A DNA stretch of 64,000 nucleotides from Colwellia sp. PAMC 21821. Lineage in GTDB: Bacteria; Pseudomonadota; Gammaproteobacteria; Enterobacterales; Alteromonadaceae. Location of the stretch: NCBI RefSeq assembly GCF_002077175.1, contig NZ_CP014943.1:2480001-2544000 (forward strand). The letters run 5' to 3'. How positions within the stretch are numbered: position 1 is the stretch's first letter; every line of letters starts with the position of its first letter. Position numbers and translations under genes: made by a program. The notes beneath the pieces are model-generated. The model was given only the letters and a program-made list of their open reading frames with translations. It was not told the DNA's origin and searched no databases. Of the stretch, positions 1 to 64,000 are shown piece after piece.

Positions 1-63
1 GGTTTGGAAAACCTTCAACATCAAGAATATAACAAAATTGTAATTAACAAATAAAGGATTAAC

Positions 64-3000
64 ATGAGCTTTAAAAAAACATCTATCGCCACTTTTGTCG
101 GTGCCGCACTTGCAACAGGCGCGTTAAGTGCCTCTGCTAGTGATATCAATAATGCAATATCATATAAATCAGCTGAAAATTTAATTGCGAGCACTAAAAA
201 GCAATATGACAATACGGTAACCAAAAGCGGCATGCGTAATCAGTTCGATGCACAATTAGGTCAAACCACATTTCAATGGGCAGGGAAAAATACGGTACTT
301 GTAAACATTGGCGCAATTTCTGCCGAACATCAAAACACTTATGCAGCAGATTTTTATTTAGAGCAGCTTACGGGTCTTACATCAGCAAAACAAAGTTTAG
401 CAAAGCCAGTTTTAGCTAATATTCATGACACTGGTCGTGGCGCTAAAATAGCCAAATACAAACAAGAGATTGCTGGTGTAGAAGTATTCAATCGTGAATA
501 TAACATCATGATGGATCGTGAATTTAATTTAGTAGCATCTTCGGGGTACTTGGTAAGCAACAATGCGGTTAAATCCGTGTCTTCTTTTCTAAAAGGTAAG
601 GAGGATGCGTTTGGTGACGCGGCTAATTCTATTAGTGCAGCATATGCAGCTATGGGTGGCGATAGTAAGTCGGTCACATTAACAACTAAATCATCATCCA
701 ATAAATATGAAAAGTTCGCTGTAACGAATACTTCTACAAATAAAGTTTTACTAGGTGAACCTCGCGCTAAAAAAGTATTTTTTGAGCATAAAAACAAATT
801 AGTTGCATCTCACTACGTTGAAGTAGAAACAGGGGCAATTGATAGCCGTAATTCAGAGTATTTTGGTTATGTTGTTGCCGCTAAAACTGGCGAAGTATTG
901 TTTAAGAAAAACTTAACTAGCCATGCTGCGGACTTTAATTACCGTGTCTATGCGGACGCCGAAAGCAAAAAACCTTGGGATAGTCCTCACGGTGAAGTGA
1001 TGCCGGCACCTGCAGGTCAAGATGTTGATGCATACTTAACTACTGAGTATATGGAAGCACCTTTAGTTATGCTTAGTCATGGACCTATCAGCACAATGGA
1101 TCCGTGGTTAGCTGACGACGCAACTATGTCGACCGGTAATAACGTTAATGCTTATGTTGATGCAATTGCACCTCAAGGGCTTACGAACGGCGATTACATG
1201 GCAGAAGTAACTAGCGCAAATACTTTTGACTATAAGTACGATGATACAGAAGCCGAGTATTCAGTTAATAACCGTAAAGCAGCGATTGTAAACTTGTTTT
1301 ATATGAACAACTACTTACATGATGATTATTATGATCATGGTTTCGACGAAATGTCTTATAACGCGCAAGAATCGAACTTTGGTCGTGGTGGTGAAGAAGG
1401 TGACCCACTTAACGTAGAAGTACAAGATAACTCAGGTTTCGATAATGCAAATATGTCTACACCAGCAGATGGTGGTTCGCCACGTATGCAAATGTTTTTG
1501 TGGGATACCACATCTGCCGTAAATGGTGTTGATTATGGTGTTACTTCAACATCTCATTCAGAAATTGGCCTCTTACCTAATGTTGGTTTTTCAGTATTCG
1601 GTCCAGAGGTTTTTAATATCACAGGCGACTTAGTTCGTCTTGAAGATAGCACCGCACACGTAAATGATGGCTGTGAATCAGCTGTGAATGCCACTGATTT
1701 AGTTGGAAAAATAGCCGTTATTGATCGTGGTTCATGTGGCTTCGTTGATAAGGTAAATAGTGCACAAGCGGCTGGTGCCATTGGTGTTCTCATTGCGAAT
1801 AATAAAGATGGCGATGATACTTTTACCATGGGTGGAGCTGATGCTGAGATTACTATTCCTAGCATGATGATTTCTCAGGATGCAGGTGTTGCAATATATG
1901 CAGTGTTGGATAGTAATGAAACCGTTACTATCGATATGTTTAAAAACAACCTAACGCGTGCATTTAAAGATAGTTCATGGGATAACGCAATTGTAGCGCA
2001 CGAATGGGGTCACTATATTAGTAACCGTCTTGTAGGGAATGGTTCAGGTTTAAGCAGCTTGCAAGCTCGCGCTATGGGTGAAGGTTTTGGCGATTTCCAT
2101 GCCTTACTACTTACCACTGATGAAGCGGATAATTTAGTGCTTGGTAATGAAGGTTATGCAGGAGGGCATGGTGCAATTACCTATGTATCAAGCTTTACAA
2201 ATGGCATTCGTCCTTTTCCATACTCAACGGATATGGAAATCAATCCATTGACATTTGAAGATGTAGGCTTGTATCCCGAATTAGTACATTCGCCTGGCTC
2301 TATATGGGCAAATATGTTGTGGGAATCAACGGTCGCAATGATCAATGATAAACGCCATACATACGCAGAAGCTAAAAATTTGATGAAAGATTATCTTTTA
2401 GCCGGTTATAAAATGATGCCAATGGCACCAACATATACTGAAGCGCGTGACGCAATTCTTTCTGCAGCATATGCGAATAATCCAGAAGATTACAAACTTA
2501 TCCTCGCTGCATTTGCTAAGCGTGGTATGGGGCTAGGTGCGATTTCGCCAAGTAGATTTGATCTTACTCATGGTGGTGTTATTGAGTCGTATAAAACTGA
2601 ACTGGATACATTCACCGTTACCGAACATACAATAAACGCTAACTATGAAGGTCTAATGACAGGGTATTGTTCTAATGACAATATCCTAGATAAAGGCGAG
2701 ACCGGTACTGTGAGCTTTACTATCAAAAATGGTGGTAATGCAGGATTAACGGGTGTTACGGGTACTGTAGTAGTTGAAAGTGGACATGACGTAACTTTTG
2801 CTGATGATGGTGTAGTGGTATTAGGTGATGTAGCAATATTTGGCACAGCTACAAGCTCGCCAGTCGAGTTTACGCTTAATGGTGCGAGTACAGGTGATGA
2901 ATTAGTACTTAAGTTTGTACCTGATCTTGAAGATGGTATGGAAGCTTCAGAGTATCTGCTAGCAACGACAGTTAACGTTGACTTTGTTAAACGTGAACTA

Positions 3001-3999
3001 GTTGGCACTTCACAGTATGAAGATTTAAACACTTTATCTCGTTTAAATGACTTTACTGAAACCGTTTTGCAAGGCGGTGACATGGCTACAGGCACTTTCT
3101 TTTTAGATCAATGGGATGCAGATGACGGACTAATTGCTGCAACAGGTCATAGCTTTACATCTGACGTAGCATATCAAACCCGCACGATGTCAGTTGGCTT
3201 TGACGGTGATTACTCTATTGAATTCTGGCACTTATACAATATGGAAAGTGGCTATGATGGAGCCGTTGTTGAAGTGAGAGTTAATGGTGGTGACTGGGCA
3301 GATGTAGAAAGTATGGGAGCAGTTTTTGAAGGTGATGGTTATACCGACACTGGCCTTGAATTTACAGAGGCAGCAATTGCTGGTCGTGATATGTTTTCTG
3401 GTGTTAATTCAGGCTGGGAAACGATTAACTTTGGTGAAAGTTTAAATGGTAACCAAGTACAGTTTCGCTTCCGTATTGCAACGGATTCGGCTTATGTACC
3501 TGATCCGATCTCTGGGTTTGCTGCCGGTTGGTATATTGATGATATAACCTTTACTAATATCCAAACGAGTATTTTCACTGACGTAATTGCCGGTGATACT
3601 AATGCTTGTGATAACCGTTTACCTACAGTTAATGTTAGTGATGATCAACGAGTTAAAGAAGGCACTAGCGTTAACATGACGGCTGAAGGTATTGATCCAA
3701 ATGACGATGCGCTTACTTACACCTGGACACAGGTTTCTGGTACAGCGGTAACCTTGACAGCTGCAGATACAGCCGCTGTAAGTTTTACAGCTCCTGAACA
3801 GTCTGCAGGTAGTGAAACACTGGTGTTCAACGTTGAAGTAAATGATGGTACAGGTTCGGCAAATGGTAAAGTATCTATTACCGTTGATGACGTCCCAACA
3901 CCTTCCCCAGCTGTAACACCTAAGATTAAAAGTAGTGGGTCTACAGGTTTAATCGCTTTATTATTGTTACCATTGGCGTTATTCCGTCGTCGTAAATAG
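64..3999 (+). CDS. Secreted M36 (fungalysin-type) zinc metalloprotease with PA domain and GlyGly-CTERM-like tail
   Basis: Predicted extracellular zinc endopeptidase, 1311 aa. A Sec signal peptide ends near ASAS (about residue 26), followed by a propeptide region. The zinc motif HEWGH is at residues 646-650 and the third ligand is probably E673 in GEGFGDFH, which is the M36 pattern. A protease-associated (PA) domain is inserted at about 530-620 (GKIAVIDRGSCGF). The C-terminal part holds beta-sandwich regions and a PKD/cadherin-like segment (about 1180-1270). The last 25 residues are SSGSTG, a leucine-rich helix and RRRK, matching the GlyGly-CTERM sorting-signal pattern, although SG replaces a strict GG. 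In characterised cases such proteins are exported by type II secretion and trimmed by rhombosortase. The gsp operon begins 2.3 kb downstream. Start ATG follows AAAGGA with good spacing. Confidence 0.93.
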   Translation: MSFKKTSIATFVGAALATGALSASASDINNAISYKSAENLIASTKKQYDNTVTKSGMRNQFDAQLGQTTFQWAGKNTVLVNIGAISAEHQNTYAADFYLEQLTGLTSAKQSLAKPVLANIHDTGRGAKIAKYKQEIAGVEVFNREYNIMMDREFNLVASSGYLVSNNAVKSVSSFLKGKEDAFGDAANSISAAYAAMGGDSKSVTLTTKSSSNKYEKFAVTNTSTNKVLLGEPRAKKVFFEHKNKLVASHYVEVETGAIDSRNSEYFGYVVAAKTGEVLFKKNLTSHAADFNYRVYADAESKKPWDSPHGEVMPAPAGQDVDAYLTTEYMEAPLVMLSHGPISTMDPWLADDATMSTGNNVNAYVDAIAPQGLTNGDYMAEVTSANTFDYKYDDTEAEYSVNNRKAAIVNLFYMNNYLHDDYYDHGFDEMSYNAQESNFGRGGEEGDPLNVEVQDNSGFDNANMSTPADGGSPRMQMFLWDTTSAVNGVDYGVTSTSHSEIGLLPNVGFSVFGPEVFNITGDLVRLEDSTAHVNDGCESAVNATDLVGKIAVIDRGSCGFVDKVNSAQAAGAIGVLIANNKDGDDTFTMGGADAEITIPSMMISQDAGVAIYAVLDSNETVTIDMFKNNLTRAFKDSSWDNAIVAHEWGHYISNRLVGNGSGLSSLQARAMGEGFGDFHALLLTTDEADNLVLGNEGYAGGHGAITYVSSFTNGIRPFPYSTDMEINPLTFEDVGLYPELVHSPGSIWANMLWESTVAMINDKRHTYAEAKNLMKDYLLAGYKMMPMAPTYTEARDAILSAAYANNPEDYKLILAAFAKRGMGLGAISPSRFDLTHGGVIESYKTELDTFTVTEHTINANYEGLMTGYCSNDNILDKGETGTVSFTIKNGGNAGLTGVTGTVVVESGHDVTFADDGVVVLGDVAIFGTATSSPVEFTLNGASTGDELVLKFVPDLEDGMEASEYLLATTVNVDFVKRELVGTSQYEDLNTLSRLNDFTETVLQGGDMATGTFFLDQWDADDGLIAATGHSFTSDVAYQTRTMSVGFDGDYSIEFWHLYNMESGYDGAVVEVRVNGGDWADVESMGAVFEGDGYTDTGLEFTEAAIAGRDMFSGVNSGWETINFGESLNGNQVQFRFRIATDSAYVPDPISGFAAGWYIDDITFTNIQTSIFTDVIAGDTNACDNRLPTVNVSDDQRVKEGTSVNMTAEGIDPNDDALTYTWTQVSGTAVTLTAADTAAVSFTAPEQSAGSETLVFNVEVNDGTGSANGKVSITVDDVPTPSPAVTPKIKSSGSTGLIALLLLPLALFRRRK

Positions 4000-4021
4000 T
4001 AGTAAATAAGACAATTAAGTG

Positions 4022-4053
4022 AATAGTTGGCTGCTTGTTCAGCCAACTATTTT
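4022..4053 (+). terminator. Rho-independent terminator of the M36 protease gene
   Basis: A perfect 12-bp stem (AATAGTTGGCTG / CAGCCAACTATT) with a 6-nt loop lies 22 bp after the stop codon and ends in a short T run. Confidence 0.85.
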
Positions 4054-4155
4054 GTACTTACTATTTATCTATTATATTATTTTTAACCATTCATTCGGGG
4101 TAGATGTTTTAAGTCACATTTCGTGATAAGAACAAATCTAAATATGGGATTCATA

Positions 4156-4737
4156 ATGTATCAACCATTGTTAATATCGTTAAGCTTGATAGGCCTTTTA
4201 AGTTCATGTTCAGATAATACTAAGGAACAGTCATATCAAGATACTAATAAAAACCAAGGTTTAGGCGCGCAGAATTCTGCAAAGTCGGATAATTCTAAAC
4301 CGGTTTTAGAACATGTTAACCCAGCAGAAAAGCAGCTAAGTATTATGAAGTTAGAAGCAATTGAAAAAAATAAAGCTGTAGCTAAAAAATTAAATTATCA
4401 AGATAAAAGTATTCGCTCAAAACATTTAACGTTTAATAAAGAAAAATTTGAATTGCTCTCTCCTGTCGCAGAAAAAGGCGCTAAACTATTTAATCTATCG
4501 ATCCATGAATACGGCATAATGAAAGGTAGTATTGTGGTGGTGGTTGATAATACCTCGCCGTTTAAAGCAGCTTATTTCTCAGAAGTTTTGATCACCAAAA
4601 TTGCTAAAGACACCTATCGTTTAACGCCAGATACTAAGCTGGAATTGATGAACCTGTATAAAACTCTTAATAATATGCCTGAGTTTAAGGTAATAGAAAT
4701 GGAAATTGATTACAGTCCCATCTTACAAGAGGAATGA
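4156..4737 (+). CDS. Small hypothetical lipoprotein
   Basis: Not recognised. The preferred start gives MYQPLLISLSLIGLLSSC, a lipoprotein signal with the lipobox cysteine about 18 residues in, so the product is probably membrane-anchored. A GTG at 4123 and an ATG at 4144 are in frame but would put extra residues before the signal peptide; GGGA sits 7 nt before the chosen ATG. The mature part is Lys/Asn/Asp-rich up to about residue 90, then a compact, probably mixed alpha/beta domain of about 100 residues. The strong terminator upstream separates it from the protease gene, so it likely has its own promoter. No function is proposed. Confidence 0.65.
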   Translation: MYQPLLISLSLIGLLSSCSDNTKEQSYQDTNKNQGLGAQNSAKSDNSKPVLEHVNPAEKQLSIMKLEAIEKNKAVAKKLNYQDKSIRSKHLTFNKEKFELLSPVAEKGAKLFNLSIHEYGIMKGSIVVVVDNTSPFKAAYFSEVLITKIAKDTYRLTPDTKLELMNLYKTLNNMPEFKVIEMEIDYSPILQEE

Positions 4738-4834
4738 ACGTACGTGGAATACGTTACTTGGAATGTACTAGCATTAGTTTGCCAATAAAGTTGTGTAAAT
4801 TGACAAACTAATCTGTAAATCTATTTATATTTAA

Positions 4835-5698
4835 CTAGTGTTTTGTGTGATTTAAGTACGGTTGCAATTTTACATCATCAAAACTATAAGTAGTCATACA
4901 ATAATCACAAGTCATCGAAACACTGCCTTGCTCGGCAATAATACTTTCTAGCTCACTTGGCTCTATTTGAGAAATAGTGCTTAAACACTTTTCTTCTGAA
5001 CAACTGCACTTATAGCTTACGGCTTGGGGGTCAAACAAACGAACTTCTTCTTGATGATATAAACGATACAACAAGTCTTCAGTAGCTAATGAAAATATTT
5101 CTTCAGGCTTAATGGTATTGGTTAATTGGCACAAGTGCTCAAAATCGGCTTGTTGTTGCTCTTTTTCGCCAGCGTCAGGCAGTAATTGAATTAACGTACC
5201 TGCTATTTGTGTGGTTTCTTCATCGGTAAATAGCCAAATTTTAGTGGGTATTTGTTCTGAAACTTCAAAATAATGCTCTAAACACTCAGCTAAGGTATCT
5301 TGCTCAAGTGCGACAACTCCCTGATAAGGTTCGCCATTTTTTGGACGAATAGTAATGACCATATTGCCCTTACCGATAAGTTCTTTAAGCGTTGTAGCTT
5401 CAGATTCGCTTGCCATACGAGCAATGCCACGCATTTCTTGATGATTATTCCCATTAACGGCCAAGTAACCTATGGGACCATCACCTTGAAGTTGTACGGC
5501 AATTTCACCTTCAAATTTTAACGTTGCTGTCAGCAGGCATGTTGCTGCTACCAATTCACCTAATAATTGCTTAACGCCTAATGGGTAATCATGTGCGGCA
5601 ACAATGTCTTGGAACGTTTGGCTTAAATTCACCAATTCACCGCGAGCATGTAGGTTGTCAAATAAATAGCGATTTAAGATATCTTTTTGCATGGCCAC
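4835..5698 (-). CDS. hslO: Hsp33 redox-regulated molecular chaperone
   Basis: Cytoplasmic holdase chaperone switched on by oxidation. The 287-aa product has the normal Hsp33 length and the C-terminal zinc site C231-x-C233 and C264-x2-C267 (CSC and CDYC); C238 is an extra cysteine. Oxidation of these cysteines releases zinc and exposes the substrate-binding surface in the family. The chosen start is GTG with AAAGGA about 8 nt upstream; an ATG two codons in is an alternative. It lies 3 bp downstream of hslR on the same strand, so the two form a heat-shock operon as in E. coli. Confidence 0.95.
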   Translation of the reverse strand: MAMQKDILNRYLFDNLHARGELVNLSQTFQDIVAAHDYPLGVKQLLGELVAATCLLTATLKFEGEIAVQLQGDGPIGYLAVNGNNHQEMRGIARMASESEATTLKELIGKGNMVITIRPKNGEPYQGVVALEQDTLAECLEHYFEVSEQIPTKIWLFTDEETTQIAGTLIQLLPDAGEKEQQQADFEHLCQLTNTIKPEEIFSLATEDLLYRLYHQEEVRLFDPQAVSYKCSCSEEKCLSTISQIEPSELESIIAEQGSVSMTCDYCMTTYSFDDVKLQPYLNHTKH

Positions 5699-5701
5699 TG
5701 T

Positions 5702-6115
5702 TTATATCCTTTCTTTTAAATGCCGAATTTGTCGACGTTGTTTCTTGTCAGGTTTAGTGTCACTGGCTGGGCTGAGGAGAATACCCTGCTGGCGTGCTAA
5801 ATTGTTTTTTTCTCGTGTTTCAATGCTTTCGGTTGTTTCTTGATAAAGAGTTTGGGCAAAGCTAGCATCACGGCGTTTATCAGCCAAAGCGATAACAATG
5901 ACATGCTTTTCTTCAAAGCCTTGTCGTATGGTGATGCGATCACCTAATGCTACCGCTTTGCCAGACTTACTGCGTTGGCCATTATAAAATACTTTACCGC
6001 CGTCAATCATTTGCTTTGCAATCGCACGGGTTTTATAGAACCGCGCCGCCCATAGCCACTTGTCTAAGCGGGTTGACGTATTACTTAAAGCCTCATTAAC
6101 CTTAGGATTTACCAT
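5702..6115 (-). CDS. hslR: Hsp15, S4-domain ribosome-associated heat-shock protein
   Basis: RNA-binding protein which in E. coli binds 50S subunits carrying stalled nascent chains and helps recycle them. The 137-aa product begins its S4 fold at about residue 15 (RLDKWLWAARFYKTRAIAKQMI, given only for its key residues R16-K32), and has a basic C-terminus (KPDKKQRRQ). It is the promoter-proximal gene of the hslR-hslO pair and is divergent from gspC, with about 200 bp between them. Confidence 0.94.
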   Translation of the reverse strand: MVNPKVNEALSNTSTRLDKWLWAARFYKTRAIAKQMIDGGKVFYNGQRSKSGKAVALGDRITIRQGFEEKHVIVIALADKRRDASFAQTLYQETTESIETREKNNLARQQGILLSPASDTKPDKKQRRQIRHLKERI

Positions 6116-6316
6116 AGTTTTACTTATACTCTATGTACACATTGGAATTTGGCAAAAGTTATCACAACCGTAGTGTTTACGCTAGTTAGAATGCATTTCT
6201 TTACAAATATTTAACTATTTATAGTTAAAAAATAATATGACGTCTTGTTGCCAAGCGTTTGGTCAAGTATCATCAAAGTGAATTGAAATTTACAGATAAT
6301 AAAAAAATTATAAAAA

Positions 6317-7270
6317 ATGACATTATCGAATAACCTAACAAGCGCGTTTGAGCAGTTGCCTAAGCTACCGCAACAAAAAATCACCCAAGTCATTATTGTG
6401 GTGTTGCTTTGCTATATTGCCTATTTGTTTGCACAAATAACTTGGCTTGGGCTTTCAGATTCTGAGCAAAAAACGCGTTTAACGCTAAATGGATTATCGT
6501 CTGTTTCTGCTGCACCAAAAAAAGAAGTTCAGGTTGAAGCTATTCAATCACTTAATCTCTTTGGTGTTTATTCTCAACAGAAAGAGGTTGTTGAAGAGGT
6601 TGTTGAAGACGCACCTGAAACGCGACTGAACCTGATTTTAACCGGGGTTGTGGCCAGTAGTGACAAAGCTACTGCAGCAGCCGTTATACAAAGTGCTGGC
6701 AAACAAGAAACTTACAGTATTGGAGAGAATATAAAAGGCACTCGCGCGAGCTTAGAAAACGTTTTTAACGATCGGGTAATATTAAAGGTTTCGGGCAGCT
6801 TTGAAACTTTAATGTTTGAAGGTTTAATTTTTGATAAAAATGTCAAGCCAGTTCAGCCACGCTCTAGCAAGTCAGTAGGACCACAATTAACAAAAACCTC
6901 TGACGAAGATTCGTCATCGCCTAATATTGTCGATCAACGAAATAACAAAGCACTCACTCAAGTGGCTACATCACTACAAGAAGAGTTAACGAGCGACCCT
7001 GGTAAGATTACCGACTATTTAAAAATTTCGCCTAAACGAGAAAACGGAAAAATAACCGGTTATCAATTAATGCCAGCAAAAGATCCAACTTTCTTTCAAA
7101 ATGCGGGTCTTAAGTCTGGTGATATAGCGGTACAAATGAATGGTTTCGATTTAACAGCGCCGCGCGAGGCGGCTCAGGCACTTCAGTCTTTAAGAGAACA
7201 ACGCGAAGTTTCGCTGTTACTTGACCGTAATGGTGACATGACAGAAATACTTTTCAGTATAGATAATTAG
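6317..7270 (+). CDS. gspC: Type II secretion inner-membrane protein GspC
   Basis: First gene of the T2SS operon. GspC links the inner-membrane platform to the secretin. It has a short cytoplasmic N-terminus, one transmembrane helix at about residues 22-44, a periplasmic HR domain (about 95-175, beginning RLNLILTGVVASS) that contacts GspD in the family, and a C-terminal PDZ-like region (about 225-317, containing GLKSGDIAVQMNG). Length 317 aa is usual. gspD starts 17 bp after the stop. Confidence 0.95.
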   Translation: MTLSNNLTSAFEQLPKLPQQKITQVIIVVLLCYIAYLFAQITWLGLSDSEQKTRLTLNGLSSVSAAPKKEVQVEAIQSLNLFGVYSQQKEVVEEVVEDAPETRLNLILTGVVASSDKATAAAVIQSAGKQETYSIGENIKGTRASLENVFNDRVILKVSGSFETLMFEGLIFDKNVKPVQPRSSKSVGPQLTKTSDEDSSSPNIVDQRNNKALTQVATSLQEELTSDPGKITDYLKISPKRENGKITGYQLMPAKDPTFFQNAGLKSGDIAVQMNGFDLTAPREAAQALQSLREQREVSLLLDRNGDMTEILFSIDN

Positions 7271-7287
7271 AATAAAAGGAATAATAA

Positions 7288-9375
7288 ATGCGCAAATTAT
7301 TAAGCGCACCTTGGTATAAACGTAGTCTTACCGGGGTTGTTACTGCAGTTTTACTCAATAGTGTTTTGCTCTCTACCAATATAAATGCCGCTGAATATTC
7401 GCCAAATTTCAAAGGCACAGAAATAGCGGAATTTATTAATATTGTTGGCAAAAATTTAAGAAAAACCATGATCGTCGATCCTAACGTTCGCGGTAAAGTT
7501 AATGTACGAAGTTATGACTTGTTAACTGAAAAACAATATTATCAATTCTTCTTAAACGTGCTAGAGGTTTATGGTTTTTCTGCTGTTGAAATGGACAATA
7601 ATATTGTCAAAATCATTCGTAATAAAGATGCAAAAACCTCTTCTATCCCGGTAGTTGGGAATGAAAACCCCGGTGCTGGTGACGAAATGGTTACCCGCGT
7701 TGTTGAAGTTAAAAACGTAACCGTACGTGAACTTACACCTTTACTACGTCAATTATCAGATCAAGCCGGTGGTGGTAACGTAGTTAACTATGATCCTGCC
7801 AATGTTATTATGTTGACTGGTACTGCTGCGGTAGTTAATCGTTTAGTGCAAATTATTGAACGAGTTGATAAAGCCGGCGACCAAGACGTACAGATCATTA
7901 GTTTGAAATATGCATCTGCTGGCGAAATGGTACGTATTGTTGAGGCCATGAACAAATCGGGCCAAGGTAAAAGTGCTGGAACACCGACCTTTTTAATTCC
8001 TACCATTGTTGCTGACGAACGCACCAACAGCGTTATTGTTAGTGGCGAAGTAAAAGCGCGTGAACGCGTAGCAAGATTAGTTTCGCGTTTAGACAGTGAG
8101 CTAGAATCGAACGGTAACACGCGGGTTTATCATTTAAAGTACGCAAAATCAGAAGACATGGTGAAAGTGCTGCAAGGCGTTAGTGAATCTATTGAAGCTG
8201 ACACATCAACAGCAAGTAGCACATCGCGAAAAAGCAAAACCCGTAATGTCAGTATTGATGCTCATGAAGATACTAATACCTTAGTTATTACCGCACAACC
8301 AGACATGTTACGCTCATTAGAAGCGGTTATTCGCCAGTTAGATATTCGTCGTGCTCAAGTACTTATTGAAGCTATTATTGTTGAAATATTTGAAGGCGAC
8401 GGCATTAATTTAGGCGTGCAGTGGTATCACGAGTCAGGCGCTATGTCGCAATTTACCAATGGTGTTACGCCAATAAGCTCTATTGCAGCAGCAGCTGAAG
8501 CTGCCAAATCTACGCCTGGTACATTAGGTTCTACCGTTACGTCAGAAAGCGGTGCTGTTACAGTTAATCCTAATCAACCCGATACAGAAGGTGATTACAG
8601 CCTAGCTGCTCAAGTACTAGGTTCAGTTAGTGGCACATTGTTCGGTATTGTGAAGAACGATTGGGGCGCAATTATTCAAGCGGTAAGTAGTGATACTAAT
8701 TCGAACTTACTCTCTACGCCAAGTATTACCACGCTAGATAACGAAGAAGCTTACTTCATTGTTGGTCAAGAAGTGCCGATTATCACTGGCGCGCAAACCG
8801 GTAGCAATAACAGTAACCCTTTCCAAACAGTTGAACGTCAGGAAATCGGTATTAAATTGAAAGTTACGCCACAAATAAACGAAGGCAGTGGTGTACAGTT
8901 AACTATTGAGCAAGAAGTCTCTTCAGTAAGTGGTGCAACGGGTGTTGATATCTCAATCAACAAACGTGAAATTAAAACCACGGTAATGGCAGATGATGGT
9001 GCGACAGTAGTGCTGGGCGGATTGATTGATGAAGACGTTCAAGAAAGCGTACAAAAAGTACCTTTACTTGGCGATATACCGATCCTAGGTCACTTGTTTA
9101 AATCAACCAGTAATACCAAGCGTAAACGTAATTTGATGGTGTTTTTACGACCGACTATTGTTCGTGATGGCAAGTTGATGAATGACTTAAGTAGAGAGAA
9201 ATATAACTACATTCGTGCGATTGAACTTCAAAAGAAAGAAGCGGGTCTTGAATTAATGTCGGATGAGAAACTGCCTATTTTGCCGACATGGAATGATCAA
9301 CTGTCATTACCGCCGTCGTTTGATGAATACATGAAAAAGCGTGATGAAGAAAAATCGTCGGATGAAAGCGAATAG
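7288..9375 (+). CDS. gspD: Type II secretion outer-membrane secretin GspD
   Basis: Secretin monomer that multimerises to form the outer-membrane pore. 695 aa with a long signal peptide ending near residue 35 (INAAEYS). It has an N0 domain (about 36-110), N1-N3 repeats (about 125-380) with a Ser/Thr/Lys-rich insertion near 300 in N3, and the C-terminal secretin domain (about 385-640) with the typical [14 protein letters not shown] motif. A charged tail ([13 protein letters not shown]) could be the pilotin-binding S-domain region; no gspS is present nearby. Confidence 0.97.
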
Positions 9376-9377
9376 CT

Positions 9378-10994
9378 ATGAGTGATATTGATCCGCAAAC
9401 ACAAGCTTTTGTTGTTGCAAGTGAAAAAGCTGCAAGTGAAAAAGCCGCAAGCAACAAAGCTGCAAACGAAACGGCTAGTGATGAATCATCATCACTAGCC
9501 GTAAGTGACATTTTAAAGGATGAAAATGTTCGCTTCCGACTACCTTTTGGTTTTGCCAAACGCCAGAGTGTACTGGTGGCAAATGAAAACGGTGAGTTGC
9601 GTTTAGTCTGTACTGAATCACTCAGTGCTGATATTTTGTTAGAAGTTCGTCGTGTACTAAAAGCACCTTTTACGCTAGATATAAAAAGTGCAGAAGAGTT
9701 TGAGCAATTGTTAACGATTGCTTATCAACGCGATTCTTCAGAAGCCCAACAAATGATGGAAGATATTGGCAACGAGGTCGATTTATATTCACTTGCCGAC
9801 GAAATGACAGAAACCGAAGATTTATTAGAAAACGAAGACGATGCACCGATTATTAAACTAATCAATGCTATGTTAAGTGAAGCTATTAAAGAAAATGCGT
9901 CTGACATTCATATTGAAACCTTCGAACAAGCACTGCAAATTCGCTTTCGTGTTGATGGCGTATTACGTGAAGTGTTAAAACCAAATCGTAAATTAGCTTC
10001 ATTACTCGTTTCTCGTATCAAGGTTATGGCGAAGCTCGATATTGCGGAAAAACGTATTCCACAAGATGGCCGCATTTCTTTAAGAATTGCAGGTCGAGCG
10101 GTTGATGTGCGTGTTTCAACTATGCCAACCGGCCACGGCGAGCGTGTGGTTTTACGCTTACTCGATAAAAACTCTACCCGATTAGATTTGCAAGACCTCG
10201 GCATGACCGACGGTAACCGTGCGCGTTTTTCTGAATTAATTGAAAAACCTCATGGCATTATACTGGTAACCGGGCCTACAGGGTCAGGTAAAAGTACCAC
10301 TTTATATGCAGGCTTAAGCCAAATTGACAGCAAAGAACGTAATATATTAACGGTTGAAGACCCGATTGAGTACGCGATTGAAGGTATTGGGCAAACTCAA
10401 GTTAACACCAAAGTTGATATGACATTCGCACGAGGTTTACGCGCGATATTGCGCCAAGATCCTGATGTAGTCATGGTCGGTGAAATTCGTGATTTAGAAA
10501 CTGCTCAAATTGGTGTGCAAGCGAGTTTAACGGGGCATTTAGTCTTATCTACTTTACATACTAACACTGCTGCCGGCGCCATCACGCGCATGGAAGATAT
10601 GGGTGTTGAACCCTTCTTACTTTCATCAAGCTTATTAGGTGTTTTGGCACAACGTTTAGTCAGAACTTTATGTCCGCATTGTCGCGAGTGTACCGCTACA
10701 TCGGCTGAAGAACGCAAGTTATTGCAACTTAGCGATGACGATACCGCGCCAATATATAAAGCTGTTGGTTGTGAAGAATGCAACTTTAAAGGTTATAAAG
10801 GCCGAACCGGTATTCATGAACTGATTGTAGTTGATGAGAAAGTCCGTGAATTAATTCATAACGGCAAAGGCGAGCAAGTGATTGAAAAATTCATTCGAAC
10901 ATCAACACCAAGTATACGTCGTGATGGTTTTGATAAAGTGATGCTGGGTGAAACAACCATAGAAGAAGTATTACGTGTGACGCGCGAAGACTAA
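9378..10994 (+). CDS. gspE: Type II secretion ATPase GspE
   Basis: Cytoplasmic traffic ATPase that powers the pseudopilus. The Walker A motif GPTGSGKS is at 299-306, with Walker B-like [11 protein letters not shown] downstream. The zinc-binding cysteine motif is CPHCREC followed by CEEC (about 432-468). At 538 aa it is slightly long because the N-terminus carries a low-complexity Ala/Ser/Lys/Glu repeat (SEKAA-type pentads, about residues 15-34). That stretch is followed at DNA level by a perfect 14-bp hairpin. The gene starts 2 bp after the gspD stop. Confidence 0.97.
9471..9502 (+). other. Strong intragenic hairpin in the 5' part of gspE
   Basis: A perfect 14-bp inverted repeat (ACGGCTAGTGATGA / TCATCACTAGCCGT) with an ATCA loop lies inside codons 32-42 of gspE, directly after four 15-bp repeat units (9420-9479). 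There is no clear T run after it, so it is a hairpin rather than a standard terminator. A role is not known. Confidence 0.7.
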
Positions 10995-11075
10995 ACAGTC
11001 GCGCTTCTCAGATAAAACAGTCGCATAACCAGGTAGTAAACTTGGTACTGAACTAGGTTAGATAAATTGTAAATT

Positions 11076-12299
11076 ATGGCAGCATTTGATTATCAGGCAG
11101 TAGACAGCCGAGGCAAAAACAAAAAAGGGGTTATTGAAGGTGACACCCCTAGGCATGTGCGTAATTTACTGCGCGAACAGGGTCTAATGCCCATTGAAGT
11201 TACGCCATGTTTGCAAAAAAGTAAGCAAGAAAGTAAAAAGTCTTTCTTTAGTGGTGGTAAAAAAATATCAGCATCGGAGCTAGCATTAATCACACGGCAA
11301 CTATCAACCTTGGTTGAATCAGGCTTACCCATTGAAGAGTCATTAATGGCCGTAGGTGAGCAGTGTGATAAAAACACCTTAAAAAGTATGGTGATGGCGG
11401 TGCGTACTAAAGTCACTGAAGGATATGGCTTAGCTGAAAGCATGGCAGAGTTTCCTCAGGTGTTTAATCGCTTGTTTCGTGCCATGGTTGCAGCAGGCGA
11501 AAAATCGGGCCACCTTGATAAAGTATTAGACCGTTTAGCCGATTACACCGAAAAGCGCCAACAACTTCGCTCTCAGCTCATTCAAGCCTTAGTTTACCCC
11601 GTTATTATGACGGTAGTGGCCACTGGCGTAATCGCCATTTTGCTGACTGCCGTAGTACCAAAAATTGTTGGCCAATTTGAACATATGGGGGCTAACTTAC
11701 CCGCTACCACTAAGTTCCTAATTGCCAGTAGTGACTTTTTACGTGACTATGGCTTAGTTATTGTTGTCATTGTTGCTGCGCTAATGCTTCTTTGGTCACA
11801 ATTGTTGAAAAAAGACAGCTTTAGGTTTGCTTATCACAAGCGCTTTCTTGCTATACCTGGCATAGGTAAAGTGGCAAAAAGCGTCAATACCGCAAGATTT
11901 GCGCGTACCTTGAGCATTTTAACCGCGAGTGCCGTTCCTCTATTAGAGAGTATGAAAATTTCTGGTGAAGTACTCGACAATTTATACATTAAGCAAAGCG
12001 TTAAAGAGTCAGCTGACAAGGTCAGAGAGGGAACCAGTTTGCGGGTCTCTTTAGAGCAAACTAAACTGTTTCCACCAATGATGCTACACATGATAGCCAG
12101 TGGTGAAAAAAGTGGTCAGCTTGAACATATGTTAGGGCGAGCTGCCGATAACCAAGACCGTGAGTTCGAGGCTGTTATTAACATATCATTAAAGGCATTT
12201 GAGCCGGCATTGATGGTGGTAATGGCAGGTATTGTATTATTTATCGTTATGGCTATTTTACAGCCAATTCTTCAGTTAAATACGTTAATAGGAAATTAG
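11076..12299 (+). CDS. gspF: Type II secretion inner-membrane platform protein GspF
   Basis: Polytopic platform protein that works with GspE, L and M. 407 aa with two homologous T2SSF cytoplasmic domains (about 70-195 and 270-395), transmembrane helices at about 170-195, 220-240 and 375-395, and the conserved motifs AGEKSGHLDKVLDRL and ASGEKSGQLEHML. An 81-bp spacer separates it from gspE; it contains a short direct repeat AACAGTCGC. gspG follows 2 bp after the stop. Confidence 0.96.
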   Translation: MAAFDYQAVDSRGKNKKGVIEGDTPRHVRNLLREQGLMPIEVTPCLQKSKQESKKSFFSGGKKISASELALITRQLSTLVESGLPIEESLMAVGEQCDKNTLKSMVMAVRTKVTEGYGLAESMAEFPQVFNRLFRAMVAAGEKSGHLDKVLDRLADYTEKRQQLRSQLIQALVYPVIMTVVATGVIAILLTAVVPKIVGQFEHMGANLPATTKFLIASSDFLRDYGLVIVVIVAALMLLWSQLLKKDSFRFAYHKRFLAIPGIGKVAKSVNTARFARTLSILTASAVPLLESMKISGEVLDNLYIKQSVKESADKVREGTSLRVSLEQTKLFPPMMLHMIASGEKSGQLEHMLGRAADNQDREFEAVINISLKAFEPALMVVMAGIVLFIVMAILQPILQLNTLIGN

Positions 12300-12301
12300 A
12301 A

Positions 12302-12736
12302 ATGAAAGCAGTAAGAAATATTCGAGGTTTTACCCTTTTAGAAGTGATGGTTGTTATTGTAATTTTAGGTATTTTAGCCAGTATGGTGGTACCTAACTTA
12401 ATGGGCAGTCAAGAGCGCGCCAATATGCAAAAAGCCGTGTCAGACATCAATGCTTTAGAAACGTCTTTAAGCATGTATAAAATGGATAACTATAAGTACC
12501 CAAGCACAGAGCAAGGCTTAGAAGCATTAGTGACTGAAACTGATATTGAGCCAATGCCACGCCGTTTTCCAGAAGGCGGCTATGTTAAGCGTTTACCGAA
12601 CGACCCTTGGGGCAGCGAATATCAACTACTAAATCCGGGTGAGCATAGTGCAATGGATGTTTTTTCTATGGGACCAGACGGTGAACCGGGTACAGACGAT
12701 GATATTGGTAACTGGAATTTAGGCGATTATCAATAA
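12302..12736 (+). CDS. gspG: Major type II pseudopilin GspG
   Basis: Main subunit of the pseudopilus. 144 aa with a short basic leader (MKAVRNIRG), cleavage before FTLLE and a glutamate at position 5 of the mature protein, the prepilin peptidase signature. The C-terminal GPDGEPGTDDDIGNW region matches the calcium-binding loop of GspG proteins. The prepilin peptidase itself (GspO/PilD) is not in this window and must be encoded elsewhere. Confidence 0.97.
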   Translation: MKAVRNIRGFTLLEVMVVIVILGILASMVVPNLMGSQERANMQKAVSDINALETSLSMYKMDNYKYPSTEQGLEALVTETDIEPMPRRFPEGGYVKRLPNDPWGSEYQLLNPGEHSAMDVFSMGPDGEPGTDDDIGNWNLGDYQ

Positions 12737-12770
12737 TCAGTTTTTGTTGATCATTGATTACTGACATACT

Positions 12771-13400
12771 ATGACGCTAAATAATGACCATTTGTCGAAG
12801 CAAAAGCATCGAATTCAACAAGGTTTTACCTTAATTGAAGTGATGCTAGTCATTGTCTTGATTGGCGTGATGGTCTCTGCGGTACAATTTTCATTTTCGG
12901 GTAATAAACCTGAACAACTATTAGAACAAAACAGTGCCCGCTTTGCGGGCATTTTTGACGTTGCAGCAGAATACGGCCTGCTAAACAATGTCGAGCTAGG
13001 CTTGTTTATTGAAGAAAACAGTTATCAGTTTCTCGGTTATGACGGCGTCAGTTGGTCTCCCATTGCAGATAACCCTTTATTCGAAGTTTATACTTTACCT
13101 GAAGGTATCGAAATAACCTTGCAGCTTGATGATCTACCTATTGAAGCGCCTCAACTTTTCGATTCTTCAGTATTAATCAATGAAGATGAAGAAGAGAGTT
13201 TTACTGACGATGCGGAAAAGAAAAAAACTATTCCGCAAGTCTATATGCTTTCTGGCGGTGATATTACTCCCTTTAGTTTAACGTTTTCATTGGCAGACTT
13301 CGCTTTTGATGGCGATGAAAATATTAGTTTTAAAGTTTCTGGCATTTATACCACACCACTCACGATAGAAGGGCCATTAGTGAATGCGGACTCTCGTTAA
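12771..13400 (+). CDS. gspH: Minor type II pseudopilin GspH
   Basis: Minor pseudopilin. The prepilin site is QQG-FTLIEVML near residue 18, followed by a hydrophobic helix and a soluble beta domain. 209 aa, with an acidic insertion DEDEEESFTDDAEKKK-like near 140-150 that is probably an exposed loop. Its 3' end overlaps the longest form of gspI by 17 bp. Confidence 0.9.
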   Translation: MTLNNDHLSKQKHRIQQGFTLIEVMLVIVLIGVMVSAVQFSFSGNKPEQLLEQNSARFAGIFDVAAEYGLLNNVELGLFIEENSYQFLGYDGVSWSPIADNPLFEVYTLPEGIEITLQLDDLPIEAPQLFDSSVLINEDEEESFTDDAEKKKTIPQVYMLSGGDITPFSLTFSLADFAFDGDENISFKVSGIYTTPLTIEGPLVNADSR

Positions 13401-13794
13401 TTTTAGTGTGAATTTCAGCGTGAATAAGCTACAAAAAGGCTTTACCTTAATTGAGGTTATGTTGGCGATGGCGGTGTTTTCAATTGCGGGTATTGCAATT
13501 TTAGGTACGGCAGACACAAACGCGAGAAATTTAGGTTATTTGGAAAGTAAAATTATTGCGAGTTGGGTCGCATCCAATCAACTAGTTGAAGTCACTTTAG
13601 ATACCTCGTGGCCACCAAAAAACAATAAAAAAGGTAAAGTAGAGCTAGCAGGGCAAGAATGGTTTTGGCAACAAAAAGTAGTGCAAACAAATGACAAAGA
13701 CATGCGTGCTATTGTAATGGAAGTGCGACTTGATGAAAAAAAAACAACGTCATTAACCAGCTTAATGACTTATGTTTCTAAGCAAAGCCAATGA
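13384..13794 (+). CDS. gspI: Minor type II pseudopilin GspI
   Basis: Minor pseudopilin of the tip complex (GspI-J-K). The prepilin site is QKG-FTLIEVMLAM with the expected glutamate at +5. 136 aa from the ATG at 13384; GTG codons at 13408 and 13420 would give leaders of more usual length (MNFSVNKLQKG or MNKLQKG), so the exact start is open. The stop overlaps the start of gspJ by 4 bp. Confidence 0.92.
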   Translation: MRTLVNFSVNFSVNKLQKGFTLIEVMLAMAVFSIAGIAILGTADTNARNLGYLESKIIASWVASNQLVEVTLDTSWPPKNNKKGKVELAGQEWFWQQKVVQTNDKDMRAIVMEVRLDEKKTTSLTSLMTYVSKQSQ

Positions 13795-14471
13795 AATCAG
13801 CCTTCATCAATCATTCTGCTTTAAAAGGTAGGGCGAGCGTTATGTCGAAGCACAGTCAAGGCTTTACATTACTTGAAGTACTCATTGCGATAGCCATTTT
13901 TTCGGTGATCAGTATGGCCAGTTTTAGTATTTTTGAAACTGTACTCAATAGCGACACATCGACCAAAGCTCGCACAGACCGAATTAATGAATTACAACGC
14001 GGCTTTTTAATCATCGAACGTGATATGTTACAAATAGCTCGACGAAGTGTGCGTTTAAACGGTGAAGCACCCCTGACAGGTTTTTTACACACGGACACTG
14101 AAAGCTATACTACCAGTGAGCAAGCAATAGCATTTGTTCGCCATGGTTGGACTAATCCGGGCTTGTTGTTACCTCGTAGTGATATGCAATCAGTGGCGTA
14201 TCAATTAAATGAGAATATTGTTGAGCGTGTACATTTTAATTTTGTAGACGCCGTTTTAGGTGAAGAGCCAAAAGTAAGACCATTAATCTCTCAGGTAGAA
14301 AGCTTAAATTTTGAATTTTATGATGGTAAAAAATGGCAAAAATCATTGCAAGAAAACACGGTGCCTATGGCCATTGCAATTGAACTAGACACAAAAGATT
14401 ATGGCGTTATTCGTCGCCAATTTATCGTTGCTGGCGATAATCTGCAAGGTAAGGACGAAAGCCGTGATTAG
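13791..14471 (+). CDS. gspJ: Minor type II pseudopilin GspJ
   Basis: Minor pseudopilin. The prepilin site is SQG-FTLLEVLIAI, with a hydrophobic helix and then a periplasmic domain. The ATG at 13791 overlaps gspI (ATGA arrangement) and gives a 23-residue leader; the ATG at 13842 (MSKHSQG) would give a 6-residue leader and is also credible. The 3' end overlaps the GTG start of gspK by 8 bp, suggesting translational coupling. Confidence 0.92.
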   Translation: MKSAFINHSALKGRASVMSKHSQGFTLLEVLIAIAIFSVISMASFSIFETVLNSDTSTKARTDRINELQRGFLIIERDMLQIARRSVRLNGEAPLTGFLHTDTESYTTSEQAIAFVRHGWTNPGLLLPRSDMQSVAYQLNENIVERVHFNFVDAVLGEEPKVRPLISQVESLNFEFYDGKKWQKSLQENTVPMAIAIELDTKDYGVIRRQFIVAGDNLQGKDESRD

Positions 14472-15480
14472 CATTTGTACAGGAAAGCATAGACCCAAAG
14501 GCGTCGCGCTAATTACTGTTATGCTTATTATTGCGTTAATTGCCATCTTAGCGACGCAAATGACCGCGCGTTTACAATTACAAATGCAACGCACCACTAA
14601 TATAGGCTCAAACCAACAAGCTTATTGGTATGCTATGGGCGCTGAAGCGTTTGCAAAAAGAATATTAATACAATCTTTTGAAGCTGATGCAGAAGTGACT
14701 CATTTAGGCCAATTGTGGGCGCAAGGAGAAAATACTTTTCCCGTCGACTTTGGTCAGATCACCGGTGAAATAACGGATCTAAATAGCTGTTTTAATCTAA
14801 ATGCGTTACGAACCAACGATGATGACGCCAGCGGTAATAGTAATAATACAACGATAAAATCGCCAGCAAGACTTGCTTTTGAAGAACTGTTAATTGCAAT
14901 CAGTATCGAAGGTGTTGGCAGTTTTGAAGCAGAATATATGGCTGATGCCTTAACTGACTGGTTAGACGCGGATGGCAGTATTTCAAGCTCAGGTGGCGCT
15001 GAAGATAATGATTATGCAGCGAAAGAATTCCCTTACTTAGCCGCCAATAATTATCTTGCCAGTATGGCAGAGTTAAGGATTATTGAGCATTTTACTGTCA
15101 ATGTTATCGATAAGTTAAAAGACTACGCTTGTGTTTTGCCTAATACCAACCTAAATCAGATAAACATTAATACCATTGCACAAGATCAGCCTGAAATACT
15201 TGTAGCCATGTTAGGGATAAGTCAAAATGAAGCATCGCAAGCATTATCTTCTCGTGGAGAAGAGGGCTTCAAAAGCGTCGATGAATTTTTTAGCTTAAGT
15301 GAGTTGAGTAAAGCTAATATACCAGCAGAAAAAAAACAATTATTTACTGTTAAAAGTGAATATTTTAAGCTCAAAACAACAGCAAGCTTTAATAACAGTT
15401 ACTTTGCTTTGAATTCCATTATGAAAGTAGACAATAAAAATAATATAAGTGTGATCAGTCGCATTATAGGACGAGAATAA
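14464..15480 (+). CDS. gspK: Type II pseudopilus tip protein GspK
   Basis: Large minor pseudopilin that caps the pseudopilus. The GTG at 14464 is chosen because it gives the short leader MISICTGKHRPKG before VALITVMLI, the GspK variant of the prepilin site that lacks the +5 glutamate; a longer frame from 14401 lies mostly inside gspJ. 338 aa, with the GspK alpha domain (about 105-215) and an acidic Asn/Asp/Ser-rich loop (NDDDASGNSNN) consistent with calcium binding. The stop overlaps the ATG of gspL. Confidence 0.93.
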   Translation: MISICTGKHRPKGVALITVMLIIALIAILATQMTARLQLQMQRTTNIGSNQQAYWYAMGAEAFAKRILIQSFEADAEVTHLGQLWAQGENTFPVDFGQITGEITDLNSCFNLNALRTNDDDASGNSNNTTIKSPARLAFEELLIAISIEGVGSFEAEYMADALTDWLDADGSISSSGGAEDNDYAAKEFPYLAANNYLASMAELRIIEHFTVNVIDKLKDYACVLPNTNLNQININTIAQDQPEILVAMLGISQNEASQALSSRGEEGFKSVDEFFSLSELSKANIPAEKKQLFTVKSEYFKLKTTASFNNSYFALNSIMKVDNKNNISVISRIIGRE

Positions 15481-16712
15481 TGGGTGAAACCTTATTTATC
15501 CGTTTAGGCAGCCAAGCTGAAAATAAAATTCACTGGCTGATTAAAATCAACGGACAAGAAGATATTATCGCAAGTGGTGAATTACCCAATGCGCGCGAGT
15601 TAGCACAACTAACTGAAAAATCCTCAGCTCGAGAAGTTGTGGTTTTTGTACCCGCGAGTGACGTTGCCATTAAAAGCTTGAAAGTACCTGGCTCATCTCA
15701 ACGCGCTATTCGTTTAGCCGCACCATACATGCTAGAAGAAACGCTAGCACAAGATGTTGAAGAGCTGTGCTTCACTTTTAATGACACTAAACACGACGAA
15801 CAGGGTAATAACTGTTTTGTAGCTGCGCTTGAACGTAAGCAATTAGAGCTTTGGTTACAGTGGTTGGCCGATGCAGAGATATTTTGTAAATTAATTATCC
15901 CTGATGCGTTAGCATTGCCGTTTGATAACCAAAATAGCAGTGCAGTCATGCTAGGCGAACAAGTATTAATTAGGCTTGGCGAATGGCAAGTTATGTCGTT
16001 TGAAGCTAATGCTTGGCCCATTATTGCTAAGTACTTTACTGGTACCGGTGAGAGTAAAAATGCCATTATGGCCTACTCATCGTTATCGCAAGTGCCCGCT
16101 GATATAAATGTTGAGTATTTACCCGAAGAACTGCCATTAGCTATTTTGGCGAATAATCACTCGCGTAAATTCAATTTGCTACAAGGTGAGTTTCAAATCA
16201 AAGAAAAGCGCTCAGCAGCCAGTGTTAATTGGCTTTGGGTTGCAGGTATTGCGTGTTTCGCTTTGATGATTAATTTTACCCTTAAAGGCGCAAAACTCTA
16301 TAACTTATCTCAACAGCAGTCAGCTATTGAAGCCGATATTATTGAAAATTATAAAGCGGCATTTCCTGAAACTAAACGGGTTAAAGTGTCGACTGTTCGC
16401 TCACAGTTACGCCAAAAATTAGCCGAAGTTGGCAACAGTGATGAATCTGCAGGATTTTTATCATTGCTAGTTAAGCTTGAGCCCGCTTTGGCCAGCGTAC
16501 CTGAAATTAAACCCCAAACGTTAAAGTTTGACGGCAAACGCCAAGAAGTGCGTATGCAAACAATCGCTAAAGATTATCAATACTTTGAAAAGCTAAAAGT
16601 TGCCCTTGAAAAAGCAGGGTTAACGGTTAATCTTGGTGCTCAAAATAATCAAGGTGACCAAATCTCTGGCTCATTTAGTATTACAGATACCGCATCAAAG
16701 GGGCGCTCATGA
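15480..16712 (+). CDS. gspL: Type II secretion protein GspL
   Basis: Bitopic inner-membrane protein that anchors GspE. 410 aa with an actin-like cytoplasmic domain (about 1-235), a single transmembrane helix at about 248-265 (WLWVAGIACFALMINF), and a periplasmic ferredoxin-like domain (about 320-400). The start overlaps gspK by one base and the end overlaps gspM by 4 bp. Confidence 0.94.
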   Translation: MGETLFIRLGSQAENKIHWLIKINGQEDIIASGELPNARELAQLTEKSSAREVVVFVPASDVAIKSLKVPGSSQRAIRLAAPYMLEETLAQDVEELCFTFNDTKHDEQGNNCFVAALERKQLELWLQWLADAEIFCKLIIPDALALPFDNQNSSAVMLGEQVLIRLGEWQVMSFEANAWPIIAKYFTGTGESKNAIMAYSSLSQVPADINVEYLPEELPLAILANNHSRKFNLLQGEFQIKEKRSAASVNWLWVAGIACFALMINFTLKGAKLYNLSQQQSAIEADIIENYKAAFPETKRVKVSTVRSQLRQKLAEVGNSDESAGFLSLLVKLEPALASVPEIKPQTLKFDGKRQEVRMQTIAKDYQYFEKLKVALEKAGLTVNLGAQNNQGDQISGSFSITDTASKGRS

Positions 16713-17176
16713 AGACTTGGTGGCAACAGTTAAATATTCGTGAACAACGTTTGGTATTGTTAATGTCGGGAGTTATTTCGATATTTATTTTATATGGTCT
16801 TATTTGGCAGCCGCTGAATGAAAACATTGCTCAGCAAAAGTTAAAAATAGAACGCCAACAAGCCTTATTAATGTGGGTTGAAGAAAGTACACAACGCTAT
16901 CAACAAGCAAAGCGTAATAGCAGTGGAAGTTCAGGCGCAAGTTTGTCGAGTATCGTTAATCGCACGTCCAGAGCTAATAATATAATCATCACACGTATGC
17001 AGCCTCAAGGTGATGATCTACAGGTGTGGATTGATGAAATCTCGTTTAATCAGTTATTAACTTGGTTAGAAAAATTAGCCAGTAGAGATGGCCTGCAAGT
17101 AAAGAATATAGATCTTAGTTTAGCTGACCAACAAGGTGTGGTCCGTGTTCGTCGATTACAGTTAGGAAAAAATTAA
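16709..17176 (+). CDS. gspM: Type II secretion protein GspM
   Basis: Small inner-membrane partner of GspL. 155 aa with a cytoplasmic start MKTWWQQLNIREQRLV, a transmembrane helix at about 17-36 and a periplasmic ferredoxin-like domain. The WWxxLxxREQ start is typical of GspM. Overlaps gspL (4 bp) and gspN (1 bp). Confidence 0.93.
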   Translation: MKTWWQQLNIREQRLVLLMSGVISIFILYGLIWQPLNENIAQQKLKIERQQALLMWVEESTQRYQQAKRNSSGSSGASLSSIVNRTSRANNIIITRMQPQGDDLQVWIDEISFNQLLTWLEKLASRDGLQVKNIDLSLADQQGVVRVRRLQLGKN

Positions 17177-17919
17177 TGAAAAAGAAGTTTGCTTATACAG
17201 CAATTTTTTTCACCGCGTATTGTGTTTTTGTTCTAGCGTTAATGCCTGCAAGTTGGTTAATGGCGCAAATTAAATTACCTAAAAATGTCGCGGTCTCCGC
17301 TATTGAAGGCACTGTTTGGCATACCCGTATTTTACAAGTTATGGTGGACGACGTTGTTATTAACCAAGTGCAAAGTTCTTTATCGTTAATGTCGGTGTTA
17401 ATGCTTGACCCTAAACTTGATATTACCTTTGGTAACGCTTTAGTCAATGGTCCTGAGGGACAGCTGACCATAAGTGGGTTGTTGTCAGACATGGTGGTTG
17501 AAGATGCAGAAATTAACCTTCCTGCAAACACGGTGGCCAAAAGACTTAACTTAGCAATTGATATTATTGCCCATGAACAACTGCAACTTAACATTGAGCG
17601 TTTTATTATTGGCGCGCCAATATGTAGCGAACTACAAGGTGATTTGCGATGGCAAAATGCCGCCGTTACTGCATTCGAAGAAAAAGTTCAGCTCGGCGGG
17701 CTTTCGGCCAAGTTAACGTGTGATAAAGGTGAACTTATTGCCGATATCGACCCTAATAACAACTTAGGGCTAAGCTATCGTGCAGAGTTAAAGCAAGGTG
17801 GCCGTTTAGCGGGTAATGGTTATTTAACGCCTGCAGCTAAATTTCCTGAGCAATTAAAAGCAACATTAAGCTTTTTAGGTAAGCCTGATAATCAAGGTCG
17901 TTATCGTTTGAAAATATAG
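17176..17919 (+). CDS. gspN: Type II secretion protein GspN
   Basis: Last gene of the operon. 247 aa with one N-terminal transmembrane helix (about 7-27) and a periplasmic beta-rich region; GspN is present in many but not all T2SS and its role is poorly defined. The product ends FLGKPDNQGRYRLKI, resembling other GspN C-termini. A bidirectional terminator follows 15 bp after the stop. Confidence 0.9.
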   Translation: MKKKFAYTAIFFTAYCVFVLALMPASWLMAQIKLPKNVAVSAIEGTVWHTRILQVMVDDVVINQVQSSLSLMSVLMLDPKLDITFGNALVNGPEGQLTISGLLSDMVVEDAEINLPANTVAKRLNLAIDIIAHEQLQLNIERFIIGAPICSELQGDLRWQNAAVTAFEEKVQLGGLSAKLTCDKGELIADIDPNNNLGLSYRAELKQGGRLAGNGYLTPAAKFPEQLKATLSFLGKPDNQGRYRLKI

Positions 17920-17934
17920 CGTTCAAAGCGAAAA

Positions 17935-17958
17935 AAAAGGCAACAATAGTTGCCTTTT
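17935..17958. terminator. Bidirectional terminator between gspN and the convergent stress gene
   Basis: Stem AAAAGGCAAC / GTTGCCTTTT with an AATA loop, and A and T runs on either side, so it can end transcription from both directions. Confidence 0.85.
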
Positions 17959-17981
17959 ACTGTATTGCTGCCGCTATAAAC

Positions 17982-18476
17982 TTATGCGGTAGAAACGTTT
18001 ACAGCACCCGCATGCTCAAGTATGTCTTTAATCTTATCTTTGTTATCGTCGGTGTAATTGATACCAATTAACACTGAGCCCTTACTAATAGCATCTTCAT
18101 AATACTTAAGTTCATGCTCAGGAATAAAAGCACCAATAATAGCACCAATGGTTCCACCTGCAGCAGCACCGGCACCACCGGCAGCTAATGCAGCAACTAA
18201 TGGGCCAGCGATAAGTAAGCCAGCACCACCGGTCGCTACGGTACCCACAGCAGTAAAACCAGCAACTACAGCCGCTAATATACCAGCAGAAGCTGCACCA
18301 ATAACACTACCTTCAGCGGCTTTGCTGCCTTCATCTATGGCAAAGTCGTCTTTGGCGTATGAGTCGTTAGCGACTACGCTAATTTCACTATTCAGTATGC
18401 CAATCTTTCCTAAACGATGAATAGCTAAACTGGCTTTAGATGAATTTTCAAATAATCCTGTAATTACTTCACTCAT
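17982..18476 (-). CDS. Glycine-zipper stress protein with YflT/17M-like N-terminus
   Basis: 164 aa. The N-terminal 45 residues (MSEVITGLFENSSKASLAIHRL) resemble the heat-induced stress protein YflT / general stress protein 17M domain. Residues about 50-115 are an Ala/Gly-rich hydrophobic glycine-zipper segment (AAGGAGAAAGGTIGAIIGAF) that could pack in the membrane. The C-terminus (YYEDAISKGSVLIGINYTDD) is a short alpha/beta tail. A ribosome-binding GGAG lies just upstream. Stress function is inferred from family resemblance and from csbD next door. Confidence 0.7.
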   Translation of the reverse strand: MSEVITGLFENSSKASLAIHRLGKIGILNSEISVVANDSYAKDDFAIDEGSKAAEGSVIGAASAGILAAVVAGFTAVGTVATGGAGLLIAGPLVAALAAGGAGAAAGGTIGAIIGAFIPEHELKYYEDAISKGSVLIGINYTDDNKDKIKDILEHAGAVNVSTA

Positions 18477-18814
18477 TATATTTCTCCATTTAGTTAACTT
18501 ATTTGGTATTAAATACTTGTATTGCGTATAAGTAGAAGCAAACTTTGCACCAAAGTTATTAAAATTAAAGTTGTTTAAAATTAGTGAGTTAAAGGTTTAA
18601 AATAAAGCTGCGGTGGTTAGAAGTAATCAGTATTTGTAAATAATTCATGATTATCTGTAATACTTTCATAAAAGTGCATGTTTTTAACTGCTAACCTGGA
18701 GTATTGGCCCATGTTATAAGGGGTTGACACGCTGGCGCATTTTTTGCTTTTCAGTAGGAGTACTTTAGTTTTAGTACTATTTACCACCTAATCTGAAATT
18801 ACAGGAGAACAGCT
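18477..18814. other. 338-bp divergent intergenic region with a sigma-54-like promoter
   Basis: Separates two divergent stress-type genes. It holds the sigma-54-like element and a TTGACA (18724-18729) just upstream of csbD; no other coding potential was seen. Confidence 0.6.
18733..18748 (+). promoter_or_regulatory. Candidate sigma-54 (-24/-12) promoter of csbD
   Basis: TGGCGCATTTTTTGCT has GG and GC separated by exactly 10 nt and matches TGGCACG-N4-TTGCT at all but two fixed positions. It lies about 67 bp upstream of the csbD start. A TTGACA hexamer nearby could serve a sigma-70/S promoter instead. Confidence 0.45.
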
Positions 18815-19021
18815 ATGAACAAAGATACTTTTGAAGGAAAATGGAAACAAGTGAAAGGTGAAGCCCAAAAGCAATGGGGTGATTTAACCAATGATGACAT
18901 GGACGTAATAAACGGTCAGCGGGAAAAATTAGCAGGTAAGCTCCAAGAGCGTTATGGTAAGTCAAAAGAAGAAGCAGAAAAGGAAGTTGATCGTTTCTGC
19001 AAGGATAACGATTGCCAATAG
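18815..19021 (+). CDS. CsbD family stress protein
   Basis: 68-aa hydrophilic CsbD-like protein (E. coli YjbJ family). The family is abundant in stress but its biochemical role is unknown. The hallmark start NKDTFEGKWKQVKGEAQKQWG and the GKLQERYGKSKEEAEKEVD region are both present. A strong ribosome site (CAGGAGA) lies upstream of the ATG. In Bacillus the family is under sigma-B and in E. coli it is stress-induced. Confidence 0.93.
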   Translation: MNKDTFEGKWKQVKGEAQKQWGDLTNDDMDVINGQREKLAGKLQERYGKSKEEAEKEVDRFCKDNDCQ

Positions 19022-19061
19022 ATTTAAGCTTAAATTTATTAGTTAAATTATAGCTTAGAGC

Positions 19062-19093
19062 TGGACTGACAGATCCAACCGTCTGTCAGTCCA
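19062..19093 (+). terminator. Hairpin terminator after csbD
   Basis: Perfect 12-bp stem TGGACTGACAGA / TCTGTCAGTCCA with an 8-nt loop, 40 bp after the stop; the T run is weak. Confidence 0.65.
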
Positions 19094-19139
19094 CTTTATA
19101 ATAAATTTATTAAACCTGAACATTAAAAAGAGATTTACT

Positions 19140-19316
19140 ATGGGTTACCGGCACGACAACACCTGTAACTATTTAATTCCTGCCCACCTAAATAAATATA
19201 ATTCTGTAAATCAACAGCATATATTGAGAATAGACTTTTCTGAACTCTTCTTACTTAGTTCTACAAACGCGATCTTTGGTGGTACTTTAAACCAATGTTA
19301 TCGCTTTCATGTTTAA
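19140..19316 (+). CDS. Doubtful small ORF, 58 aa
   Basis: An ATG preceded by AAAGAG opens a 58-residue frame (MGYRHDNTCNYLIPAHLNKY...). It has no signal peptide, membrane segment or family resemblance that I recognise. It may be chance, given the AT-rich DNA. Confidence 0.2.
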   Translation: MGYRHDNTCNYLIPAHLNKYNSVNQQHILRIDFSELFLLSSTNAIFGGTLNQCYRFHV

Positions 19317-19457
19317 ATACCTAGCTTCAGTCTGAAACGATTAATCTGAACCTATCACGCTTTTAATTATCGCTAAGTGGTGTAAATAAATATCAGTTAT
19401 GTACATAGTTTTTACTCAGCCTACTAAGTTCGTAGACTAGTTTTTTATCTGTTAAGC

Positions 19458-20573
19458 TCAGTTTTGATTATTGCCATCTTCAATATCTTTAGGTGCTTCA
19501 AGCCCAGGTATGGAGTGTTCTACTTTGAGGCTATAAGCCTCAATAAATGCGTTTTTAAGTATACCGTAAATAGCATCCAGAACAGACACACTAGGATCGT
19601 CAAGTGATCCCTTAATGGGCAAACGTGTTGCAACTAAGTCTCTACTGTCATTTTCGAATAAGCTAGCTAATGCCCCCCCAATCAAATCAACTAAAAGTAA
19701 AACAGGATTATCACCATCTTCAACCACGTCTTCATGCCAAGAGAAAACATCTAATTCATATATCCCCGCTTTAACGTAACCGTTAAGCTCACCATCAACA
19801 GACTTTAATTCGCTAGCCATATCAATTTGGCCTGCTTCAAAATCAAAAGGGGCATAGTACTTAATTATTTCATCAATATAAGCCACCGGAAGCTTAGCCA
19901 TTTCAAGGTTGATATCAAAAGTTGGCTTTGTTGTATTAGGGTCAAAGCTTGCGTTTAGCACAAGTTTAGTGCGGTTTTGTATATCGCCTGTCATATCAAC
20001 TTTAGCAATGGTGCCCGGACCTTTAGCGTTGGCTATATTAGTGACATTGAGCTGAATATTTTGTACCGCTAGCTCAGCGCGTTTTAGTTTTGACTTAGCG
20101 TCGATGGTAAAAGTGCCACTTTTTATGGTCAGCTTATTTATCGTAAAAGGACTAAGGTTTCGGGCTAAGCCTAACCATGTTTTTTCATCGGTAATAGCTT
20201 TCGACTCAAACACTTTATCTTGAGGTCGGTCATATAAGCTGACCACTGGCTTTACTAAAACTATAGCAGTAACCAAGTGACCCTTTAATAGGGCACTCCA
20301 CAATATTGAGATATCAATACGCTCTGCAGTAAATAAAGGTAAATCTTGCCCGTCACCGGTCTGACGAATATTAGCCTGATGTATAGTATAGGAACCCATA
20401 AAAATAGCTAAATCAACATCGGCTACTGTGCCACTAACACCATCAGTTTGTTCAATGGTTCGGTTTACATACCAGGTAACTAAGCTTGGTGCTGAAATTC
20501 TAACAATGAGTAAAAGAAGTAACACGGTGGTAATGACGACAGAAGATATTTTAATCGACTTATTCCAATTCAT
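19458..20573 (-). CDS. AsmA/DUF748-like membrane-anchored periplasmic protein
   Basis: 371 aa. One N-terminal transmembrane helix at about 10-30 anchors a long periplasmic domain. The pattern of short beta strands (TVADVDLAIFMGSYTIHQANI; AELAVQNIQLNVTNIANAKG; FDINLEMAKLPVAYIDEIIKYYAPFDFEAGQIDMASEL, cited by key segments) is typical of AsmA-like/DUF748 proteins, which are linked to envelope lipid transport and homeostasis. The protein is shorter than most DUF748 members. It stands alone on the minus strand between two stress-type plus-strand genes. The role is inferred only from fold resemblance. Confidence 0.7.
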   Translation of the reverse strand: MNWNKSIKISSVVITTVLLLLLIVRISAPSLVTWYVNRTIEQTDGVSGTVADVDLAIFMGSYTIHQANIRQTGDGQDLPLFTAERIDISILWSALLKGHLVTAIVLVKPVVSLYDRPQDKVFESKAITDEKTWLGLARNLSPFTINKLTIKSGTFTIDAKSKLKRAELAVQNIQLNVTNIANAKGPGTIAKVDMTGDIQNRTKLVLNASFDPNTTKPTFDINLEMAKLPVAYIDEIIKYYAPFDFEAGQIDMASELKSVDGELNGYVKAGIYELDVFSWHEDVVEDGDNPVLLLVDLIGGALASLFENDSRDLVATRLPIKGSLDDPSVSVLDAIYGILKNAFIEAYSLKVEHSIPGLEAPKDIEDGNNQN

Positions 20574-21337
20574 ATTTACATTCCTTTTACTTAGTGATTA
20601 GCAATTATTTTTAGCCATGACTCAAACAATATGGATGATACTGGGCATGTAGCCCAATAACATTAGAGAATATTCAGTAGTAAAGCTTTAGTTATTCCTA
20701 CCTTTAGAACACTCCAATAGGGGGTAATCATATAGTGGTAAAATAGGCGAAATAACGATTTTTTACCGTGTTATTGGCTTAAACTGATTTAATAAATACA
20801 AATAAATTTGTGCTACATCTTTATCCACTACGTTTCGATACTACTTAGTAAAGTATTAAAGCAAATGCTATACCAGCGATTTTTATAACGCATGGTTAAG
20901 TTATAACGTATTGATTTTTGGTTTTTTTTAATCTATGGCAGGCACTATCTAGAGCATGTATACATCAAATTATGTAATCGCTGGAGTAATAATTTAGTTT
21001 TTTTGTAATCTTTACCCAAAAGGTGAGTAAATGTGATGGTTCTGGTTGTGAGTAAACCGTACAAATTTTGTTTCAGAGAATATTGTAATGATTGCAATAT
21101 TCAGTTGACCGCAGGTCAATGCAACATAAGAGTCATAAGCAGTTGACACCTTATATAGCCTAGCTTTATGTGTAATTTTTATCAATTACATTAATTTAGG
21201 TGGAATTGATACAAATTACGATTAAAAACGTATATCACAAAGGGTGGTATTTAAATTGCTAACAACTACGCAGAGCTACATAAAATTGTAAATAGACTAC
21301 GAAAGTAACAGACGATAAAAATAGAGGTTTAACTAAT
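20574..21337. other. 764-bp AT-rich divergent intergenic region
   Basis: No gene seen. It contains two adjacent inverted repeats at 21078-21102 and 21105-21119 and a TTGACA hexamer at 21143, discussed as possible control sites for the downstream yihY-like gene. Confidence 0.5.
21078..21119. promoter_or_regulatory. Paired inverted repeats upstream of yihY-like gene
   Basis: GAATATTG-N9-CAATATTC (21078-21102) is followed 2 bp later by TTGACC-GCA-GGTCAA (21105-21119). Both are perfect and operator-sized; the factor is unknown. Confidence 0.4.
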
Positions 21338-22273
21338 ATGAGTTCAGACAATAAAGTTATGCACCCAAAAGAGTTTTCGCTAGCAAACTGGTGGCAAATA
21401 ACCAAGCGCGTTATGCACAAGGTTGAGCAAGACAATATGTCACTTATCGCTGCGGGTGTGGCGTTTTATTTTTTATTAGCTATTTTTCCATTATTAGCAG
21501 CCTTAGTGTCTATGTATGGCCTTTTTACCGATCAAGAAACCCTTATTCAGCATATGAATCTTTTGGTTGGTGTTATACCAGAGCAAAGTCGGGAAATATT
21601 AGAGGCTCAGGTTGAAAGTATTCTATCGACTGATGATAGTGCATTAAGTTTAGGCTTTTTATTTAGTTTTTTATTGGCTATTTGGAGTGGTGGAAAAGGC
21701 TCTGTTGCGTTAATTAGCGCATGTAATATAAGTTATCAGGAAAGTAAAAAACGTTCATTTTTCAAAATGGTGCTAGTGCGAACATCACTTACACTTGCAA
21801 CCATATTAACAATGCTCTTGATGCTACTCATGATTGTAGTTATTCCATTAGCGCTCAGTGTACTCGGCGAAACAAGCGAATCATTATTAGGCTGGATCAC
21901 TTGGCCAATATTGTTAATTGTATTTAATTTTTCGCTTGCCAGTTTATACAAATACGCACCTCATCGTGCATCAGCTAAATGGCGTTGGACTACGCCAGGC
22001 GCATTTTTAGCTACCTTATTTTGGCTAGTAGGATCGTATTTTTTCAACTTGTACATTACTGACTATGCCAGTTATAACGAAACTTATGGTTCAATGGGTG
22101 GAGTAGTCATTTTATTAATGTGGTTTTATGTCACCGCTTTTACTATTTTACTGGGTGCTGCGATCAACGCATCTACAGAGTTACAAACTGAAGCAGATAC
22201 CACCACTGGCACTGACAAACCTAAAGGAGAAAGAGGGGCGTATGTCGCTGACAATGGCCCTGAAGACTTGTAG
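21338..22273 (+). CDS. YihY/BrkB family inner-membrane protein
   Basis: 311 aa, about six transmembrane helices (near 40-65, 105-125, 145-170, 185-205, 215-240, 250-275). The N-terminal segment DNMSLIAAGVAFYFLLAIFP matches the YihY/UPF0761 signature, and the C-terminal YGSMGGVVILLMWFYVTAFTILLGAAINA is also characteristic. The family was once called ribonuclease BN in error; its real function is unknown. The hydrophilic tail after about 280 is likely cytoplasmic. RBS AGAGG precedes the ATG. Confidence 0.9.
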   Translation: MSSDNKVMHPKEFSLANWWQITKRVMHKVEQDNMSLIAAGVAFYFLLAIFPLLAALVSMYGLFTDQETLIQHMNLLVGVIPEQSREILEAQVESILSTDDSALSLGFLFSFLLAIWSGGKGSVALISACNISYQESKKRSFFKMVLVRTSLTLATILTMLLMLLMIVVIPLALSVLGETSESLLGWITWPILLIVFNFSLASLYKYAPHRASAKWRWTTPGAFLATLFWLVGSYFFNLYITDYASYNETYGSMGGVVILLMWFYVTAFTILLGAAINASTELQTEADTTTGTDKPKGERGAYVADNGPEDL

Positions 22274-22509
22274 AAATAAATGATTTATCGATAGGTTTGT
22301 GTTGTGAAATATATATGTTGTTAAATATATGCGTTGGTTAGCAACTTACTGATAAATTGATATTATATTGAGAGTAGTCAGAAATTTTTGTCATAGTGGT
22401 TATCAGTAACTACTATAAACCACGATAAATAACTATAAATGACAACTATAAATGGCAAAGATGAGTAAACTACTCAATATGTGTAGCTAGGTAAGTAATA
22501 GTAAGGGTA

Positions 22510-23187
22510 TTAATTGTTACGCTTACTATTCTTAATTTCTGTTAGTAAAACACTGTAATCGGTAATTGACGGGTAATCATGGAATACATTGCTGGCTTTT
22601 TTGCTATCTGGATTTGCTACCGCCAATAACTGCCCAATGCCATAGGTTTTTGCCGAATCAAGTATAACTAGGCTGTCATCAACAAAAAGTGTGCTTTTTA
22701 ACGCAAAACCATGTTTTTCTTGTAAACGTTGCCAGAGCACTTGCGACTCTTTCGTTACCCCAAATTCGTGCGTAGAGTACAGCGTATCAAAGTACTTATC
22801 TAATGATGTACGTTCTATTTTTAGCGATAAACTGTCAGGGTGAGCATTGGTAACAAGCACTACGTCACGGCCTGATGACTTTAGCGCGACTAGAAAATCA
22901 TGGGCGTCAGTGCGTAATTGAATTAAATGCTGTATTTCACGTTTTAAGTCGGTGATCGACAATTGTGTTTGCTCAGCCCAATAATCTAGGCAGTACCAAT
23001 CTATTGTACCTGCAACTTTTTGGTAGTGAGTCATGAGTGATGCTTTAGCCTCAGCCAAACTTACGCCGTGCAATTCGCTGTAGCGTTGTGGTAAATGGTG
23101 TAGCCAAAAATGGTTATCAAAATGCAAATCGAGTATCGTGCCATCCATATCCAGTAAAACAGTTGAAATTTTTGACCAATCAAGCAT
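22510..23187 (-). CDS. yrfG: HAD-family GMP/IMP nucleotidase YrfG
   Basis: 225-aa HAD hydrolase. The catalytic motif DMDGTILDLHFDN is close to the N-terminus; motif II is the T in VLVTNAHP and the acidic motif is LFVDDS. In E. coli YrfG dephosphorylates purine nucleotides. The ATG at 23187 is chosen because AGGGA precedes it and the product then begins MLDWSKISTVLLDMDGT, as in the family; a longer frame up to 23268 adds 27 unlikely residues. Divergent from nudE. Confidence 0.92.
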   Translation of the reverse strand: MLDWSKISTVLLDMDGTILDLHFDNHFWLHHLPQRYSELHGVSLAEAKASLMTHYQKVAGTIDWYCLDYWAEQTQLSITDLKREIQHLIQLRTDAHDFLVALKSSGRDVVLVTNAHPDSLSLKIERTSLDKYFDTLYSTHEFGVTKESQVLWQRLQEKHGFALKSTLFVDDSLVILDSAKTYGIGQLLAVANPDSKKASNVFHDYPSITDYSVLLTEIKNSKRNN

Positions 23188-23358
23188 AGATTTTTCCCTA
23201 GGAACACGTTTATTATAGGTTATCGAAATTAGATAAATTTTAGCGAGATTGCTATTATACCCAAGCATCTTGGTTATGTATTCAATGTTATCGTGCTATG
23301 GTTAAACTTTAGTTTTTCTATAATAAATATCACTTAAGTTGTTGCAATAAAGGGCGTT

Positions 23359-23916
23359 ATGACAACAAAAAAAGTACTACCTCAAATTACAGCACGCAAG
23401 CAGGTTGCTAAAAGTCGTTTATTTGCCATTGAGCAAATCGATTTAACCTTCTCTAATGGCGAAAAGCGTGAATATGAATGTATGTCTGGCAAAGGCAGAG
23501 GAGCAGTGATGATCGTTCCTATGCTAGATCAACATACCATGTTACTGGTGCGAGAATACTGTGGCGGCACCCATACTTATGAGCTCGGCTTTCCAAAGGG
23601 GCTAATTGATGCTGGCGAAAGTGCGGCAGAAGCGGCTAATCGTGAATTAAAAGAAGAAATTGGCTATGGTGCTGAAAAATTAACATCAGTCCATACCGTT
23701 GCCATGGCCCCAGCATTTTTTGATGCTAAAATGACTATTTTTCTCGCAGAAAATCTCTATGCCGAAAAGTTGCCCGGTGATGAACCAGAAGCGTTAGAAA
23801 TAGTACCTTGGCCACTAGCAAATTATCGTCAGTTATTGCAAGAGCAAGATTTCAATGAATCGCGCAGCATTGCCGCTTTGTTATTAGTAAAAGATCACTT
23901 AGGAGGTATTTTATGA
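23359..23916 (+). CDS. nudE: ADP compounds hydrolase NudE (Nudix)
   Basis: 185-aa Nudix hydrolase; NudE acts on ADP-ribose, NADH and Ap3A. The Nudix box GX5EX7REUXEEXGU runs from G81 to G102 (E87, R95-E96, E99-E100). The stop overlaps the start of cysQ by 4 bp, so the two are translationally coupled. This nudE-cysQ pair suits removal of nucleotide by-products. Confidence 0.95.
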   Translation: MTTKKVLPQITARKQVAKSRLFAIEQIDLTFSNGEKREYECMSGKGRGAVMIVPMLDQHTMLLVREYCGGTHTYELGFPKGLIDAGESAAEAANRELKEEIGYGAEKLTSVHTVAMAPAFFDAKMTIFLAENLYAEKLPGDEPEALEIVPWPLANYRQLLQEQDFNESRSIAALLLVKDHLGGIL

Positions 23917-24737
23917 ACCAAGAAAGGTTACTGTCTATAGCACTCGAAAGTGCCAAAAAAGCGGGGCAAGAAGTCTCTCGTTATTATAAAAATGGCAATT
24001 ATACCGCCGAAATAAAAGACGATAACAGCCCAGTGACGAGTGCTGATATCGCTGCAAATGATATTTTAATGGATGAGTTAAAAAGATTAACGCCCGATAT
24101 CCCCATTATTTCTGAAGAAGTAGGGGCATTAGACCTTGCCCAACGAAGTAAATGGGCGCGCTATTGGTTGTTAGACCCTATTGATGGCACCGGTGAGTTT
24201 ATTGCTGGCAGTGGCGACTTTGCGGTTAACGTGGCGTTAGTTGAGAATGGTTGGCCAAGTATTGGTGTTATTCATGCGCCTGACCATCAATTAACGTATT
24301 ATGCGCAAAATAATTTGGGTGCCTTTAAAGAAAACGATTCAGGTAGTCATAAAATACAAGTGGCGCATTATGATGGCCAACGTCGTATTAAAGTGGCGAT
24401 CAGCCGTCGCCAAGATATTAACTTGATGGGTCAGTACTTAAATAGCGACTATGACTTCGACCATGTCGCTTTAGGTAGTTGCTCGCTAAAAAATTGCTTA
24501 ATTGCCGAAGGCGGAGCTGATTGTTATTTACGTGTTGGACCAACAGGTGAGTGGGATACCGGCGCAAGTCATTGTATAATAGAGCAAGCTGGCGGTAGTA
24601 TTATCGACAGTGAATTTAATCCGTTAACTTATAATCAACGTGAGACTTTGATGCAGCCTGATTTTTTATCGTTAGGGAATAAAGAAATTCCTTGGCAAGA
24701 TATTATTAAACAGCATAAAGCAACACGTAAAATTTAA
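23913..24737 (+). CDS. cysQ: 3'(2'),5'-bisphosphate nucleotidase CysQ
   Basis: Converts PAP to AMP during sulfate assimilation and recycles PAPS. 274 aa of the inositol-monophosphatase fold. The metal-binding motifs are SEEVG (E in motif 1), DPIDGTGEF (motif 2) and WDTGASHCIIEQAGG (motif 3). Magnesium dependence and lithium sensitivity follow from the family. Coupled to nudE by the 4-bp overlap, with GGAGG as ribosome site inside nudE. Confidence 0.95.
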   Translation: MNQERLLSIALESAKKAGQEVSRYYKNGNYTAEIKDDNSPVTSADIAANDILMDELKRLTPDIPIISEEVGALDLAQRSKWARYWLLDPIDGTGEFIAGSGDFAVNVALVENGWPSIGVIHAPDHQLTYYAQNNLGAFKENDSGSHKIQVAHYDGQRRIKVAISRRQDINLMGQYLNSDYDFDHVALGSCSLKNCLIAEGGADCYLRVGPTGEWDTGASHCIIEQAGGSIIDSEFNPLTYNQRETLMQPDFLSLGNKEIPWQDIIKQHKATRKI

Positions 24738-24818
24738 TAACAACCTAAACCATAAATAACTCGTTATTTGTTTTGGGTCTAAATACCAGGTGAAAACCTA
24801 ACAGACATGGAGTACATA

Positions 24819-25400
24819 ATGCGCCAAACAGCTTTAATTTTAATTACCTTACTTGCGATTTCGACAAGTTTACCGGCTTTAGCTGCATGGAAGCTCGACG
24901 ATTCAAGTTCTCAACTTAGCTTTATGTCAGTTAAAAAAGAGACTATTGCCGAAAATCATAGCTTTACAAAACTTTCAGGAAATATTGACGAGCATGCACA
25001 AGTTAATATTAGTGTTGATCTAGCCAGCGTAGATACCAATATTGCTATTCGTGATGATCGAATGAAAAACTTCGTTTTTGAAACGAGTAAATATAGCGCA
25101 GCAAGTTTCACTACCGCGCTTGATAAATCATTACTTAAAAGCTTAAAAGTTGGTCAAGAAAAAAAGCTAAGTATCAGTGGTACAGTCGCTTTTCATGGTC
25201 AGCAACAACCGGTAACTATTGACGTGAATGTGGTTAAGTTAAGTGCAGATAAAATATTGGTGAATACGATAAAGCCATTTTTTATTCAAGCGGATGCTTT
25301 TGGCGTAGTAGCCGGCATTAATAAACTTAAAGAATTAGCTTCTCTACCGAGTATCAATTATGTCGTGCCGGTAAGCTTTTCAGTAGTATTTACTCGTTAA
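24819..25400 (+). CDS. YceI-like periplasmic protein
   Basis: 193 aa with a clear Sec signal peptide (MRQTALILITLLAISTSLPALA-A). The mature part WKLDDSSSQLSFMSVKK and repeated beta strands fit the YceI lipocalin-like fold, which binds polyisoprenoid or other lipids. The ATG at 24819 has GGAG 6 nt upstream and is preferred to the one at 24807. Its own terminator follows. Ligand unknown. Confidence 0.8.
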   Translation: MRQTALILITLLAISTSLPALAAWKLDDSSSQLSFMSVKKETIAENHSFTKLSGNIDEHAQVNISVDLASVDTNIAIRDDRMKNFVFETSKYSAASFTTALDKSLLKSLKVGQEKKLSISGTVAFHGQQQPVTIDVNVVKLSADKILVNTIKPFFIQADAFGVVAGINKLKELASLPSINYVVPVSFSVVFTR

Positions 25401-25424
25401 GTAAATACGGTATTACTCTTTATT

Positions 25425-25450
25425 AAAGGCACTTAATCAGTGCCTTTTTT
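25425..25450 (+). terminator. Rho-independent terminator after the YceI-like gene
   Basis: Stem AAAGGCACT / AGTGCCTTT with a 5-nt loop and a T6 run. Confidence 0.9.
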
Positions 25451-25460
25451 ATGGATAAAA

Positions 25461-25545
25461 TATAGTGCTTACAGAGTGTTTATATAGTGTTTATATAGTG
25501 CTTATATATTGATTAAATAGTGCTTATATATTGATTAAATAGTGT
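25461..25545. repeat. Short tandem repeats between YceI-like gene and yheU
   Basis: Two exact 22-bp units (25495-25516 and 25517-25538, beginning ATAGTGCTTATATATTGATT) plus degenerate ATAGTGTTT/ATAGTGCTT copies on both sides. Confidence 0.8.
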
Positions 25546-25782
25546 TTAAGCGCTTTCTTCAGCGTCTTCTACAAATTGATCTGCGGGCAAAATATTAACC
25601 GTTTCATGTAATTCAGAGTAAACCAAAAGCGCGGTGCCTTGTTTTAATTGCTGATGTACTTGGGCTATTTTATCGTTTAGCGATACATCTTCACTACCAT
25701 ATTCAGTACCTTCTCTTAGGACAAAATTTTCTATAATGGCACTTAAGGTCTCGGCAGTTAATTGTTCTAAAGGAATAATCAT
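25546..25782 (-). CDS. yheU: YheU family small protein (UPF0270)
   Basis: 78 aa, starting MIIPLEQLTAETLSAIIENFVLREGTEYG; the MIIPxxxLxxExLxxLIExFVxREGTDYG pattern defines the family. Function unknown. The start overlaps the yheT stop by 4 bp, as in the E. coli yheT-yheU arrangement. Confidence 0.93.
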   Translation of the reverse strand: MIIPLEQLTAETLSAIIENFVLREGTEYGSEDVSLNDKIAQVHQQLKQGTALLVYSELHETVNILPADQFVEDAEESA

Positions 25783-26750
25783 AAATAGCTCTTAAAAAAC
25801 TCGGGTATACGTTGCTCTAGCCAAAATTGTGGCTTAAAGGGATTTTTACCACTAATGAAACCAACATGACCGCCGCGAGTACTCACTTCAAATGTAATCT
25901 GTTTCGGCAAGGTCGTAATAGCGGTGGTATTTTCATGACATAAAAATGGGTCATCGGTCGCGTGAATAATCAAACATGGGGTAGATATCTGTTTAAGCAC
26001 ATCTCGACCACTCGCTTGTCGATAATAGTCGTTTGCATCAATAAAGCCATTAATAGGTGCGGTGACCATTTGATCAAAATCACGAATAGAGCGCACTTTA
26101 TTTAAATGGTTTCTATCTATATTACTCAGTAAATTGGCATTTATTTTTTTAACCGTACTTGCTCTAAGCATATCAACTAAGTACTTTTGATAAACACGAG
26201 AAAAACCTCGGTTAATTCTGTTGCTGCAACTTGATAGGTCAAGTGGAGCACAAATAACACAAGCAACTTGATAGATGTTCTCTTTGTGCTCAGCTAAATA
26301 TTTTGTTAATACATTACCGCCAAGTGAAAAACCAATAATGGCTTTTTTTGCTTGTGGGTAATTACTAGCAAGGTATTGGCTAAAGAAGTCTACATCACAA
26401 GTTTGGCCGCTATGATAGGATTTAGCCATGCGATTAGGTCGACCGCTGCAACCACGAAAATGCATTAAAACACCGACCCAACCTTGCGCTTTAATGGCAG
26501 ATAACATGCCTTTTGCATAATGGCTGTTTTTTGAGCCTTCTAAGCCATGTAATACTGCAACAATAGGGCGAGAACATGTTGGGTTGACCTGTTCGGTCCA
26601 TGCCAAATCTACGAAGTCACCATCGGGTAACTCTAACGTTTCAGTCGTAGTGTCAATAGTGTGACCACGCCTGAAAAACTTAGCGGCAATGGTTTGTAAG
26701 TGAGCGTTTTTTAGCCACCAAGCTGGGCTGAAAGAACTTTTGGTAAACAT
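25779..26750 (-). CDS. yheT: YheT family alpha/beta hydrolase
   Basis: 323 aa. N-terminal FSPAWWLKNAHLQTIAAKFFRR is the YheT signature. The nucleophile elbow is GFSLGG (Ser near residue 142), with acid D in HATDDPFL and His in RGGHVGF completing the triad. Predicted esterase or hydrolase with unknown natural substrate. It forms an operon with yheU; in enterobacteria both sit beside yheS, which here lies 1.3 kb upstream with two extra genes in between. Confidence 0.92.
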   Translation of the reverse strand: MFTKSSFSPAWWLKNAHLQTIAAKFFRRGHTIDTTTETLELPDGDFVDLAWTEQVNPTCSRPIVAVLHGLEGSKNSHYAKGMLSAIKAQGWVGVLMHFRGCSGRPNRMAKSYHSGQTCDVDFFSQYLASNYPQAKKAIIGFSLGGNVLTKYLAEHKENIYQVACVICAPLDLSSCSNRINRGFSRVYQKYLVDMLRASTVKKINANLLSNIDRNHLNKVRSIRDFDQMVTAPINGFIDANDYYRQASGRDVLKQISTPCLIIHATDDPFLCHENTTAITTLPKQITFEVSTRGGHVGFISGKNPFKPQFWLEQRIPEFFKSYL

Positions 26751-26884
26751 AACGAGGTAATAGCGTGTAATACAAAAGTTTATTGTACGTTAAAATTTAG
26801 CTATTGCCCACCGTTTGGCAATGCCTGAACTCGGTACCTATTATTGCTAATAAAGGTCGTTAGCAATAATGGCAAAAAGCTACG

Positions 26885-27016
26885 TTATTTTATATCGTCA
26901 TTAATTTGTTTTAAGAAGTAATAAACGTAAAAGCTACAAATGCCTAGTACAGTGGCTAAGCCAATAAATGAAATTATTACGACGGGGTCGTTCAATAGCA
27001 TATCTACAAAATTCAT
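26885..27016 (-). CDS. DUF3149-like single-span membrane microprotein, 43 aa
   Basis: Short gene easily missed by length cut-offs. It begins MNFVDMLLNDPVVIISFIGL, then ATVLGICSFYVYYFLKQINDD, giving one transmembrane helix of about 25 residues with a positively charged end, which matches the small DUF3149 family as I know it. The ATG has GGAG 6 nt upstream. A TTGAT-N4-ATCA element at 27079-27092, 63 bp upstream, resembles an FNR/EtrA site. Function unknown; oxygen-linked expression is an inference. Confidence 0.75.
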   Translation of the reverse strand: MNFVDMLLNDPVVIISFIGLATVLGICSFYVYYFLKQINDDIK

Positions 27017-27078
27017 AACTTACTCCAATAAGTCTCTTTGTTAGGCAACTATTATAAGTAATAATCAAGTACCGCTTA

Positions 27079-27092
27079 TTGATGTAGATCAC
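27079..27092 (-). promoter_or_regulatory. Candidate FNR/EtrA-type site
   Basis: TTGATGTAGATCAC matches TTGAT-N4-ATCAA at 9 of 10 fixed positions, located upstream of the 43-residue membrane protein gene. Confidence 0.4.
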
Positions 27093-27211
27093 GTTTAACA
27101 CTTCTTATGATGTGGGATGGTTACGACGTTAGCGCTTTAATTTTCAGTAGTGCGAAGAATTGATATTCCAATAGATTTGGCAGAACTTTATACCAATTTG
27201 AAAGCTAAAAA

Positions 27212-27237
27212 AAACCCGCTAACGTTTGTGCGGGTTT
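27212..27237 (-). terminator. Terminator of the Sel1-repeat gene
   Basis: Stem AAACCCGC / GCGGGTTT with a 10-nt loop; on the minus strand it is followed by a T8 run. Confidence 0.88.
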
Positions 27238-27270
27238 ATTTTATATTTTAGGATTTTTTAGGCGTTAGCC

Positions 27271-27993
27271 TTAAGGAATTTGTCTTAACTTCAATTCTCT
27301 TTGTTCGACTATTTTCCGATAAATAGCATCTGCTTTTTCACGGCTAGCTTTAATTTCGTCAACGGTTAACTTATGCTCGTCCATGTCGCGACTTTTTTCC
27401 GCCATTCTATAGGCGTTTTTAGCGGCAATAATATTCCAAATATATGACATTTCTGTGCTTTTAGCGACGCCTTTGCCTTCAAAATACATTAAGGCAAGGT
27501 TAAATTGTGCAAGGGCATAATTTTGATCAGCCGCTTTTTGGTACCAGCGTGAGGCTTGTAAATAATCACGCTGCACACCGCTGCCGTTATAGAGCATTAC
27601 GCCTAAGTTGAACTGGGCGCGCGGTAAGTCTTTCTTGGCCGCTTTCTCCATTAATGCATAAGCACTTTTTAAATCTTTTTTAACGACTTCGCCTTCACTG
27701 TAAAGCAAAGAAAGATCGAACAAAGCTTCTGAATAATTTTGTGATGCGGCTAAATGAAATAACTCTACTGCCTTGCTGCTGTTTTTAATTACGCCGTAAC
27801 CGTTTAAATAAATCAATGCCATTTGATATTGCGCCGGAGCATATTCTTCGGCAACTAAAGGTTCAAATTCAGCAATCGCGGCTTTAAATTCACCACGGTT
27901 TAGCTCATATATACCTAAATCTAAATCGGCGCTATATGCAGAACTCTGAGTCATTAGGGCAAAGCTGAGTGCTAGTAAGGTCAATTTTTTCAT
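27271..27993 (-). CDS. Secreted Sel1/TPR-like repeat protein
   Basis: 240 aa with a signal peptide (MKKLTLLALSFALMTQSSAYSA). About four to five Sel1-like repeats follow between residues 25 and 185, with the typical pattern AxxxLxxLYxxGxGVxKDxxxAxxxxxxAAxx (for example ALMYFEGKGVAKSTEMSY). The C-terminal 50 residues are a charged helix. Such proteins act as periplasmic protein-interaction scaffolds; the partner is unknown. It sits between yheS and the yheT-yheU pair. Confidence 0.88.
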   Translation of the reverse strand: MKKLTLLALSFALMTQSSAYSADLDLGIYELNRGEFKAAIAEFEPLVAEEYAPAQYQMALIYLNGYGVIKNSSKAVELFHLAASQNYSEALFDLSLLYSEGEVVKKDLKSAYALMEKAAKKDLPRAQFNLGVMLYNGSGVQRDYLQASRWYQKAADQNYALAQFNLALMYFEGKGVAKSTEMSYIWNIIAAKNAYRMAEKSRDMDEHKLTVDEIKASREKADAIYRKIVEQRELKLRQIP

Positions 27994-28076
27994 TATAATG
28001 TCCTATATTCCAGTGTGGTCGCCATTAAATGCAGTGACAAATGTCTTGCTGCAATATATTAAGTGTAGCAATAAAT

Positions 28077-29978
28077 TTATAATGCTTGTGACATTATCTC
28101 TTCAATTTGTTCTTCAAGGTCAAGCCATTGCATTTCATTTGCCTCTAGCGCTTGTGTAAGCTGTGCTTGGCGTTTTAGTAATTCAGTAAGTTTAGCTTTG
28201 TGTTCAGCTTGATAAACCTCAGTATCGGCTAGATTAGCTTCAACATCTGTTAACTCATCTTGATTTTGTTGTACGAGTTTTTCAAATTTATCGGCTTGTT
28301 TACGTAGTGGCGACGCTTTTTTACGTAATTCTGCTTGTTCTTTGCGTTGTTGTTTTTTATCGACTTGTGGCTCGCTGACCACTTTGTTAGCTTTTATTGT
28401 TTGTTTTTTATCGTCGTTTAACCATTGTTGGTAATCATCAATGTCGCCGTCAAACTCTGTTACGTGTCCATTAGCCACAATATAAAATTCATCAACACAG
28501 GACTCTAATAAATATCTGTCATGGGCAATCAGAATAATAGCGCCATCAAAGTCTTGCAGCGCTAACACCAAGGCTTGGCGCATTTCTAAATCAAGATGGT
28601 TAGTCGGTTCATCTAATAACAACAGTTGTGGTTTTTCTAAGACAATAAGCGCTAATACTAAGCGTGCCTTTTCACCACCCGACATCGTGCCGACTTTATC
28701 TAACGCTTGGTCGCCACTAAAACCGAAACGACCTAAAAATGACCGTGCTTGTAACTCGGTTATATCCGGTTTTGCACGGGTTATATGCTCAATGGCACTG
28801 CTGGGTAAATGCAATTGCTCTAACTGATGCTGAGAGAAATAGCCCACACGCAAATCTTGCGCGCAATAACGCTCGCCTTTAAGCAGTGTTAAATCACCGG
28901 CAAGTGACTTTATTAATGTTGATTTACCGGCACCATTGCGGCCCAGTAAGCCAATACGGCTGCCTGGCACTAATGTCATGCCTACATCATTTAAAATAAT
29001 GGCTTCATTACTGTAACCACATTGGCTCTCAGTTAATGCCAGTAGTGGGTATGGCAAAGTATCAGGTTGTTCAAAGCTAAAGGTAAATTGGCTATCAACA
29101 TGTGCTGGCGCCAAATCAGGTAGTTTTTGTAGGCGCTTTAACCGACTTTGCGCTTGTTTAGCTTTACTGGCTTTAGCGCGAAATCGGTCAACAAAAGAGG
29201 TTAAATGTGCGACTTCTTTTTGTTGCTTTTGATACTGAGCATCTTGTTGGGCTAAATGCTCGGCGCGTTGGCGTTCAAAAGCACTGTAGTTACCAGAATA
29301 AAGTTTTGCCGTTTGATGCTCAATATGAAGAATTTGTCCGATAACATCATCCAAAAAGTCACGGTCATGCGAAATAAGCACTAAGGTCCCGGTGAATCTT
29401 TTTAACCAACGTTGTAGCCAAATAACCGCGTCTAAATCTAAATGGTTGGTGGGTTCATCAAGTAGCAATAAGTCGGCACGACTAATCAGAGCTTGAGCTA
29501 AGTTTAAACGCATTCTCCAACCACCAGAAAACGACTTTACTGGGTTTGCTAGCTGCTCTTGCACAAAACCTAAACCGTGTAATAACTCGCCTGCGCGTGC
29601 TGGTAAACTGTAGCCATTAACGGTATCAATTTGGTTGATAATTGTTGCTTCAAGTGTGCCGTTATCGTCGGCGCGCGCTTGTTCTAATTTTGCTTCTAAC
29701 TGGCGAAATTCAATATCACCATCCATAACATAATCTAAAGCAGAACGGTCTAGCGCGGGTGTTTCCTGCTTAACGGTGGCAATTTTCCAGCTTGTTGGCA
29801 TAGAAAGGTTGCCCATATCTGCTGGTAGCGCACCTAACAAGCTCGCAAATAAAGAAGATTTTCCACAGCCGTTCGCCCCAACAAGCCCAACCTTATGATT
29901 TGGATGTATAGTGAAACTTGATGATTTTATGAGGTATTTTGCGCCTCGGGCTAAACTTAAATCTGTAGCTATGATCAT
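28077..29978 (-). CDS. yheS: ABC-F ATPase YheS
   Basis: 633 aa, two ABC domains without membrane spans, as expected for ribosome-acting ABC-F proteins. Walker A motifs are GANGCGKSS (about 34-42) and GRNGAGKST (about 345), signature motifs SGGWRMRLNLAQAL and SGGEKARLVLAL, and Walker B LLLLDEPTNHLD twice. A long charged C-terminal coiled coil begins at about 540. Sequence and length agree with E. coli YheS (637 aa). It is divergent from yheV. Confidence 0.95.
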   Translation of the reverse strand: MIIATDLSLARGAKYLIKSSSFTIHPNHKVGLVGANGCGKSSLFASLLGALPADMGNLSMPTSWKIATVKQETPALDRSALDYVMDGDIEFRQLEAKLEQARADDNGTLEATIINQIDTVNGYSLPARAGELLHGLGFVQEQLANPVKSFSGGWRMRLNLAQALISRADLLLLDEPTNHLDLDAVIWLQRWLKRFTGTLVLISHDRDFLDDVIGQILHIEHQTAKLYSGNYSAFERQRAEHLAQQDAQYQKQQKEVAHLTSFVDRFRAKASKAKQAQSRLKRLQKLPDLAPAHVDSQFTFSFEQPDTLPYPLLALTESQCGYSNEAIILNDVGMTLVPGSRIGLLGRNGAGKSTLIKSLAGDLTLLKGERYCAQDLRVGYFSQHQLEQLHLPSSAIEHITRAKPDITELQARSFLGRFGFSGDQALDKVGTMSGGEKARLVLALIVLEKPQLLLLDEPTNHLDLEMRQALVLALQDFDGAIILIAHDRYLLESCVDEFYIVANGHVTEFDGDIDDYQQWLNDDKKQTIKANKVVSEPQVDKKQQRKEQAELRKKASPLRKQADKFEKLVQQNQDELTDVEANLADTEVYQAEHKAKLTELLKRQAQLTQALEANEMQWLDLEEQIEEIMSQAL

Positions 29979-30119
29979 TTATCGTGTCTCATTTTAATGC
30001 AGGTCGCTATTGTCGCTTTTCCTTAGGGGGTTGTTCAAGGTAAAATAGAAGCACTGAGCATATATCTTGCTAAAATTAATTAAAAACTAATTAAATATTA
30101 AATAAAATTGGGTAAATAA

Positions 30120-30314
30120 GTGAAAAAACGATTTATAGCAGGAGCAACCTGTCCAAAATGTAAAGAAATGGACACCATGGGGCTAATTAAAGAAAACAGC
30201 GTTGAGACAGTAACCTGTGTAAGTTGCGGCCATCAAATGTCTCAACCTGAAGAACATGTAGTACAAGAAGTTAGACCAAACGAGCAAGTCATTGGTATTT
30301 TTAAGCAAGAATAA
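30120..30314 (+). CDS. yheV: YheV family zinc-ribbon protein
   Basis: 64 aa, start GTG. It begins MKKRFIAGATCPKC and has two CxxC pairs (CPKC and CVSCGHQM) forming a probable zinc ribbon, then ends PNEQVIGIF as in E. coli YheV. Function unknown. Divergent from yheS, preserving the enterobacterial neighbourhood. Confidence 0.93.
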   Translation: MKKRFIAGATCPKCKEMDTMGLIKENSVETVTCVSCGHQMSQPEEHVVQEVRPNEQVIGIFKQE

Positions 30315-30318
30315 ATAT

Positions 30319-30348
30319 GTTAGCTAAACGATTTACCGTTTAGCTAAC
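30319..30348 (+). terminator. Hairpin after yheV
   Basis: Perfect 12-bp stem GTTAGCTAAACG / CGTTTAGCTAAC with a 6-nt loop, 4 bp after the stop codon. Confidence 0.75.
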
Positions 30349-30464
30349 TAAAGCTTATTTCTAACTTATTTCAAGCATTAACTTATCGAAAATGCCCTTG
30401 ACCTGAAAATATGAGGTAACTTGGCTATTTATGTTCACAGTTAATAAAGTAAATGGGCTAATGC

Positions 30465-31007
30465 TTAAGTTTTGAAAATTATGATTTTAGGCTTCTTTTC
30501 ATCAATTTCGAAAACTTGTTTGCTACCATCTTGTTTTCTAGTCACTGTGATTTTTAATTTTTCTTCATCAGCACTTTTACCAAAAAGATTTACTTGATAT
30601 TCCAGTGTGCTATTGGCGTTGTCTAATGAAAAACGGCCCATAACAACGAGCTGAGTCGCCGGTTCGTTTGGCGCATGATGAGACATTACTGGCGAAAGCA
30701 TTAGCCCCTTTAAGGCTAGCTCAGCAGTTTCATCTTTTAACATAATGTTGCTTTGCACTGTTTTAATGATAGCAGGGCGATGTAATGCAAACTCTTCTGA
30801 AGAAAGCTTACCGTCTTCATCGTCATCAATACCTGAAAATGCTGAAACAGGTACTGAAATTACCATGTAAACCCCATCTTCTTTTATGTTTAAAGTACCT
30901 TGCTGCGCAACCATTACATGAGCATATAAAGCTGAAGAGAAAAGAAAATTGAATAGTATTACAAATATAATTTTTGGTAAAAGAGGATTTAATTTCATTT
31001 CAAACAT
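30465..31007 (-). CDS. Periplasmic protein with one EF-hand loop
   Basis: 180 aa; signal peptide up to about residue 29 (FLFSSALYA-H). A canonical EF-hand loop DDDEDGKLSSEE (D1, D3, D5, G6, L8, E12) lies at about 60-71. The remainder is beta-rich with no recognised domain. An internal ATG three codons in (MKLNPLLP) is an alternative start. It is the last gene of a minus-strand cluster that includes another EF-hand protein, a YHYH lipoprotein and a two-component system, but a hairpin separates it from them. Calcium binding is inferred from the loop only. Confidence 0.7.
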   Translation of the reverse strand: MFEMKLNPLLPKIIFVILFNFLFSSALYAHVMVAQQGTLNIKEDGVYMVISVPVSAFSGIDDDEDGKLSSEEFALHRPAIIKTVQSNIMLKDETAELALKGLMLSPVMSHHAPNEPATQLVVMGRFSLDNANSTLEYQVNLFGKSADEEKLKITVTRKQDGSKQVFEIDEKKPKIIIFKT

Positions 31008-31060
31008 CCGGTTAGTCTACTGAGCAAGCTCGCTAATAAGGCGTGCGTGTAATTATTATA

Positions 31061-31092
31061 ATTAAAGCCGGTGGTCATTTATCGGCTTTAAT
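31061..31092. terminator. Hairpin between the YHYH gene and the EF-hand gene
   Basis: Perfect 10-bp stem ATTAAAGCCG / CGGCTTTAAT with a 12-nt loop, just past the YHYH stop; followed by T5 on the plus strand, weaker on the minus strand. Confidence 0.55.
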
Positions 31093-31102
31093 TTTTAAGC
31101 GT

Positions 31103-32398
31103 TTATGGTGGTGGCATTCCACCTGTAACTTCAACTTCGCCTTTTACACAGCGTTGAAAGTACGGGTAACTATCTGTAGCAAAGTAATGGTATATACCTT
31201 CTGGAAACTCAGGTGTAACACCTACTCGACCATTACATTCATCTAAATCGCCTGAGCCAGCAACATATTCCCAGTCTTGTGCGAAAGTGCCTAGTGAATA
31301 TATATCTGTGGAAGGGCGTGAAGTGCTAACCTCACTTTTTAATTGATAACTACCGGTTAGTAACTTAATTGATGATGTGGCATCACTGGCAATACTATAA
31401 CCGTAACGCGCATAAATAGGAAAGCCATCAGCCGCCCAGCCTATAATGGTCATGGCAGTGTCACCGCCACCTTGCTTAGTTATAAAACCTTCTGGCATTC
31501 CATGATAATGGTAAGTGCCACCAGGTTGAACATGAGCATTGTTGTCGTCGGTGCCAAAATTAAAGTTTGAATGACCTAATGCTTCAATACTCCAATTGCC
31601 ACTGTTATCTATTAGGCTACAGTTGTCGCCTGAGTCGTCGCAGCTACCAGCCGTACCCGCATCTATTTTTACGCCATTAAGTACATAACCGGTAACACCG
31701 CGAGGGCCACCTAGTTCTGTAGCTGTTGTTGATTCTTCTGGTGATAAGGTAAGGTTTGCTGAAATGTCTTGAGATGAAATAGCATTGGGATTACCTTCAT
31801 TTGGAAACTCTCCAACCTCATGATCGGGTATTCCGTTAGCACTTAATAAACGCTCACTATCGCTACAGCTCCACTGCGACATGCTGTCGTCGAGCACATA
31901 AATAGAATCATTGTATTCGTTATAATTGTAGTCACATAATACCCCGCTAGTAGAGCTTTCGGATACTTGTGAAACGACTATTTCAACACTATCAACTTCG
32001 CTATTTAACTGGCTATCATCAACGGTTAAATTAACCACATAACTCCCCACAACATCAGCAACGAAAGTAGGGGCAATGTCTGTTTCATTCGATAATGTAG
32101 CAACACTGCCATTAGGTATGCTTGAAAAACCCCAAGAGTAACCTAGAGTATCACCTTCAGCATCACTACTTAGTTCGCCAGAAAGCGTAACGGTACTATT
32201 ATTGAATACTGACTGATCGCTACCAGCATTAGCAACGGGGGCGGTATTAGTTGTAGTTGTGTCAGTATCAGTACTCGATTCACTATCTGAACTGCTGCCA
32301 CCACAAGCGGTTAATGTTGCTAAGGTAGATAGTAATAAAAGCTTCGCTATGGCTGATGTGGATGTTGAGCTTTTCAACGTATTAATATTTTTTTTCAT
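31103..32398 (-). CDS. YHYH-domain lipoprotein with PKD-like domain
   Basis: 431 aa. Lipobox LTAC at about 29-32, then a Ser/Thr/Asp-rich linker. Residues about 50-140 form a PKD/REJ-like beta domain (VANAGSDQSVFNNSTVTLSGELSSD-type, cited by key residues). The YHYH domain covers about 195-425 and contains the defining GGTYHYHGMPEG and further His/Cys residues (HYFATDSYPYFQRC). YHYH proteins have no proven function. The C-terminus is EVTGGMPPP, a proline tract shared with neighbours. Two direct AAATGTGCA copies lie 53-72 bp upstream. Confidence 0.85.
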   Translation of the reverse strand: MKKNINTLKSSTSTSAIAKLLLLSTLATLTACGGSSSDSESSTDTDTTTTNTAPVANAGSDQSVFNNSTVTLSGELSSDAEGDTLGYSWGFSSIPNGSVATLSNETDIAPTFVADVVGSYVVNLTVDDSQLNSEVDSVEIVVSQVSESSTSGVLCDYNYNEYNDSIYVLDDSMSQWSCSDSERLLSANGIPDHEVGEFPNEGNPNAISSQDISANLTLSPEESTTATELGGPRGVTGYVLNGVKIDAGTAGSCDDSGDNCSLIDNSGNWSIEALGHSNFNFGTDDNNAHVQPGGTYHYHGMPEGFITKQGGGDTAMTIIGWAADGFPIYARYGYSIASDATSSIKLLTGSYQLKSEVSTSRPSTDIYSLGTFAQDWEYVAGSGDLDECNGRVGVTPEFPEGIYHYFATDSYPYFQRCVKGEVEVTGGMPPP

Positions 32399-32450
32399 TG
32401 TTAACGTTACCTAAATCAAAGTTGGCTAGATTGGCGTTATCATAAAATTA

Positions 32451-32470
32451 AAATGTGCAGGAAATGTGCA
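32451..32470 (-). promoter_or_regulatory. Direct-repeat box upstream of the YHYH gene
   Basis: Two copies of AAATGTGCA at 32451-32459 and 32462-32470, period 11 bp (one helical turn), the spacing typical of OmpR-family dimers. Similar boxes occur upstream of the EF-hand and kinase genes. Confidence 0.6.
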
Positions 32471-32629
32471 AAAAATATGGAATATTTAGGAAAATGAAAT
32501 TTAAAATAATAAATATAAAACCCAATAAATTGAAAAACGCTTGTGCTAAAAATTTAAAGCTAGTTTAAGTATAAATAAGCTAGCTTTGAACTTTATTAAT
32601 ATATTAAGCACGAATATTAAGGACAGGTA

Positions 32630-33094
32630 CTAAGCAGTGGTATTAATAATGGAATCACCTTCTTCTAAGTCAAATTTTTCGAATACCTGAGCTAATATCG
32701 ACTGTTTATCTTCATCGCTCAGGCTATTGCCATTATTTTCTGACAAGGTTTCTTCTAGAATTTCTGCAAGATAATCAAGCATCGAGGTTATTTCGTCGGC
32801 ACTTTGTTTTGGAGGTGGAGGTGGTCTACTACCTTCTGAAACATTGGCGAGTTCACCTATGCTTTTGGCGTCAAAACCTGCGCTAGATAAAGCTTTTTCA
32901 AGTGCAGCGCCCGGTTGAATATTAGCTTGAGAAAATGTTTCAATAATACTTAAAGCGTCTTCTTGGCTAAGATTATCAGTATCAAACTCAGATAAGGTGT
33001 CAGAAATTAATGACTGCTGTTCTGAAGTTAAACTTTGCTCTGACCTAAACGGTGGTGGTGGCATTGAGCTGTTTAAATTAGTTGTATTAATCAA
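32630..33094 (-). CDS. Proline-rich cytoplasmic or unconventional protein of the EF-hand/YHYH cluster
   Basis: 154 aa without signal peptide. Two proline tracts (MPPPPF near residue 11 and RPPPPPK near 90) separate two acidic helical segments that resemble each other (ISDTLSEFDTDNLSQEDALSIIE and ISMLDYLAE/ILAQVFEKFDLEEGD). The FDTDNLSQED stretch looks like a degenerate EF-hand. It starts 11 bp after the EF-hand gene, so the two are probably one operon. Function unknown. Confidence 0.7.
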   Translation of the reverse strand: MINTTNLNSSMPPPPFRSEQSLTSEQQSLISDTLSEFDTDNLSQEDALSIIETFSQANIQPGAALEKALSSAGFDAKSIGELANVSEGSRPPPPPKQSADEITSMLDYLAEILEETLSENNGNSLSDEDKQSILAQVFEKFDLEEGDSIINTTA

Positions 33095-33105
33095 TTTACT
33101 TCTCC

Positions 33106-33396
33106 TTAGCGCTTTTTTTTAGCAGATGGACGGTGGTTTTTAAACTCAGTTTTACTAATAACACCATTATTATCGCTGTCGATTTCATTAAAAATAGTTT
33201 GATGATCGCCATGAGGTAATTCTTGCTGAGAAAACTCGTCAAAGTCGACTTCACCGTCGCCATTAACATCTATTGATGAAAAAGCCGGTGGAGGTCCTGG
33301 TCGTTCTCTATTTTGTTCTTGCGCTTGTGCCGGAGTTTGACTAAATATAACGGATAGAAACGTTATGGCTAATACGGTTTTTGATTGCATATTCAT
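33106..33396 (-). CDS. Small periplasmic protein with two EF-hands
   Basis: 96 aa. Signal peptide MNMQSKTVLAITFLSVIFSQTPAQA (cleavage near 25). Two canonical EF-hand loops follow: DVNGDGEVDFDE and DSDNNGVISKTE, about 32 residues apart, as in a paired EF-hand unit. A proline stretch RPGPPPAF precedes them. This is the clearest calcium-binding candidate of the cluster. A direct-repeat box lies 50-68 bp upstream, and an octamer tandem repeat is found between it and the response regulator gene. Confidence 0.85.
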   Translation of the reverse strand: MNMQSKTVLAITFLSVIFSQTPAQAQEQNRERPGPPPAFSSIDVNGDGEVDFDEFSQQELPHGDHQTIFNEIDSDNNGVISKTEFKNHRPSAKKKR

Positions 33397-33445
33397 AATG
33401 TGTTGTTAATCCTTATCCTAAATTAAGATATAAAGTTACCAACAG

Positions 33446-33464
33446 AAAATGCAAAAAATGTGCA
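33446..33464 (-). promoter_or_regulatory. Direct-repeat box upstream of the EF-hand gene
   Basis: AAAATGCA followed by AAATGTGCA with an 11-bp period, related to the boxes before the YHYH and kinase genes. Confidence 0.55.
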
Positions 33465-33506
33465 AACAAATAGAAAGATTAGTTAAATTTTGTAACTCAT
33501 TCTTTC

Positions 33507-33550
33507 ATTAAAGGATTAAAGGATTAAAGGATTAAAGGATTAAAGGATTA
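33507..33550. repeat. Octamer tandem repeat ATTAAAGG x5
   Basis: Five perfect copies (33507-33546) plus ATTA. The last bases overlap the stop codon of the response regulator gene (33548-33550), so copy number changes could alter the distance to the EF-hand gene downstream. Confidence 0.9.
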
Positions 33551-34213
33551 GAGTACTAAGCGATAACCCGTACCATACACCGATTGTATCCAGTTTTTAC
33601 CATTACTAATGTCACTGAGCTTTTTACGTATTTTTTTTATGTGACTATCAATGGTGCGATTATTGACGATGCGATGATCTGAGTACATATTTTGCATCAG
33701 GTGATCTCGGGTAAAAATACGCTCGGGTTTACCTGCTAAAGGTTTTAGTAGCTGAAACTCAACAGAAGTGAGTGATACTTCGTGATGATGAAACGCCACA
33801 GTTAATCTATGTTCATCGAGTATCAGCATGTCTGAAGTATTGTCGATAGTTTGCGTTCGCCTAAGTACCGCTTTTACTCGGGCTACAACTTCACGCGGGC
33901 TAAAGGGTTTGCAAATATAGTCATCAGCACCTAACTCTAAACCAAGTAAGCGATCTATTTCTTCAACTTTAGCGGTCACCATTAAAATAGGGACATTTGA
34001 AAATTGTCTTATCTCTTTGCACAAATCTATGCCATTTTTACCGGGCAGCATTATATCGAGCAAAATAGCTTTAGGTTGATTTGATTTAACCCAGGCAATA
34101 ACTTCATCACCATGGTGAATTAAGTGCGTACTATATTCAGTAAGTGCAAAATAATCTGCTAGTAAATTAGCAAGTTTAATTTCATCTTCTACGATTAATA
34201 TCGAATTGGGCAT
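33548..34213 (-). CDS. OmpR-family response regulator
   Basis: 221 aa. Receiver domain at 1-120 with acidic pocket E9/D10, phospho-acceptor D53 (ILLDIMLPG) and K in ICKPFSP. The DNA-binding winged helix is at about 130-221 (VEFQLLKPLAGKPERIFTRDHLM). Closest known group appears to be BaeR/CpxR-like regulators. It lies 9 bp downstream of its kinase gene. Likely binds the 11-bp-period direct repeats upstream of the kinase, EF-hand and YHYH genes (inference). Confidence 0.93.
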   Translation of the reverse strand: MPNSILIVEDEIKLANLLADYFALTEYSTHLIHHGDEVIAWVKSNQPKAILLDIMLPGKNGIDLCKEIRQFSNVPILMVTAKVEEIDRLLGLELGADDYICKPFSPREVVARVKAVLRRTQTIDNTSDMLILDEHRLTVAFHHHEVSLTSVEFQLLKPLAGKPERIFTRDHLMQNMYSDHRIVNNRTIDSHIKKIRKKLSDISNGKNWIQSVYGTGYRLVL

Positions 34214-34222
34214 AGGGTTTCT

Positions 34223-35722
34223 CTAAGCTAAAGGTAGGGTAATAATAATCGCTAAACCACCCAAAACAGACTTTTCAGCACTAATTTCTCCTTGATGAGC
34301 GATAACTATATGCTGACAAATAGATAAGCCTAAGCCAAAGCCACCCGTTTCTCTATTTCTCGAGTCTTCTACGCGATATAAATATTCGAATAAATGTATT
34401 AGGTGCTGTTCATCAACGCCAATGCCATTATCTTCAAACCTAAGAGTAACAGTGCCCTTGTCATTTCCTGCTGAATTTTCTGCTAACTTATTAACGATTA
34501 CTGAAACCTTAAACTCACTTGCTTTAGCGTACTTAATACAATTATTAATTAGATTTTCAAATAATTGATAGAGCCTAGTTTTATCAGCATAAATCATAAC
34601 TTCTTTGGCATTTAATTCAAGCAGAAGTGCAATGTTGGCATCTGATAAATAGCCACGATACTTACCAGCTTCGCTTTTTATTAATTGCACTAAATCTTCA
34701 TGTTGTTTGCGATAGCCCATGCCGCCAATGTCAGTACTCGTTAGTTGATTCAAATCATCAATTAAGCACTGTAAATGTTTAACTTCATCATTAGCAGAAG
34801 CAATATTATTATGGGTTAAGGGCCTTACTTTATCGAGCATAGCTTCTAACTCACCGCGTAATATGGCAACAGGCGTGCGCAACTCATGCGATATATTGGC
34901 TAACCAGCGTTTTCTTGCATTTTCATTTTTAGCCAATGTCAGTGCCAACTCATTAAAATCTCGGCTTAACTCACTGAGTTCGTCGTTTCTATTTACCTGA
35001 ATAGATTGCTGATAATCGCCTTGGGTAAGTTTATGCATACCGCGGGTAATAAGCTTAATTGGTTCAACTATATGTCGGGCAATAGGAAAGGTAACCAGTG
35101 CAACAAGGCTCATCATCAAAAAGGCAATTAGCCATAAATATTCTTGCTGTTGCTCAATAAAATCAACTTCATAGCCCTGTGTTAGCTGATTCCGTTTTGA
35201 AATCGCAAAAAAACCGACTACGCTTTCATCAACCTTTAGGCTAATTTTTGTATACTCTAAAGTGGGTAGGTAAATACCGGCAATTAATGTTTCGTTAATA
35301 TTTAATAATGCATAATGTGCGTCACCTTTTGGTGGACGAGGAGGAAATTTATCTAAACTATTATGACGAGGAGGAGGTCGATTCTCAGGCTGGTGCGGTT
35401 GAAAACTCGGCTTAATAAATGGTTTTCTGTCGTCATTAGCAGGTTGGCTATTTTTTTCGATATCAAAGTCAGTATCTGCAAGTTGTTGAGAGATTAATTT
35501 ATGAAACCTGCGATGTTTACCGGCCATTGAAAGCCAATTATTCTCAATTTTGTATTCATCAGTTAACTGAGTTAAAACCGGTTGTAATGTTTCTACCTCT
35601 TTTGAAATAACATATTCAACCATACCCTTGTCGATGCTCCACTGCATCAAGGATACCAAAACGGTCACCAATACCAAGCTAAAGCTGAACAAAAAGAGAA
35701 ACAGTTTATTTTGAATTTTCAT
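34223..35722 (-). CDS. Sensor histidine kinase with proline-rich periplasmic domain
   Basis: 499 aa. Transmembrane helices at about 7-28 and 194-214 bound a periplasmic sensor region whose middle (about 95-135) is very rich in Pro, Arg and His (KPSFQPHQPENRPPPRH and KFPPRPPKGD). HAMP follows at about 215-265, then HisKA with the phospho-acceptor H279 (SHELRTP) and the ATPase domain (DNGIGVD, GGFGLGLS). The ligand is unknown; the neighbouring EF-hand genes make a divalent cation a fair guess. First gene of the cluster, with its own direct-repeat box. Confidence 0.93.
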   Translation of the reverse strand: MKIQNKLFLFLFSFSLVLVTVLVSLMQWSIDKGMVEYVISKEVETLQPVLTQLTDEYKIENNWLSMAGKHRRFHKLISQQLADTDFDIEKNSQPANDDRKPFIKPSFQPHQPENRPPPRHNSLDKFPPRPPKGDAHYALLNINETLIAGIYLPTLEYTKISLKVDESVVGFFAISKRNQLTQGYEVDFIEQQQEYLWLIAFLMMSLVALVTFPIARHIVEPIKLITRGMHKLTQGDYQQSIQVNRNDELSELSRDFNELALTLAKNENARKRWLANISHELRTPVAILRGELEAMLDKVRPLTHNNIASANDEVKHLQCLIDDLNQLTSTDIGGMGYRKQHEDLVQLIKSEAGKYRGYLSDANIALLLELNAKEVMIYADKTRLYQLFENLINNCIKYAKASEFKVSVIVNKLAENSAGNDKGTVTLRFEDNGIGVDEQHLIHLFEYLYRVEDSRNRETGGFGLGLSICQHIVIAHQGEISAEKSVLGGLAIIITLPLA

Positions 35723-35861
35723 AGCACACTAATAATCTTAAATTTAATAAATAATGCGGTTTAAACCACTACTTTCACGAACTAATACACTAAAAGCCAT
35801 GCCATATTTACGTCACTTTTACGCCAACATAACTTATGCACAAAACATAGGATAACAATAC

Positions 35862-35880
35862 AATGTGCAAAAAATATGCA
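35862..35880 (-). promoter_or_regulatory. Direct-repeat box upstream of the histidine kinase gene
   Basis: AATGTGCA and AATATGCA with an 11-bp period, 140-158 bp before the kinase start. A further ATGCA at 35836-35840 may extend the site. Confidence 0.55.
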
Positions 35881-35952
35881 TTATTTATATTAATATCGTT
35901 GGTGTCGTTTAAAAGGAGAGATTGACTAAGCTTATAAGTCTAACTATCAGCA

Positions 35953-36141
35953 TTATTTTTTAATGCCAATAGGTGATGTACGTGAACGTCCATTTTCAAG
36001 AGTAAACAATGATGAAGCCTGCACTTCAGCTTTGCCTTTTATAACGTAGGCTGAGCCTTTTTATTCACTCAGCCCAGCAGATGCAGCAAAACACAACGCT
36101 GACGTAAATAATAGGGTTGGGAGCCGTATTTTAATCTTCAC
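35953..36141 (-). pseudogene. Small secreted-protein gene interrupted by an in-frame TAA
   Basis: A GTG with AAGG 6 nt upstream opens MKIKIRLPTLLFTSALCFAA-SAGLSE, a good signal peptide, but stops at TAA (36061-36063). The same frame continues without interruption for 35 residues (KGSAYVIKGKAEVQASSLFTLEN...IGIKK) to a second TAA. The whole 62-residue frame looks like one small exported protein inactivated by one nonsense codon. It begins 17 bp downstream of the methyltransferase gene on the same strand. A 26-residue peptide or a sequencing error are alternatives. Confidence 0.5.
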
Positions 36142-36157
36142 TGATTGCCTTTTACAC

Positions 36158-36784
36158 TTATAACCAACGACGAACGCTCGTTTGATATGTTTTATATTTA
36201 TTAGCGAAAATTTCTGTTAAATGACGTTCTTCAGCCAGTGTTTGTTTATATAGTGTATACAAACCAATTAACAGGCAAACCAAAGTAAAAACAGAAGGTA
36301 ATGCTAAGAAAAAACCTAATTGCGATAATGCCACGCTAACAAAAATGGGGTTACGTGAATACTGAAAAAAACCATCGGTAATTAGTGCTTCTGGCCCTTT
36401 AGGGTCGATGCCTGAACGCCATTTTCGCTTCATGCTAAAGTGGATGATAATAGTCAATAAAAAGCCGATAGTTAACAAAACATTGCCCGTTATTAGAATA
36501 ACCGCATGGTCTAAACTTGGTAAAATACCCAAGTAATTATCAAGGTTGGGGAAAAATAATCTGAACAGGCAAACCAGCCATATCGTTACTCTAAATAAAC
36601 GAAATGTCATATGATTCCACCAGCTAGAACAAAAGCGTTGCCCTGGGAAAATCAACTCAGTATTGGATTTTTTTTGTGAGAAAATTACTCTCACCGTATA
36701 AAAAATGGCGACCGAAGAGTAAAAAACGGCTAGATATAAACGGGTAAATTCTATTATTGCAGAGGTGTTATCAGGAGAAATCAT
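36158..36784 (-). CDS. Isoprenylcysteine-methyltransferase-like membrane protein
   Basis: 208 aa, about five transmembrane helices. The C-terminal half carries the ICMT/PEMT-like signature: LITDGFFQYSRNPIF, then a hydrophobic hairpin, then AEERHLTEIFANKYKTYQTSVRRWL, with the EE and R residues used for SAM binding in the family. The methyl acceptor is unknown in bacteria of this type. Followed directly by the broken secreted-peptide gene. Confidence 0.85.
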   Translation of the reverse strand: MISPDNTSAIIEFTRLYLAVFYSSVAIFYTVRVIFSQKKSNTELIFPGQRFCSSWWNHMTFRLFRVTIWLVCLFRLFFPNLDNYLGILPSLDHAVILITGNVLLTIGFLLTIIIHFSMKRKWRSGIDPKGPEALITDGFFQYSRNPIFVSVALSQLGFFLALPSVFTLVCLLIGLYTLYKQTLAEERHLTEIFANKYKTYQTSVRRWL

Positions 36785-37098
36785 GGGTTGTTTTTACATC
36801 CTTGCTTTTTTACTATCCGTGAAATAAATGCCGGATTATTATTGTTATTATTATGCCGATATCGAACGGGTAGGTCGTTGTACTAAGTTACCAGAACAGT
36901 TGGGAGATACAAAGCGGTAAATATTATCGCTGCACTGCAAGCAAAAAGTACATTCAAAACTACCAATGAAAGCATCGTGTGAGTGCGCTGGCAAATCTTT
37001 ATCACCGCACTCACCAATAGATTTCAATATTAACCGTTGAGTTGCATTTCGCTTCTCAACGATGTGTAGTTAATATTATGATATTGAACTAAGGCGTT
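36785..37098. other. 314-bp intergenic region with an interrupted hairpin
   Basis: No gene. A two-part hairpin lies at 37026-37077: AATATTAAC + CGTTGAG pair with CTCAACG and GTTAATATT, the latter two separated by a 7-nt bulge. It lies just after the TPR gene stop and may terminate it. Confidence 0.55.
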
Positions 37099-37518
37099 TT
37101 ACGCGTTTTTTAACTCTTCCAATAAGTCGTGAATTTCCGCTTTTAATTCTTTATCAGCAATTTTATTACAACTGATTTTAGCTTGTTCTAAATACTCAAT
37201 TGCGCCAGGTTTATCATCTAATTCAACTTTTAACGCCGCGATTGAAAAACCAATAGAAGAGCGGAAATCTTTATCGTTAATTGTTTCAGCCTTAACTAAA
37301 GCTTGCTGATAAATAGTAATGGCTAGGGGTAAGTCATCGGTAAAGTCAGCCAGTGTTTCCCATTGAACTGGGTGGTCTTTATCGGTATTTTCATTTTCCT
37401 CACAAAGTTGTTTTAACTCAGTGTAAAAACCATCGAATTTGGCTTGGTTTTGCTCTTCAGCAGCCGCCATTAAGTGATCAGTGAGGAAAAGCACTCGTTT
37501 GTATATTTTGGTGTTCAT
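37099..37518 (-). CDS. TPR-like cytoplasmic protein
   Basis: 139 aa, all-helical and acidic. The central and C-terminal parts match tetratricopeptide patterns (LPLAITIYQQALVKAETI and PGAIEYLEQAKISCNKI). No signal peptide. The ATG at 37518 with AAAGG upstream is preferred over a TTG at 37545. Probably a protein-interaction module; partner unknown. Confidence 0.75.
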   Translation of the reverse strand: MNTKIYKRVLFLTDHLMAAAEEQNQAKFDGFYTELKQLCEENENTDKDHPVQWETLADFTDDLPLAITIYQQALVKAETINDKDFRSSIGFSIAALKVELDDKPGAIEYLEQAKISCNKIADKELKAEIHDLLEELKNA

Positions 37519-37759
37519 GCTGCGGCCTTTTTCAGTATCTTTCAATTTTTGTAAACCAATAAGTGAGATTATAGTGCTTTATAGCGTCTAATCCTAAACT
37601 TGTTTAGCCAGCGGCAGGGCACTTCGGGTAGCTTAATTGTTGAAAATTAAAATACGTTAGTGTCGCCATTCGGCTTTGACTTGTTAGCTTTAGAATAGCT
37701 CTGTGCGTTAACCTATGAACTTAACTTATCTTTAGTTCATAGTGCTTAGCGCATAGAAA

Positions 37760-37981
37760 TTAATAGTGCGGTGGTGGTGGCTCTATCTCATCTTTGCCTT
37801 CGTGATCTGGAGTGTTGTCTTTAATTCTATTCGCGATTAAGGCGACTTGAAGCTTTAGCTCTGCAAGCTGACTTTGATGTACGGTTATTTCATTGTTTAA
37901 CTGATCGATGAGATCATCTTGAAATGCGTTGCGTGTTTCAAGCGTTTCAATTGCTTTAGTTAATTCGTTAACTGATTTCAC
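37760..37981 (-). CDS. slyX: SlyX family protein
   Basis: 73-residue coiled-coil protein with LETRNAFQDDLIDQLNNEI and the diagnostic C-terminus PPPPHY. Function unknown. Its start overlaps the stop of the WD40 gene by 4 bp, and fkpA is divergent from that gene, preserving the slyX/fkpA neighbourhood of many gammaproteobacteria. Confidence 0.93.
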   Translation of the reverse strand: MKSVNELTKAIETLETRNAFQDDLIDQLNNEITVHQSQLAELKLQVALIANRIKDNTPDHEGKDEIEPPPPHY

Positions 37982-38976
37982 TGTTTATTTACCTGCCATA
38001 ATTCGGCGTATCCTGAAGAGCTTTCAGTGATTACTTGGTTATTATCCCTAAAAGCGACACTATAAACAACTGCTCCAGCAGGTCTAATATCATCGCGTGG
38101 CAAAACTCGCCAGCTAGTTAAACGCTCACCCGTAGCAATATCCCATATACTTACCTTACGTGAAGGTGCGCCCGTTAATAGCTTAGTGCCATCAGGAGAA
38201 AACTGCACAGCACTAAAAACTTCTTGGCGATTAAAATATTTTAACTTAGAAATTAACTTACCGGTTTTTAAATCCCAAATATTTGCCGCCTTTTTACTGT
38301 CGGCGGTAAAGGCGTAACGGCCTTTGGCGTCAAGTGCCACCATAGTTACGCGGCTAGGGTGGTTAAAACGATAAATTACTTGTCCTGATACGGTATCCCA
38401 TACATAAGCAACAAAATCATTAGAGCCAGAAAGTGCAATTCGGCCATTAGGTAACATATCAACAGCATTAATTTTTTCTTGGTGGCCCAAAAACTCTAAA
38501 CGTCGACCGTTGGCAATCGTAATGTGCACGACTTTACCGTTACTTTGCCCAATCAGCAGGTAGTCACCATTATTTGACACGGCAACATCGCGAATAGTCG
38601 ACTCTGTTATTGACCAAAAACCTTCTGACAGGCCATTTTCTATATTCCATAATGAAAAGTCATGGCGATTGGCGGTTATTGCATGGCTATTATTATCGGC
38701 AATATCGGCTACCAAGACTAAGTTATCTGCGCTATTTTGCTGTTGCGACCAGTTATATTTCAGGGCGTTATTGTCTAAGTCCCACAAACTAATGCCGTGA
38801 TGAATAGATGAAACGACACTAAATTTAGCGTCATTAGATATATTTGCAGCGTAAGCTCCCTCTACCGCATGCTGCCATCTTTGCGCTGGCTCTTGGCCTA
38901 CCGGCTGACAAGCTGCTAGCAAAGCTAATAAAAACAGTAGTTTGGCTTTAATAAGTGTTTGGTTACAGTTTAACAA
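37978..38976 (-). CDS. WD40-repeat lipoprotein
   Basis: 332 aa. Lipobox LLAAC near residue 23 (LLFLLALLAACQPVG) indicates a lipid-anchored envelope protein. About six or seven WD40-like blades follow (for example ALSGSNDFVAYVWDTVSGQ, AFTADSKKAANIWDLKTGK, LLTGAPSRKVSIWDIATGE), enough for a beta-propeller scaffold. Translationally coupled to slyX. Partner unknown. Confidence 0.9.
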   Translation of the reverse strand: MLNCNQTLIKAKLLFLLALLAACQPVGQEPAQRWQHAVEGAYAANISNDAKFSVVSSIHHGISLWDLDNNALKYNWSQQQNSADNLVLVADIADNNSHAITANRHDFSLWNIENGLSEGFWSITESTIRDVAVSNNGDYLLIGQSNGKVVHITIANGRRLEFLGHQEKINAVDMLPNGRIALSGSNDFVAYVWDTVSGQVIYRFNHPSRVTMVALDAKGRYAFTADSKKAANIWDLKTGKLISKLKYFNRQEVFSAVQFSPDGTKLLTGAPSRKVSIWDIATGERLTSWRVLPRDDIRPAGAVVYSVAFRDNNQVITESSSGYAELWQVNKQ

Positions 38977-39095
38977 AATATTAATACTTTTTTCTTAGGG
39001 CATTTATCGTTAGTATAAGCCGCATTGTTTAACAATTCACACATATTTAAATGACTTAGCGGGGATTTCTGGCTAAGTAGTAAACGGAGATGTAC

Positions 39096-39854
39096 ATGAA
39101 ATTTTTTAAACCGACGTTAGTCGCTATTGCTTTATTATCAGTTATGGGTTGTCAAGAACCAGTTAAGCAAGAAGAACAAGCTGCTGCGCTTGATACAGAA
39201 ATACAAAAACAAGCCTACGGTTTAGGTGCTTCAATTGGTATGTACATGGAGCGTAATTTAGAAGAGCACGATAAATTGGGCTTAACGTTAGATAAGTCAC
39301 TTATTATCCGTGGCTTTACCGATAGCATGGACGGCAAGTCTCAAATAGAGCAAGAAGACATTCAAGCGTTGTTGATGAACTTAGATCAAGCAATGAAAGC
39401 AAAGCAAAAAGAGCAAGCAGCTGTTAGCTCAGAAGCAAGCTTAGCTGAAGGTCAGGCATTCTTAGCAGAAAATGCTAAAAAAGAAGGCGTTAAAGTTACT
39501 GAATCTGGTATTCAATACGAAGTTATAACAGCAACTGACGGCGAAAAGCCTGTTGCTACTGACACAGTAAAAGTTCACTACGTAGGTACTTTCCTTAATG
39601 GCGAAACTTTTGATAGTTCTGTAGAGCGTGGCGAACCAGCAGTGTTCCCACTTAACCGTGTTATTTCAGGTTGGACTGAAGGCGTGCAGTTAATGTCAGT
39701 GGGTTCTAAATTCAAATTTACAATACCTTCAGACCTAGCTTACGGACCAAATGGCAACCCGCCACGCATCCCGGGTCACTCAGTATTACAATTTGATATT
39801 GAATTATTAGAAATTCAAAAGCCAGAAGCAGCAGCACAAGTTGGCGATCAGTAG
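39096..39854 (+). CDS. fkpA: FKBP-type peptidyl-prolyl isomerase FkpA
   Basis: 252 aa. The signal peptide has a lipobox-like SVMGC, so it may be a lipoprotein, unlike soluble E. coli FkpA. Residues about 30-120 form the helical FKBP-N dimerisation domain, and about 140-240 the FKBP domain (VHYVGTFLNGETFDSS, GWTEGVQLMSVGSKFKFTIP, LAYG). Periplasmic chaperone and prolyl isomerase. ATG at 39096 chosen because GGAG is 6 nt upstream; an ATG at 39090 is also in frame. Confidence 0.94.
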   Translation: MKFFKPTLVAIALLSVMGCQEPVKQEEQAAALDTEIQKQAYGLGASIGMYMERNLEEHDKLGLTLDKSLIIRGFTDSMDGKSQIEQEDIQALLMNLDQAMKAKQKEQAAVSSEASLAEGQAFLAENAKKEGVKVTESGIQYEVITATDGEKPVATDTVKVHYVGTFLNGETFDSSVERGEPAVFPLNRVISGWTEGVQLMSVGSKFKFTIPSDLAYGPNGNPPRIPGHSVLQFDIELLEIQKPEAAAQVGDQ

Positions 39855-39882
39855 ATAAAAGCTTTTACTGCTTTTTAAATAT

Positions 39883-39911
39883 AAAAACCAACCGTTTAGG
39901 TTGGTTTTTTT
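39883..39911 (+). terminator. Rho-independent terminator of fkpA
   Basis: Stem AAAAACCAACC / GGTTGGTTTTT, 5-nt loop, T7 run. Confidence 0.93.
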
Positions 39912-39984
39912 ATCTGCGCGATTTAACTATATTTTTTATCAATACCACACTCTTGCGCTTAACCGGCAATATCCTTAATAAATA

Positions 39985-40590
39985 TTAAGCGTCTACAACA
40001 ATAACTTCACCGTTAATAAAACCATCTACTGAGCGTTCAAAAGCTTTACCCACTAATGTACTCGGTACAGGTTGGAAACCAGGCATCATCTCACCGTATA
40101 CATCCCATGCTTCAGTTAACACCGTTGGGTTAACTACATTAATACGCGTGTTTCTTGGCATTTCTAACGATACTATTTTAACAAAAGTATCAATAGCGCC
40201 ACTGGTTGTTGCATCTGCAATGGCAAATGGAATTGGTTTTTTATTTAAAATACCGCTAACTAAAGTAAACGACCCACTATCAGCAATATACTCTTGGCCA
40301 ATTCTAACTAAGTTAATTTGCCCCATCATTTTACTCATTACAGTTGTCATCCACTGTGCTTCAGTCATCTCACTAAAAGTAGCGTACTCACAAAAACCAA
40401 CGGTATTAACTACAGCATCGAATTTGCCAACCGTTTCATACAAAGCTCGAATAGACCGCTCATCAGTAATATCAACAATATGGTCAACATGGCCAGAACG
40501 GCCCGCTGTAATCACTTTGTGCTTACCTAAACCTGTTAACGCCGCTTGACCCATTTTTCCTAACGCACCGATTAAAATAACTGTTTTCAT
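39985..40590 (-). CDS. Short-chain dehydrogenase/reductase family protein
   Basis: 201 aa. Rossmann start MKTVILIGALGKMGQAAL (GxxGxxG), with VVNTVGFCEYATF as the NNAG-like motif and SGSFTLVSGIL containing the active-site serine. The usual YxxxK is not evident at the expected place (PFAIADATTSGAID), as in a known short subgroup, so catalysis is uncertain. ATG at 40590 preferred; a TTG at 40617 also lies in frame. Divergent from a LysR regulator that probably controls it. Confidence 0.87.
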   Translation of the reverse strand: MKTVILIGALGKMGQAALTGLGKHKVITAGRSGHVDHIVDITDERSIRALYETVGKFDAVVNTVGFCEYATFSEMTEAQWMTTVMSKMMGQINLVRIGQEYIADSGSFTLVSGILNKKPIPFAIADATTSGAIDTFVKIVSLEMPRNTRINVVNPTVLTEAWDVYGEMMPGFQPVPSTLVGKAFERSVDGFINGEVIVVDA

Positions 40591-40755
40591 TTGATTCTCA
40601 CTGTTAATTACTATCAATTTGGTTGAATTGATTTGATGGATAGATAATAAAGATATCTACAAACAATTAGAAACAATGAGTTTTTGTTAGTGATACAAGA
40701 GATTATGGTTATGTGTTAATTTATCAAAAGATAAAGTTAATAATGGCAAATACAT

Positions 40756-41640
40756 ATGAGTAAGTTAGACAGGTTAGATCTTAAGCAACTAAGGGTGTTC
40801 CAAGCCTTAATACAAGAAAAAAATGCATCAAAAGCGGCTAATCAACTAGGCCTTACCCAACAAGCGGTAAGCGAGCACTTAAAAAAATTGCGCGATGTTT
40901 TCGACGATAGACTGTTTCTGAGAAAAACCAATGGCTTTGTGCCAACGCCATTTGCTGAAAACTTAGCTATTGGTGTCGACAAACTACTACTTGAGTTTAG
41001 TGCGCTGCTATCCCCAACAGTGTTTAACCCTGAAACAATCGAGGGCACTTTTGTTATTGCTGCGACCGATTATGCTCAACAGGTAGTATTACCGGGGTTA
41101 ATATCTCAATTAAGAAAGAAATCGCCTAAGTTAAAGATCATTGTTCGTGACTTTGAATTAGATAAAGTGAATGAGCTAATGGAGAGTGGCAAAGTTAATT
41201 TAGCCATAGCATTTCCTGACTATATTCCTGACAGCTACCCCATTATAAAGCTTTTTGAAGAACATCACGTATGCGTTACCTCACCAAAGGCATCAATAGC
41301 GAATAAAACGCCAACCCTTGCTGAAATTGCAAGTTACCCCAGTATTATTGCATCTCCTTCACGACCAAACTTTAAAGGCTCGATTGACGATTGGTTCAAA
41401 AAGTTCGGTTTAAAACGAAATGTTGTTGTATCTGCACCATGTTTCTCAATTGTACCCATGTATTTAGAAACCACAGACTCAATCGCTTTTTTACCATCAC
41501 GAGCCATAACAAGCTTAGATCTAATCGAAATTGCGCTTGAAGAATCACCTGACAGTTTTGATGTTATCGCCGCTTGGCATCCTCGTTATAATGAAGATGC
41601 GTTGCAAAAGTGGGTGGTATCATTGTTAAAGGCTGAGTGA
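40756..41640 (+). CDS. LysR-family transcriptional regulator
   Basis: 294 aa. N-terminal winged helix-turn-helix (LDLKQLRVFQALIQEKNASKAANQLGLTQQAVSEHLKKL) and a C-terminal periplasmic-binding-like effector domain from about 90. Divergent from the SDR gene with a 165-bp spacer, the usual layout for a LysR regulator and its target. Effector unknown. Confidence 0.93.
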   Translation: MSKLDRLDLKQLRVFQALIQEKNASKAANQLGLTQQAVSEHLKKLRDVFDDRLFLRKTNGFVPTPFAENLAIGVDKLLLEFSALLSPTVFNPETIEGTFVIAATDYAQQVVLPGLISQLRKKSPKLKIIVRDFELDKVNELMESGKVNLAIAFPDYIPDSYPIIKLFEEHHVCVTSPKASIANKTPTLAEIASYPSIIASPSRPNFKGSIDDWFKKFGLKRNVVVSAPCFSIVPMYLETTDSIAFLPSRAITSLDLIEIALEESPDSFDVIAAWHPRYNEDALQKWVVSLLKAE

Positions 41641-41750
41641 GTAATAGCGTATAACGACAGTTAATTGCACCTGTATTTAAAAAGAGGGGTTTGAAGCTTT
41701 AGGTAATAAGTAAATTATTGCTCGCACATTGCTTACATTTCAACGAACCT

Positions 41751-41778
41751 GACCCCGCAGGTGTGACCCCGCAGGTGT
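41751..41778. repeat. 14-bp tandem duplication
   Basis: GACCCCGCAGGTGT occurs twice in tandem and is more GC-rich than its surroundings. Confidence 0.9.
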
Positions 41779-41863
41779 TAATGACGCCGTTTTAACGACG
41801 TTAAGTGTTACTGTCGGCGGCATTTTTCAATATATTTTGTAATTTTTACACAGCGTACATGAA

Positions 41864-42022
41864 CTATTTTTTAGCAATAATCCATACGGCATGAATAATG
41901 CCGGGCAAAAATCCAAGTAAGGTTAGGATAATATTTATCCAGAAATGCTTACCAAAACCAACTTGTAGAAATACGCCTAAAGGCGGCAGAATTACTGCAA
42001 AAATTAAACGAATAATATCCAT
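41864..42022 (-). CDS. yqaE: Pmp3/YqaE family membrane microprotein, 52 aa
   Basis: Two-helix hydrophobic peptide: MDIIRLIFAVILPPLGVFLQ, GFGKHFWINIILTLLGFLPG, IIHAVWIIAKK. The ILPPLGVFLQxGxGxxFxINIxLTxLGxxPGIIHAxWI pattern is the signature of Pmp3/YqaE proteins, which affect membrane potential under stress. GGAG lies 7 nt before the ATG. Lies next to a DUF4112 membrane protein on the same strand. Confidence 0.93.
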   Translation of the reverse strand: MDIIRLIFAVILPPLGVFLQVGFGKHFWINIILTLLGFLPGIIHAVWIIAKK

Positions 42023-42151
42023 AATAAACTCCGATGTGTATGTTGTTTCATTAATTAATAACTCATTATGTTGAGCTATCTGACTTATTGTTTTAAGGAT
42101 AATGGTTTGTCATCCTACAAACACTAACAGTGAATATTGCAATAATTATTC

Positions 42152-42535
42152 CTAGTCGGCTTCTACGGCCTCTTTTTGTTGATTATTCTGGCTTAACCAC
42201 CATTCTTCCATAATACGTACATTTTTCAGGTTAGATTTATAAAACAAGTCGGCTACATCGCCAACAAAAGGAATAACGCCTAACAGAAAATCAATCGCAA
42301 TATTTTTTAACATGGTCATTCTAAGGGCTAATGGCACTTGTATTTGCTTAGCCATGTCAACAATGGTGAGCGATACACCCACCATAATAAAGTCTCCCAC
42401 AACAGGGATAAGGCCCACCAAAAAATCTAATCCTAAGGGAATACCTACTATAGGAATGCGAATTTTAGAGTCGGCCATATTAGCTAACTTCTGGGCTTTT
42501 AAAAGGGCTTTAGGTGCTTGTGCGAACTCGTTCAT
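42152..42535 (-). CDS. DUF4112 family membrane protein
   Basis: 127 aa. The DUF4112 signature is KLANMADSKIRIPIVGIPLGLDFLVGLIPVVGDFI, and a second GVIPFVGDVADLFYKSN resembles the first, suggesting an internal duplication with re-entrant hydrophobic hairpins. Function unknown. 129 bp upstream of the YqaE-like gene on the same strand; co-expression is possible. Confidence 0.9.
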   Translation of the reverse strand: MNEFAQAPKALLKAQKLANMADSKIRIPIVGIPLGLDFLVGLIPVVGDFIMVGVSLTIVDMAKQIQVPLALRMTMLKNIAIDFLLGVIPFVGDVADLFYKSNLKNVRIMEEWWLSQNNQQKEAVEAD

Positions 42536-42938
42536 TTATTTCCTTCATCGTTTACAACTTTATTGATTATCGCCAACGAATTGATGTTTCCTACCATTCA
42601 GCGATCATGGTTAATATTCGGCTAAGCTTGGAGTTAAGGTTGAAGTTAAGGTTAGAGCTAAGATTAGGATTAGTTGGGGATATTAGCCAATAAATATTTC
42701 TCAGTTTTGACGCTATAACTCACCCTACAACATCAATACCTACGTCAACAGGTAACATTAAAGCATCTTTACCAAGAGAGTAATATTATTAGATTGTGAT
42801 TGCTAATTTGCGGCTCAGCAAGCACTAGTCGCCAGTAATTATATTTGAAATCAATAGTCTTCAAGCATTATTTATTTGCAAGCTGAGAAGTAGCGAGTAA
42901 ACTGTTGTATAAAAATCACTCAAAAACAAGGATCGATT
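42536..42938. other. 403-bp intergenic region
   Basis: No gene seen. A run of imperfect short repeats (GAGTTAAGGTT, GAAGTTAAGGTT, GAGCTAAGATT) covers about 42630-42672. Confidence 0.5.
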
Positions 42939-43481
42939 TTGAAACTACTGACTTTTATTTTACTCTTTATTTACTCTACATTGAGCTTCGCCCAAGAAAA
43001 TACCCCCATTGAAGCACTTGGCCAAAATGAAGGCTATGCGATTATTGCTATTTATAGTAAAGGCTATGCCGAGAAAATTGTCCTTGAAGGGGCTGGCTTT
43101 GGTAACACACATACTTTTGGCCCCTTAGATTATGAGCAACATTTTAGTGTCGTAAAACTAAAAGCGGGGACCTATCATTGGGAAAAGGTACACAGAAAAA
43201 TAGGACAGTCGCTCACGCAAACCACACGATTTGATGAATTGGATTTAAGTTTTAATGTTGAAGCGGGCAAACTTAACTACACGGGGTTGTTAATGTTTGA
43301 AACGGATAATAATCAGTCTTCCGCAAAAATATTAAATCGCACCAGTATTATTTTGTCGATCACCAAGCAAGATTTTCCGCAGTATTTAAAGCAATTTTCG
43401 GTAGTAAATGGTATCTACCCAAATGACCAATATATCGGTTTTTTCCTCAATAAATCTAAGCCTGTACAGCAAGGAGAATAA
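42939..43481 (+). CDS. Hypothetical secreted protein upstream of an S9 peptidase
   Basis: 180 aa, start TTG with AAGGAT upstream. Signal peptide MKLLTFILLFIYSTLSFAQ. The mature protein is beta-rich (GYAIIAIYSKGYAEKIVLEG; HFSVVKLKAGTYHWEKVHRKIG; LNYTGLLMFET) and resembles small envelope proteins with an Ig-like or lipocalin-like fold, but I do not recognise the family. The S9 peptidase gene starts 1 bp after its stop, so both are probably one operon. Confidence 0.7.
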   Translation: MKLLTFILLFIYSTLSFAQENTPIEALGQNEGYAIIAIYSKGYAEKIVLEGAGFGNTHTFGPLDYEQHFSVVKLKAGTYHWEKVHRKIGQSLTQTTRFDELDLSFNVEAGKLNYTGLLMFETDNNQSSAKILNRTSIILSITKQDFPQYLKQFSVVNGIYPNDQYIGFFLNKSKPVQQGE

Positions 43482-43482
43482 A

Positions 43483-45501
43483 ATGAAATTTTTACTTTTT
43501 GCTCTTCTCATGGTGCAATTTAGCTGCTTTAGCCAGACGACTAGTGACATAAAAGAACAGTCTGCACGTTCAAATAACACGGCAATAAAAAACTTTTTTA
43601 TGAAAAGTGACTTCTCAAATTTTAGCCTCAGCCCTTCGGGAGAGTTTGTTGCTTTTGTTAAACAATCTACTGAAAAATACAGTGTTTTTTTGGTAAATGT
43701 AAAAAGCGGCGCAGAATTTGAAATTCTACGTGCCGAGCAATTTTCAATTGAACATGTCCGGAAAGAAAACTATATACGGACAATAAAGCATAAAAATGAA
43801 ATTACCAATATTACGTGGCTAGGTAGCCGTATTATTGCCGTTAGAGAAAATTCTAAAGGCAAATTTCGTCGTTTTAAAATTGTAAAGTTAGATGTTGCCC
43901 AAGATGATGTTATCGTCGATAAAGTCAATTATTTAAATCATGACGGCTATTGGATAGACCCTGTTGTTAGCAGTAACAGTCGCGCTATTTTTGCCAAATA
44001 TAAAGCCAATGATGAAAATGACATTGGCTATCATGTCGATTTATACCAATTACAATTTAAAAATAAAAATTTAGATGGTCAAACACGTAATACAAAACGC
44101 TTGAATCGTGGTGGTGCAAAATTACCACATTGGTTAATTGATAAAAAAGGCCATCGCACTGCAGGTATTCGCTATGTTGAAAGAAAGCCTGAGCTATTTA
44201 TTCGCAGCGGAGGTCGACCTCAATCATACCGCTGGAATCATGTTTGGACCGGCAATAAAGGGGATTATTTCCTGCCGGTTTTATACGATGAACAAACGTC
44301 ATCATTGTATGTATTGACCAACCATAATAGCGACAAAAAATCACTGCAGATATTCGACTTATCAAGCCATAGCATACGAGAAACGGTTTATGCACACCCC
44401 AAGTATGACCTAGACGGTGTAATGATAGCCCATGATTCAGTTAAGGTTTTAGGCGTTCGATATATTGAAGGTGGCATAGTAAATCAGCATTATTTTGATG
44501 ATAGACTGTTAACGCACAAAACGGTTTTGGCTAAGCAATCAGCTGCCGACAACATTTATTCTATAGACGCTGCGATAGACAATGATAATAGATTATTCAG
44601 TGTTTCAGGCAGTGATAATAGTGGTGAAGTTTTCGTTTACCGCGAACAGACAAATGATTATAAGTCGCTCGCGGTGCTTAAGCCTTGGCTTAAAAATGTC
44701 GCTTTACAAAAATCAAAAGTGCTGACCTTAACAACGGCTGATAAAAGTACGATTGAAGCCTTTGTTACCTTGCCAGAAGCCATTACTAACCCGCCACTAC
44801 TGGTTATTCCCCATGGCGGCCCCATTGGCGTAAGTGACTCGCGGTATTACTCCCCCGAAATACAAGTGTTAGTCAACGCAGGGTTCGCCACTTTACAAGT
44901 AAACTATCGTGGCTCTGCAGGATATGGCAAAAAGTTTAAGCAAGCTGGTATGGGGCAGTGGGGACAATTAATTGAAGATGATATTGAATTAGCCCTGGCA
45001 CATGTTAAAAGTAATTTTGCTATTGCTAAAGACAAAGTGTGCATTATTGGCGGCAGTTATGGCGGCTATTCAGCACTATACAGCGTTATTCGCTCACCTG
45101 ACTTATATCAATGTGCCGCTTCTTTCGCAGGAGTAACTGACCTTGCTTTATTGTTTCAACGTTCAGATGTTGAAAACGATGATGATATACAAAGTCAATT
45201 AAGAGAAATTGTTGGTGACCCCAAAATAGAGCAAGAGAAGCTATTTACCTACTCACCTATATATCACGCCAGTAAACTCACCAAGCCGCTTTTTATCGCT
45301 CACGGCACCGATGATAATGTGGTGGATATTGAACACGCGTACCGATTAAGGTTTGCTCTAAAGGCCTATAAAATTAAGCATAAGTGGTCAGTATTAGACG
45401 GCTTCCGACATGGCTTTGATACCCCCGAGCAAGCCGACTATTATTACTCACAATTAATTCCCTTTTTAAATAAGTATTTAAAAGATCAAGATGTGGAGTA
45501 A
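43483..45501 (+). CDS. Secreted S9 family prolyl oligopeptidase-like peptidase
   Basis: 672 aa from the ATG at 43483, which has AAGGAGA upstream and gives a signal peptide (MKFLLFALLMVQFSCFSQ); a longer frame from 43408 lies inside the preceding gene. An N-terminal beta-propeller covers about 35-390 and the alpha/beta hydrolase about 400-670. The catalytic triad is S525 (GGSYGGY), D611 (HGTDDNVV) and H643 (FRHGF). Predicted acylaminoacyl- or dipeptidyl-peptidase acting on peptides outside the cytoplasm. Confidence 0.93.
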   Translation: MKFLLFALLMVQFSCFSQTTSDIKEQSARSNNTAIKNFFMKSDFSNFSLSPSGEFVAFVKQSTEKYSVFLVNVKSGAEFEILRAEQFSIEHVRKENYIRTIKHKNEITNITWLGSRIIAVRENSKGKFRRFKIVKLDVAQDDVIVDKVNYLNHDGYWIDPVVSSNSRAIFAKYKANDENDIGYHVDLYQLQFKNKNLDGQTRNTKRLNRGGAKLPHWLIDKKGHRTAGIRYVERKPELFIRSGGRPQSYRWNHVWTGNKGDYFLPVLYDEQTSSLYVLTNHNSDKKSLQIFDLSSHSIRETVYAHPKYDLDGVMIAHDSVKVLGVRYIEGGIVNQHYFDDRLLTHKTVLAKQSAADNIYSIDAAIDNDNRLFSVSGSDNSGEVFVYREQTNDYKSLAVLKPWLKNVALQKSKVLTLTTADKSTIEAFVTLPEAITNPPLLVIPHGGPIGVSDSRYYSPEIQVLVNAGFATLQVNYRGSAGYGKKFKQAGMGQWGQLIEDDIELALAHVKSNFAIAKDKVCIIGGSYGGYSALYSVIRSPDLYQCAASFAGVTDLALLFQRSDVENDDDIQSQLREIVGDPKIEQEKLFTYSPIYHASKLTKPLFIAHGTDDNVVDIEHAYRLRFALKAYKIKHKWSVLDGFRHGFDTPEQADYYYSQLIPFLNKYLKDQDVE

Positions 45502-45559
45502 TGGGCTTTAGAGAAGCCGTTATTTCTGGTTTTAGAAGTACTTAACTTAAGATGAGAAA

Positions 45560-45589
45560 AAGCGAATTTTAATCGATTAAAATTCGCTT
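45560..45589 (+). terminator. Perfect 30-bp palindrome, probable terminator of the S9 gene
   Basis: AAGCGAATTTTAAT pairs with ATTAAAATTCGCTT around a CG centre, 58 bp after the S9 stop and followed by an AT-rich tract. Confidence 0.65.
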
Positions 45590-45620
45590 ATTTATTTTCT
45601 GGCATTTATCCGCTACGAGA

Positions 45621-45885
45621 CTTATACCAAATGTAATAAGTTATTGACCAATTTTAAGCGAGGATAAATTGTTCAAGAATACATGTTTATTGTTCCAGAC
45701 TAAACATAAGTACCAGCATCCCTGCAGGCAAGGCGTTTGATTGATTAGGGCATGGATGCCCGTAAGTAGAACAATGCAGGAGCAATTGTCGAGTAATAGC
45801 GGGCGTGTGTGATTGAAAACAACGCAGTTATTGACGATTTAAACCGCCTTAGAATGATCGATTATTTATTTCAATTGGTATTACT
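45621..45885. repeat. 265-bp MITE-like repeat with imperfect terminal inverted repeats
   Basis: The ends CTTATACCAAATGTAATAA and (reverse complement) GTAATACCAATTGAAATAA match at roughly three quarters of about 28 positions. The interior has no coding frame but has small palindromes (GGGCATGGATGCCC). I associate ATACCAAT-bounded intergenic repeats with Alteromonadales, but this cannot be searched here. Confidence 0.55.
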
Positions 45886-45920
45886 AGAGTGTGATGGTAT
45901 TTATCGTCGCTATTTATTTT

Positions 45921-45948
45921 AGGCAATAAAAAAGCCTTACCGAAGTAA
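45921..45948. repeat. attL, left 28-bp direct repeat
   Basis: Starts AGGCAATAAAAAAGCC and ends ACCGAAGTAA; identical to 54197-54224. TTATTT precedes both copies, separated from the core by one differing base (T here, C on the right). Here the terminator hairpin contained in the core is broken. Confidence 0.88.
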
Positions 45949-46221
45949 TATTTAAATGTTCACTAAGATGTTGTAATTATTGAGTTTAAAGTTTTTTGTT
46001 TTTGTTCGGGATTCTTTGGGGATGCCTTGGTGATAATCTTAATTCATTAAAAAATTATGCTAGCTTAGATGCACAATTATAATTTAGGGCTATTAAGCAG
46101 TTTTTAGCCCTGATTTATTAATAGGATGAAACCATGTCTTTTTAGGTTGTGTATCGCCTCCTCAATGTGATGAAGAGGTGTCCAGTAAAATGGTGAACTT
46201 CATATTCGGTTTAGAAATTTG

Positions 46222-47373
46222 TTAGGTTTGCTCTGTTAAATATATTGTATTGTCGATAACTCTAAAGTTAAAGGCATCGAGTAAGCGGGCTGATCTTGGA
46301 GTTACATTTAAAACTCCTTTGCAACTCACTAAATGTGAACATTCGTGAGCATGTACAGCTTGCCAGTAATTATCAAGAGGTAACTGAATTACAACGTTTT
46401 TATCTACTCCTCTTACTAGTGATTTTACAGTTATTTCGCCATACTCATCATCAGGTAAGTGTTTCATTTTACTCACAAGCCCATAAGCTTCATATTCCTT
46501 AATCGTATACTTTCCCTTGTAGTACGAAGAAGCAATCTCTAAGAACTGGACTTTTGATGGCTTGAAAGAAAACTGCTTCGGTAACTCTTGATGATCACTT
46601 TCAGATCCAGCTAGAGTAATAATTATATTGAATGACCTAGTTTTATTTGAACCACTTAAACCACATAATGCATCACATAAATTCGCACTAACCCCCTTAT
46701 CAATAACTTCTTCGAAATCATATACATTAGAAGATTTCTCATATTGTTCAATCGAGTTAGAAAGCGCTTGAAGACTTCTAGATAAATTATTAGTTACAGA
46801 TCTAGTAATGGATACATTATCTTCATCAACTTGGCTACTATCATAAAATTGAATTGGGGCAATAAGGTTAACGATAAAGCTTCCAACTTCTGTTTGCCCA
46901 AGCCTCAATTGATTTAGATAGTCTTGAACGTCTTTGCTACGTTGACCAGAAAAATGTCTTTTTTTCTTAAATGTTGATAATGTTGAAGCTAATAATAAAT
47001 CTCTAGCTTTTTCTACTAGTAATACACCATCATCTATCGGAATTGAACCCCCTTCTACATCATCATGTACAACACGTACCTTAACTAAATCGGAGTAAAA
47101 ATTTGTAATATCAACTGCAATATCTTGTAAAGATCTTTTCTCATATTCAGCTAAAGCTTTTAATGCATCATAAACCCTTTGTTGATATGCTTTAATATCA
47201 ACAGATAAAGGCTGTATTACCTCAAAGTCATAAGATTCAGGCTCTTCTCTGTGCCAAATTAATGCATGCTCAAAAATGTTCCCATCTCTTATCCATCCTT
47301 TAGACTCAAGATAATCAGATAGTCCATTTGGACTTATTTCTATTATAAATTTATTATCAATTATAGAACTCAT
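46222..47373 (-). CDS. Cargo protein of unknown function, 383 aa
   Basis: Not recognised. Soluble, without signal peptide or membrane segment. A segment near 140-175 (GQRSKDVQDYLNQLRLGQTEVGSFIVNLIAP) looks like the conserved core. A helical linker follows (about 190-245), and the C-terminal 100 residues are beta-rich, ending in ARLLDAFNFRVIDNTIYL, which could be an OB-like domain. HECSH at 343-347 fits HExxH but is probably fortuitous. Its start overlaps the stop of the DUF4365 gene by 4 bp, so the two products are probably made together. Nearest to attL, the usual cargo position. Confidence 0.75.
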   Translation of the reverse strand: MSSIIDNKFIIEISPNGLSDYLESKGWIRDGNIFEHALIWHREEPESYDFEVIQPLSVDIKAYQQRVYDALKALAEYEKRSLQDIAVDITNFYSDLVKVRVVHDDVEGGSIPIDDGVLLVEKARDLLLASTLSTFKKKRHFSGQRSKDVQDYLNQLRLGQTEVGSFIVNLIAPIQFYDSSQVDEDNVSITRSVTNNLSRSLQALSNSIEQYEKSSNVYDFEEVIDKGVSANLCDALCGLSGSNKTRSFNIIITLAGSESDHQELPKQFSFKPSKVQFLEIASSYYKGKYTIKEYEAYGLVSKMKHLPDDEYGEITVKSLVRGVDKNVVIQLPLDNYWQAVHAHECSHLVSCKGVLNVTPRSARLLDAFNFRVIDNTIYLTEQT

Positions 47374-47870
47374 GCTGCGACCCCTCTAATACTTGCCAAC
47401 TCCATGAGTTCAATTAAACTTTCTGCAGTCAATAAGTTAACCTTGGGTATGTGTAATGTTACAGTTGTATCATTGCAACTATCTGGCAATTCTGACAGTG
47501 ACATCCAATAACAGCAGTGTTTTAGTTTTGTATGATCTTTTTCGTGGGATAGCCAACCATCCGTTTCTGTTGGTACAGCCAAAACAAATAAATACCTAGG
47601 ACATAATAAGTCATCACCACGTAAATCATTATAGTTTTTAATCGATAATTGATATGTAAAGTAGTCATCACAACCATTATTTTTTGCAGTGCATTTAAGC
47701 TGAATTTCTAATTGTGGATTTCGAATACCAGCACTAAAACCACGACCTTTTAAAATCAAGTCAACGCTATCATCATCAACATCAGGTATTGAGGACCTGA
47801 AACCTACTTGTGCGGCTAGAGCTCCAACGAAGGCTCGGCTAAATAACTCTTTTCTTTGATTAGTATCCAT
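47370..47870 (-). CDS. DUF4365-like PD-(D/E)XK-fold protein
   Basis: 166 aa. The N-terminal half matches DUF4365 as I know it: DDDSVDLILKG and then LEIQLKCT, which place D37, E55, Q57 and K59 in the order of a PD-(D/E)XK nuclease site. The family occurs in defence islands and mobile elements; nuclease activity is unproven. Translationally coupled to the 383-aa gene. A predicted pair in which a nuclease-like protein and a large partner act together is an inference. Confidence 0.8.
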   Translation of the reverse strand: MDTNQRKELFSRAFVGALAAQVGFRSSIPDVDDDSVDLILKGRGFSAGIRNPQLEIQLKCTAKNNGCDDYFTYQLSIKNYNDLRGDDLLCPRYLFVLAVPTETDGWLSHEKDHTKLKHCCYWMSLSELPDSCNDTTVTLHIPKVNLLTAESLIELMELASIRGVAA

Positions 47871-47966
47871 AGCTCATCTGATATATGTGAAAAACCTAAA
47901 CGCCTCATTCAGAGGCTCAATATTGTTAACTAAAATTAGCGAGGCATGCGCAATAGCCAGCTGTAT

Positions 47967-48734
47967 CTAGTCCTGCTTAATTGATTTGCTATGTTTTTTT
48001 TCTTCTTTATCTAAATTATCAATACGCTCAGGGTTACTGTCGCTCCAATTATCTGCAAAGCCTTTACTTAAACTTCCGATTGCTTGATCAATAAACTTAG
48101 CAATCTTTATATTAACTTTAGTTTCATTATTTTCACCGTCTGTATGACTTTCATAATCCCAGAATTTTGCGCTGATTTTTGTAGTTATAGCTTCACCTGC
48201 CATTGTTTTAACATTTATTTCTAAAGGCACAGAACCTAATAATACAATTAAAGGAACTGCCGTGGCTGTTGATTTATACCACGGAGGGTCAATTAACAAC
48301 GCATTATCTTCTAAATAAGATAATGCAATATCGTATTCTTTGTTTGCGAGTTCATAGCTAATCGAGGCTTTTGAACGATTGGGATTTTTTATTGAAATTA
48401 TGTGGTTTTCATCAATGATTGGAAAACCTATTTCTTCAAGGTTTTCAATTAGCTTCTTGACGGGTTGATCATACCTTATATAACCACCCCTTGTTTTAAT
48501 GTGTTCCACTAAGTCTCGACTGTACTTTGATATTACGTCTAATGCTTTTTGTTCAATGGATTCATCTTCTAGCTTTGCAATACCATTTGCTAAAACAATC
48601 ATTAGAGTTAATGTCGAGTTAGAGGATAAAACAACAGGAGAGTCTTTTTTTTCTATAAATGTACTATTTGCAAGCCATAAAACAGCTAACTCTGCGGGAC
48701 TTAATTGCTTGATTTTGTTCATTTGATCATCCAT
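47967..48734 (-). CDS. Cargo protein of unknown function, 255 aa
   Basis: Not recognised. The first about 120 residues are helical, the middle is beta-rich with one hydrophobic stretch (ATAVPLIVLLGSVPLEI, about 160-176), and the tail is very charged (DKEEKKHSKSIKQD). ATG codons at 48734 and 48722 are both possible starts. It lies 96 bp upstream of the DUF4365 gene on the same strand, so it may belong to the same cargo operon. Confidence 0.7.
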   Translation of the reverse strand: MDDQMNKIKQLSPAELAVLWLANSTFIEKKDSPVVLSSNSTLTLMIVLANGIAKLEDESIEQKALDVISKYSRDLVEHIKTRGGYIRYDQPVKKLIENLEEIGFPIIDENHIISIKNPNRSKASISYELANKEYDIALSYLEDNALLIDPPWYKSTATAVPLIVLLGSVPLEINVKTMAGEAITTKISAKFWDYESHTDGENNETKVNIKIAKFIDQAIGSLSKGFADNWSDSNPERIDNLDKEEKKHSKSIKQD

Positions 48735-49084
48735 GAACGATTAAACTCCGATTGAAATATAGCAGACTGTTATGAATGATTTTCAATAATACTCGACTCA
48801 TAACCCTTAATTAATTGTAGTTAATATCCCACAATTTCAGAGCTTTAGAAACTAAAATATAATATTTTTGTTAAAGTTTAAGGGGTACTTAGAAGTATCA
48901 GTAAAATCCAGTAGTCCCACCACCATTATTACTAATAATATTAATATACTTTGTTGGATACTGTTATTCATTTTGATTTCTGAAACCGCCCAGTATTATG
49001 ACATGATTAAATTATTAGAAAAAATGAATGTAATTATTATCAATGTCTAGGCTCGTAACTTGTTAATATAGATAGTTAGTACAG
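48735..49084. other. 350-bp spacer between rep and the cargo genes
   Basis: AT-rich; probably carries the promoter of the cargo genes. A short plus-strand frame (48868-49050) lacks a ribosome site and is not called. Confidence 0.5.
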
Positions 49085-50818
49085 TTATTTACAGAACTCC
49101 AAGTTAGAACAAACTACGTTCGTTCTTTCTAAACGCCAACTGAAAAATCTAGTGACAATCATTTGACCTTGAAAATAAACACCCTTAATACTTTGTATTA
49201 TATTTCCGTCATAAAACCCAAGTTTACACTCGCCAGTTTCGCTATCGAAAGATGTATCATAGGCTAGCTTAATTGGTTGATCTTTACGTTTACAAAACAC
49301 GCCACCCATGGCAGTAATATAATCATCCCATTTACTTTCATCAGCGGCTATTCGCGCTTTTTCTAATACTAAATCTATACCAAGTGATTTTCTTAATCGT
49401 CTTAATTCACGCCACACCGTCACAGAAGCGCCACCAATTTGCTGAAACTGACGAATGCACCATGTAGAAGCCCAAGCATCAACACGTTGCGCTGCAGTGA
49501 TAGGGTCTTCACCATAAACGCCTTTATCAAGGCATTTACCATCTATATTCTTTGAAACGTATTTCGCAACATAGCCGGTAGCTGAACCTTTCTTTGGGTC
49601 AATTAATTTAAAGTCGCAACGATTTTCAAGTGCTCCTCTTTCATCACCATCTTCTTGCAGCGCGTAATGGCTTATAACGCCTTTTACGCGTTCTACTTGC
49701 TTGGATTCAACAAAAAGAATTAAATGCCAGTGGGGAGTGCCATCATGCTGCGGTTCAGCAATTCTGAATCCGTAGGGTTTAATATTTTCTCGATTCCATT
49801 GGGCGCGAACCTTTGCCCATACATCGCATAAATATTGGTTAGCTTGATAAGGCGTGAAGTCTTGATATTTAGGATTAGGTTTGCCTGATTTTGCAAACAC
49901 AGCATGATACTTAGAAGGGCAGGTAATGGTAATAAAAATACCTACGTGATCGTGCGATTTTGATAAATCTTCAAAACCACGTAAACGTAACATTAATTCA
50001 GCTTTTCTTATTTCTGGGTTTGATACGTTTAAATCTGATAATTCCTTTAGTGTAAATTGCTGTCCAACGTCATTCATTACTGATATTGAGCTAAGTAATT
50101 CATCGTTACGTGCTCTTTGCTGTTTTCGATTGTTAACGGTTAAGTCACTGGCATATATTTGAGCATGTTTACTGACTAAGCCTAACTTAATGGCCGCTTG
50201 TTCGTAGGCTTGCTTGAACACTTTTCTAAGGCTGGGAATCCACCATCGTTTATCACACATGCGTTTTATAGCGCCTAATTCTGTTACGCCTTTTTTCGTA
50301 AGTGATATTTTTTTAAGTCCAAACGATTCAACATATTCTGTTAACAGTGGGTAGATATCGCTTGTGTTCGTTACGGAAATTTCCGTTAACGGAATATTGG
50401 ATTCCGTTACGTTAACGGAATTTGAATCTTCATTCGATTCTGTTAACGATTTACTTCGTCCCTTAACATTATGATGAAGTGCTATTCTTCTACAGCGTTC
50501 GGCACAGGCAATCGCAATATATCGAATTTCGTCTTCGTTAACGGTTAATGTCAATCGAAGCTTTTCAGGTAAGTAACTAACTAAGCTTTCTGTCATGGTA
50601 CGAATATAAGTATTTTTTTCGTAACGAGTTTTTAGCTTATTTGCCTTATCTAACACATGCTTTTTTAATACGTCAGGTAATTTGTTCAAACAATTAAAGG
50701 TAAACTCTACATCTCGTCTATCAGCGGGGCAGGTGTGCCATTCAGTTGAAAGGAATTTATCGTCTTGATAAATAGCTGCGATTTTATTTAGTTGAGTTTC
50801 AATGTGTTTATTCTGCAT
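49085..50818 (-). CDS. P2 gpA-like HUH replication endonuclease (Rep)
   Basis: 577 aa. The HUH motif is H363-W-H365 (PHWHLILFVES). The two active-site tyrosines are Y416 and Y420 (GYVAKYVSKN), the YxxxY arrangement of superfamily-I rolling-circle Reps such as phage P2 gpA. A low-complexity Ser/Thr/Asn region (about 120-150) corresponds to a cluster of inverted repeats in the DNA that may be the replication origin. Start overlaps the end of orf90 by 11 bp. Expected to nick the element for rolling-circle replication. Confidence 0.9.
   Translation of the reverse strand: MQNKHIETQLNKIAAIYQDDKFLSTEWHTCPADRRDVEFTFNCLNKLPDVLKKHVLDKANKLKTRYEKNTYIRTMTESLVSYLPEKLRLTLTVNEDEIRYIAIACAERCRRIALHHNVKGRSKSLTESNEDSNSVNVTESNIPLTEISVTNTSDIYPLLTEYVESFGLKKISLTKKGVTELGAIKRMCDKRWWIPSLRKVFKQAYEQAAIKLGLVSKHAQIYASDLTVNNRKQQRARNDELLSSISVMNDVGQQFTLKELSDLNVSNPEIRKAELMLRLRGFEDLSKSHDHVGIFITITCPSKYHAVFAKSGKPNPKYQDFTPYQANQYLCDVWAKVRAQWNRENIKPYGFRIAEPQHDGTPHWHLILFVESKQVERVKGVISHYALQEDGDERGALENRCDFKLIDPKKGSATGYVAKYVSKNIDGKCLDKGVYGEDPITAAQRVDAWASTWCIRQFQQIGGASVTVWRELRRLRKSLGIDLVLEKARIAADESKWDDYITAMGGVFCKRKDQPIKLAYDTSFDSETGECKLGFYDGNIIQSIKGVYFQGQMIVTRFFSWRLERTNVVCSNLEFCK
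50369..50450. other. Inverted-repeat cluster inside rep, candidate replication origin
   Basis: Contains the palindrome TTCCGTTAACGGAA (50381-50394), the stem ATTCCGTTA/TAACGGAAT with a CGT loop (50401-50421), and further CGTTACGGAA and TGTTAACGA copies. P2 carries its own origin inside gene A, so a double-strand origin here is reasonable. Confidence 0.5.
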
Positions 50819-51080
50819 CGAAACACTCCTTAAAAGTTTTTATACCAAATTCATTGATTGAGAAACGCTTATATTCAATCGCCAAAATCGTAATTGTTTT
50901 ACCAGAAATAAGCCCTTTAGCTTTTAAGTCTCTCAAATCACCTTTTTTGATTGAAAGCTCTTCGTTACGGTTGGTAATGATTTGGCCAAATGTATTACCA
51001 AGCTCAATACAAACATCAGCATTTAAACCGTTATAAAACCAACGCAAATAATTAAGGTTATTAGATGTGTAGTTAGGCAT
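50808..51080 (-). CDS. Small protein between alpA and rep, 90 aa
   Basis: Not recognised. MPNYTSNNLNYLRWFYNGLNADVCIELGN start, then a probable winged-helix-like C-terminus (KKGDLRDLKAKGLISGKTITILAIEYKRFSINEFG). It overlaps alpA by 8 bp and rep by 11 bp, so it belongs to one tightly packed operon and may be a regulator or Rep accessory protein. Confidence 0.65.
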   Translation of the reverse strand: MPNYTSNNLNYLRWFYNGLNADVCIELGNTFGQIITNRNEELSIKKGDLRDLKAKGLISGKTITILAIEYKRFSINEFGIKTFKECFDAE

Positions 51081-51279
51081 AACGGCTATCCGTTTCTAAT
51101 AAATTATTTAAGCCTTGTTCGATAAAATTGTTGATGTCAGAAAGACGGTATTTAACTCTGCGGCCAATTTTTACAAATGGTAGAGGGTAACGTGCAGTGC
51201 AGCGCCAAACTGCTAATGTACCAATGGTGACACCTAAAATATCTGCTGCTTGCGTGGGGGTTAGTAAATTTTGATTCAT
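51073..51279 (-). CDS. AlpA-family excisionase/regulator
   Basis: 68 aa, one helix-turn-helix (LLTPTQAADILGVTIGTLAVWRCTARYPLPFVKIGRRVKYRLSDINNFIE). This is the AlpA/Xis layout with a beta-wing GRRVKY. In P4-like elements such proteins drive excision or rep transcription. Repeats at 51356-51394 upstream are good operator candidates. Confidence 0.9.
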   Translation of the reverse strand: MNQNLLTPTQAADILGVTIGTLAVWRCTARYPLPFVKIGRRVKYRLSDINNFIEQGLNNLLETDSRYA

Positions 51280-51355
51280 TTGATACCTCGAATATGTATT
51301 AGTATTAATTTCGAGGTCACTATGATTTTGTTAGCTTGGTGTGTAACTGCGCGTG

Positions 51356-51394
51356 ACAGTGAGAAATATCTTTATCACAGTGAGAAAGATATTT
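51356..51394 (-). promoter_or_regulatory. Candidate operator upstream of alpA
   Basis: Direct repeat ACAGTGAGAAA at 51356-51366 and 51377-51387 (period 21 bp), interlaced with the inverted repeat AAATATCTTT / AAAGATATTT (51364-51373 and 51385-51394). Located 77-115 bp before the alpA start. Confidence 0.5.
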
Positions 51395-51398
51395 TTGC

Positions 51399-52142
51399 TT
51401 ATTTATTCTTAGTTTCGGCTAATAGCCATTTATAAATGGTTTTGCTGGCTTGGTATATCCCAGTGAAGTGAAAGTTTTGAGTTTTACCATAATTAAACAC
51501 TTTTTCTGTAATGTCTTCGGCAGCTTGATTAGCGTTTCTGTATGCTTTTTCGTGAAATAATTGCAAAGCATATAAACGAGTATTTTCTTTTGCTTGCCAT
51601 CTTTTTGACTGACCGAGTTTAGCCGCTTTACGGGCGGTAGTGCTTTTTACTTCTTTTTGAAATGCTTGGCTTTGTATTTCACCTAAAAAACGTTCGGAAT
51701 TTATAACTTCTAATAACGCCAATTCTAAAAGCTTTTTCCCTGCGTTGGTGTGACCGACTAAAAAAGCAGAAAGGGCGTATCTAATATATTCGATTAGGTT
51801 TGGTGAAATACTGTCGAGCTTTTCAATCAAACTTGAGTAATCAGGCGTTTTTACTGAGCCACTGTTACTAATATTAAACTCTACTAATGCGGCCACACTT
51901 TCATCTAATAACTTTGCCATTACCTTTTTGTTAGGTAAATCACCGCCGTTGCGTTCAATAATAGGTTTGAAAAATAATGCCGTAATGTCGACTAATTCAT
52001 CAACAAACATTTTTAGATTCGAAGTTACTACGACTTGCATATTTTTTACTGAGCCAAAAGTTTTTAATAACTCTGCAGCTTTATCTTCAGCTAATAAAAT
52101 TTTTGATAGCGATTGCTTTATTTCTTCAGGGGACATTTTCAT
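51399..52142 (-). CDS. Element protein of unknown function, 247 aa
   Basis: Not recognised. Almost entirely helical and soluble. The C-terminal third (AAKLGQSKRWQAKENTRLYALQLFHEKAY...YGKTQNFHFTGIYQASKTIYKWL) is basic and aromatic, which would suit nucleic-acid binding. Separated from alpA by the operator-like repeats. Confidence 0.6.
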   Translation of the reverse strand: MKMSPEEIKQSLSKILLAEDKAAELLKTFGSVKNMQVVVTSNLKMFVDELVDITALFFKPIIERNGGDLPNKKVMAKLLDESVAALVEFNISNSGSVKTPDYSSLIEKLDSISPNLIEYIRYALSAFLVGHTNAGKKLLELALLEVINSERFLGEIQSQAFQKEVKSTTARKAAKLGQSKRWQAKENTRLYALQLFHEKAYRNANQAAEDITEKVFNYGKTQNFHFTGIYQASKTIYKWLLAETKNK

Positions 52143-52215
52143 TATAGTTTTTTCTTTTATTACCTAGCTGATTTCTTGTTGCAAATGAACAGAATTTAGA
52201 AATGAGGAGCATGTT

Positions 52216-52707
52216 TTATTGGTCGTTTTTTTGAATTCTCTGACAAACTTTATCTCGCTTTGCTAACAGTTCTTTATTGCTACTTCCCATTGCCTTTAAT
52301 ATTAATTGATTACAGGCTTTTTCGTTGGCGTTTACTTTTATGGTTGATGTGCTAGAGATGGATGCGACCATAGGTTTGTATTTCACAGCAGCGTTACAGT
52401 ACATACGTTTATATTGAGCTTTTGTGTTATTAGGTTTTTTAAGTCTTGATAATTCGTTACAAATGTCTGAAAAAAGTGATTTGGCTTTGATAGTACATGA
52501 AGAAAACCTTATGGTGTTTTGCTGATAAGTAGCGCAAACGGAATCATCTTTAATGCGCCATAGTTGGTGCTGAAATGAAATTTTCTCATTTTTGTATTCA
52601 ATGACTATTGGGGTAATATCTAAATTTACGCTTTCTCTGTAATGGCCATTTATATCGGTACTTAATGATAATAAATAAGCTGAAAGTAATGAGCTGATCG
52701 GTTCCAT
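52216..52707 (-). CDS. Element protein of unknown function, cysteine-containing, 163 aa
   Basis: Not recognised. About six cysteines are spread along the chain (SVCAT, SSCTI, DICNEL, MYCNAAV, KACNQL, KVCQRI). With the mildly hydrophobic N-terminus (SSLLSAYLLSLS) this hints at an exported disulfide-bonded protein, but no clear signal peptide is present. Lies 12 bp downstream of int. Confidence 0.6.
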   Translation of the reverse strand: MEPISSLLSAYLLSLSTDINGHYRESVNLDITPIVIEYKNEKISFQHQLWRIKDDSVCATYQQNTIRFSSCTIKAKSLFSDICNELSRLKKPNNTKAQYKRMYCNAAVKYKPMVASISSTSTIKVNANEKACNQLILKAMGSSNKELLAKRDKVCQRIQKNDQ

Positions 52708-52719
52708 CCGAAATCCTTT

Positions 52720-54045
52720 TTAATTTTCTAAATAGTCCAATACTGATAGGCATTCATCTTCAGATAGTTTGCTGATTTTTTCAAGCAGCAATTCTTTAGG
52801 TGTTAGATTTCTTTTTAGTTGGCCACTGGCAATTTGCAATGCATCAGTCGCTTTTTGTACACCAGCTCTAATTGTATCACCAGATAAGTGAGCATAAGAC
52901 TTGGCCGTTGTCGAAATATCAGAATGGCCTAGGCTTTTTGATATAGATAAAAGGTCAACACCTTCTAATGCTTGCCAGCTCGCTAATGTTTTTCGCATCG
53001 TATGCGGTGTGATTCGCTTAGTTGCATCGGTGCTATCTAAACCTGCTCGTTCTATTATTCTTTTCCAATAACCTGAAATATCACTTTTAGTTGATAAGTG
53101 GCCTGTTTTGTTACCTCGTTGTTTGGTGGCAAAAACATAAGGGGAATTATCAAAGTCTTGTTCGTGACTGATTAATCGTCTTTTAAGGATTTCTATTGCT
53201 GGCGTTGCTAACTGAGCATGGTAAACCGTTTTAGTTTTTGTTTTCGTATGTGGGATAGTCCATACACCGCGCTCAAGATCTAATTCGTCCCATTCCATAC
53301 TATAAACATTGCCTTTACGTTGGCCTGTGTAAATTAGTATTTGAACAACATCTTGGTAAATTGGCTTCTCTTGATTTAATGAATCAAATAAAGCGGCAAT
53401 TTCTATTTTGTTTAAAAATCGAGTTCTTGATTCGATGCGAACCTTAGATATACCAGAAAAAGGATTACTTTTAACTAGTTCATGGCTTTCGGCAAATTTA
53501 AACATAGCTCTTAATAGCGCAATAGAGGCGTTAAAAAGTCCAGCGGTTAACTTTGCCTTGATATCGTCAGTTATACGCAAGGCGATCGCGTGAGTTACTT
53601 CTTTAGCGCGATATTTACCAATGCGAGGTTTTACGTGTAGTTTCCATGTGCGACTAAAGTCTTCTAGCGATTTAAGTCTACGCTCACCCACTTTTATTCT
53701 AGCTCTGAAGTTTTCTTCATATTGTTCGTATAGATCAACAGTGGTTAAGTTTTGTAGCTGTTGCTCTCTTTTTTGTGAGGTTGGATTAATACCATTTTCA
53801 AGCAGTAGTATTTTCTCTCTAGCCTTTTTCCTCGCTTGTTCAATAGTATTGGCAGGAAATCGTCCCAAAGTAACCCTGACATATTTGCCATCAATCTTTT
53901 TAGCTACAGAGAATGATTTAACCCCAGAGGCCGTAACCCGTAAGGTTAGTTCAGGTATTTTAGTGTCTCGGTATTCTGCGCGGCCTTGTGTTGGAAGCGT
54001 GATTTTCTCTAATGAAGCAATTGTGAAGTTAAAGCGACTAGACAT
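52720..54045 (-). CDS. int: Tyrosine recombinase/integrase
   Basis: 441 aa of the P4-like group with an N-terminal DUF4102-type domain (TLPTQGRAEYRDTKIPELTLRVTASGVKSFSV) and a central SAM-like domain. Catalytic residues are R243 (GQRKGN), H348 and R351 (HTMR), H374 (LGHSD) and Y384 (AKSYAHL). Complete, so integration and excision should be possible. It adjoins attR, as usual. Confidence 0.96.
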   Translation of the reverse strand: MSSRFNFTIASLEKITLPTQGRAEYRDTKIPELTLRVTASGVKSFSVAKKIDGKYVRVTLGRFPANTIEQARKKAREKILLLENGINPTSQKREQQLQNLTTVDLYEQYEENFRARIKVGERRLKSLEDFSRTWKLHVKPRIGKYRAKEVTHAIALRITDDIKAKLTAGLFNASIALLRAMFKFAESHELVKSNPFSGISKVRIESRTRFLNKIEIAALFDSLNQEKPIYQDVVQILIYTGQRKGNVYSMEWDELDLERGVWTIPHTKTKTKTVYHAQLATPAIEILKRRLISHEQDFDNSPYVFATKQRGNKTGHLSTKSDISGYWKRIIERAGLDSTDATKRITPHTMRKTLASWQALEGVDLLSISKSLGHSDISTTAKSYAHLSGDTIRAGVQKATDALQIASGQLKRNLTPKELLLEKISKLSEDECLSVLDYLEN

Positions 54046-54196
54046 TTTTAATCCGTTATAAATGCTGGGGATACTCTGGGGATACTTTAAAGGTGTATTT
54101 CGGTCAATTTCGGTTAAATTGCATTAATACTAAAAATTAAAGAATCGCGCTGTAGCCCTTGTAAATTAATGTCCGTTAATCTTATCACATTATTTC

Positions 54197-54224
54197 AGGC
54201 AATAAAAAAGCCTTACCGAAGTAA
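54197..54224. repeat. attR, right 28-bp direct repeat
   Basis: Identical to 45921-45948. With the following GGCTT it completes the hairpin AAGCCTTAC-TTCG-GTAAGGCTT on the minus strand, which then has a T run. Confidence 0.88.
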
Positions 54225-54229
54225 GGCTT
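54205..54229 (-). terminator. Terminator overlapping the attachment site
   Basis: On the minus strand AAGCCTTAC, TTCG, GTAAGGCTT, then T4ATT. A TTCG tetraloop terminator, apparently the integration target. The transcript it ends is not identified. Confidence 0.75.
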
Positions 54230-54393
54230 GAAATGCTCGCTGTGTGGTCTAGTAAACTAGCTTCTTTTTATTTATTTCTTTATTTTTATTATTGTTTTTC
54301 TTTAGCGCGGGACATTTATAGCAAACGCCTTTTCTTGGTGCAACAACTTTAATAGAGCATATATTCCACGAACTTTTTCGTATAAGCCGTGTT

Positions 54394-54421
54394 AAAACCG
54401 GCTGCTATCAAGCCGGTTTTT
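54394..54421. terminator. Bidirectional hairpin in the hemE upstream region
   Basis: Stem AAAACCGGCT / AGCCGGTTTT with a 7-nt loop and T5 at the plus-strand end. The plus-strand transcript upstream, if any, is unknown. Confidence 0.65.
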
Positions 54422-54920
54422 CAGTTCTGAAAGCATATCAAGTGCAAAGTTTAATTTTCAATCGGTTTACATTTTTTTAAAATAGGTAATTAAATGTAAA
54501 AAACTGTTACCTATCAAGTTGTAAGGTATTAATGGTTAAATTTTATAAAAATGGCTAAAAAATATATAATCTGGTGTACCACTTTCGTGGTTTTATAATC
54601 TCATGTCCTATTTCTTAAGGTCTTGGTGGCAAAACGTACAAATTTAATTTTAAAAAAAATTAAATTATTTTTAGTTAAATAGATATAGATAATGAATGTG
54701 CTGTTTTATTAAGCTAGAGCTATTTTGTTTTTTATAACATTGGTTGTCGTATTTTAGGTGATTTTCGCCATAGCTTTTTACTTAAGGGCATAAAATCACG
54801 GTTAATTTGTAAAATATTTCAATATGAATGCCATGAACGACCGTAGATTTGATTTGGGAGATAGATCAATAAAATTTGAAGTGTTAGAATGCGCGCATAT
54901 TATAGCGGAGAAGACTTTTC

Positions 54921-55988
54921 ATGACTGAATTAAAGAACGATACGTATTTACGTGCGCTATTGCGCCAGCCTGTTGATTACACACCTGTTTGGATGATGCG
55001 CCAAGCTGGACGTTATTTGCCTGAGTATCGTGAAGTGCGTAAAGGTGCTGGCGATTTTATGTCGGTTTGCCGTGACGCAGATTTAGCTTGTGAAGTTACT
55101 ATTCAGCCATTACGTCGTTTTCCATTAGATGCTGCCATTTTATTTAGTGATATTTTAACGATTCCTGATGCTATGGGCTTAGGTCTATATTTTGAAACAG
55201 GTGAAGGGCCTAAATTTGAACGCCCAATAACGTGTAAAGCTGATATAGATAAAATTGGTATTCCAGATCCTGAAGGCGAATTGCAATACGTTATGAATGC
55301 AGTTCGTACTATTAAGAAAACGCTAAACGGTGATGTACCGCTTATTGGCTTTTCGGGTAGCCCTTGGACCCTTGCCACTTATATGATTGAAGGTGGCAGT
55401 TCAAAAGCTTTTACTAAGATCAAAAAAATGATGTTTGCAGAGCCACAAACTTTGCACTTGTTACTTGATAAGTTAGCCGACTCGGTAATTTTATATTTAA
55501 ATGCCCAAATTGCTGCTGGTGCTCAATCGGTAATGGTATTTGATACTTGGGGTGGTGTTTTGTCACCTCGCGATTATAAAGAGTTTTCTTTGCAGTATAT
55601 GGCTAAAATTGTTGATGGTTTAACTCGCCATAACGATGGTCGTAAAGTACCAGTAACATTATTCACCAAAAATGCTGGCATGTGGTTAGAAGATATAGCA
55701 GCTACAGGTTGTGATGCTGTAGGTCTTGATTGGACAATCGATATTGAAAATGCCAAAGCACGCATTGGTGATAAAGTTGCTTTGCAGGGCAATATGGACC
55801 CGTCAATGTTATACGCGCCATTGCCACGTATTGAACAAGAAGTATCGAAAATCTTAACAGGCTTTGGTGAAGGTGGCACAGGCCATGTATTTAACTTAGG
55901 CCATGGTATACACCCTGATGTAAACCCTGACCATGCCGGACACTTTATTGAGTCAGTGCATCGTTTGAGCAAGCCATATCACTTATAA
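54921..55988 (+). CDS. hemE: Uroporphyrinogen decarboxylase HemE
   Basis: Haem biosynthesis: decarboxylates uroporphyrinogen III to coproporphyrinogen III in the cytoplasm. 355 aa, usual length. Signature [15 protein letters not shown] near the N-terminus (catalytic-site Arg) and [19 protein letters not shown] in the centre. GGAG precedes the ATG. Its own strong terminator follows. Confidence 0.97.
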
Positions 55989-56048
55989 GTTTTAACGCAC
56001 ATGAGGTATTAACTATCTCTGGTGTGTTTAAGCACAATGTATTGAATC

Positions 56049-56074
56049 AAAGGAGCTTTAGGCTCCTTTTTTTT
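56049..56074 (+). terminator. Rho-independent terminator of hemE
   Basis: Stem AAAGGAGC / GCTCCTTT, 5-nt loop, long T run. Confidence 0.93.
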
Positions 56075-56228
56075 GTGCTTAAATATTACGAAGACAAATT
56101 GCATTTATGAGCAGGGCTATTTTAGCCGATAGCGTTGCGCGGGTAACGAGCAAGCTTTTATAAGTTGTTATCCAGTAGAGGTTATTATTTTTAGATTAAG
56201 GTATGCTTAAAGCAGATATAGATTCTAA

Positions 56229-56735
56229 ATGGACAATATGATGACGTACAAAAAAAACCTTTTATCTACCTTGGTGATCACTTTGTTACTTAGTGCTTGT
56301 GGCAGTAGTTCAAGCGAGAGTGAAACAGATAAAACAACAAAAGCTGATGAGCCGAAAGTAGAGAATAGTCAGGGAAATAGCCCTGAGCAAGCAGCGACTG
56401 AGCTTGTTGCTACGCCAGTTAAAAGTGGTGATAAAATAACAGGTCATGAGATGGAAGACTTAAAGCACAAATTAAAAGATGAATTTAGTGGCTGGCAACG
56501 CGGGCGTGTTCAGTTCTTAAATTTGGAAGGTGGCTTTTACGGTATTATTACCGACTCAGGTAAAAAAATATTACCGATGAATATGGCCAAAGAGTTTGCT
56601 CAAAATGGCGCGGTTGTTCGTATTAAAGGCAAAGTAAAAAATGTGATGACTATTCAACAATGGGGCACACCGTTTACGATTACCGAAATAGAACTTATAA
56701 CACCAGGTACTAAAGGCAATAGTGCGGATATGTAA
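56229..56735 (+). CDS. Hypothetical lipoprotein with OB-like domain
   Basis: 168 aa (or slightly shorter from ATGs at 56238 or 56241). Lipobox LLSAC near residue 25, then a Ser/Glu/Lys-rich linker and a C-terminal beta-rich domain (VQFLNLEGGFYGIITDSGKKILPMN, GAVVRIKGKVKNVMTIQQWGTPFTITEIELI) suggesting an OB fold. Function unknown. Isolated between hemE and a convergent phosphatase gene. Confidence 0.75.
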   Translation: MDNMMTYKKNLLSTLVITLLLSACGSSSSESETDKTTKADEPKVENSQGNSPEQAATELVATPVKSGDKITGHEMEDLKHKLKDEFSGWQRGRVQFLNLEGGFYGIITDSGKKILPMNMAKEFAQNGAVVRIKGKVKNVMTIQQWGTPFTITEIELITPGTKGNSADM

Positions 56736-56759
56736 TGCTAAGTAGGTTTTAGCAACAAG

Positions 56760-57251
56760 TTAGCGACAAATTAGCGGTAAAGTGAATAACGTTAAGGTTT
56801 TTCCGCTGTTGCTAACTTGAATTTGATACAGGTTTCGGTATTGTTTTTCTGTTATATCTTCAACAGTTAACTCACTAAGTAATGCCGACAATTGTGGTGT
56901 TGTGTTGCTGTGACCCACCACTAACGTGTTTTCTTTTTGTTTGAGTAACTGTTGTGCAAACTGGTTAAGGTTTGCGGGCGAATATTGCTTTATTGCCAGT
57001 TTTTGCTGTTTAGCAAAGGGGGCGGCTGTCGACATAGTTCGTTGGTAGGGCGTGCTGTATACATGCTTTATGTTTGTGTGTTCTAGCATACTGGCAATTT
57101 GCTTTGCTCTTAATTTTCCACAGCGTGTAAGTTTAGGATCGTCTTTTACCGCTTGCTTTTCTGCATGGCGAACTAAGTAAATACTAAAACTGTCTTGTGC
57201 AAGTGTCGGTAAAACAAAAAAGCACAGTGCGACCAATAAACTATATTTCAT
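56760..57251 (-). CDS. SixA-like histidine phosphatase, secreted
   Basis: 163 aa with signal peptide MKYSLLVALCFFVLPTLAQ. The RHG motif is LVRHAEK and the second histidine is in VVGHSNTTP, as in the histidine phosphatase superfamily. SixA-like in size, but periplasmic here. ATG at 57251 preferred (GGAAAG upstream); a longer frame to 57281 adds 10 residues before the signal peptide. Substrate unknown. Confidence 0.88.
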   Translation of the reverse strand: MKYSLLVALCFFVLPTLAQDSFSIYLVRHAEKQAVKDDPKLTRCGKLRAKQIASMLEHTNIKHVYSTPYQRTMSTAAPFAKQQKLAIKQYSPANLNQFAQQLLKQKENTLVVGHSNTTPQLSALLSELTVEDITEKQYRNLYQIQVSNSGKTLTLFTLPLICR

Positions 57252-57327
57252 AAACTTTCCGTTTGGCTTTAATAAACACAATGTCGATAAAAGGGCAGCT
57301 TAGTAACTAATGCTGCCCGGTGTTATA

Positions 57328-58770
57328 TTAAAACAGTCTGTTTAGCCCATTTAAGGCTGCTACCCTGAAAGCTTCTGCCATTGTTGGATAGTTAAAGGTA
57401 GTTTCCACAAAATACTCAATGGTATTGCCACCATTTTTTTGCTGCATAATGGCTTGACCGATATGAATGATCTCGGCTGCGTTTTCACCAAAACAATGAA
57501 TACCTAATATTTCTTTGCTTTCACGATGAAAGAGTATTTTTAAAGAGCCAACTAAATTATTAGATATTTGTGCGCGGGCTAAATGCTTAAACTGCGCCCG
57601 ACCCACTTCATAAGGTATTTTGGCTTCTGTTAGCTCTTGCTCGGTTTTACCGACAGAGCTAATTTCTGGAATAGTATAAATACCGGTAGGAATATCAACG
57701 GTAAGTTTAGCTTTACCATCGCCTTCTAACATTGCGCTGGCGCAAATTCGGCCTTGATCAAACGCGGCACTGGCTAAACTTGGATAACCAATAACGTCAC
57801 CCACTGCAAAAATACCTTCAACTTCAGTTTGGTAAGCGTCGCTAACTTTTAATTGTCCTCGTCCATCTGCTTTTAAACCGGCATTTTCAAGTTTTAAGTC
57901 AGCGGTGTTACCGGTACGCCCATTGGCAAATAATAAACAGTCGGCGCGCATTTTTTTACCTGACTCTAAATGCACAATAACGCAGTCTTCATTAGTTTCT
58001 ACGCGTTCAATTTGCTCACCGTGGCGAATAACTACGCCGTTGTTCCACAGGTGATAACTTAACGAGTCTGACATTTCGTCATCTAAAAAGGATAACAAGC
58101 GATCACGGGTATTGATCAAATCGACCTTGACCCCTAAGCCGCGAAAAATACAGGCATATTCACTACCAATAACACCAGCACCGTAAATAATGATTTGGCG
58201 CGGAGAATGTTCTAGCGACAATATGCTGTCGGAGTCATAAACCCTTGGGTGAGAAAAGTCGACATCGTCAGGTTGATAAGGGCGAGAGCCTGTGGCAATA
58301 ACTATTTGTTTGGCGGTAATCGTATCGATTGTACCGTCTGTGCGTAATACTTGAATGGTATTTGCGTCAACAAACGAAGCTTCACCGTAATAATGCTCTA
58401 CTTGGTTACGATTATAGAAGCCACTGCGTAAATTAACTTGCTTGCGAATAACCGCAGATGCATGGCCTAAAATATCTTGAAAGGTAAGTTGTTTAGCATT
58501 TTGACCGGCATTAAATAGCGGATTGGAGTTGTATTCAATAAGTCGGCTAACTGATTGGCGCAATGCTTTTGAAGGAATAGTGCCCCAATGCGTACAACCT
58601 CCGCCAACATGATGGTAGCGTTCAATAATAGCAACACGCTTATCTCGTTTAGCTAAGTTCATGGCAGCGCCTTCGCCACCAGGGCCTGTGCCTATTATGA
58701 TGGCGTCGAAATCATAGCTTTTAGTAGAACTTTTGCTTTTCTTAGTCTCAGCTTTTGCTTGTTTACTCAA
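57328..58770 (-). CDS. sthA: Soluble pyridine nucleotide transhydrogenase SthA
   Basis: Flavoprotein that moves reducing equivalents between NADPH and NAD+. 480 aa. FAD-binding [16 protein letters not shown] near residue 27, then [16 protein letters not shown], in which the redox disulfide of related reductases is absent as expected for SthA. NAD-binding [13 protein letters not shown] and C-terminal dimer domain ([14 protein letters not shown]) are present. Stand-alone gene next to the desaturase. Confidence 0.96.
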
Positions 58771-58839
58771 CGGTTAACCCTTTAATTCCTGCTTCAATGG
58801 TAAAAATTTTAGCAGGAATTAAATCGAACGTAACTGTTT

Positions 58840-59958
58840 TTATGCTAGTTTTTCTACCATATTCTGCCAGCTTCGCTGTTGTTCAGCTAATCGTCGCTTA
58901 ATTTCTTGGTATTGGGCCACGACATCTGAATTCTCGACATCTGCCATTAATTGATCACGCTTAGTGGCAATTAACGCTTTGCGTACAGCATAAAACTCGT
59001 TGATTTTATGGATAAGTTCATCATATTCATGCTGCAATCTTTCTAATAATTGCTCGGCGTCAGGGTGGGCTGCTAGCTTTTGCTGACTACGTAACAAGAT
59101 CATCGATAAACGCGCTTTTTCGATTTTAACTTCAGGTGTTACGCGTAATTTCGAGGTTAGCTTTAAATGCTCACAACCTTTAATTAGCCACTTTGTTGGG
59201 TCAAAATGCCACCAACGAATACCATTACGATAGTCGTTTTCGAATATATGATGGTAGTTATGGTAGCCTTCACCAAAAGTAAAAAAGGCTAAAACGCCAT
59301 TATCGCGTGCGGTATTTTTATCTGTGTAGGTTTGCTTGCCCCAGATATGTGCTAACGAGTTGATAAAAAACGTAGTGTGATGGCTTAGCACTAAACGTAA
59401 AAAGCCAAGTAACAACAAGCTGTTGATCATATCACCGTGCCATAAGCCGAATAAAATCGGTACGCCGAAGTTCATTAATATGGTCAGTAATAAATAGTGT
59501 TTATGCTGCCAAACAACAATAGCGTCTTTTTGCAAATCGCGAACGTTGTTGTAGTCATTATATTTAGCAGGTTGGTGATCTCTTAGCATCCAGCCGATGT
59601 GCGAGTGCCAAAAACCCATTTTTGCCGAATAGGGGTCAACATTATTTTTATCGACATGTTTGTGATGAATACGGTGATCTGAAGACCAATGTAAGGCGCT
59701 GTTCTGAAGCGCAAATGCACCACCTAAGGCGTAAATTAGTCTTAAAGACCAATGGGCTTGATAAGTTCTATGGGACCAAAGGCGATGATAACCCGCCGTG
59801 ATTGACATGCCACAATAGATAAAGCAGATAATCGCGGCGGTAATTTCTGTGCCATCAAAGCCATGAGTAAACGCACGGTAAGGCACTGCGATTGCAGCAA
59901 ATAAAAAGGTAATGCTAAATACAAATACATTTAACCAAATAATAGGTGGTTTTTTCAT
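58840..59958 (-). CDS. Fatty acid (acyl-CoA delta-9 type) desaturase
   Basis: 372 aa membrane di-iron enzyme. Histidine boxes H58-x4-H63 (HRLWSH), H95-xx-HH (HRIHH) and H233-xx-HH (HNYHH) match aerobic acyl desaturases. About four transmembrane helices. A 100-residue charged coiled-coil tail follows the catalytic domain. A FabR-type palindrome lies about 40 bp upstream and fabR is divergent, so unsaturated fatty-acid feedback control is likely. Confidence 0.93.
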   Translation of the reverse strand: MKKPPIIWLNVFVFSITFLFAAIAVPYRAFTHGFDGTEITAAIICFIYCGMSITAGYHRLWSHRTYQAHWSLRLIYALGGAFALQNSALHWSSDHRIHHKHVDKNNVDPYSAKMGFWHSHIGWMLRDHQPAKYNDYNNVRDLQKDAIVVWQHKHYLLLTILMNFGVPILFGLWHGDMINSLLLLGFLRLVLSHHTTFFINSLAHIWGKQTYTDKNTARDNGVLAFFTFGEGYHNYHHIFENDYRNGIRWWHFDPTKWLIKGCEHLKLTSKLRVTPEVKIEKARLSMILLRSQQKLAAHPDAEQLLERLQHEYDELIHKINEFYAVRKALIATKRDQLMADVENSDVVAQYQEIKRRLAEQQRSWQNMVEKLA

Positions 59959-59997
59959 TAATTATCCATCTAGGGGCTAAGCACCGAAAATTATTTC

Positions 59998-60015
59998 GGT
60001 GTACACATGTACGCT
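59998..60015 (-). promoter_or_regulatory. Candidate FabR operator
   Basis: AGCGTACATGTGTACACC: the first 8 bases match the FabR half-site AGCGTACA and the second half is a partial inverted copy. Located 40-57 bp before the desaturase start and about 175 bp from fabR. Confidence 0.6.
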
Positions 60016-60189
60016 ATTCTATCTTTACTCGATGCTGAGTCAAGTGCTGATGATGAATTTTTCGAGATATTAACCGTTAATACTTTTGTCATCACAACGC
60101 GTTTAGCATCAATTTACTAGCATTGTTAACGATTTTAAGTATCATATCAGCCTAGTTTTAGGGTGAAATAAATATTAGGTGTATTGGCG

Positions 60190-60846
60190 ATGAGCGGTAT
60201 TCGAGCACTTCAAAAAGAAAAAACGCGTCGTCAATTAATTGATGCAGCTTTAGGGCAACTGAGTAGTGAACGAAGTTTTTCTAGCCTTAGTTTACGTGAA
60301 GTCGCCAAAGAAGCTGGTTTAGCGCCGACTTCTTTTTATCGCCATTTTTCAGATATGGACGAATTGGGTTTAACTTTAGTTGATGAAGCCGGTTTAACCT
60401 TACGCCAGTTAATGCGACAAGCTAGGCAGCGCATTGAAAAAGGTGGCTCTGTTATCCAAATTTCTGTCCGTACTTTTATGGAGTTTATTGAAAATAACGG
60501 CAATATATTTCGGCTGTTATTACGAGAACGTTCAGGCACATCACCAGCGTTTCGTGCGGCGGTTAATCGCGAAATTCGTTATTTTACTTTAGAGCTTTGC
60601 GACTACTTACAACAAGCTAATAAGCTTGATGCTGAAATTGCTTATTTGCAAGCCAATGCTGCCGTCACTATTGTTTTTAGCGCCGGCTCTGATGCTTTAG
60701 ACTATGATAAAAAAGACTTAGCCCAATTAGCACAACGAACAATTAAACAATTGAGGTTTATTGCTCGTGGTGCATTTGAGTTTAGCGGCCGAAATGAAAG
60801 CCGTAACGAACTGCGCAGTAATAAAGCTAAAGGCGTGACAAAATAA
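60190..60846 (+). CDS. fabR: TetR-family repressor FabR
   Basis: 218 aa. The N-terminal helix-turn-helix ([51 protein letters not shown]; motif residues about 3-50) and [14 protein letters not shown] are close to E. coli FabR, which senses unsaturated acyl chains and represses fabA/fabB. ATG at 60190; a TTG at 60184 is in frame. The 3' end overlaps the convergent trmA by 20 bp. Confidence 0.93.
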
Positions 60847-61921
60847 CGCCTGTTTCTACGTGATGGGTATAAGGGAATTGGTCGAATAGGGCAAAGTGCT
60901 CTATTTTATGAGTTTTAACCAGCTCTGTTAAATTATCACGCAGTGTTTCAGGGTTGCATGAAATATAAATAATGCGCTCAAAACGAGACACTAGCTCAAC
61001 ACTATCAGGATCAAGACCAGCTCGCGGCGGATCAACCAGCACGGTTTGGTAATTGTAGCTGGTTAAATCAAAGCCTTCTAAACGACGAAATACGCGTTCG
61101 CCGTTCATTGCCTGACTAAAGTCCTCACTCGCCATTCTTACAATATCAACATTGTCTAATTTGTTAGCGGCAATATTAATTTGTGCCGATTTTACTGACG
61201 TTTTTGATATTTCTGTGCCTAATACGCGATCAAAGTTTTGTGCTAAGGCGATACTAAAATTACCATTACCACAATAGAGTTCAATTAAATCGCCACCGAG
61301 GTTTTTAGTCGCTTTTTGGGCCCAAAGTAACATTTCTTCATTTACCTTGGCGTTGGGTTGAGTAAAGCTGTTTTCAACTTGTTGGTAATGAAACTTCTCG
61401 CCATTTACCGTTAAGGTTTCCATCACAAAGTCTTTGTCTAATACCACTTTTTGCTTACGCGCTCGGCCAATAATATCAACGGGCGCTATGGCAGATAAAC
61501 GTGCTTTTAATTGTTGGGCTTGTTCAATCCATTGTTCGTCTAACTGCTTATGGTAAAGCAAGCTAATTAACACTTCACCACTGAGTGTTGATAGGAAATC
61601 AACTTGGAATAAGCGTTGGCGTAATACATCATTATGTTTTATGTCGGCTAGTAATGCGGTCATAAATTGGTTGATTAGCACACTAGCAACTGGGAAGTCT
61701 TCTACCTTGTATTTTTCTTTGGTCTCACTATTAAACATAATGTAGTAGAGATCATCACCTTCATGCCAAACTCGAAACTCAGCTCGTTGACGGTAATTTA
61801 AGGTAGGCGATGGATATATTTCAAATGTTGGCAAGTCAAATTGAGCGAAAGTGCTTGAAATACTTTGCTGTTTTTCGTCAAGCTGCTGTTGATAATTATC
61901 GGGATGAATATGGCTAAACAT
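60827..61921 (-). CDS. trmA: tRNA (uracil-5)-methyltransferase TrmA
   Basis: 364 aa, matching E. coli TrmA (366 aa). Makes m5U54 in the T loop of tRNA. SAM-binding [19 protein letters not shown], and the catalytic cysteine in [10 protein letters not shown]; the C-terminal HHVETG holds the general base glutamate. The ATG at 61921 (MFSHIHPDN) has AAGG upstream and agrees with the family start; an extended frame to 62038 is rejected. Confidence 0.95.
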
Positions 61922-62249
61922 TGAAATACCTTGTTGAAAGTGGACATCGCTACCTGATGAGGCGGAGATTCTAGCGAGAGCCCAATTTTTGTCTACTAAA
62001 TAATGGCTGTATTCTAGAAGAATTCGCTTTTTAAGCATAGCCCTTAGTCAAACAAAACGGTTTTATTCTCAAAAACCGAATGATATTTAGCCCAGAAGTG
62101 GTGTGGAATGTAATTTCGAATAAAGTAATAAATGAGTTTGTGCGAGTACTTGCAAGCAGGTGTTTGATACTAAGCTGTTTACATTAACGATGACTGACTT
62201 ATCAGCAGATAAAATTTGTAGGTCGGTATTTATACCGTCATATTCACCC

Positions 62250-62396
62250 ACCTAACACCTAACACCTAACACCTAACACCTAACACCTAACACCTAATAT
62301 CTAACATCTAATATCTAATATCTAACATCTAACATCTAACATCTAATATCTAATATCTAATATCTAACATCTAACACTTAATACCTAACATCTAAT
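62250..62396. repeat. 21-copy heptanucleotide array (ACCTAAC / ATCTAAT family)
   Basis: Exactly 21 consecutive 7-bp units in register. The first six are perfect ACCTAAC; later units are mostly ATCTAAC or ATCTAAT. Confidence 0.97.
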
Positions 62397-62414
62397 AAGC
62401 ACACCGTCATTAAT

Positions 62415-62448
62415 CAGGTTAAAGCTAACGTTAATTAACTTTAACCTG
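62415..62448 (-). terminator. Possible terminator of the outer-membrane protein gene
   Basis: 10-bp stem CAGGTTAAAG / CTTTAACCTG with a 14-nt spacer; no clear T run. Confidence 0.4.
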
Positions 62449-62501
62449 TGCGCTATATGCTATGTGTTTTGGCTAAAAATTTAACCTAATATAAGGTAGC
62501 T

Positions 62502-64000
62502 TTAGTATTTACCCACAAGGTTGATAAACCAGCCTTTATACTCGTAGTCAGTAAGTTTTAAGTCGTCACTAAAATCAGTAAAGTTGTAACCAACACCCAC
62601 TTTAAAGTGTTTGCCTATATGGCGATCTAATCCTACAAGCCAGCCATTACGCGTTGAGTTATCTTCAACAACTTTTAAGGTACGAAACTCTAGCAATGCA
62701 TCCCATTGTTTTACGATATGGTAGCGAGTTTGTAATGCAGAGAAGTTAACCGTGCTTTTAAATAATTCGCCAATACCACGACCTGAGCGTAATTCACCGG
62801 TTCTGCGACCCAGTTTCGCGGCAAACTCCCATACAGGGTTGTAACGATAAGTGCCTTCTAAAGTATAAATGTCTGACTTTTGATCGGTACCAAAGTTAGT
62901 TTGTGCTAAACCTCGTAAATCGTAAAGGTAGGTGTATTTACCTAATAAATTCCAGCGGTTGTTATCAAAAGGACGATAAGCAAATCCGACACTCGCTTCA
63001 GTAAATGTGGCATTAGCATCTGGGCTTATTTGGTCTTCAGTATCAGAATAGTTATATTTAGCTGCTACGCGCCATGAGTCGTTCACTAAATAGTTTAAAC
63101 GGTTAGTGGTTAGCCATTGCGTGCGTTCTTCAGCACCTTGGTCTTCACGGTACTCTAGCTTAGTTTGCCATTGCATATCTTTGTCACGAAAGCCTAACGA
63201 AAGACTTGCAGCGTCACGCTCTACGTTGCCAGCAATTAATGTTAGTTCACCGTGTTGTAACGAGCCGCCTAAATTCCAACCTTGGCTGAGCAAGTAATTC
63301 ACACCAAACACATGCACAAAACCTGATTCATTTTTTTCATTAATGGTTTGGGTTTCATTAAACACGTTCAGGCTGTCTGTAACTCTTGAGCGATGACCAA
63401 ACGTAAGGCCATTAGTATCGTTCGATGCTAAAAGTGGGCTCGTAGTGTCGGTTGACCAACTATAACGACTGTAGAGGTTGTGATCGCTATTGACTTGGTA
63501 ATCAATATCAAGCGCTGCAGTATCACCACGATGGCCTGTTGCGTATTCTGCACCTATGCTAGAGCGACTCTCAAGTATGTACTTACCACCTAAGGTGATT
63601 AAGTCGTTGTTTTCATAACCGTCGTCAGCATCAATGGTGCCTTGGGCAATACCGTAAAGTTCAAAGCTTGGTGTTAAACGTTGACGATAACCAAGTGCAG
63701 CTAATAAACCGGTTTGAGATTGCAGGTTTTGTTGCTCTTTTATTTGTTTAATTTCGGCGCTGATATTACCGCTGTTATCAAGATTTTGTTGCACAAATAA
63801 ACTGATTTCTTCGCGCGCATTATTACCTGATTCTTGCTTAGTTATGCTAGTGCTGTAATGACCTGTTTGGCTATACTGCCCGCTAACTTCAATGCCTTGT
63901 TCGGTAATGTCTTCGGTTAAATCACGGCGAGCAATTGAAAACCCAGCGCCGGTGTTTTTGTGCCATGCCGCTGCGGTCAGTTCTTGCTCGGTGTAACCTA
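62502..64000 (-). CDS. C-terminal part of a large outer-membrane beta-barrel protein (5' end outside window)
   Basis: The frame stays open to the end of the window: translation through the last bases gives GYTEQELTAAAWHKNTGAGF joined directly to the downstream frame, so the GTG at 63794 is not the true start. The visible 499 residues are a series of amphipathic beta strands with alternating Tyr/Trp (YRYNPVWEFAAKLG, WDALLEFRTLKVV, HFKVGVGYNFTDFSDD) and end in FINLVGKY, an aromatic-terminated outer-membrane barrel signal. Probably a multi-strand porin-like barrel of a very large surface protein. Family not recognised. Confidence 0.8.
   Translation of the reverse strand, partial: GYTEQELTAAAWHKNTGAGFSIARRDLTEDITEQGIEVSGQYSQTGHYSTSITKQESGNNAREEISLFVQQNLDNSGNISAEIKQIKEQQNLQSQTGLLAALGYRQRLTPSFELYGIAQGTIDADDGYENNDLITLGGKYILESRSSIGAEYATGHRGDTAALDIDYQVNSDHNLYSRYSWSTDTTSPLLASNDTNGLTFGHRSRVTDSLNVFNETQTINEKNESGFVHVFGVNYLLSQGWNLGGSLQHGELTLIAGNVERDAASLSLGFRDKDMQWQTKLEYREDQGAEERTQWLTTNRLNYLVNDSWRVAAKYNYSDTEDQISPDANATFTEASVGFAYRPFDNNRWNLLGKYTYLYDLRGLAQTNFGTDQKSDIYTLEGTYRYNPVWEFAAKLGRRTGELRSGRGIGELFKSTVNFSALQTRYHIVKQWDALLEFRTLKVVEDNSTRNGWLVGLDRHIGKHFKVGVGYNFTDFSDDLKLTDYEYKGWFINLVGKY

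Follow-up and report, generated by a model that had tools for sequence, protein, structure and literature searches.

The window analyzed here, the whole of a 64,000-nt stretch of the Colwellia sp. PAMC 21821 genome, contains an 8,276-bp block bounded by an exact 28-bp direct repeat. Its nine ORFs, every one on the minus strand, were scanned against Pfam, PADLOC, and PHROGs with a cut-off of E 0.001. From the integrase end to the cargo end, the features are:

54202..54313, minus strand: host small RNA (attB gene), conserved, divergent from hemE
54197..54224: attachment core, integrase end, coinciding with the 3' terminator of the host small RNA; hairpin complete here
54065..54085: possible integrase arm-type sites, integrase end (two GTATCCCCA strings)
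52720..54045, minus strand: tyrosine integrase, 441 aa (PF00589, 9.1e-29)
52216..52707, minus strand: orf163, accessory (88% in G014)
51399..52142, minus strand: orf247, accessory (49% in G014, 35% in G179; three proteins found)
51073..51279, minus strand: AlpA-like regulator/excisionase, 68 aa (HTH_17, 6.6e-9)
50808..51080, minus strand: orf90, winged-helix-like protein, overlapping the rep start (AlphaFold mean pLDDT 92)
49085..50818, minus strand: Rep, P2 gpA-type HUH endonuclease, 577 aa (Phage_GPA, PF05840, 6.9e-86)
49079..49103, minus strand: ori, predicted Rep nick site, including the rep stop codon and resembling the annotated P2 nick site
47967..48734, minus strand: orf255, without assigned family (20 proteins including itself)
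47370..47870, minus strand: PDC-M02A, DUF4365, 166 aa, cargo (Pfam 1.4e-20, PADLOC 6e-64)
46222..47373, minus strand: PDC-M02B, 383 aa, cargo (PADLOC 2.2e-149; 145 homologues; model mean pLDDT 85.7)
46010..46026: possible integrase arm-type site, cargo end, suggested by similar GTATCCCCA/GCATCCCCA strings
45921..45948: attachment core, cargo end, exact 28-nt repeat; terminator hairpin incomplete here

A sequence-only reading of this DNA had proposed an intact tyrosine integrase, an AlpA regulator, and a P2 gpA-like HUH Rep, with no capsid, tail, or conjugation genes. The family matches agree with this: Rep residues H363, H365, Y416, and Y420 are invariant across the 16 Reps compared, and at E 0.001 none of the nine ORFs matches capsid, tail, terminase, relaxase, or T4SS families in the three databases. 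At the same cut-off orf255 has no match in any of them. The orf90 protein has weak matches in the PDB, none reaching E 0.001; its candidacy as a homologue of P2 Orf83 was dropped, the two having no similarity. PDC-M02A and PDC-M02B are adjacent, as in the PADLOC defence candidate PDC-M02, and this two-gene cargo is a likely candidate anti-phage pair. Neither protein has solved-structure relatives by sequence, and no paper using the name PDC-M02 was found in the literature searched.

The repeats (45921-45948 and 54197-54224) had been proposed as the exact boundaries, and are identical at 28/28 positions with a spacing of 8,276 bp. They extend to 35 nt at 34/35 identity (45914-45948 vs. 54190-54224); within the same 10.5 kb, the runner-up among the direct pairs listed has 75% identity over 36 nt. 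The empty site expected in related genomes was sought in 16 Colwellia congeners, and 14 have a single unsplit copy of it, two of these (G013 and G016) with one substitution each. The other two are G003, where the host gene is in two tandem copies, and G014, the only one with a filled site, which is occupied by a relative of the element; the left flank of that genome aligns with G009 at 86% over its final 473 nt, as far as the end of the unsplit core in G009. The block thus has the exact direct repeats, and its kin the empty site, that mark an integrative element. The small-RNA terminator stays whole after integration because the attachment core carries the same sequence; at the cargo end, the core continues TATTT in place of GGCTT. 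Neither the terminator nor the defence candidacy of the cargo figured in the sequence-only reading. Strings like those at the possible cargo-end arm-type site (GTATCCCCA/GCATCCCCA) are also found at the integrase end and in two related loci (L054 and L059).

At the rep stop codon, CTTGGAGTTCTGTNAATAANTGTA agrees at 20 of 23 positions with the nick site annotated in phage P2 (AF063097). Together with a gpA-family Rep having the HUH motif and two tyrosines, this nick sequence gives the block the features of a P2-type rolling-circle replicon, and at the sequence level strengthens the earlier suggestion of rolling-circle replication. The motif was found in 21 of 21 loci examined, which were chosen by Rep or Int rather than by ori; it has zero or one mismatch in 19 nt, in differing reading frames, and lies either in the final 12 codons of rep or no more than ~400 nt beyond its end. 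Its position differs in one locus, L263, where it is 175 nt inside rep. In most phage loci, by contrast, the ori is inside rep. The 4.88-Mb genome has two copies, each adjoining a Rep; the number expected in the window is zero. Across 196 genomes of the family, 32 contain a total of 41 sites (38 exact), and a reversed-motif control gave none. Rep, AlpA, and Int are all in reach at only 19 of the 41; those without the full set reflect contig ends and decay. Five Rep-less sites were considered as ultra-minimal elements, and on inspection were read as decay: L439 is at the same small-RNA site and has traces of orf163 and rep by eye, while for L416, L417, L432, and L436 decay is not proved.

The predicted int-alpA-orf90-rep synteny with variable cargo was borne out in 20 fetched loci, which share the plan int-x-alpA-wHTH-rep-ori-cargo with differing cargo, also in other bacteria. 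Most are inserted at tRNA-Met or tRNA-Arg genes; direct-repeat ends were found in 13 of the 19 searched, at lengths of 8.4–12.8 kb. Unlike the common plan, L072 and L073 have int at the cargo end. A whole-element search of plasmids gave no match. Among 20 hand-picked cargo ORFs, 10 have PADLOC matches at 1e-10; for 5 of 13 elements, none of the cargo ORFs submitted matched. Cargo is often defence-like, but not all defence. Helicase, HNH, and PbeA matches included in these counts are themselves weak grounds for defence, and some names from another PADLOC scan (capP, RmrA), on which the counts do not rest, may represent repressor-protease pairs.

The element and its G014 relative are 97.2% identical over 2,032 bp at the integrase end and 95.4% over 2,204 bp from rep to alpA, while host DNA is 88.7% identical in hemE and 76.3% beyond it, and the cargo is not alignable. 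Since the cores are at 95–97%, vs. 76–89% for hemE and beyond, and the cargo cannot be aligned, this points to horizontal transfer with cargo exchange; judged by these identities, the transfer is recent.

Phylogenetically, 20 element Reps form their own branch (support 97/93) in a careful tree; the Rep group was named after a quick tree, with long-branch warnings, had been inspected. A single clade of all element Reps is ruled out in the careful tree (p-AU 2.6e-5, with long branches present). As they are not one clade, repeated assembly or exchange of the plan or its Rep is probable. On one branch, Reps of the elements sit together with circular corticovirus-like contigs bearing the same ori.

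Among known systems, the closest in plan are the PICMI satellites, described in a paper (PMC10803314) which also names P4-like satellites and PICIs. There, the PICMI model makes co-located int, alpA, and prim mandatory, integration next to fis is a hallmark, mobilization is by a virulent helper phage, and size is 6.1 kb for the prototype and 6.7 kb on average. Shared with these are the order int, adjoining gene, alpA, small gene, replication gene, and defence slot before the far attachment site, as well as the lack of capsid genes, a marine gammaproteobacterial host, and small size (8.3 kb here). The replication gene, however, is a primase in PICMI and an HUH Rep here, and the site is fis in PICMI and a small-RNA terminator beside hemE here; with int and alpA present but no primase match in the nine ORFs, membership in PICMI was rejected. 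P2-like phages share the gpA-type Rep and the 23-nt ori block, but in P2 the ori is inside A, and the element has no virion genes. The Rep is 40% identical to P12 of corticovirus PM2 (NC_000867) over 360 aa, and corticovirus-like contigs L103 and L145 have the ori at zero or one mismatch, but a capsid protein and packaging ATPase are encoded there and not here. PM2 has an ori-like block at 3508 with 4/25 mismatches; it does not confirm the motif, because the “cleavage site” annotated in its record is elsewhere, at 2253-2254. P4-like satellites and PICIs have an integrase, alpA, small size, and defence cargo, all resembling the element, along with capsid-remodelling (capsid-size) or family-specific primase genes; the latter are unmatched in the nine ORFs (E 0.001), and membership was rejected. 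The earlier reading could match the element to no named family, and none describing it was found in the literature searched.

The block is most probably (roughly 0.8) an intact integrative element with rolling-circle replication, which reintegrates at the small-RNA terminator and carries exchangeable cargo after its ori. Integrase, with AlpA as directionality factor, would excise it as a circle. The two-tyrosine HUH Rep, its residues and motif both present, would then nick the ori, located where its own gene ends, and drive rolling-circle copying. Without transfer genes, the element must move by hitching, most likely in helper-phage particles, before reintegrating at the terminator of the host small RNA, which is left whole. 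The slot after the ori holds exchangeable cargo, here a candidate anti-phage pair that could benefit both host and element.

Whether, as a narrower version of this reading, it is a phage satellite proper, with a helper triggering AlpA and packaging the rolling-circle product in its particles as in PICMI, we consider about an even chance. Gene order resembles that of PICMI115, for which PMC10803314 reports that alpA expression alone is activating, and the Rep branch shared with corticovirus-like contigs also fits. On the other hand, the analysis turned up neither a packaging signal nor a helper nor a virion copy. IMG/VR has no element-like locus among the matches listed: none of 80 loci from an ori scan has an AlpA match, and in 80 loci from a Rep scan the best identity is 45%. 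Rep matches in phage records (324 of 50,697) are all below 60% identity. The genome itself has no gpA-type Rep outside its two elements and no Terminase_6N match, and thus no resident helper of these kinds was seen.

Transfer by a conjugative system in trans, the Rep acting as relaxase, would make this an integrative mobilizable element; the MOBT relaxase family is related to rolling-circle Reps (PMC11389934). This seems unlikely: neither a relaxase nor a coupling protein is present among the nine ORFs, and the Pfam matches listed for 81 non-core ORFs, from the window and 13 relatives, include none. Also, gpA-type Reps are not known to be relaxases. The phage-type Rep and ori could conceivably be what is left of a P2-like or corticovirus-like prophage after loss of its structural genes, but this is very improbable, and was disfavoured given an ori lying where rep ends and not within it, the separate Rep branch, and the recent transfer; the ORFs are also open, and the plan recurs with direct-repeat ends in other loci.

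Tentatively, and at somewhat less than even odds, the element belongs to a widespread family of rolling-circle satellites that carry defence genes and have so far gone undescribed: an int-alpA-rep-defence plan on a P2/corticovirus-type Rep and ori, with Rep or ori maybe interchangeable with those of small tailless or P2-like helpers, and one lineage using a new small-RNA terminator as others use tRNA genes. The Rep and 24-nt ori provide a sequence handle on small mobile elements often carrying anti-phage genes, and the comparison suggests that the satellite plan is built with unrelated replication enzymes.

The element also brings to light the conserved small RNA beside hemE, which has no match in Rfam. 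Immediately upstream of it is TTGCAC-17-TATAAA, which we read as its putative promoter, and its terminator serves as the integration site for each of the four members of this integrase lineage that were found.

The element at 45921–54224, in the single 4.88 Mb contig of the Colwellia sp. PAMC 21821 genome, is real and, judged by its anatomy, complete. The sequence-only reading had placed an integrase, an AlpA regulator, a P2 gpA-like Rep and cargo between exact 28-bp repeats. Both the boundaries (34 of 35 nt match when the copies are extended) and the content, nine ORFs on one strand, are borne out, and congeners show the ends and an empty site. In the window, no further core was found at up to four substitutions, and no tRNA genes.

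45921–45948: 28-bp repeat (att core)
54197–54224: second, identical copy
54202–54313, minus strand: conserved small RNA gene, divergent from hemE
ORFs between the repeats, in order: integrase, orf163, orf247, AlpA, orf90, Rep, orf255, PDC-M02A (DUF4365), PDC-M02B

Related genomes had been proposed as a source of empty sites, and 14 of 16 congeners carry a single unsplit site, running on into the remainder of the host terminator; another (G003) has the host gene in two tandem copies there. In congener G014, two core copies 9,438 bp apart flank a relative whose integrase is 98% identical; this integrase is present in two of 17 genus genomes. On the left side of the G014 site, the final 473 nt of flank can be aligned with congener G009 at 86%, as far as the end of its unsplit core. 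The window's left side is less clean, because other genes separate a conserved block (38001–39911) from the core: the distance is ~6 kb here, and ~50 bp in congener G005. The intervening 39912–45913 has partial matches only, in four of 15 congeners; a peptidase-like 697-aa ORF lies inside it, and an FKBP-like gene just before it.

Between the window and G014, identity is 97.2% at the integrase end (52354–54385, host small RNA included) and 95.4% over the rep-alpA part (49076–51279); outside the element it is 88.7% in hemE and 76.3% in the next 1.3 kb, and the cargo is not alignable. Hence the core was transferred between the two species once these had diverged, and its cargo was replaced; judged from G014, the transfer is recent.

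The att core is the terminator of the minus-strand small RNA gene, which consists of TTGCAC-17-TATAAA (read as promoter-like), a GC-rich start, an A-rich leader, a hairpin, a AGCGAGCA stretch that does not vary over 21 rows, and the terminator. In a proposed structure, drawn from the same sequences it was tested on, 20 distinct rows show two-sided changes at four of the 12 pairs, a level that one in 500 shuffles also reached; counting against the structure, 17 of the 20 rows leave one of these four unpaired. A covariance model, searched with strict filters that lose weak matches, detects it in 64 of the 192 family genomes, representing 21 of 52 genera: once in 62 and twice in G003 and G388; at order level nine of 290 genomes have it, all in the same family. 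There is no Rfam match. The G003 copies are a tandem duplicate, ~504 bp apart. Searching 17 genus genomes and 192 family genomes gave three relatives of the integrase (98, 77 and 72%); together with the window's own that makes four, and all four use this terminator as their site.

Of 295 order genomes, 85 have Rep-like matches at 1e-30; the weaker hits probably include many phage Reps. Twenty regions were fetched: 18 around close Rep relatives, that of G014, and that of the genome's own second Rep. The int-alpA-orf90-rep synteny with variable cargo, suggested as a search from sequence alone, is recognisable in most of these, as int, variable genes, alpA, a small gene, rep and variable cargo. 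Exceptions are L062, ending at a contig edge; L067, with int split; L072 and L073, with int at the cargo end; and L071, lacking orf90. This last (genome positions 4838000–4856000) is a second such element in the window's own genome and has Rep, AlpA, Int and an exact ori. Of 19 loci searched for direct-repeat ends, 13 have them (spans 8.4–12.8 kb); L055, L056, L067, L069, L070 and L071 gave none. ARAGORN, given these 13 and seven repeat-ended loci from the family ori scan, finds tRNA-Met or tRNA-Arg in 17 of the 20, each overlapping by coordinates the att copy distal to int; the other three (L054, L059, L435) use the small RNA. Here the entire small RNA gene lies on the int side; in tRNA users the entire tRNA lies on the opposite side.

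By the two features tested, a primase and a fis site, the element is not a PICMI, and no published description of its family was found in the literature searched, which covered few subscription papers. Int with AlpA would excise it, by analogy with PICMI115, in which alpA expression alone is reported to trigger activation (PMC10803314).

The window's cargo is a PADLOC defence candidate, PDC-M02A plus PDC-M02B, on which the literature searched yielded no paper. Among 20 hand-chosen cargo ORFs from 13 relatives, 10 match PADLOC at 1e-10, spread over eight elements: L066 encodes an RT-Toprim retron-type protein, located between int and alpA, as well as an AbiL/AriA-like ATPase; L073 has a UG10 reverse transcriptase, L060 beta and cll, L063 PD-Lambda-2_B, and L064, L065, L068 and L072 have weaker matches. 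None of the ORFs sent from L054, L057, L058, L059 and L061 matched. Such cargo may protect the host. The absence of capsid and conjugation genes noted earlier holds for the window's three non-core ORFs: capsid, terminase, relaxase and T4SS families are absent from the complete Pfam lists of 81 non-core ORFs (these three and 78 of 133 from the relatives, after setting aside the core genes plus three small ORFs), and no structural PHROG family is among the first 25 of 51 and first 25 of 31 families listed. Transfer by a helper phage, on which the element would hitch, is favoured as a hypothesis.

H363, H365, Y416 and Y420 are invariant across 16 Reps, and replication would be by rolling circle. 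Because the Rep-collecting HMM was built from element Reps, its scores are biased, and a tree serves as the test. In a careful tree of 47 rows, one 32-row branch (support 100/100) takes in every one of the 26 AlpA-linked Reps and also holds L103, L145, one long-branch filamentous-phage Rep and three Reps of unknown context; PM2's own Rep lies outside. L103 and L145 are circular corticovirus-like contigs (terminal repeats 61 and 127 nt) with PM2 capsid and ATPase homologues and the element ori at 0–1 mismatch. Within the branch there is a clade (97/93) of 20 element Reps from Gammaproteobacteria, and four betaproteobacterial ones group with L103 and L145; the Reps of L071 and L240 are outside both. 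A single clade of all element Reps was rejected (p-AU 2.6e-5).

The predicted nick site, CTTGGAGTTCTGT(A/C/G)AATAA, is present in all 21 loci (the window and 20 others, chosen with no part played by the motif), within the final rep codons, providing the stop codon, or up to ~400 nt beyond, in differing frames. The annotated P2 nick site falls in the same block, with 20 of 23 bases matching by eye. A family scan gave 41 sites (38 exact) in 32 of 196 genomes; the reversed pattern gave none in the 196. Of the 41 (42 table rows, one site entered twice), 35 have a Rep next to them, 22 an AlpA and 22 an Int (in one case a fragment); the full set of three is present at 19, and repeat ends at 14. Among the genome-contig matches listed (80 loci), Int, AlpA and Rep occur together within 8 kb at 10, Nitrosomonas, Nitrosospira and Methylophilus among them, and 19 have no match to any of these models; among the 80 viral-contig matches listed, none has an AlpA match. 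In 35 of 36 AlpA-linked rows (some being one locus fetched twice; the exception is L263) the ori coincides with the end of rep or follows it; in viral-contig rows it is mostly inside rep. Four ori sites without Rep (L416, L417, L432, L439) have in common a TGCCAGAATGGCA-like hairpin upstream, which may be an accessory site for the ori in one subgroup.
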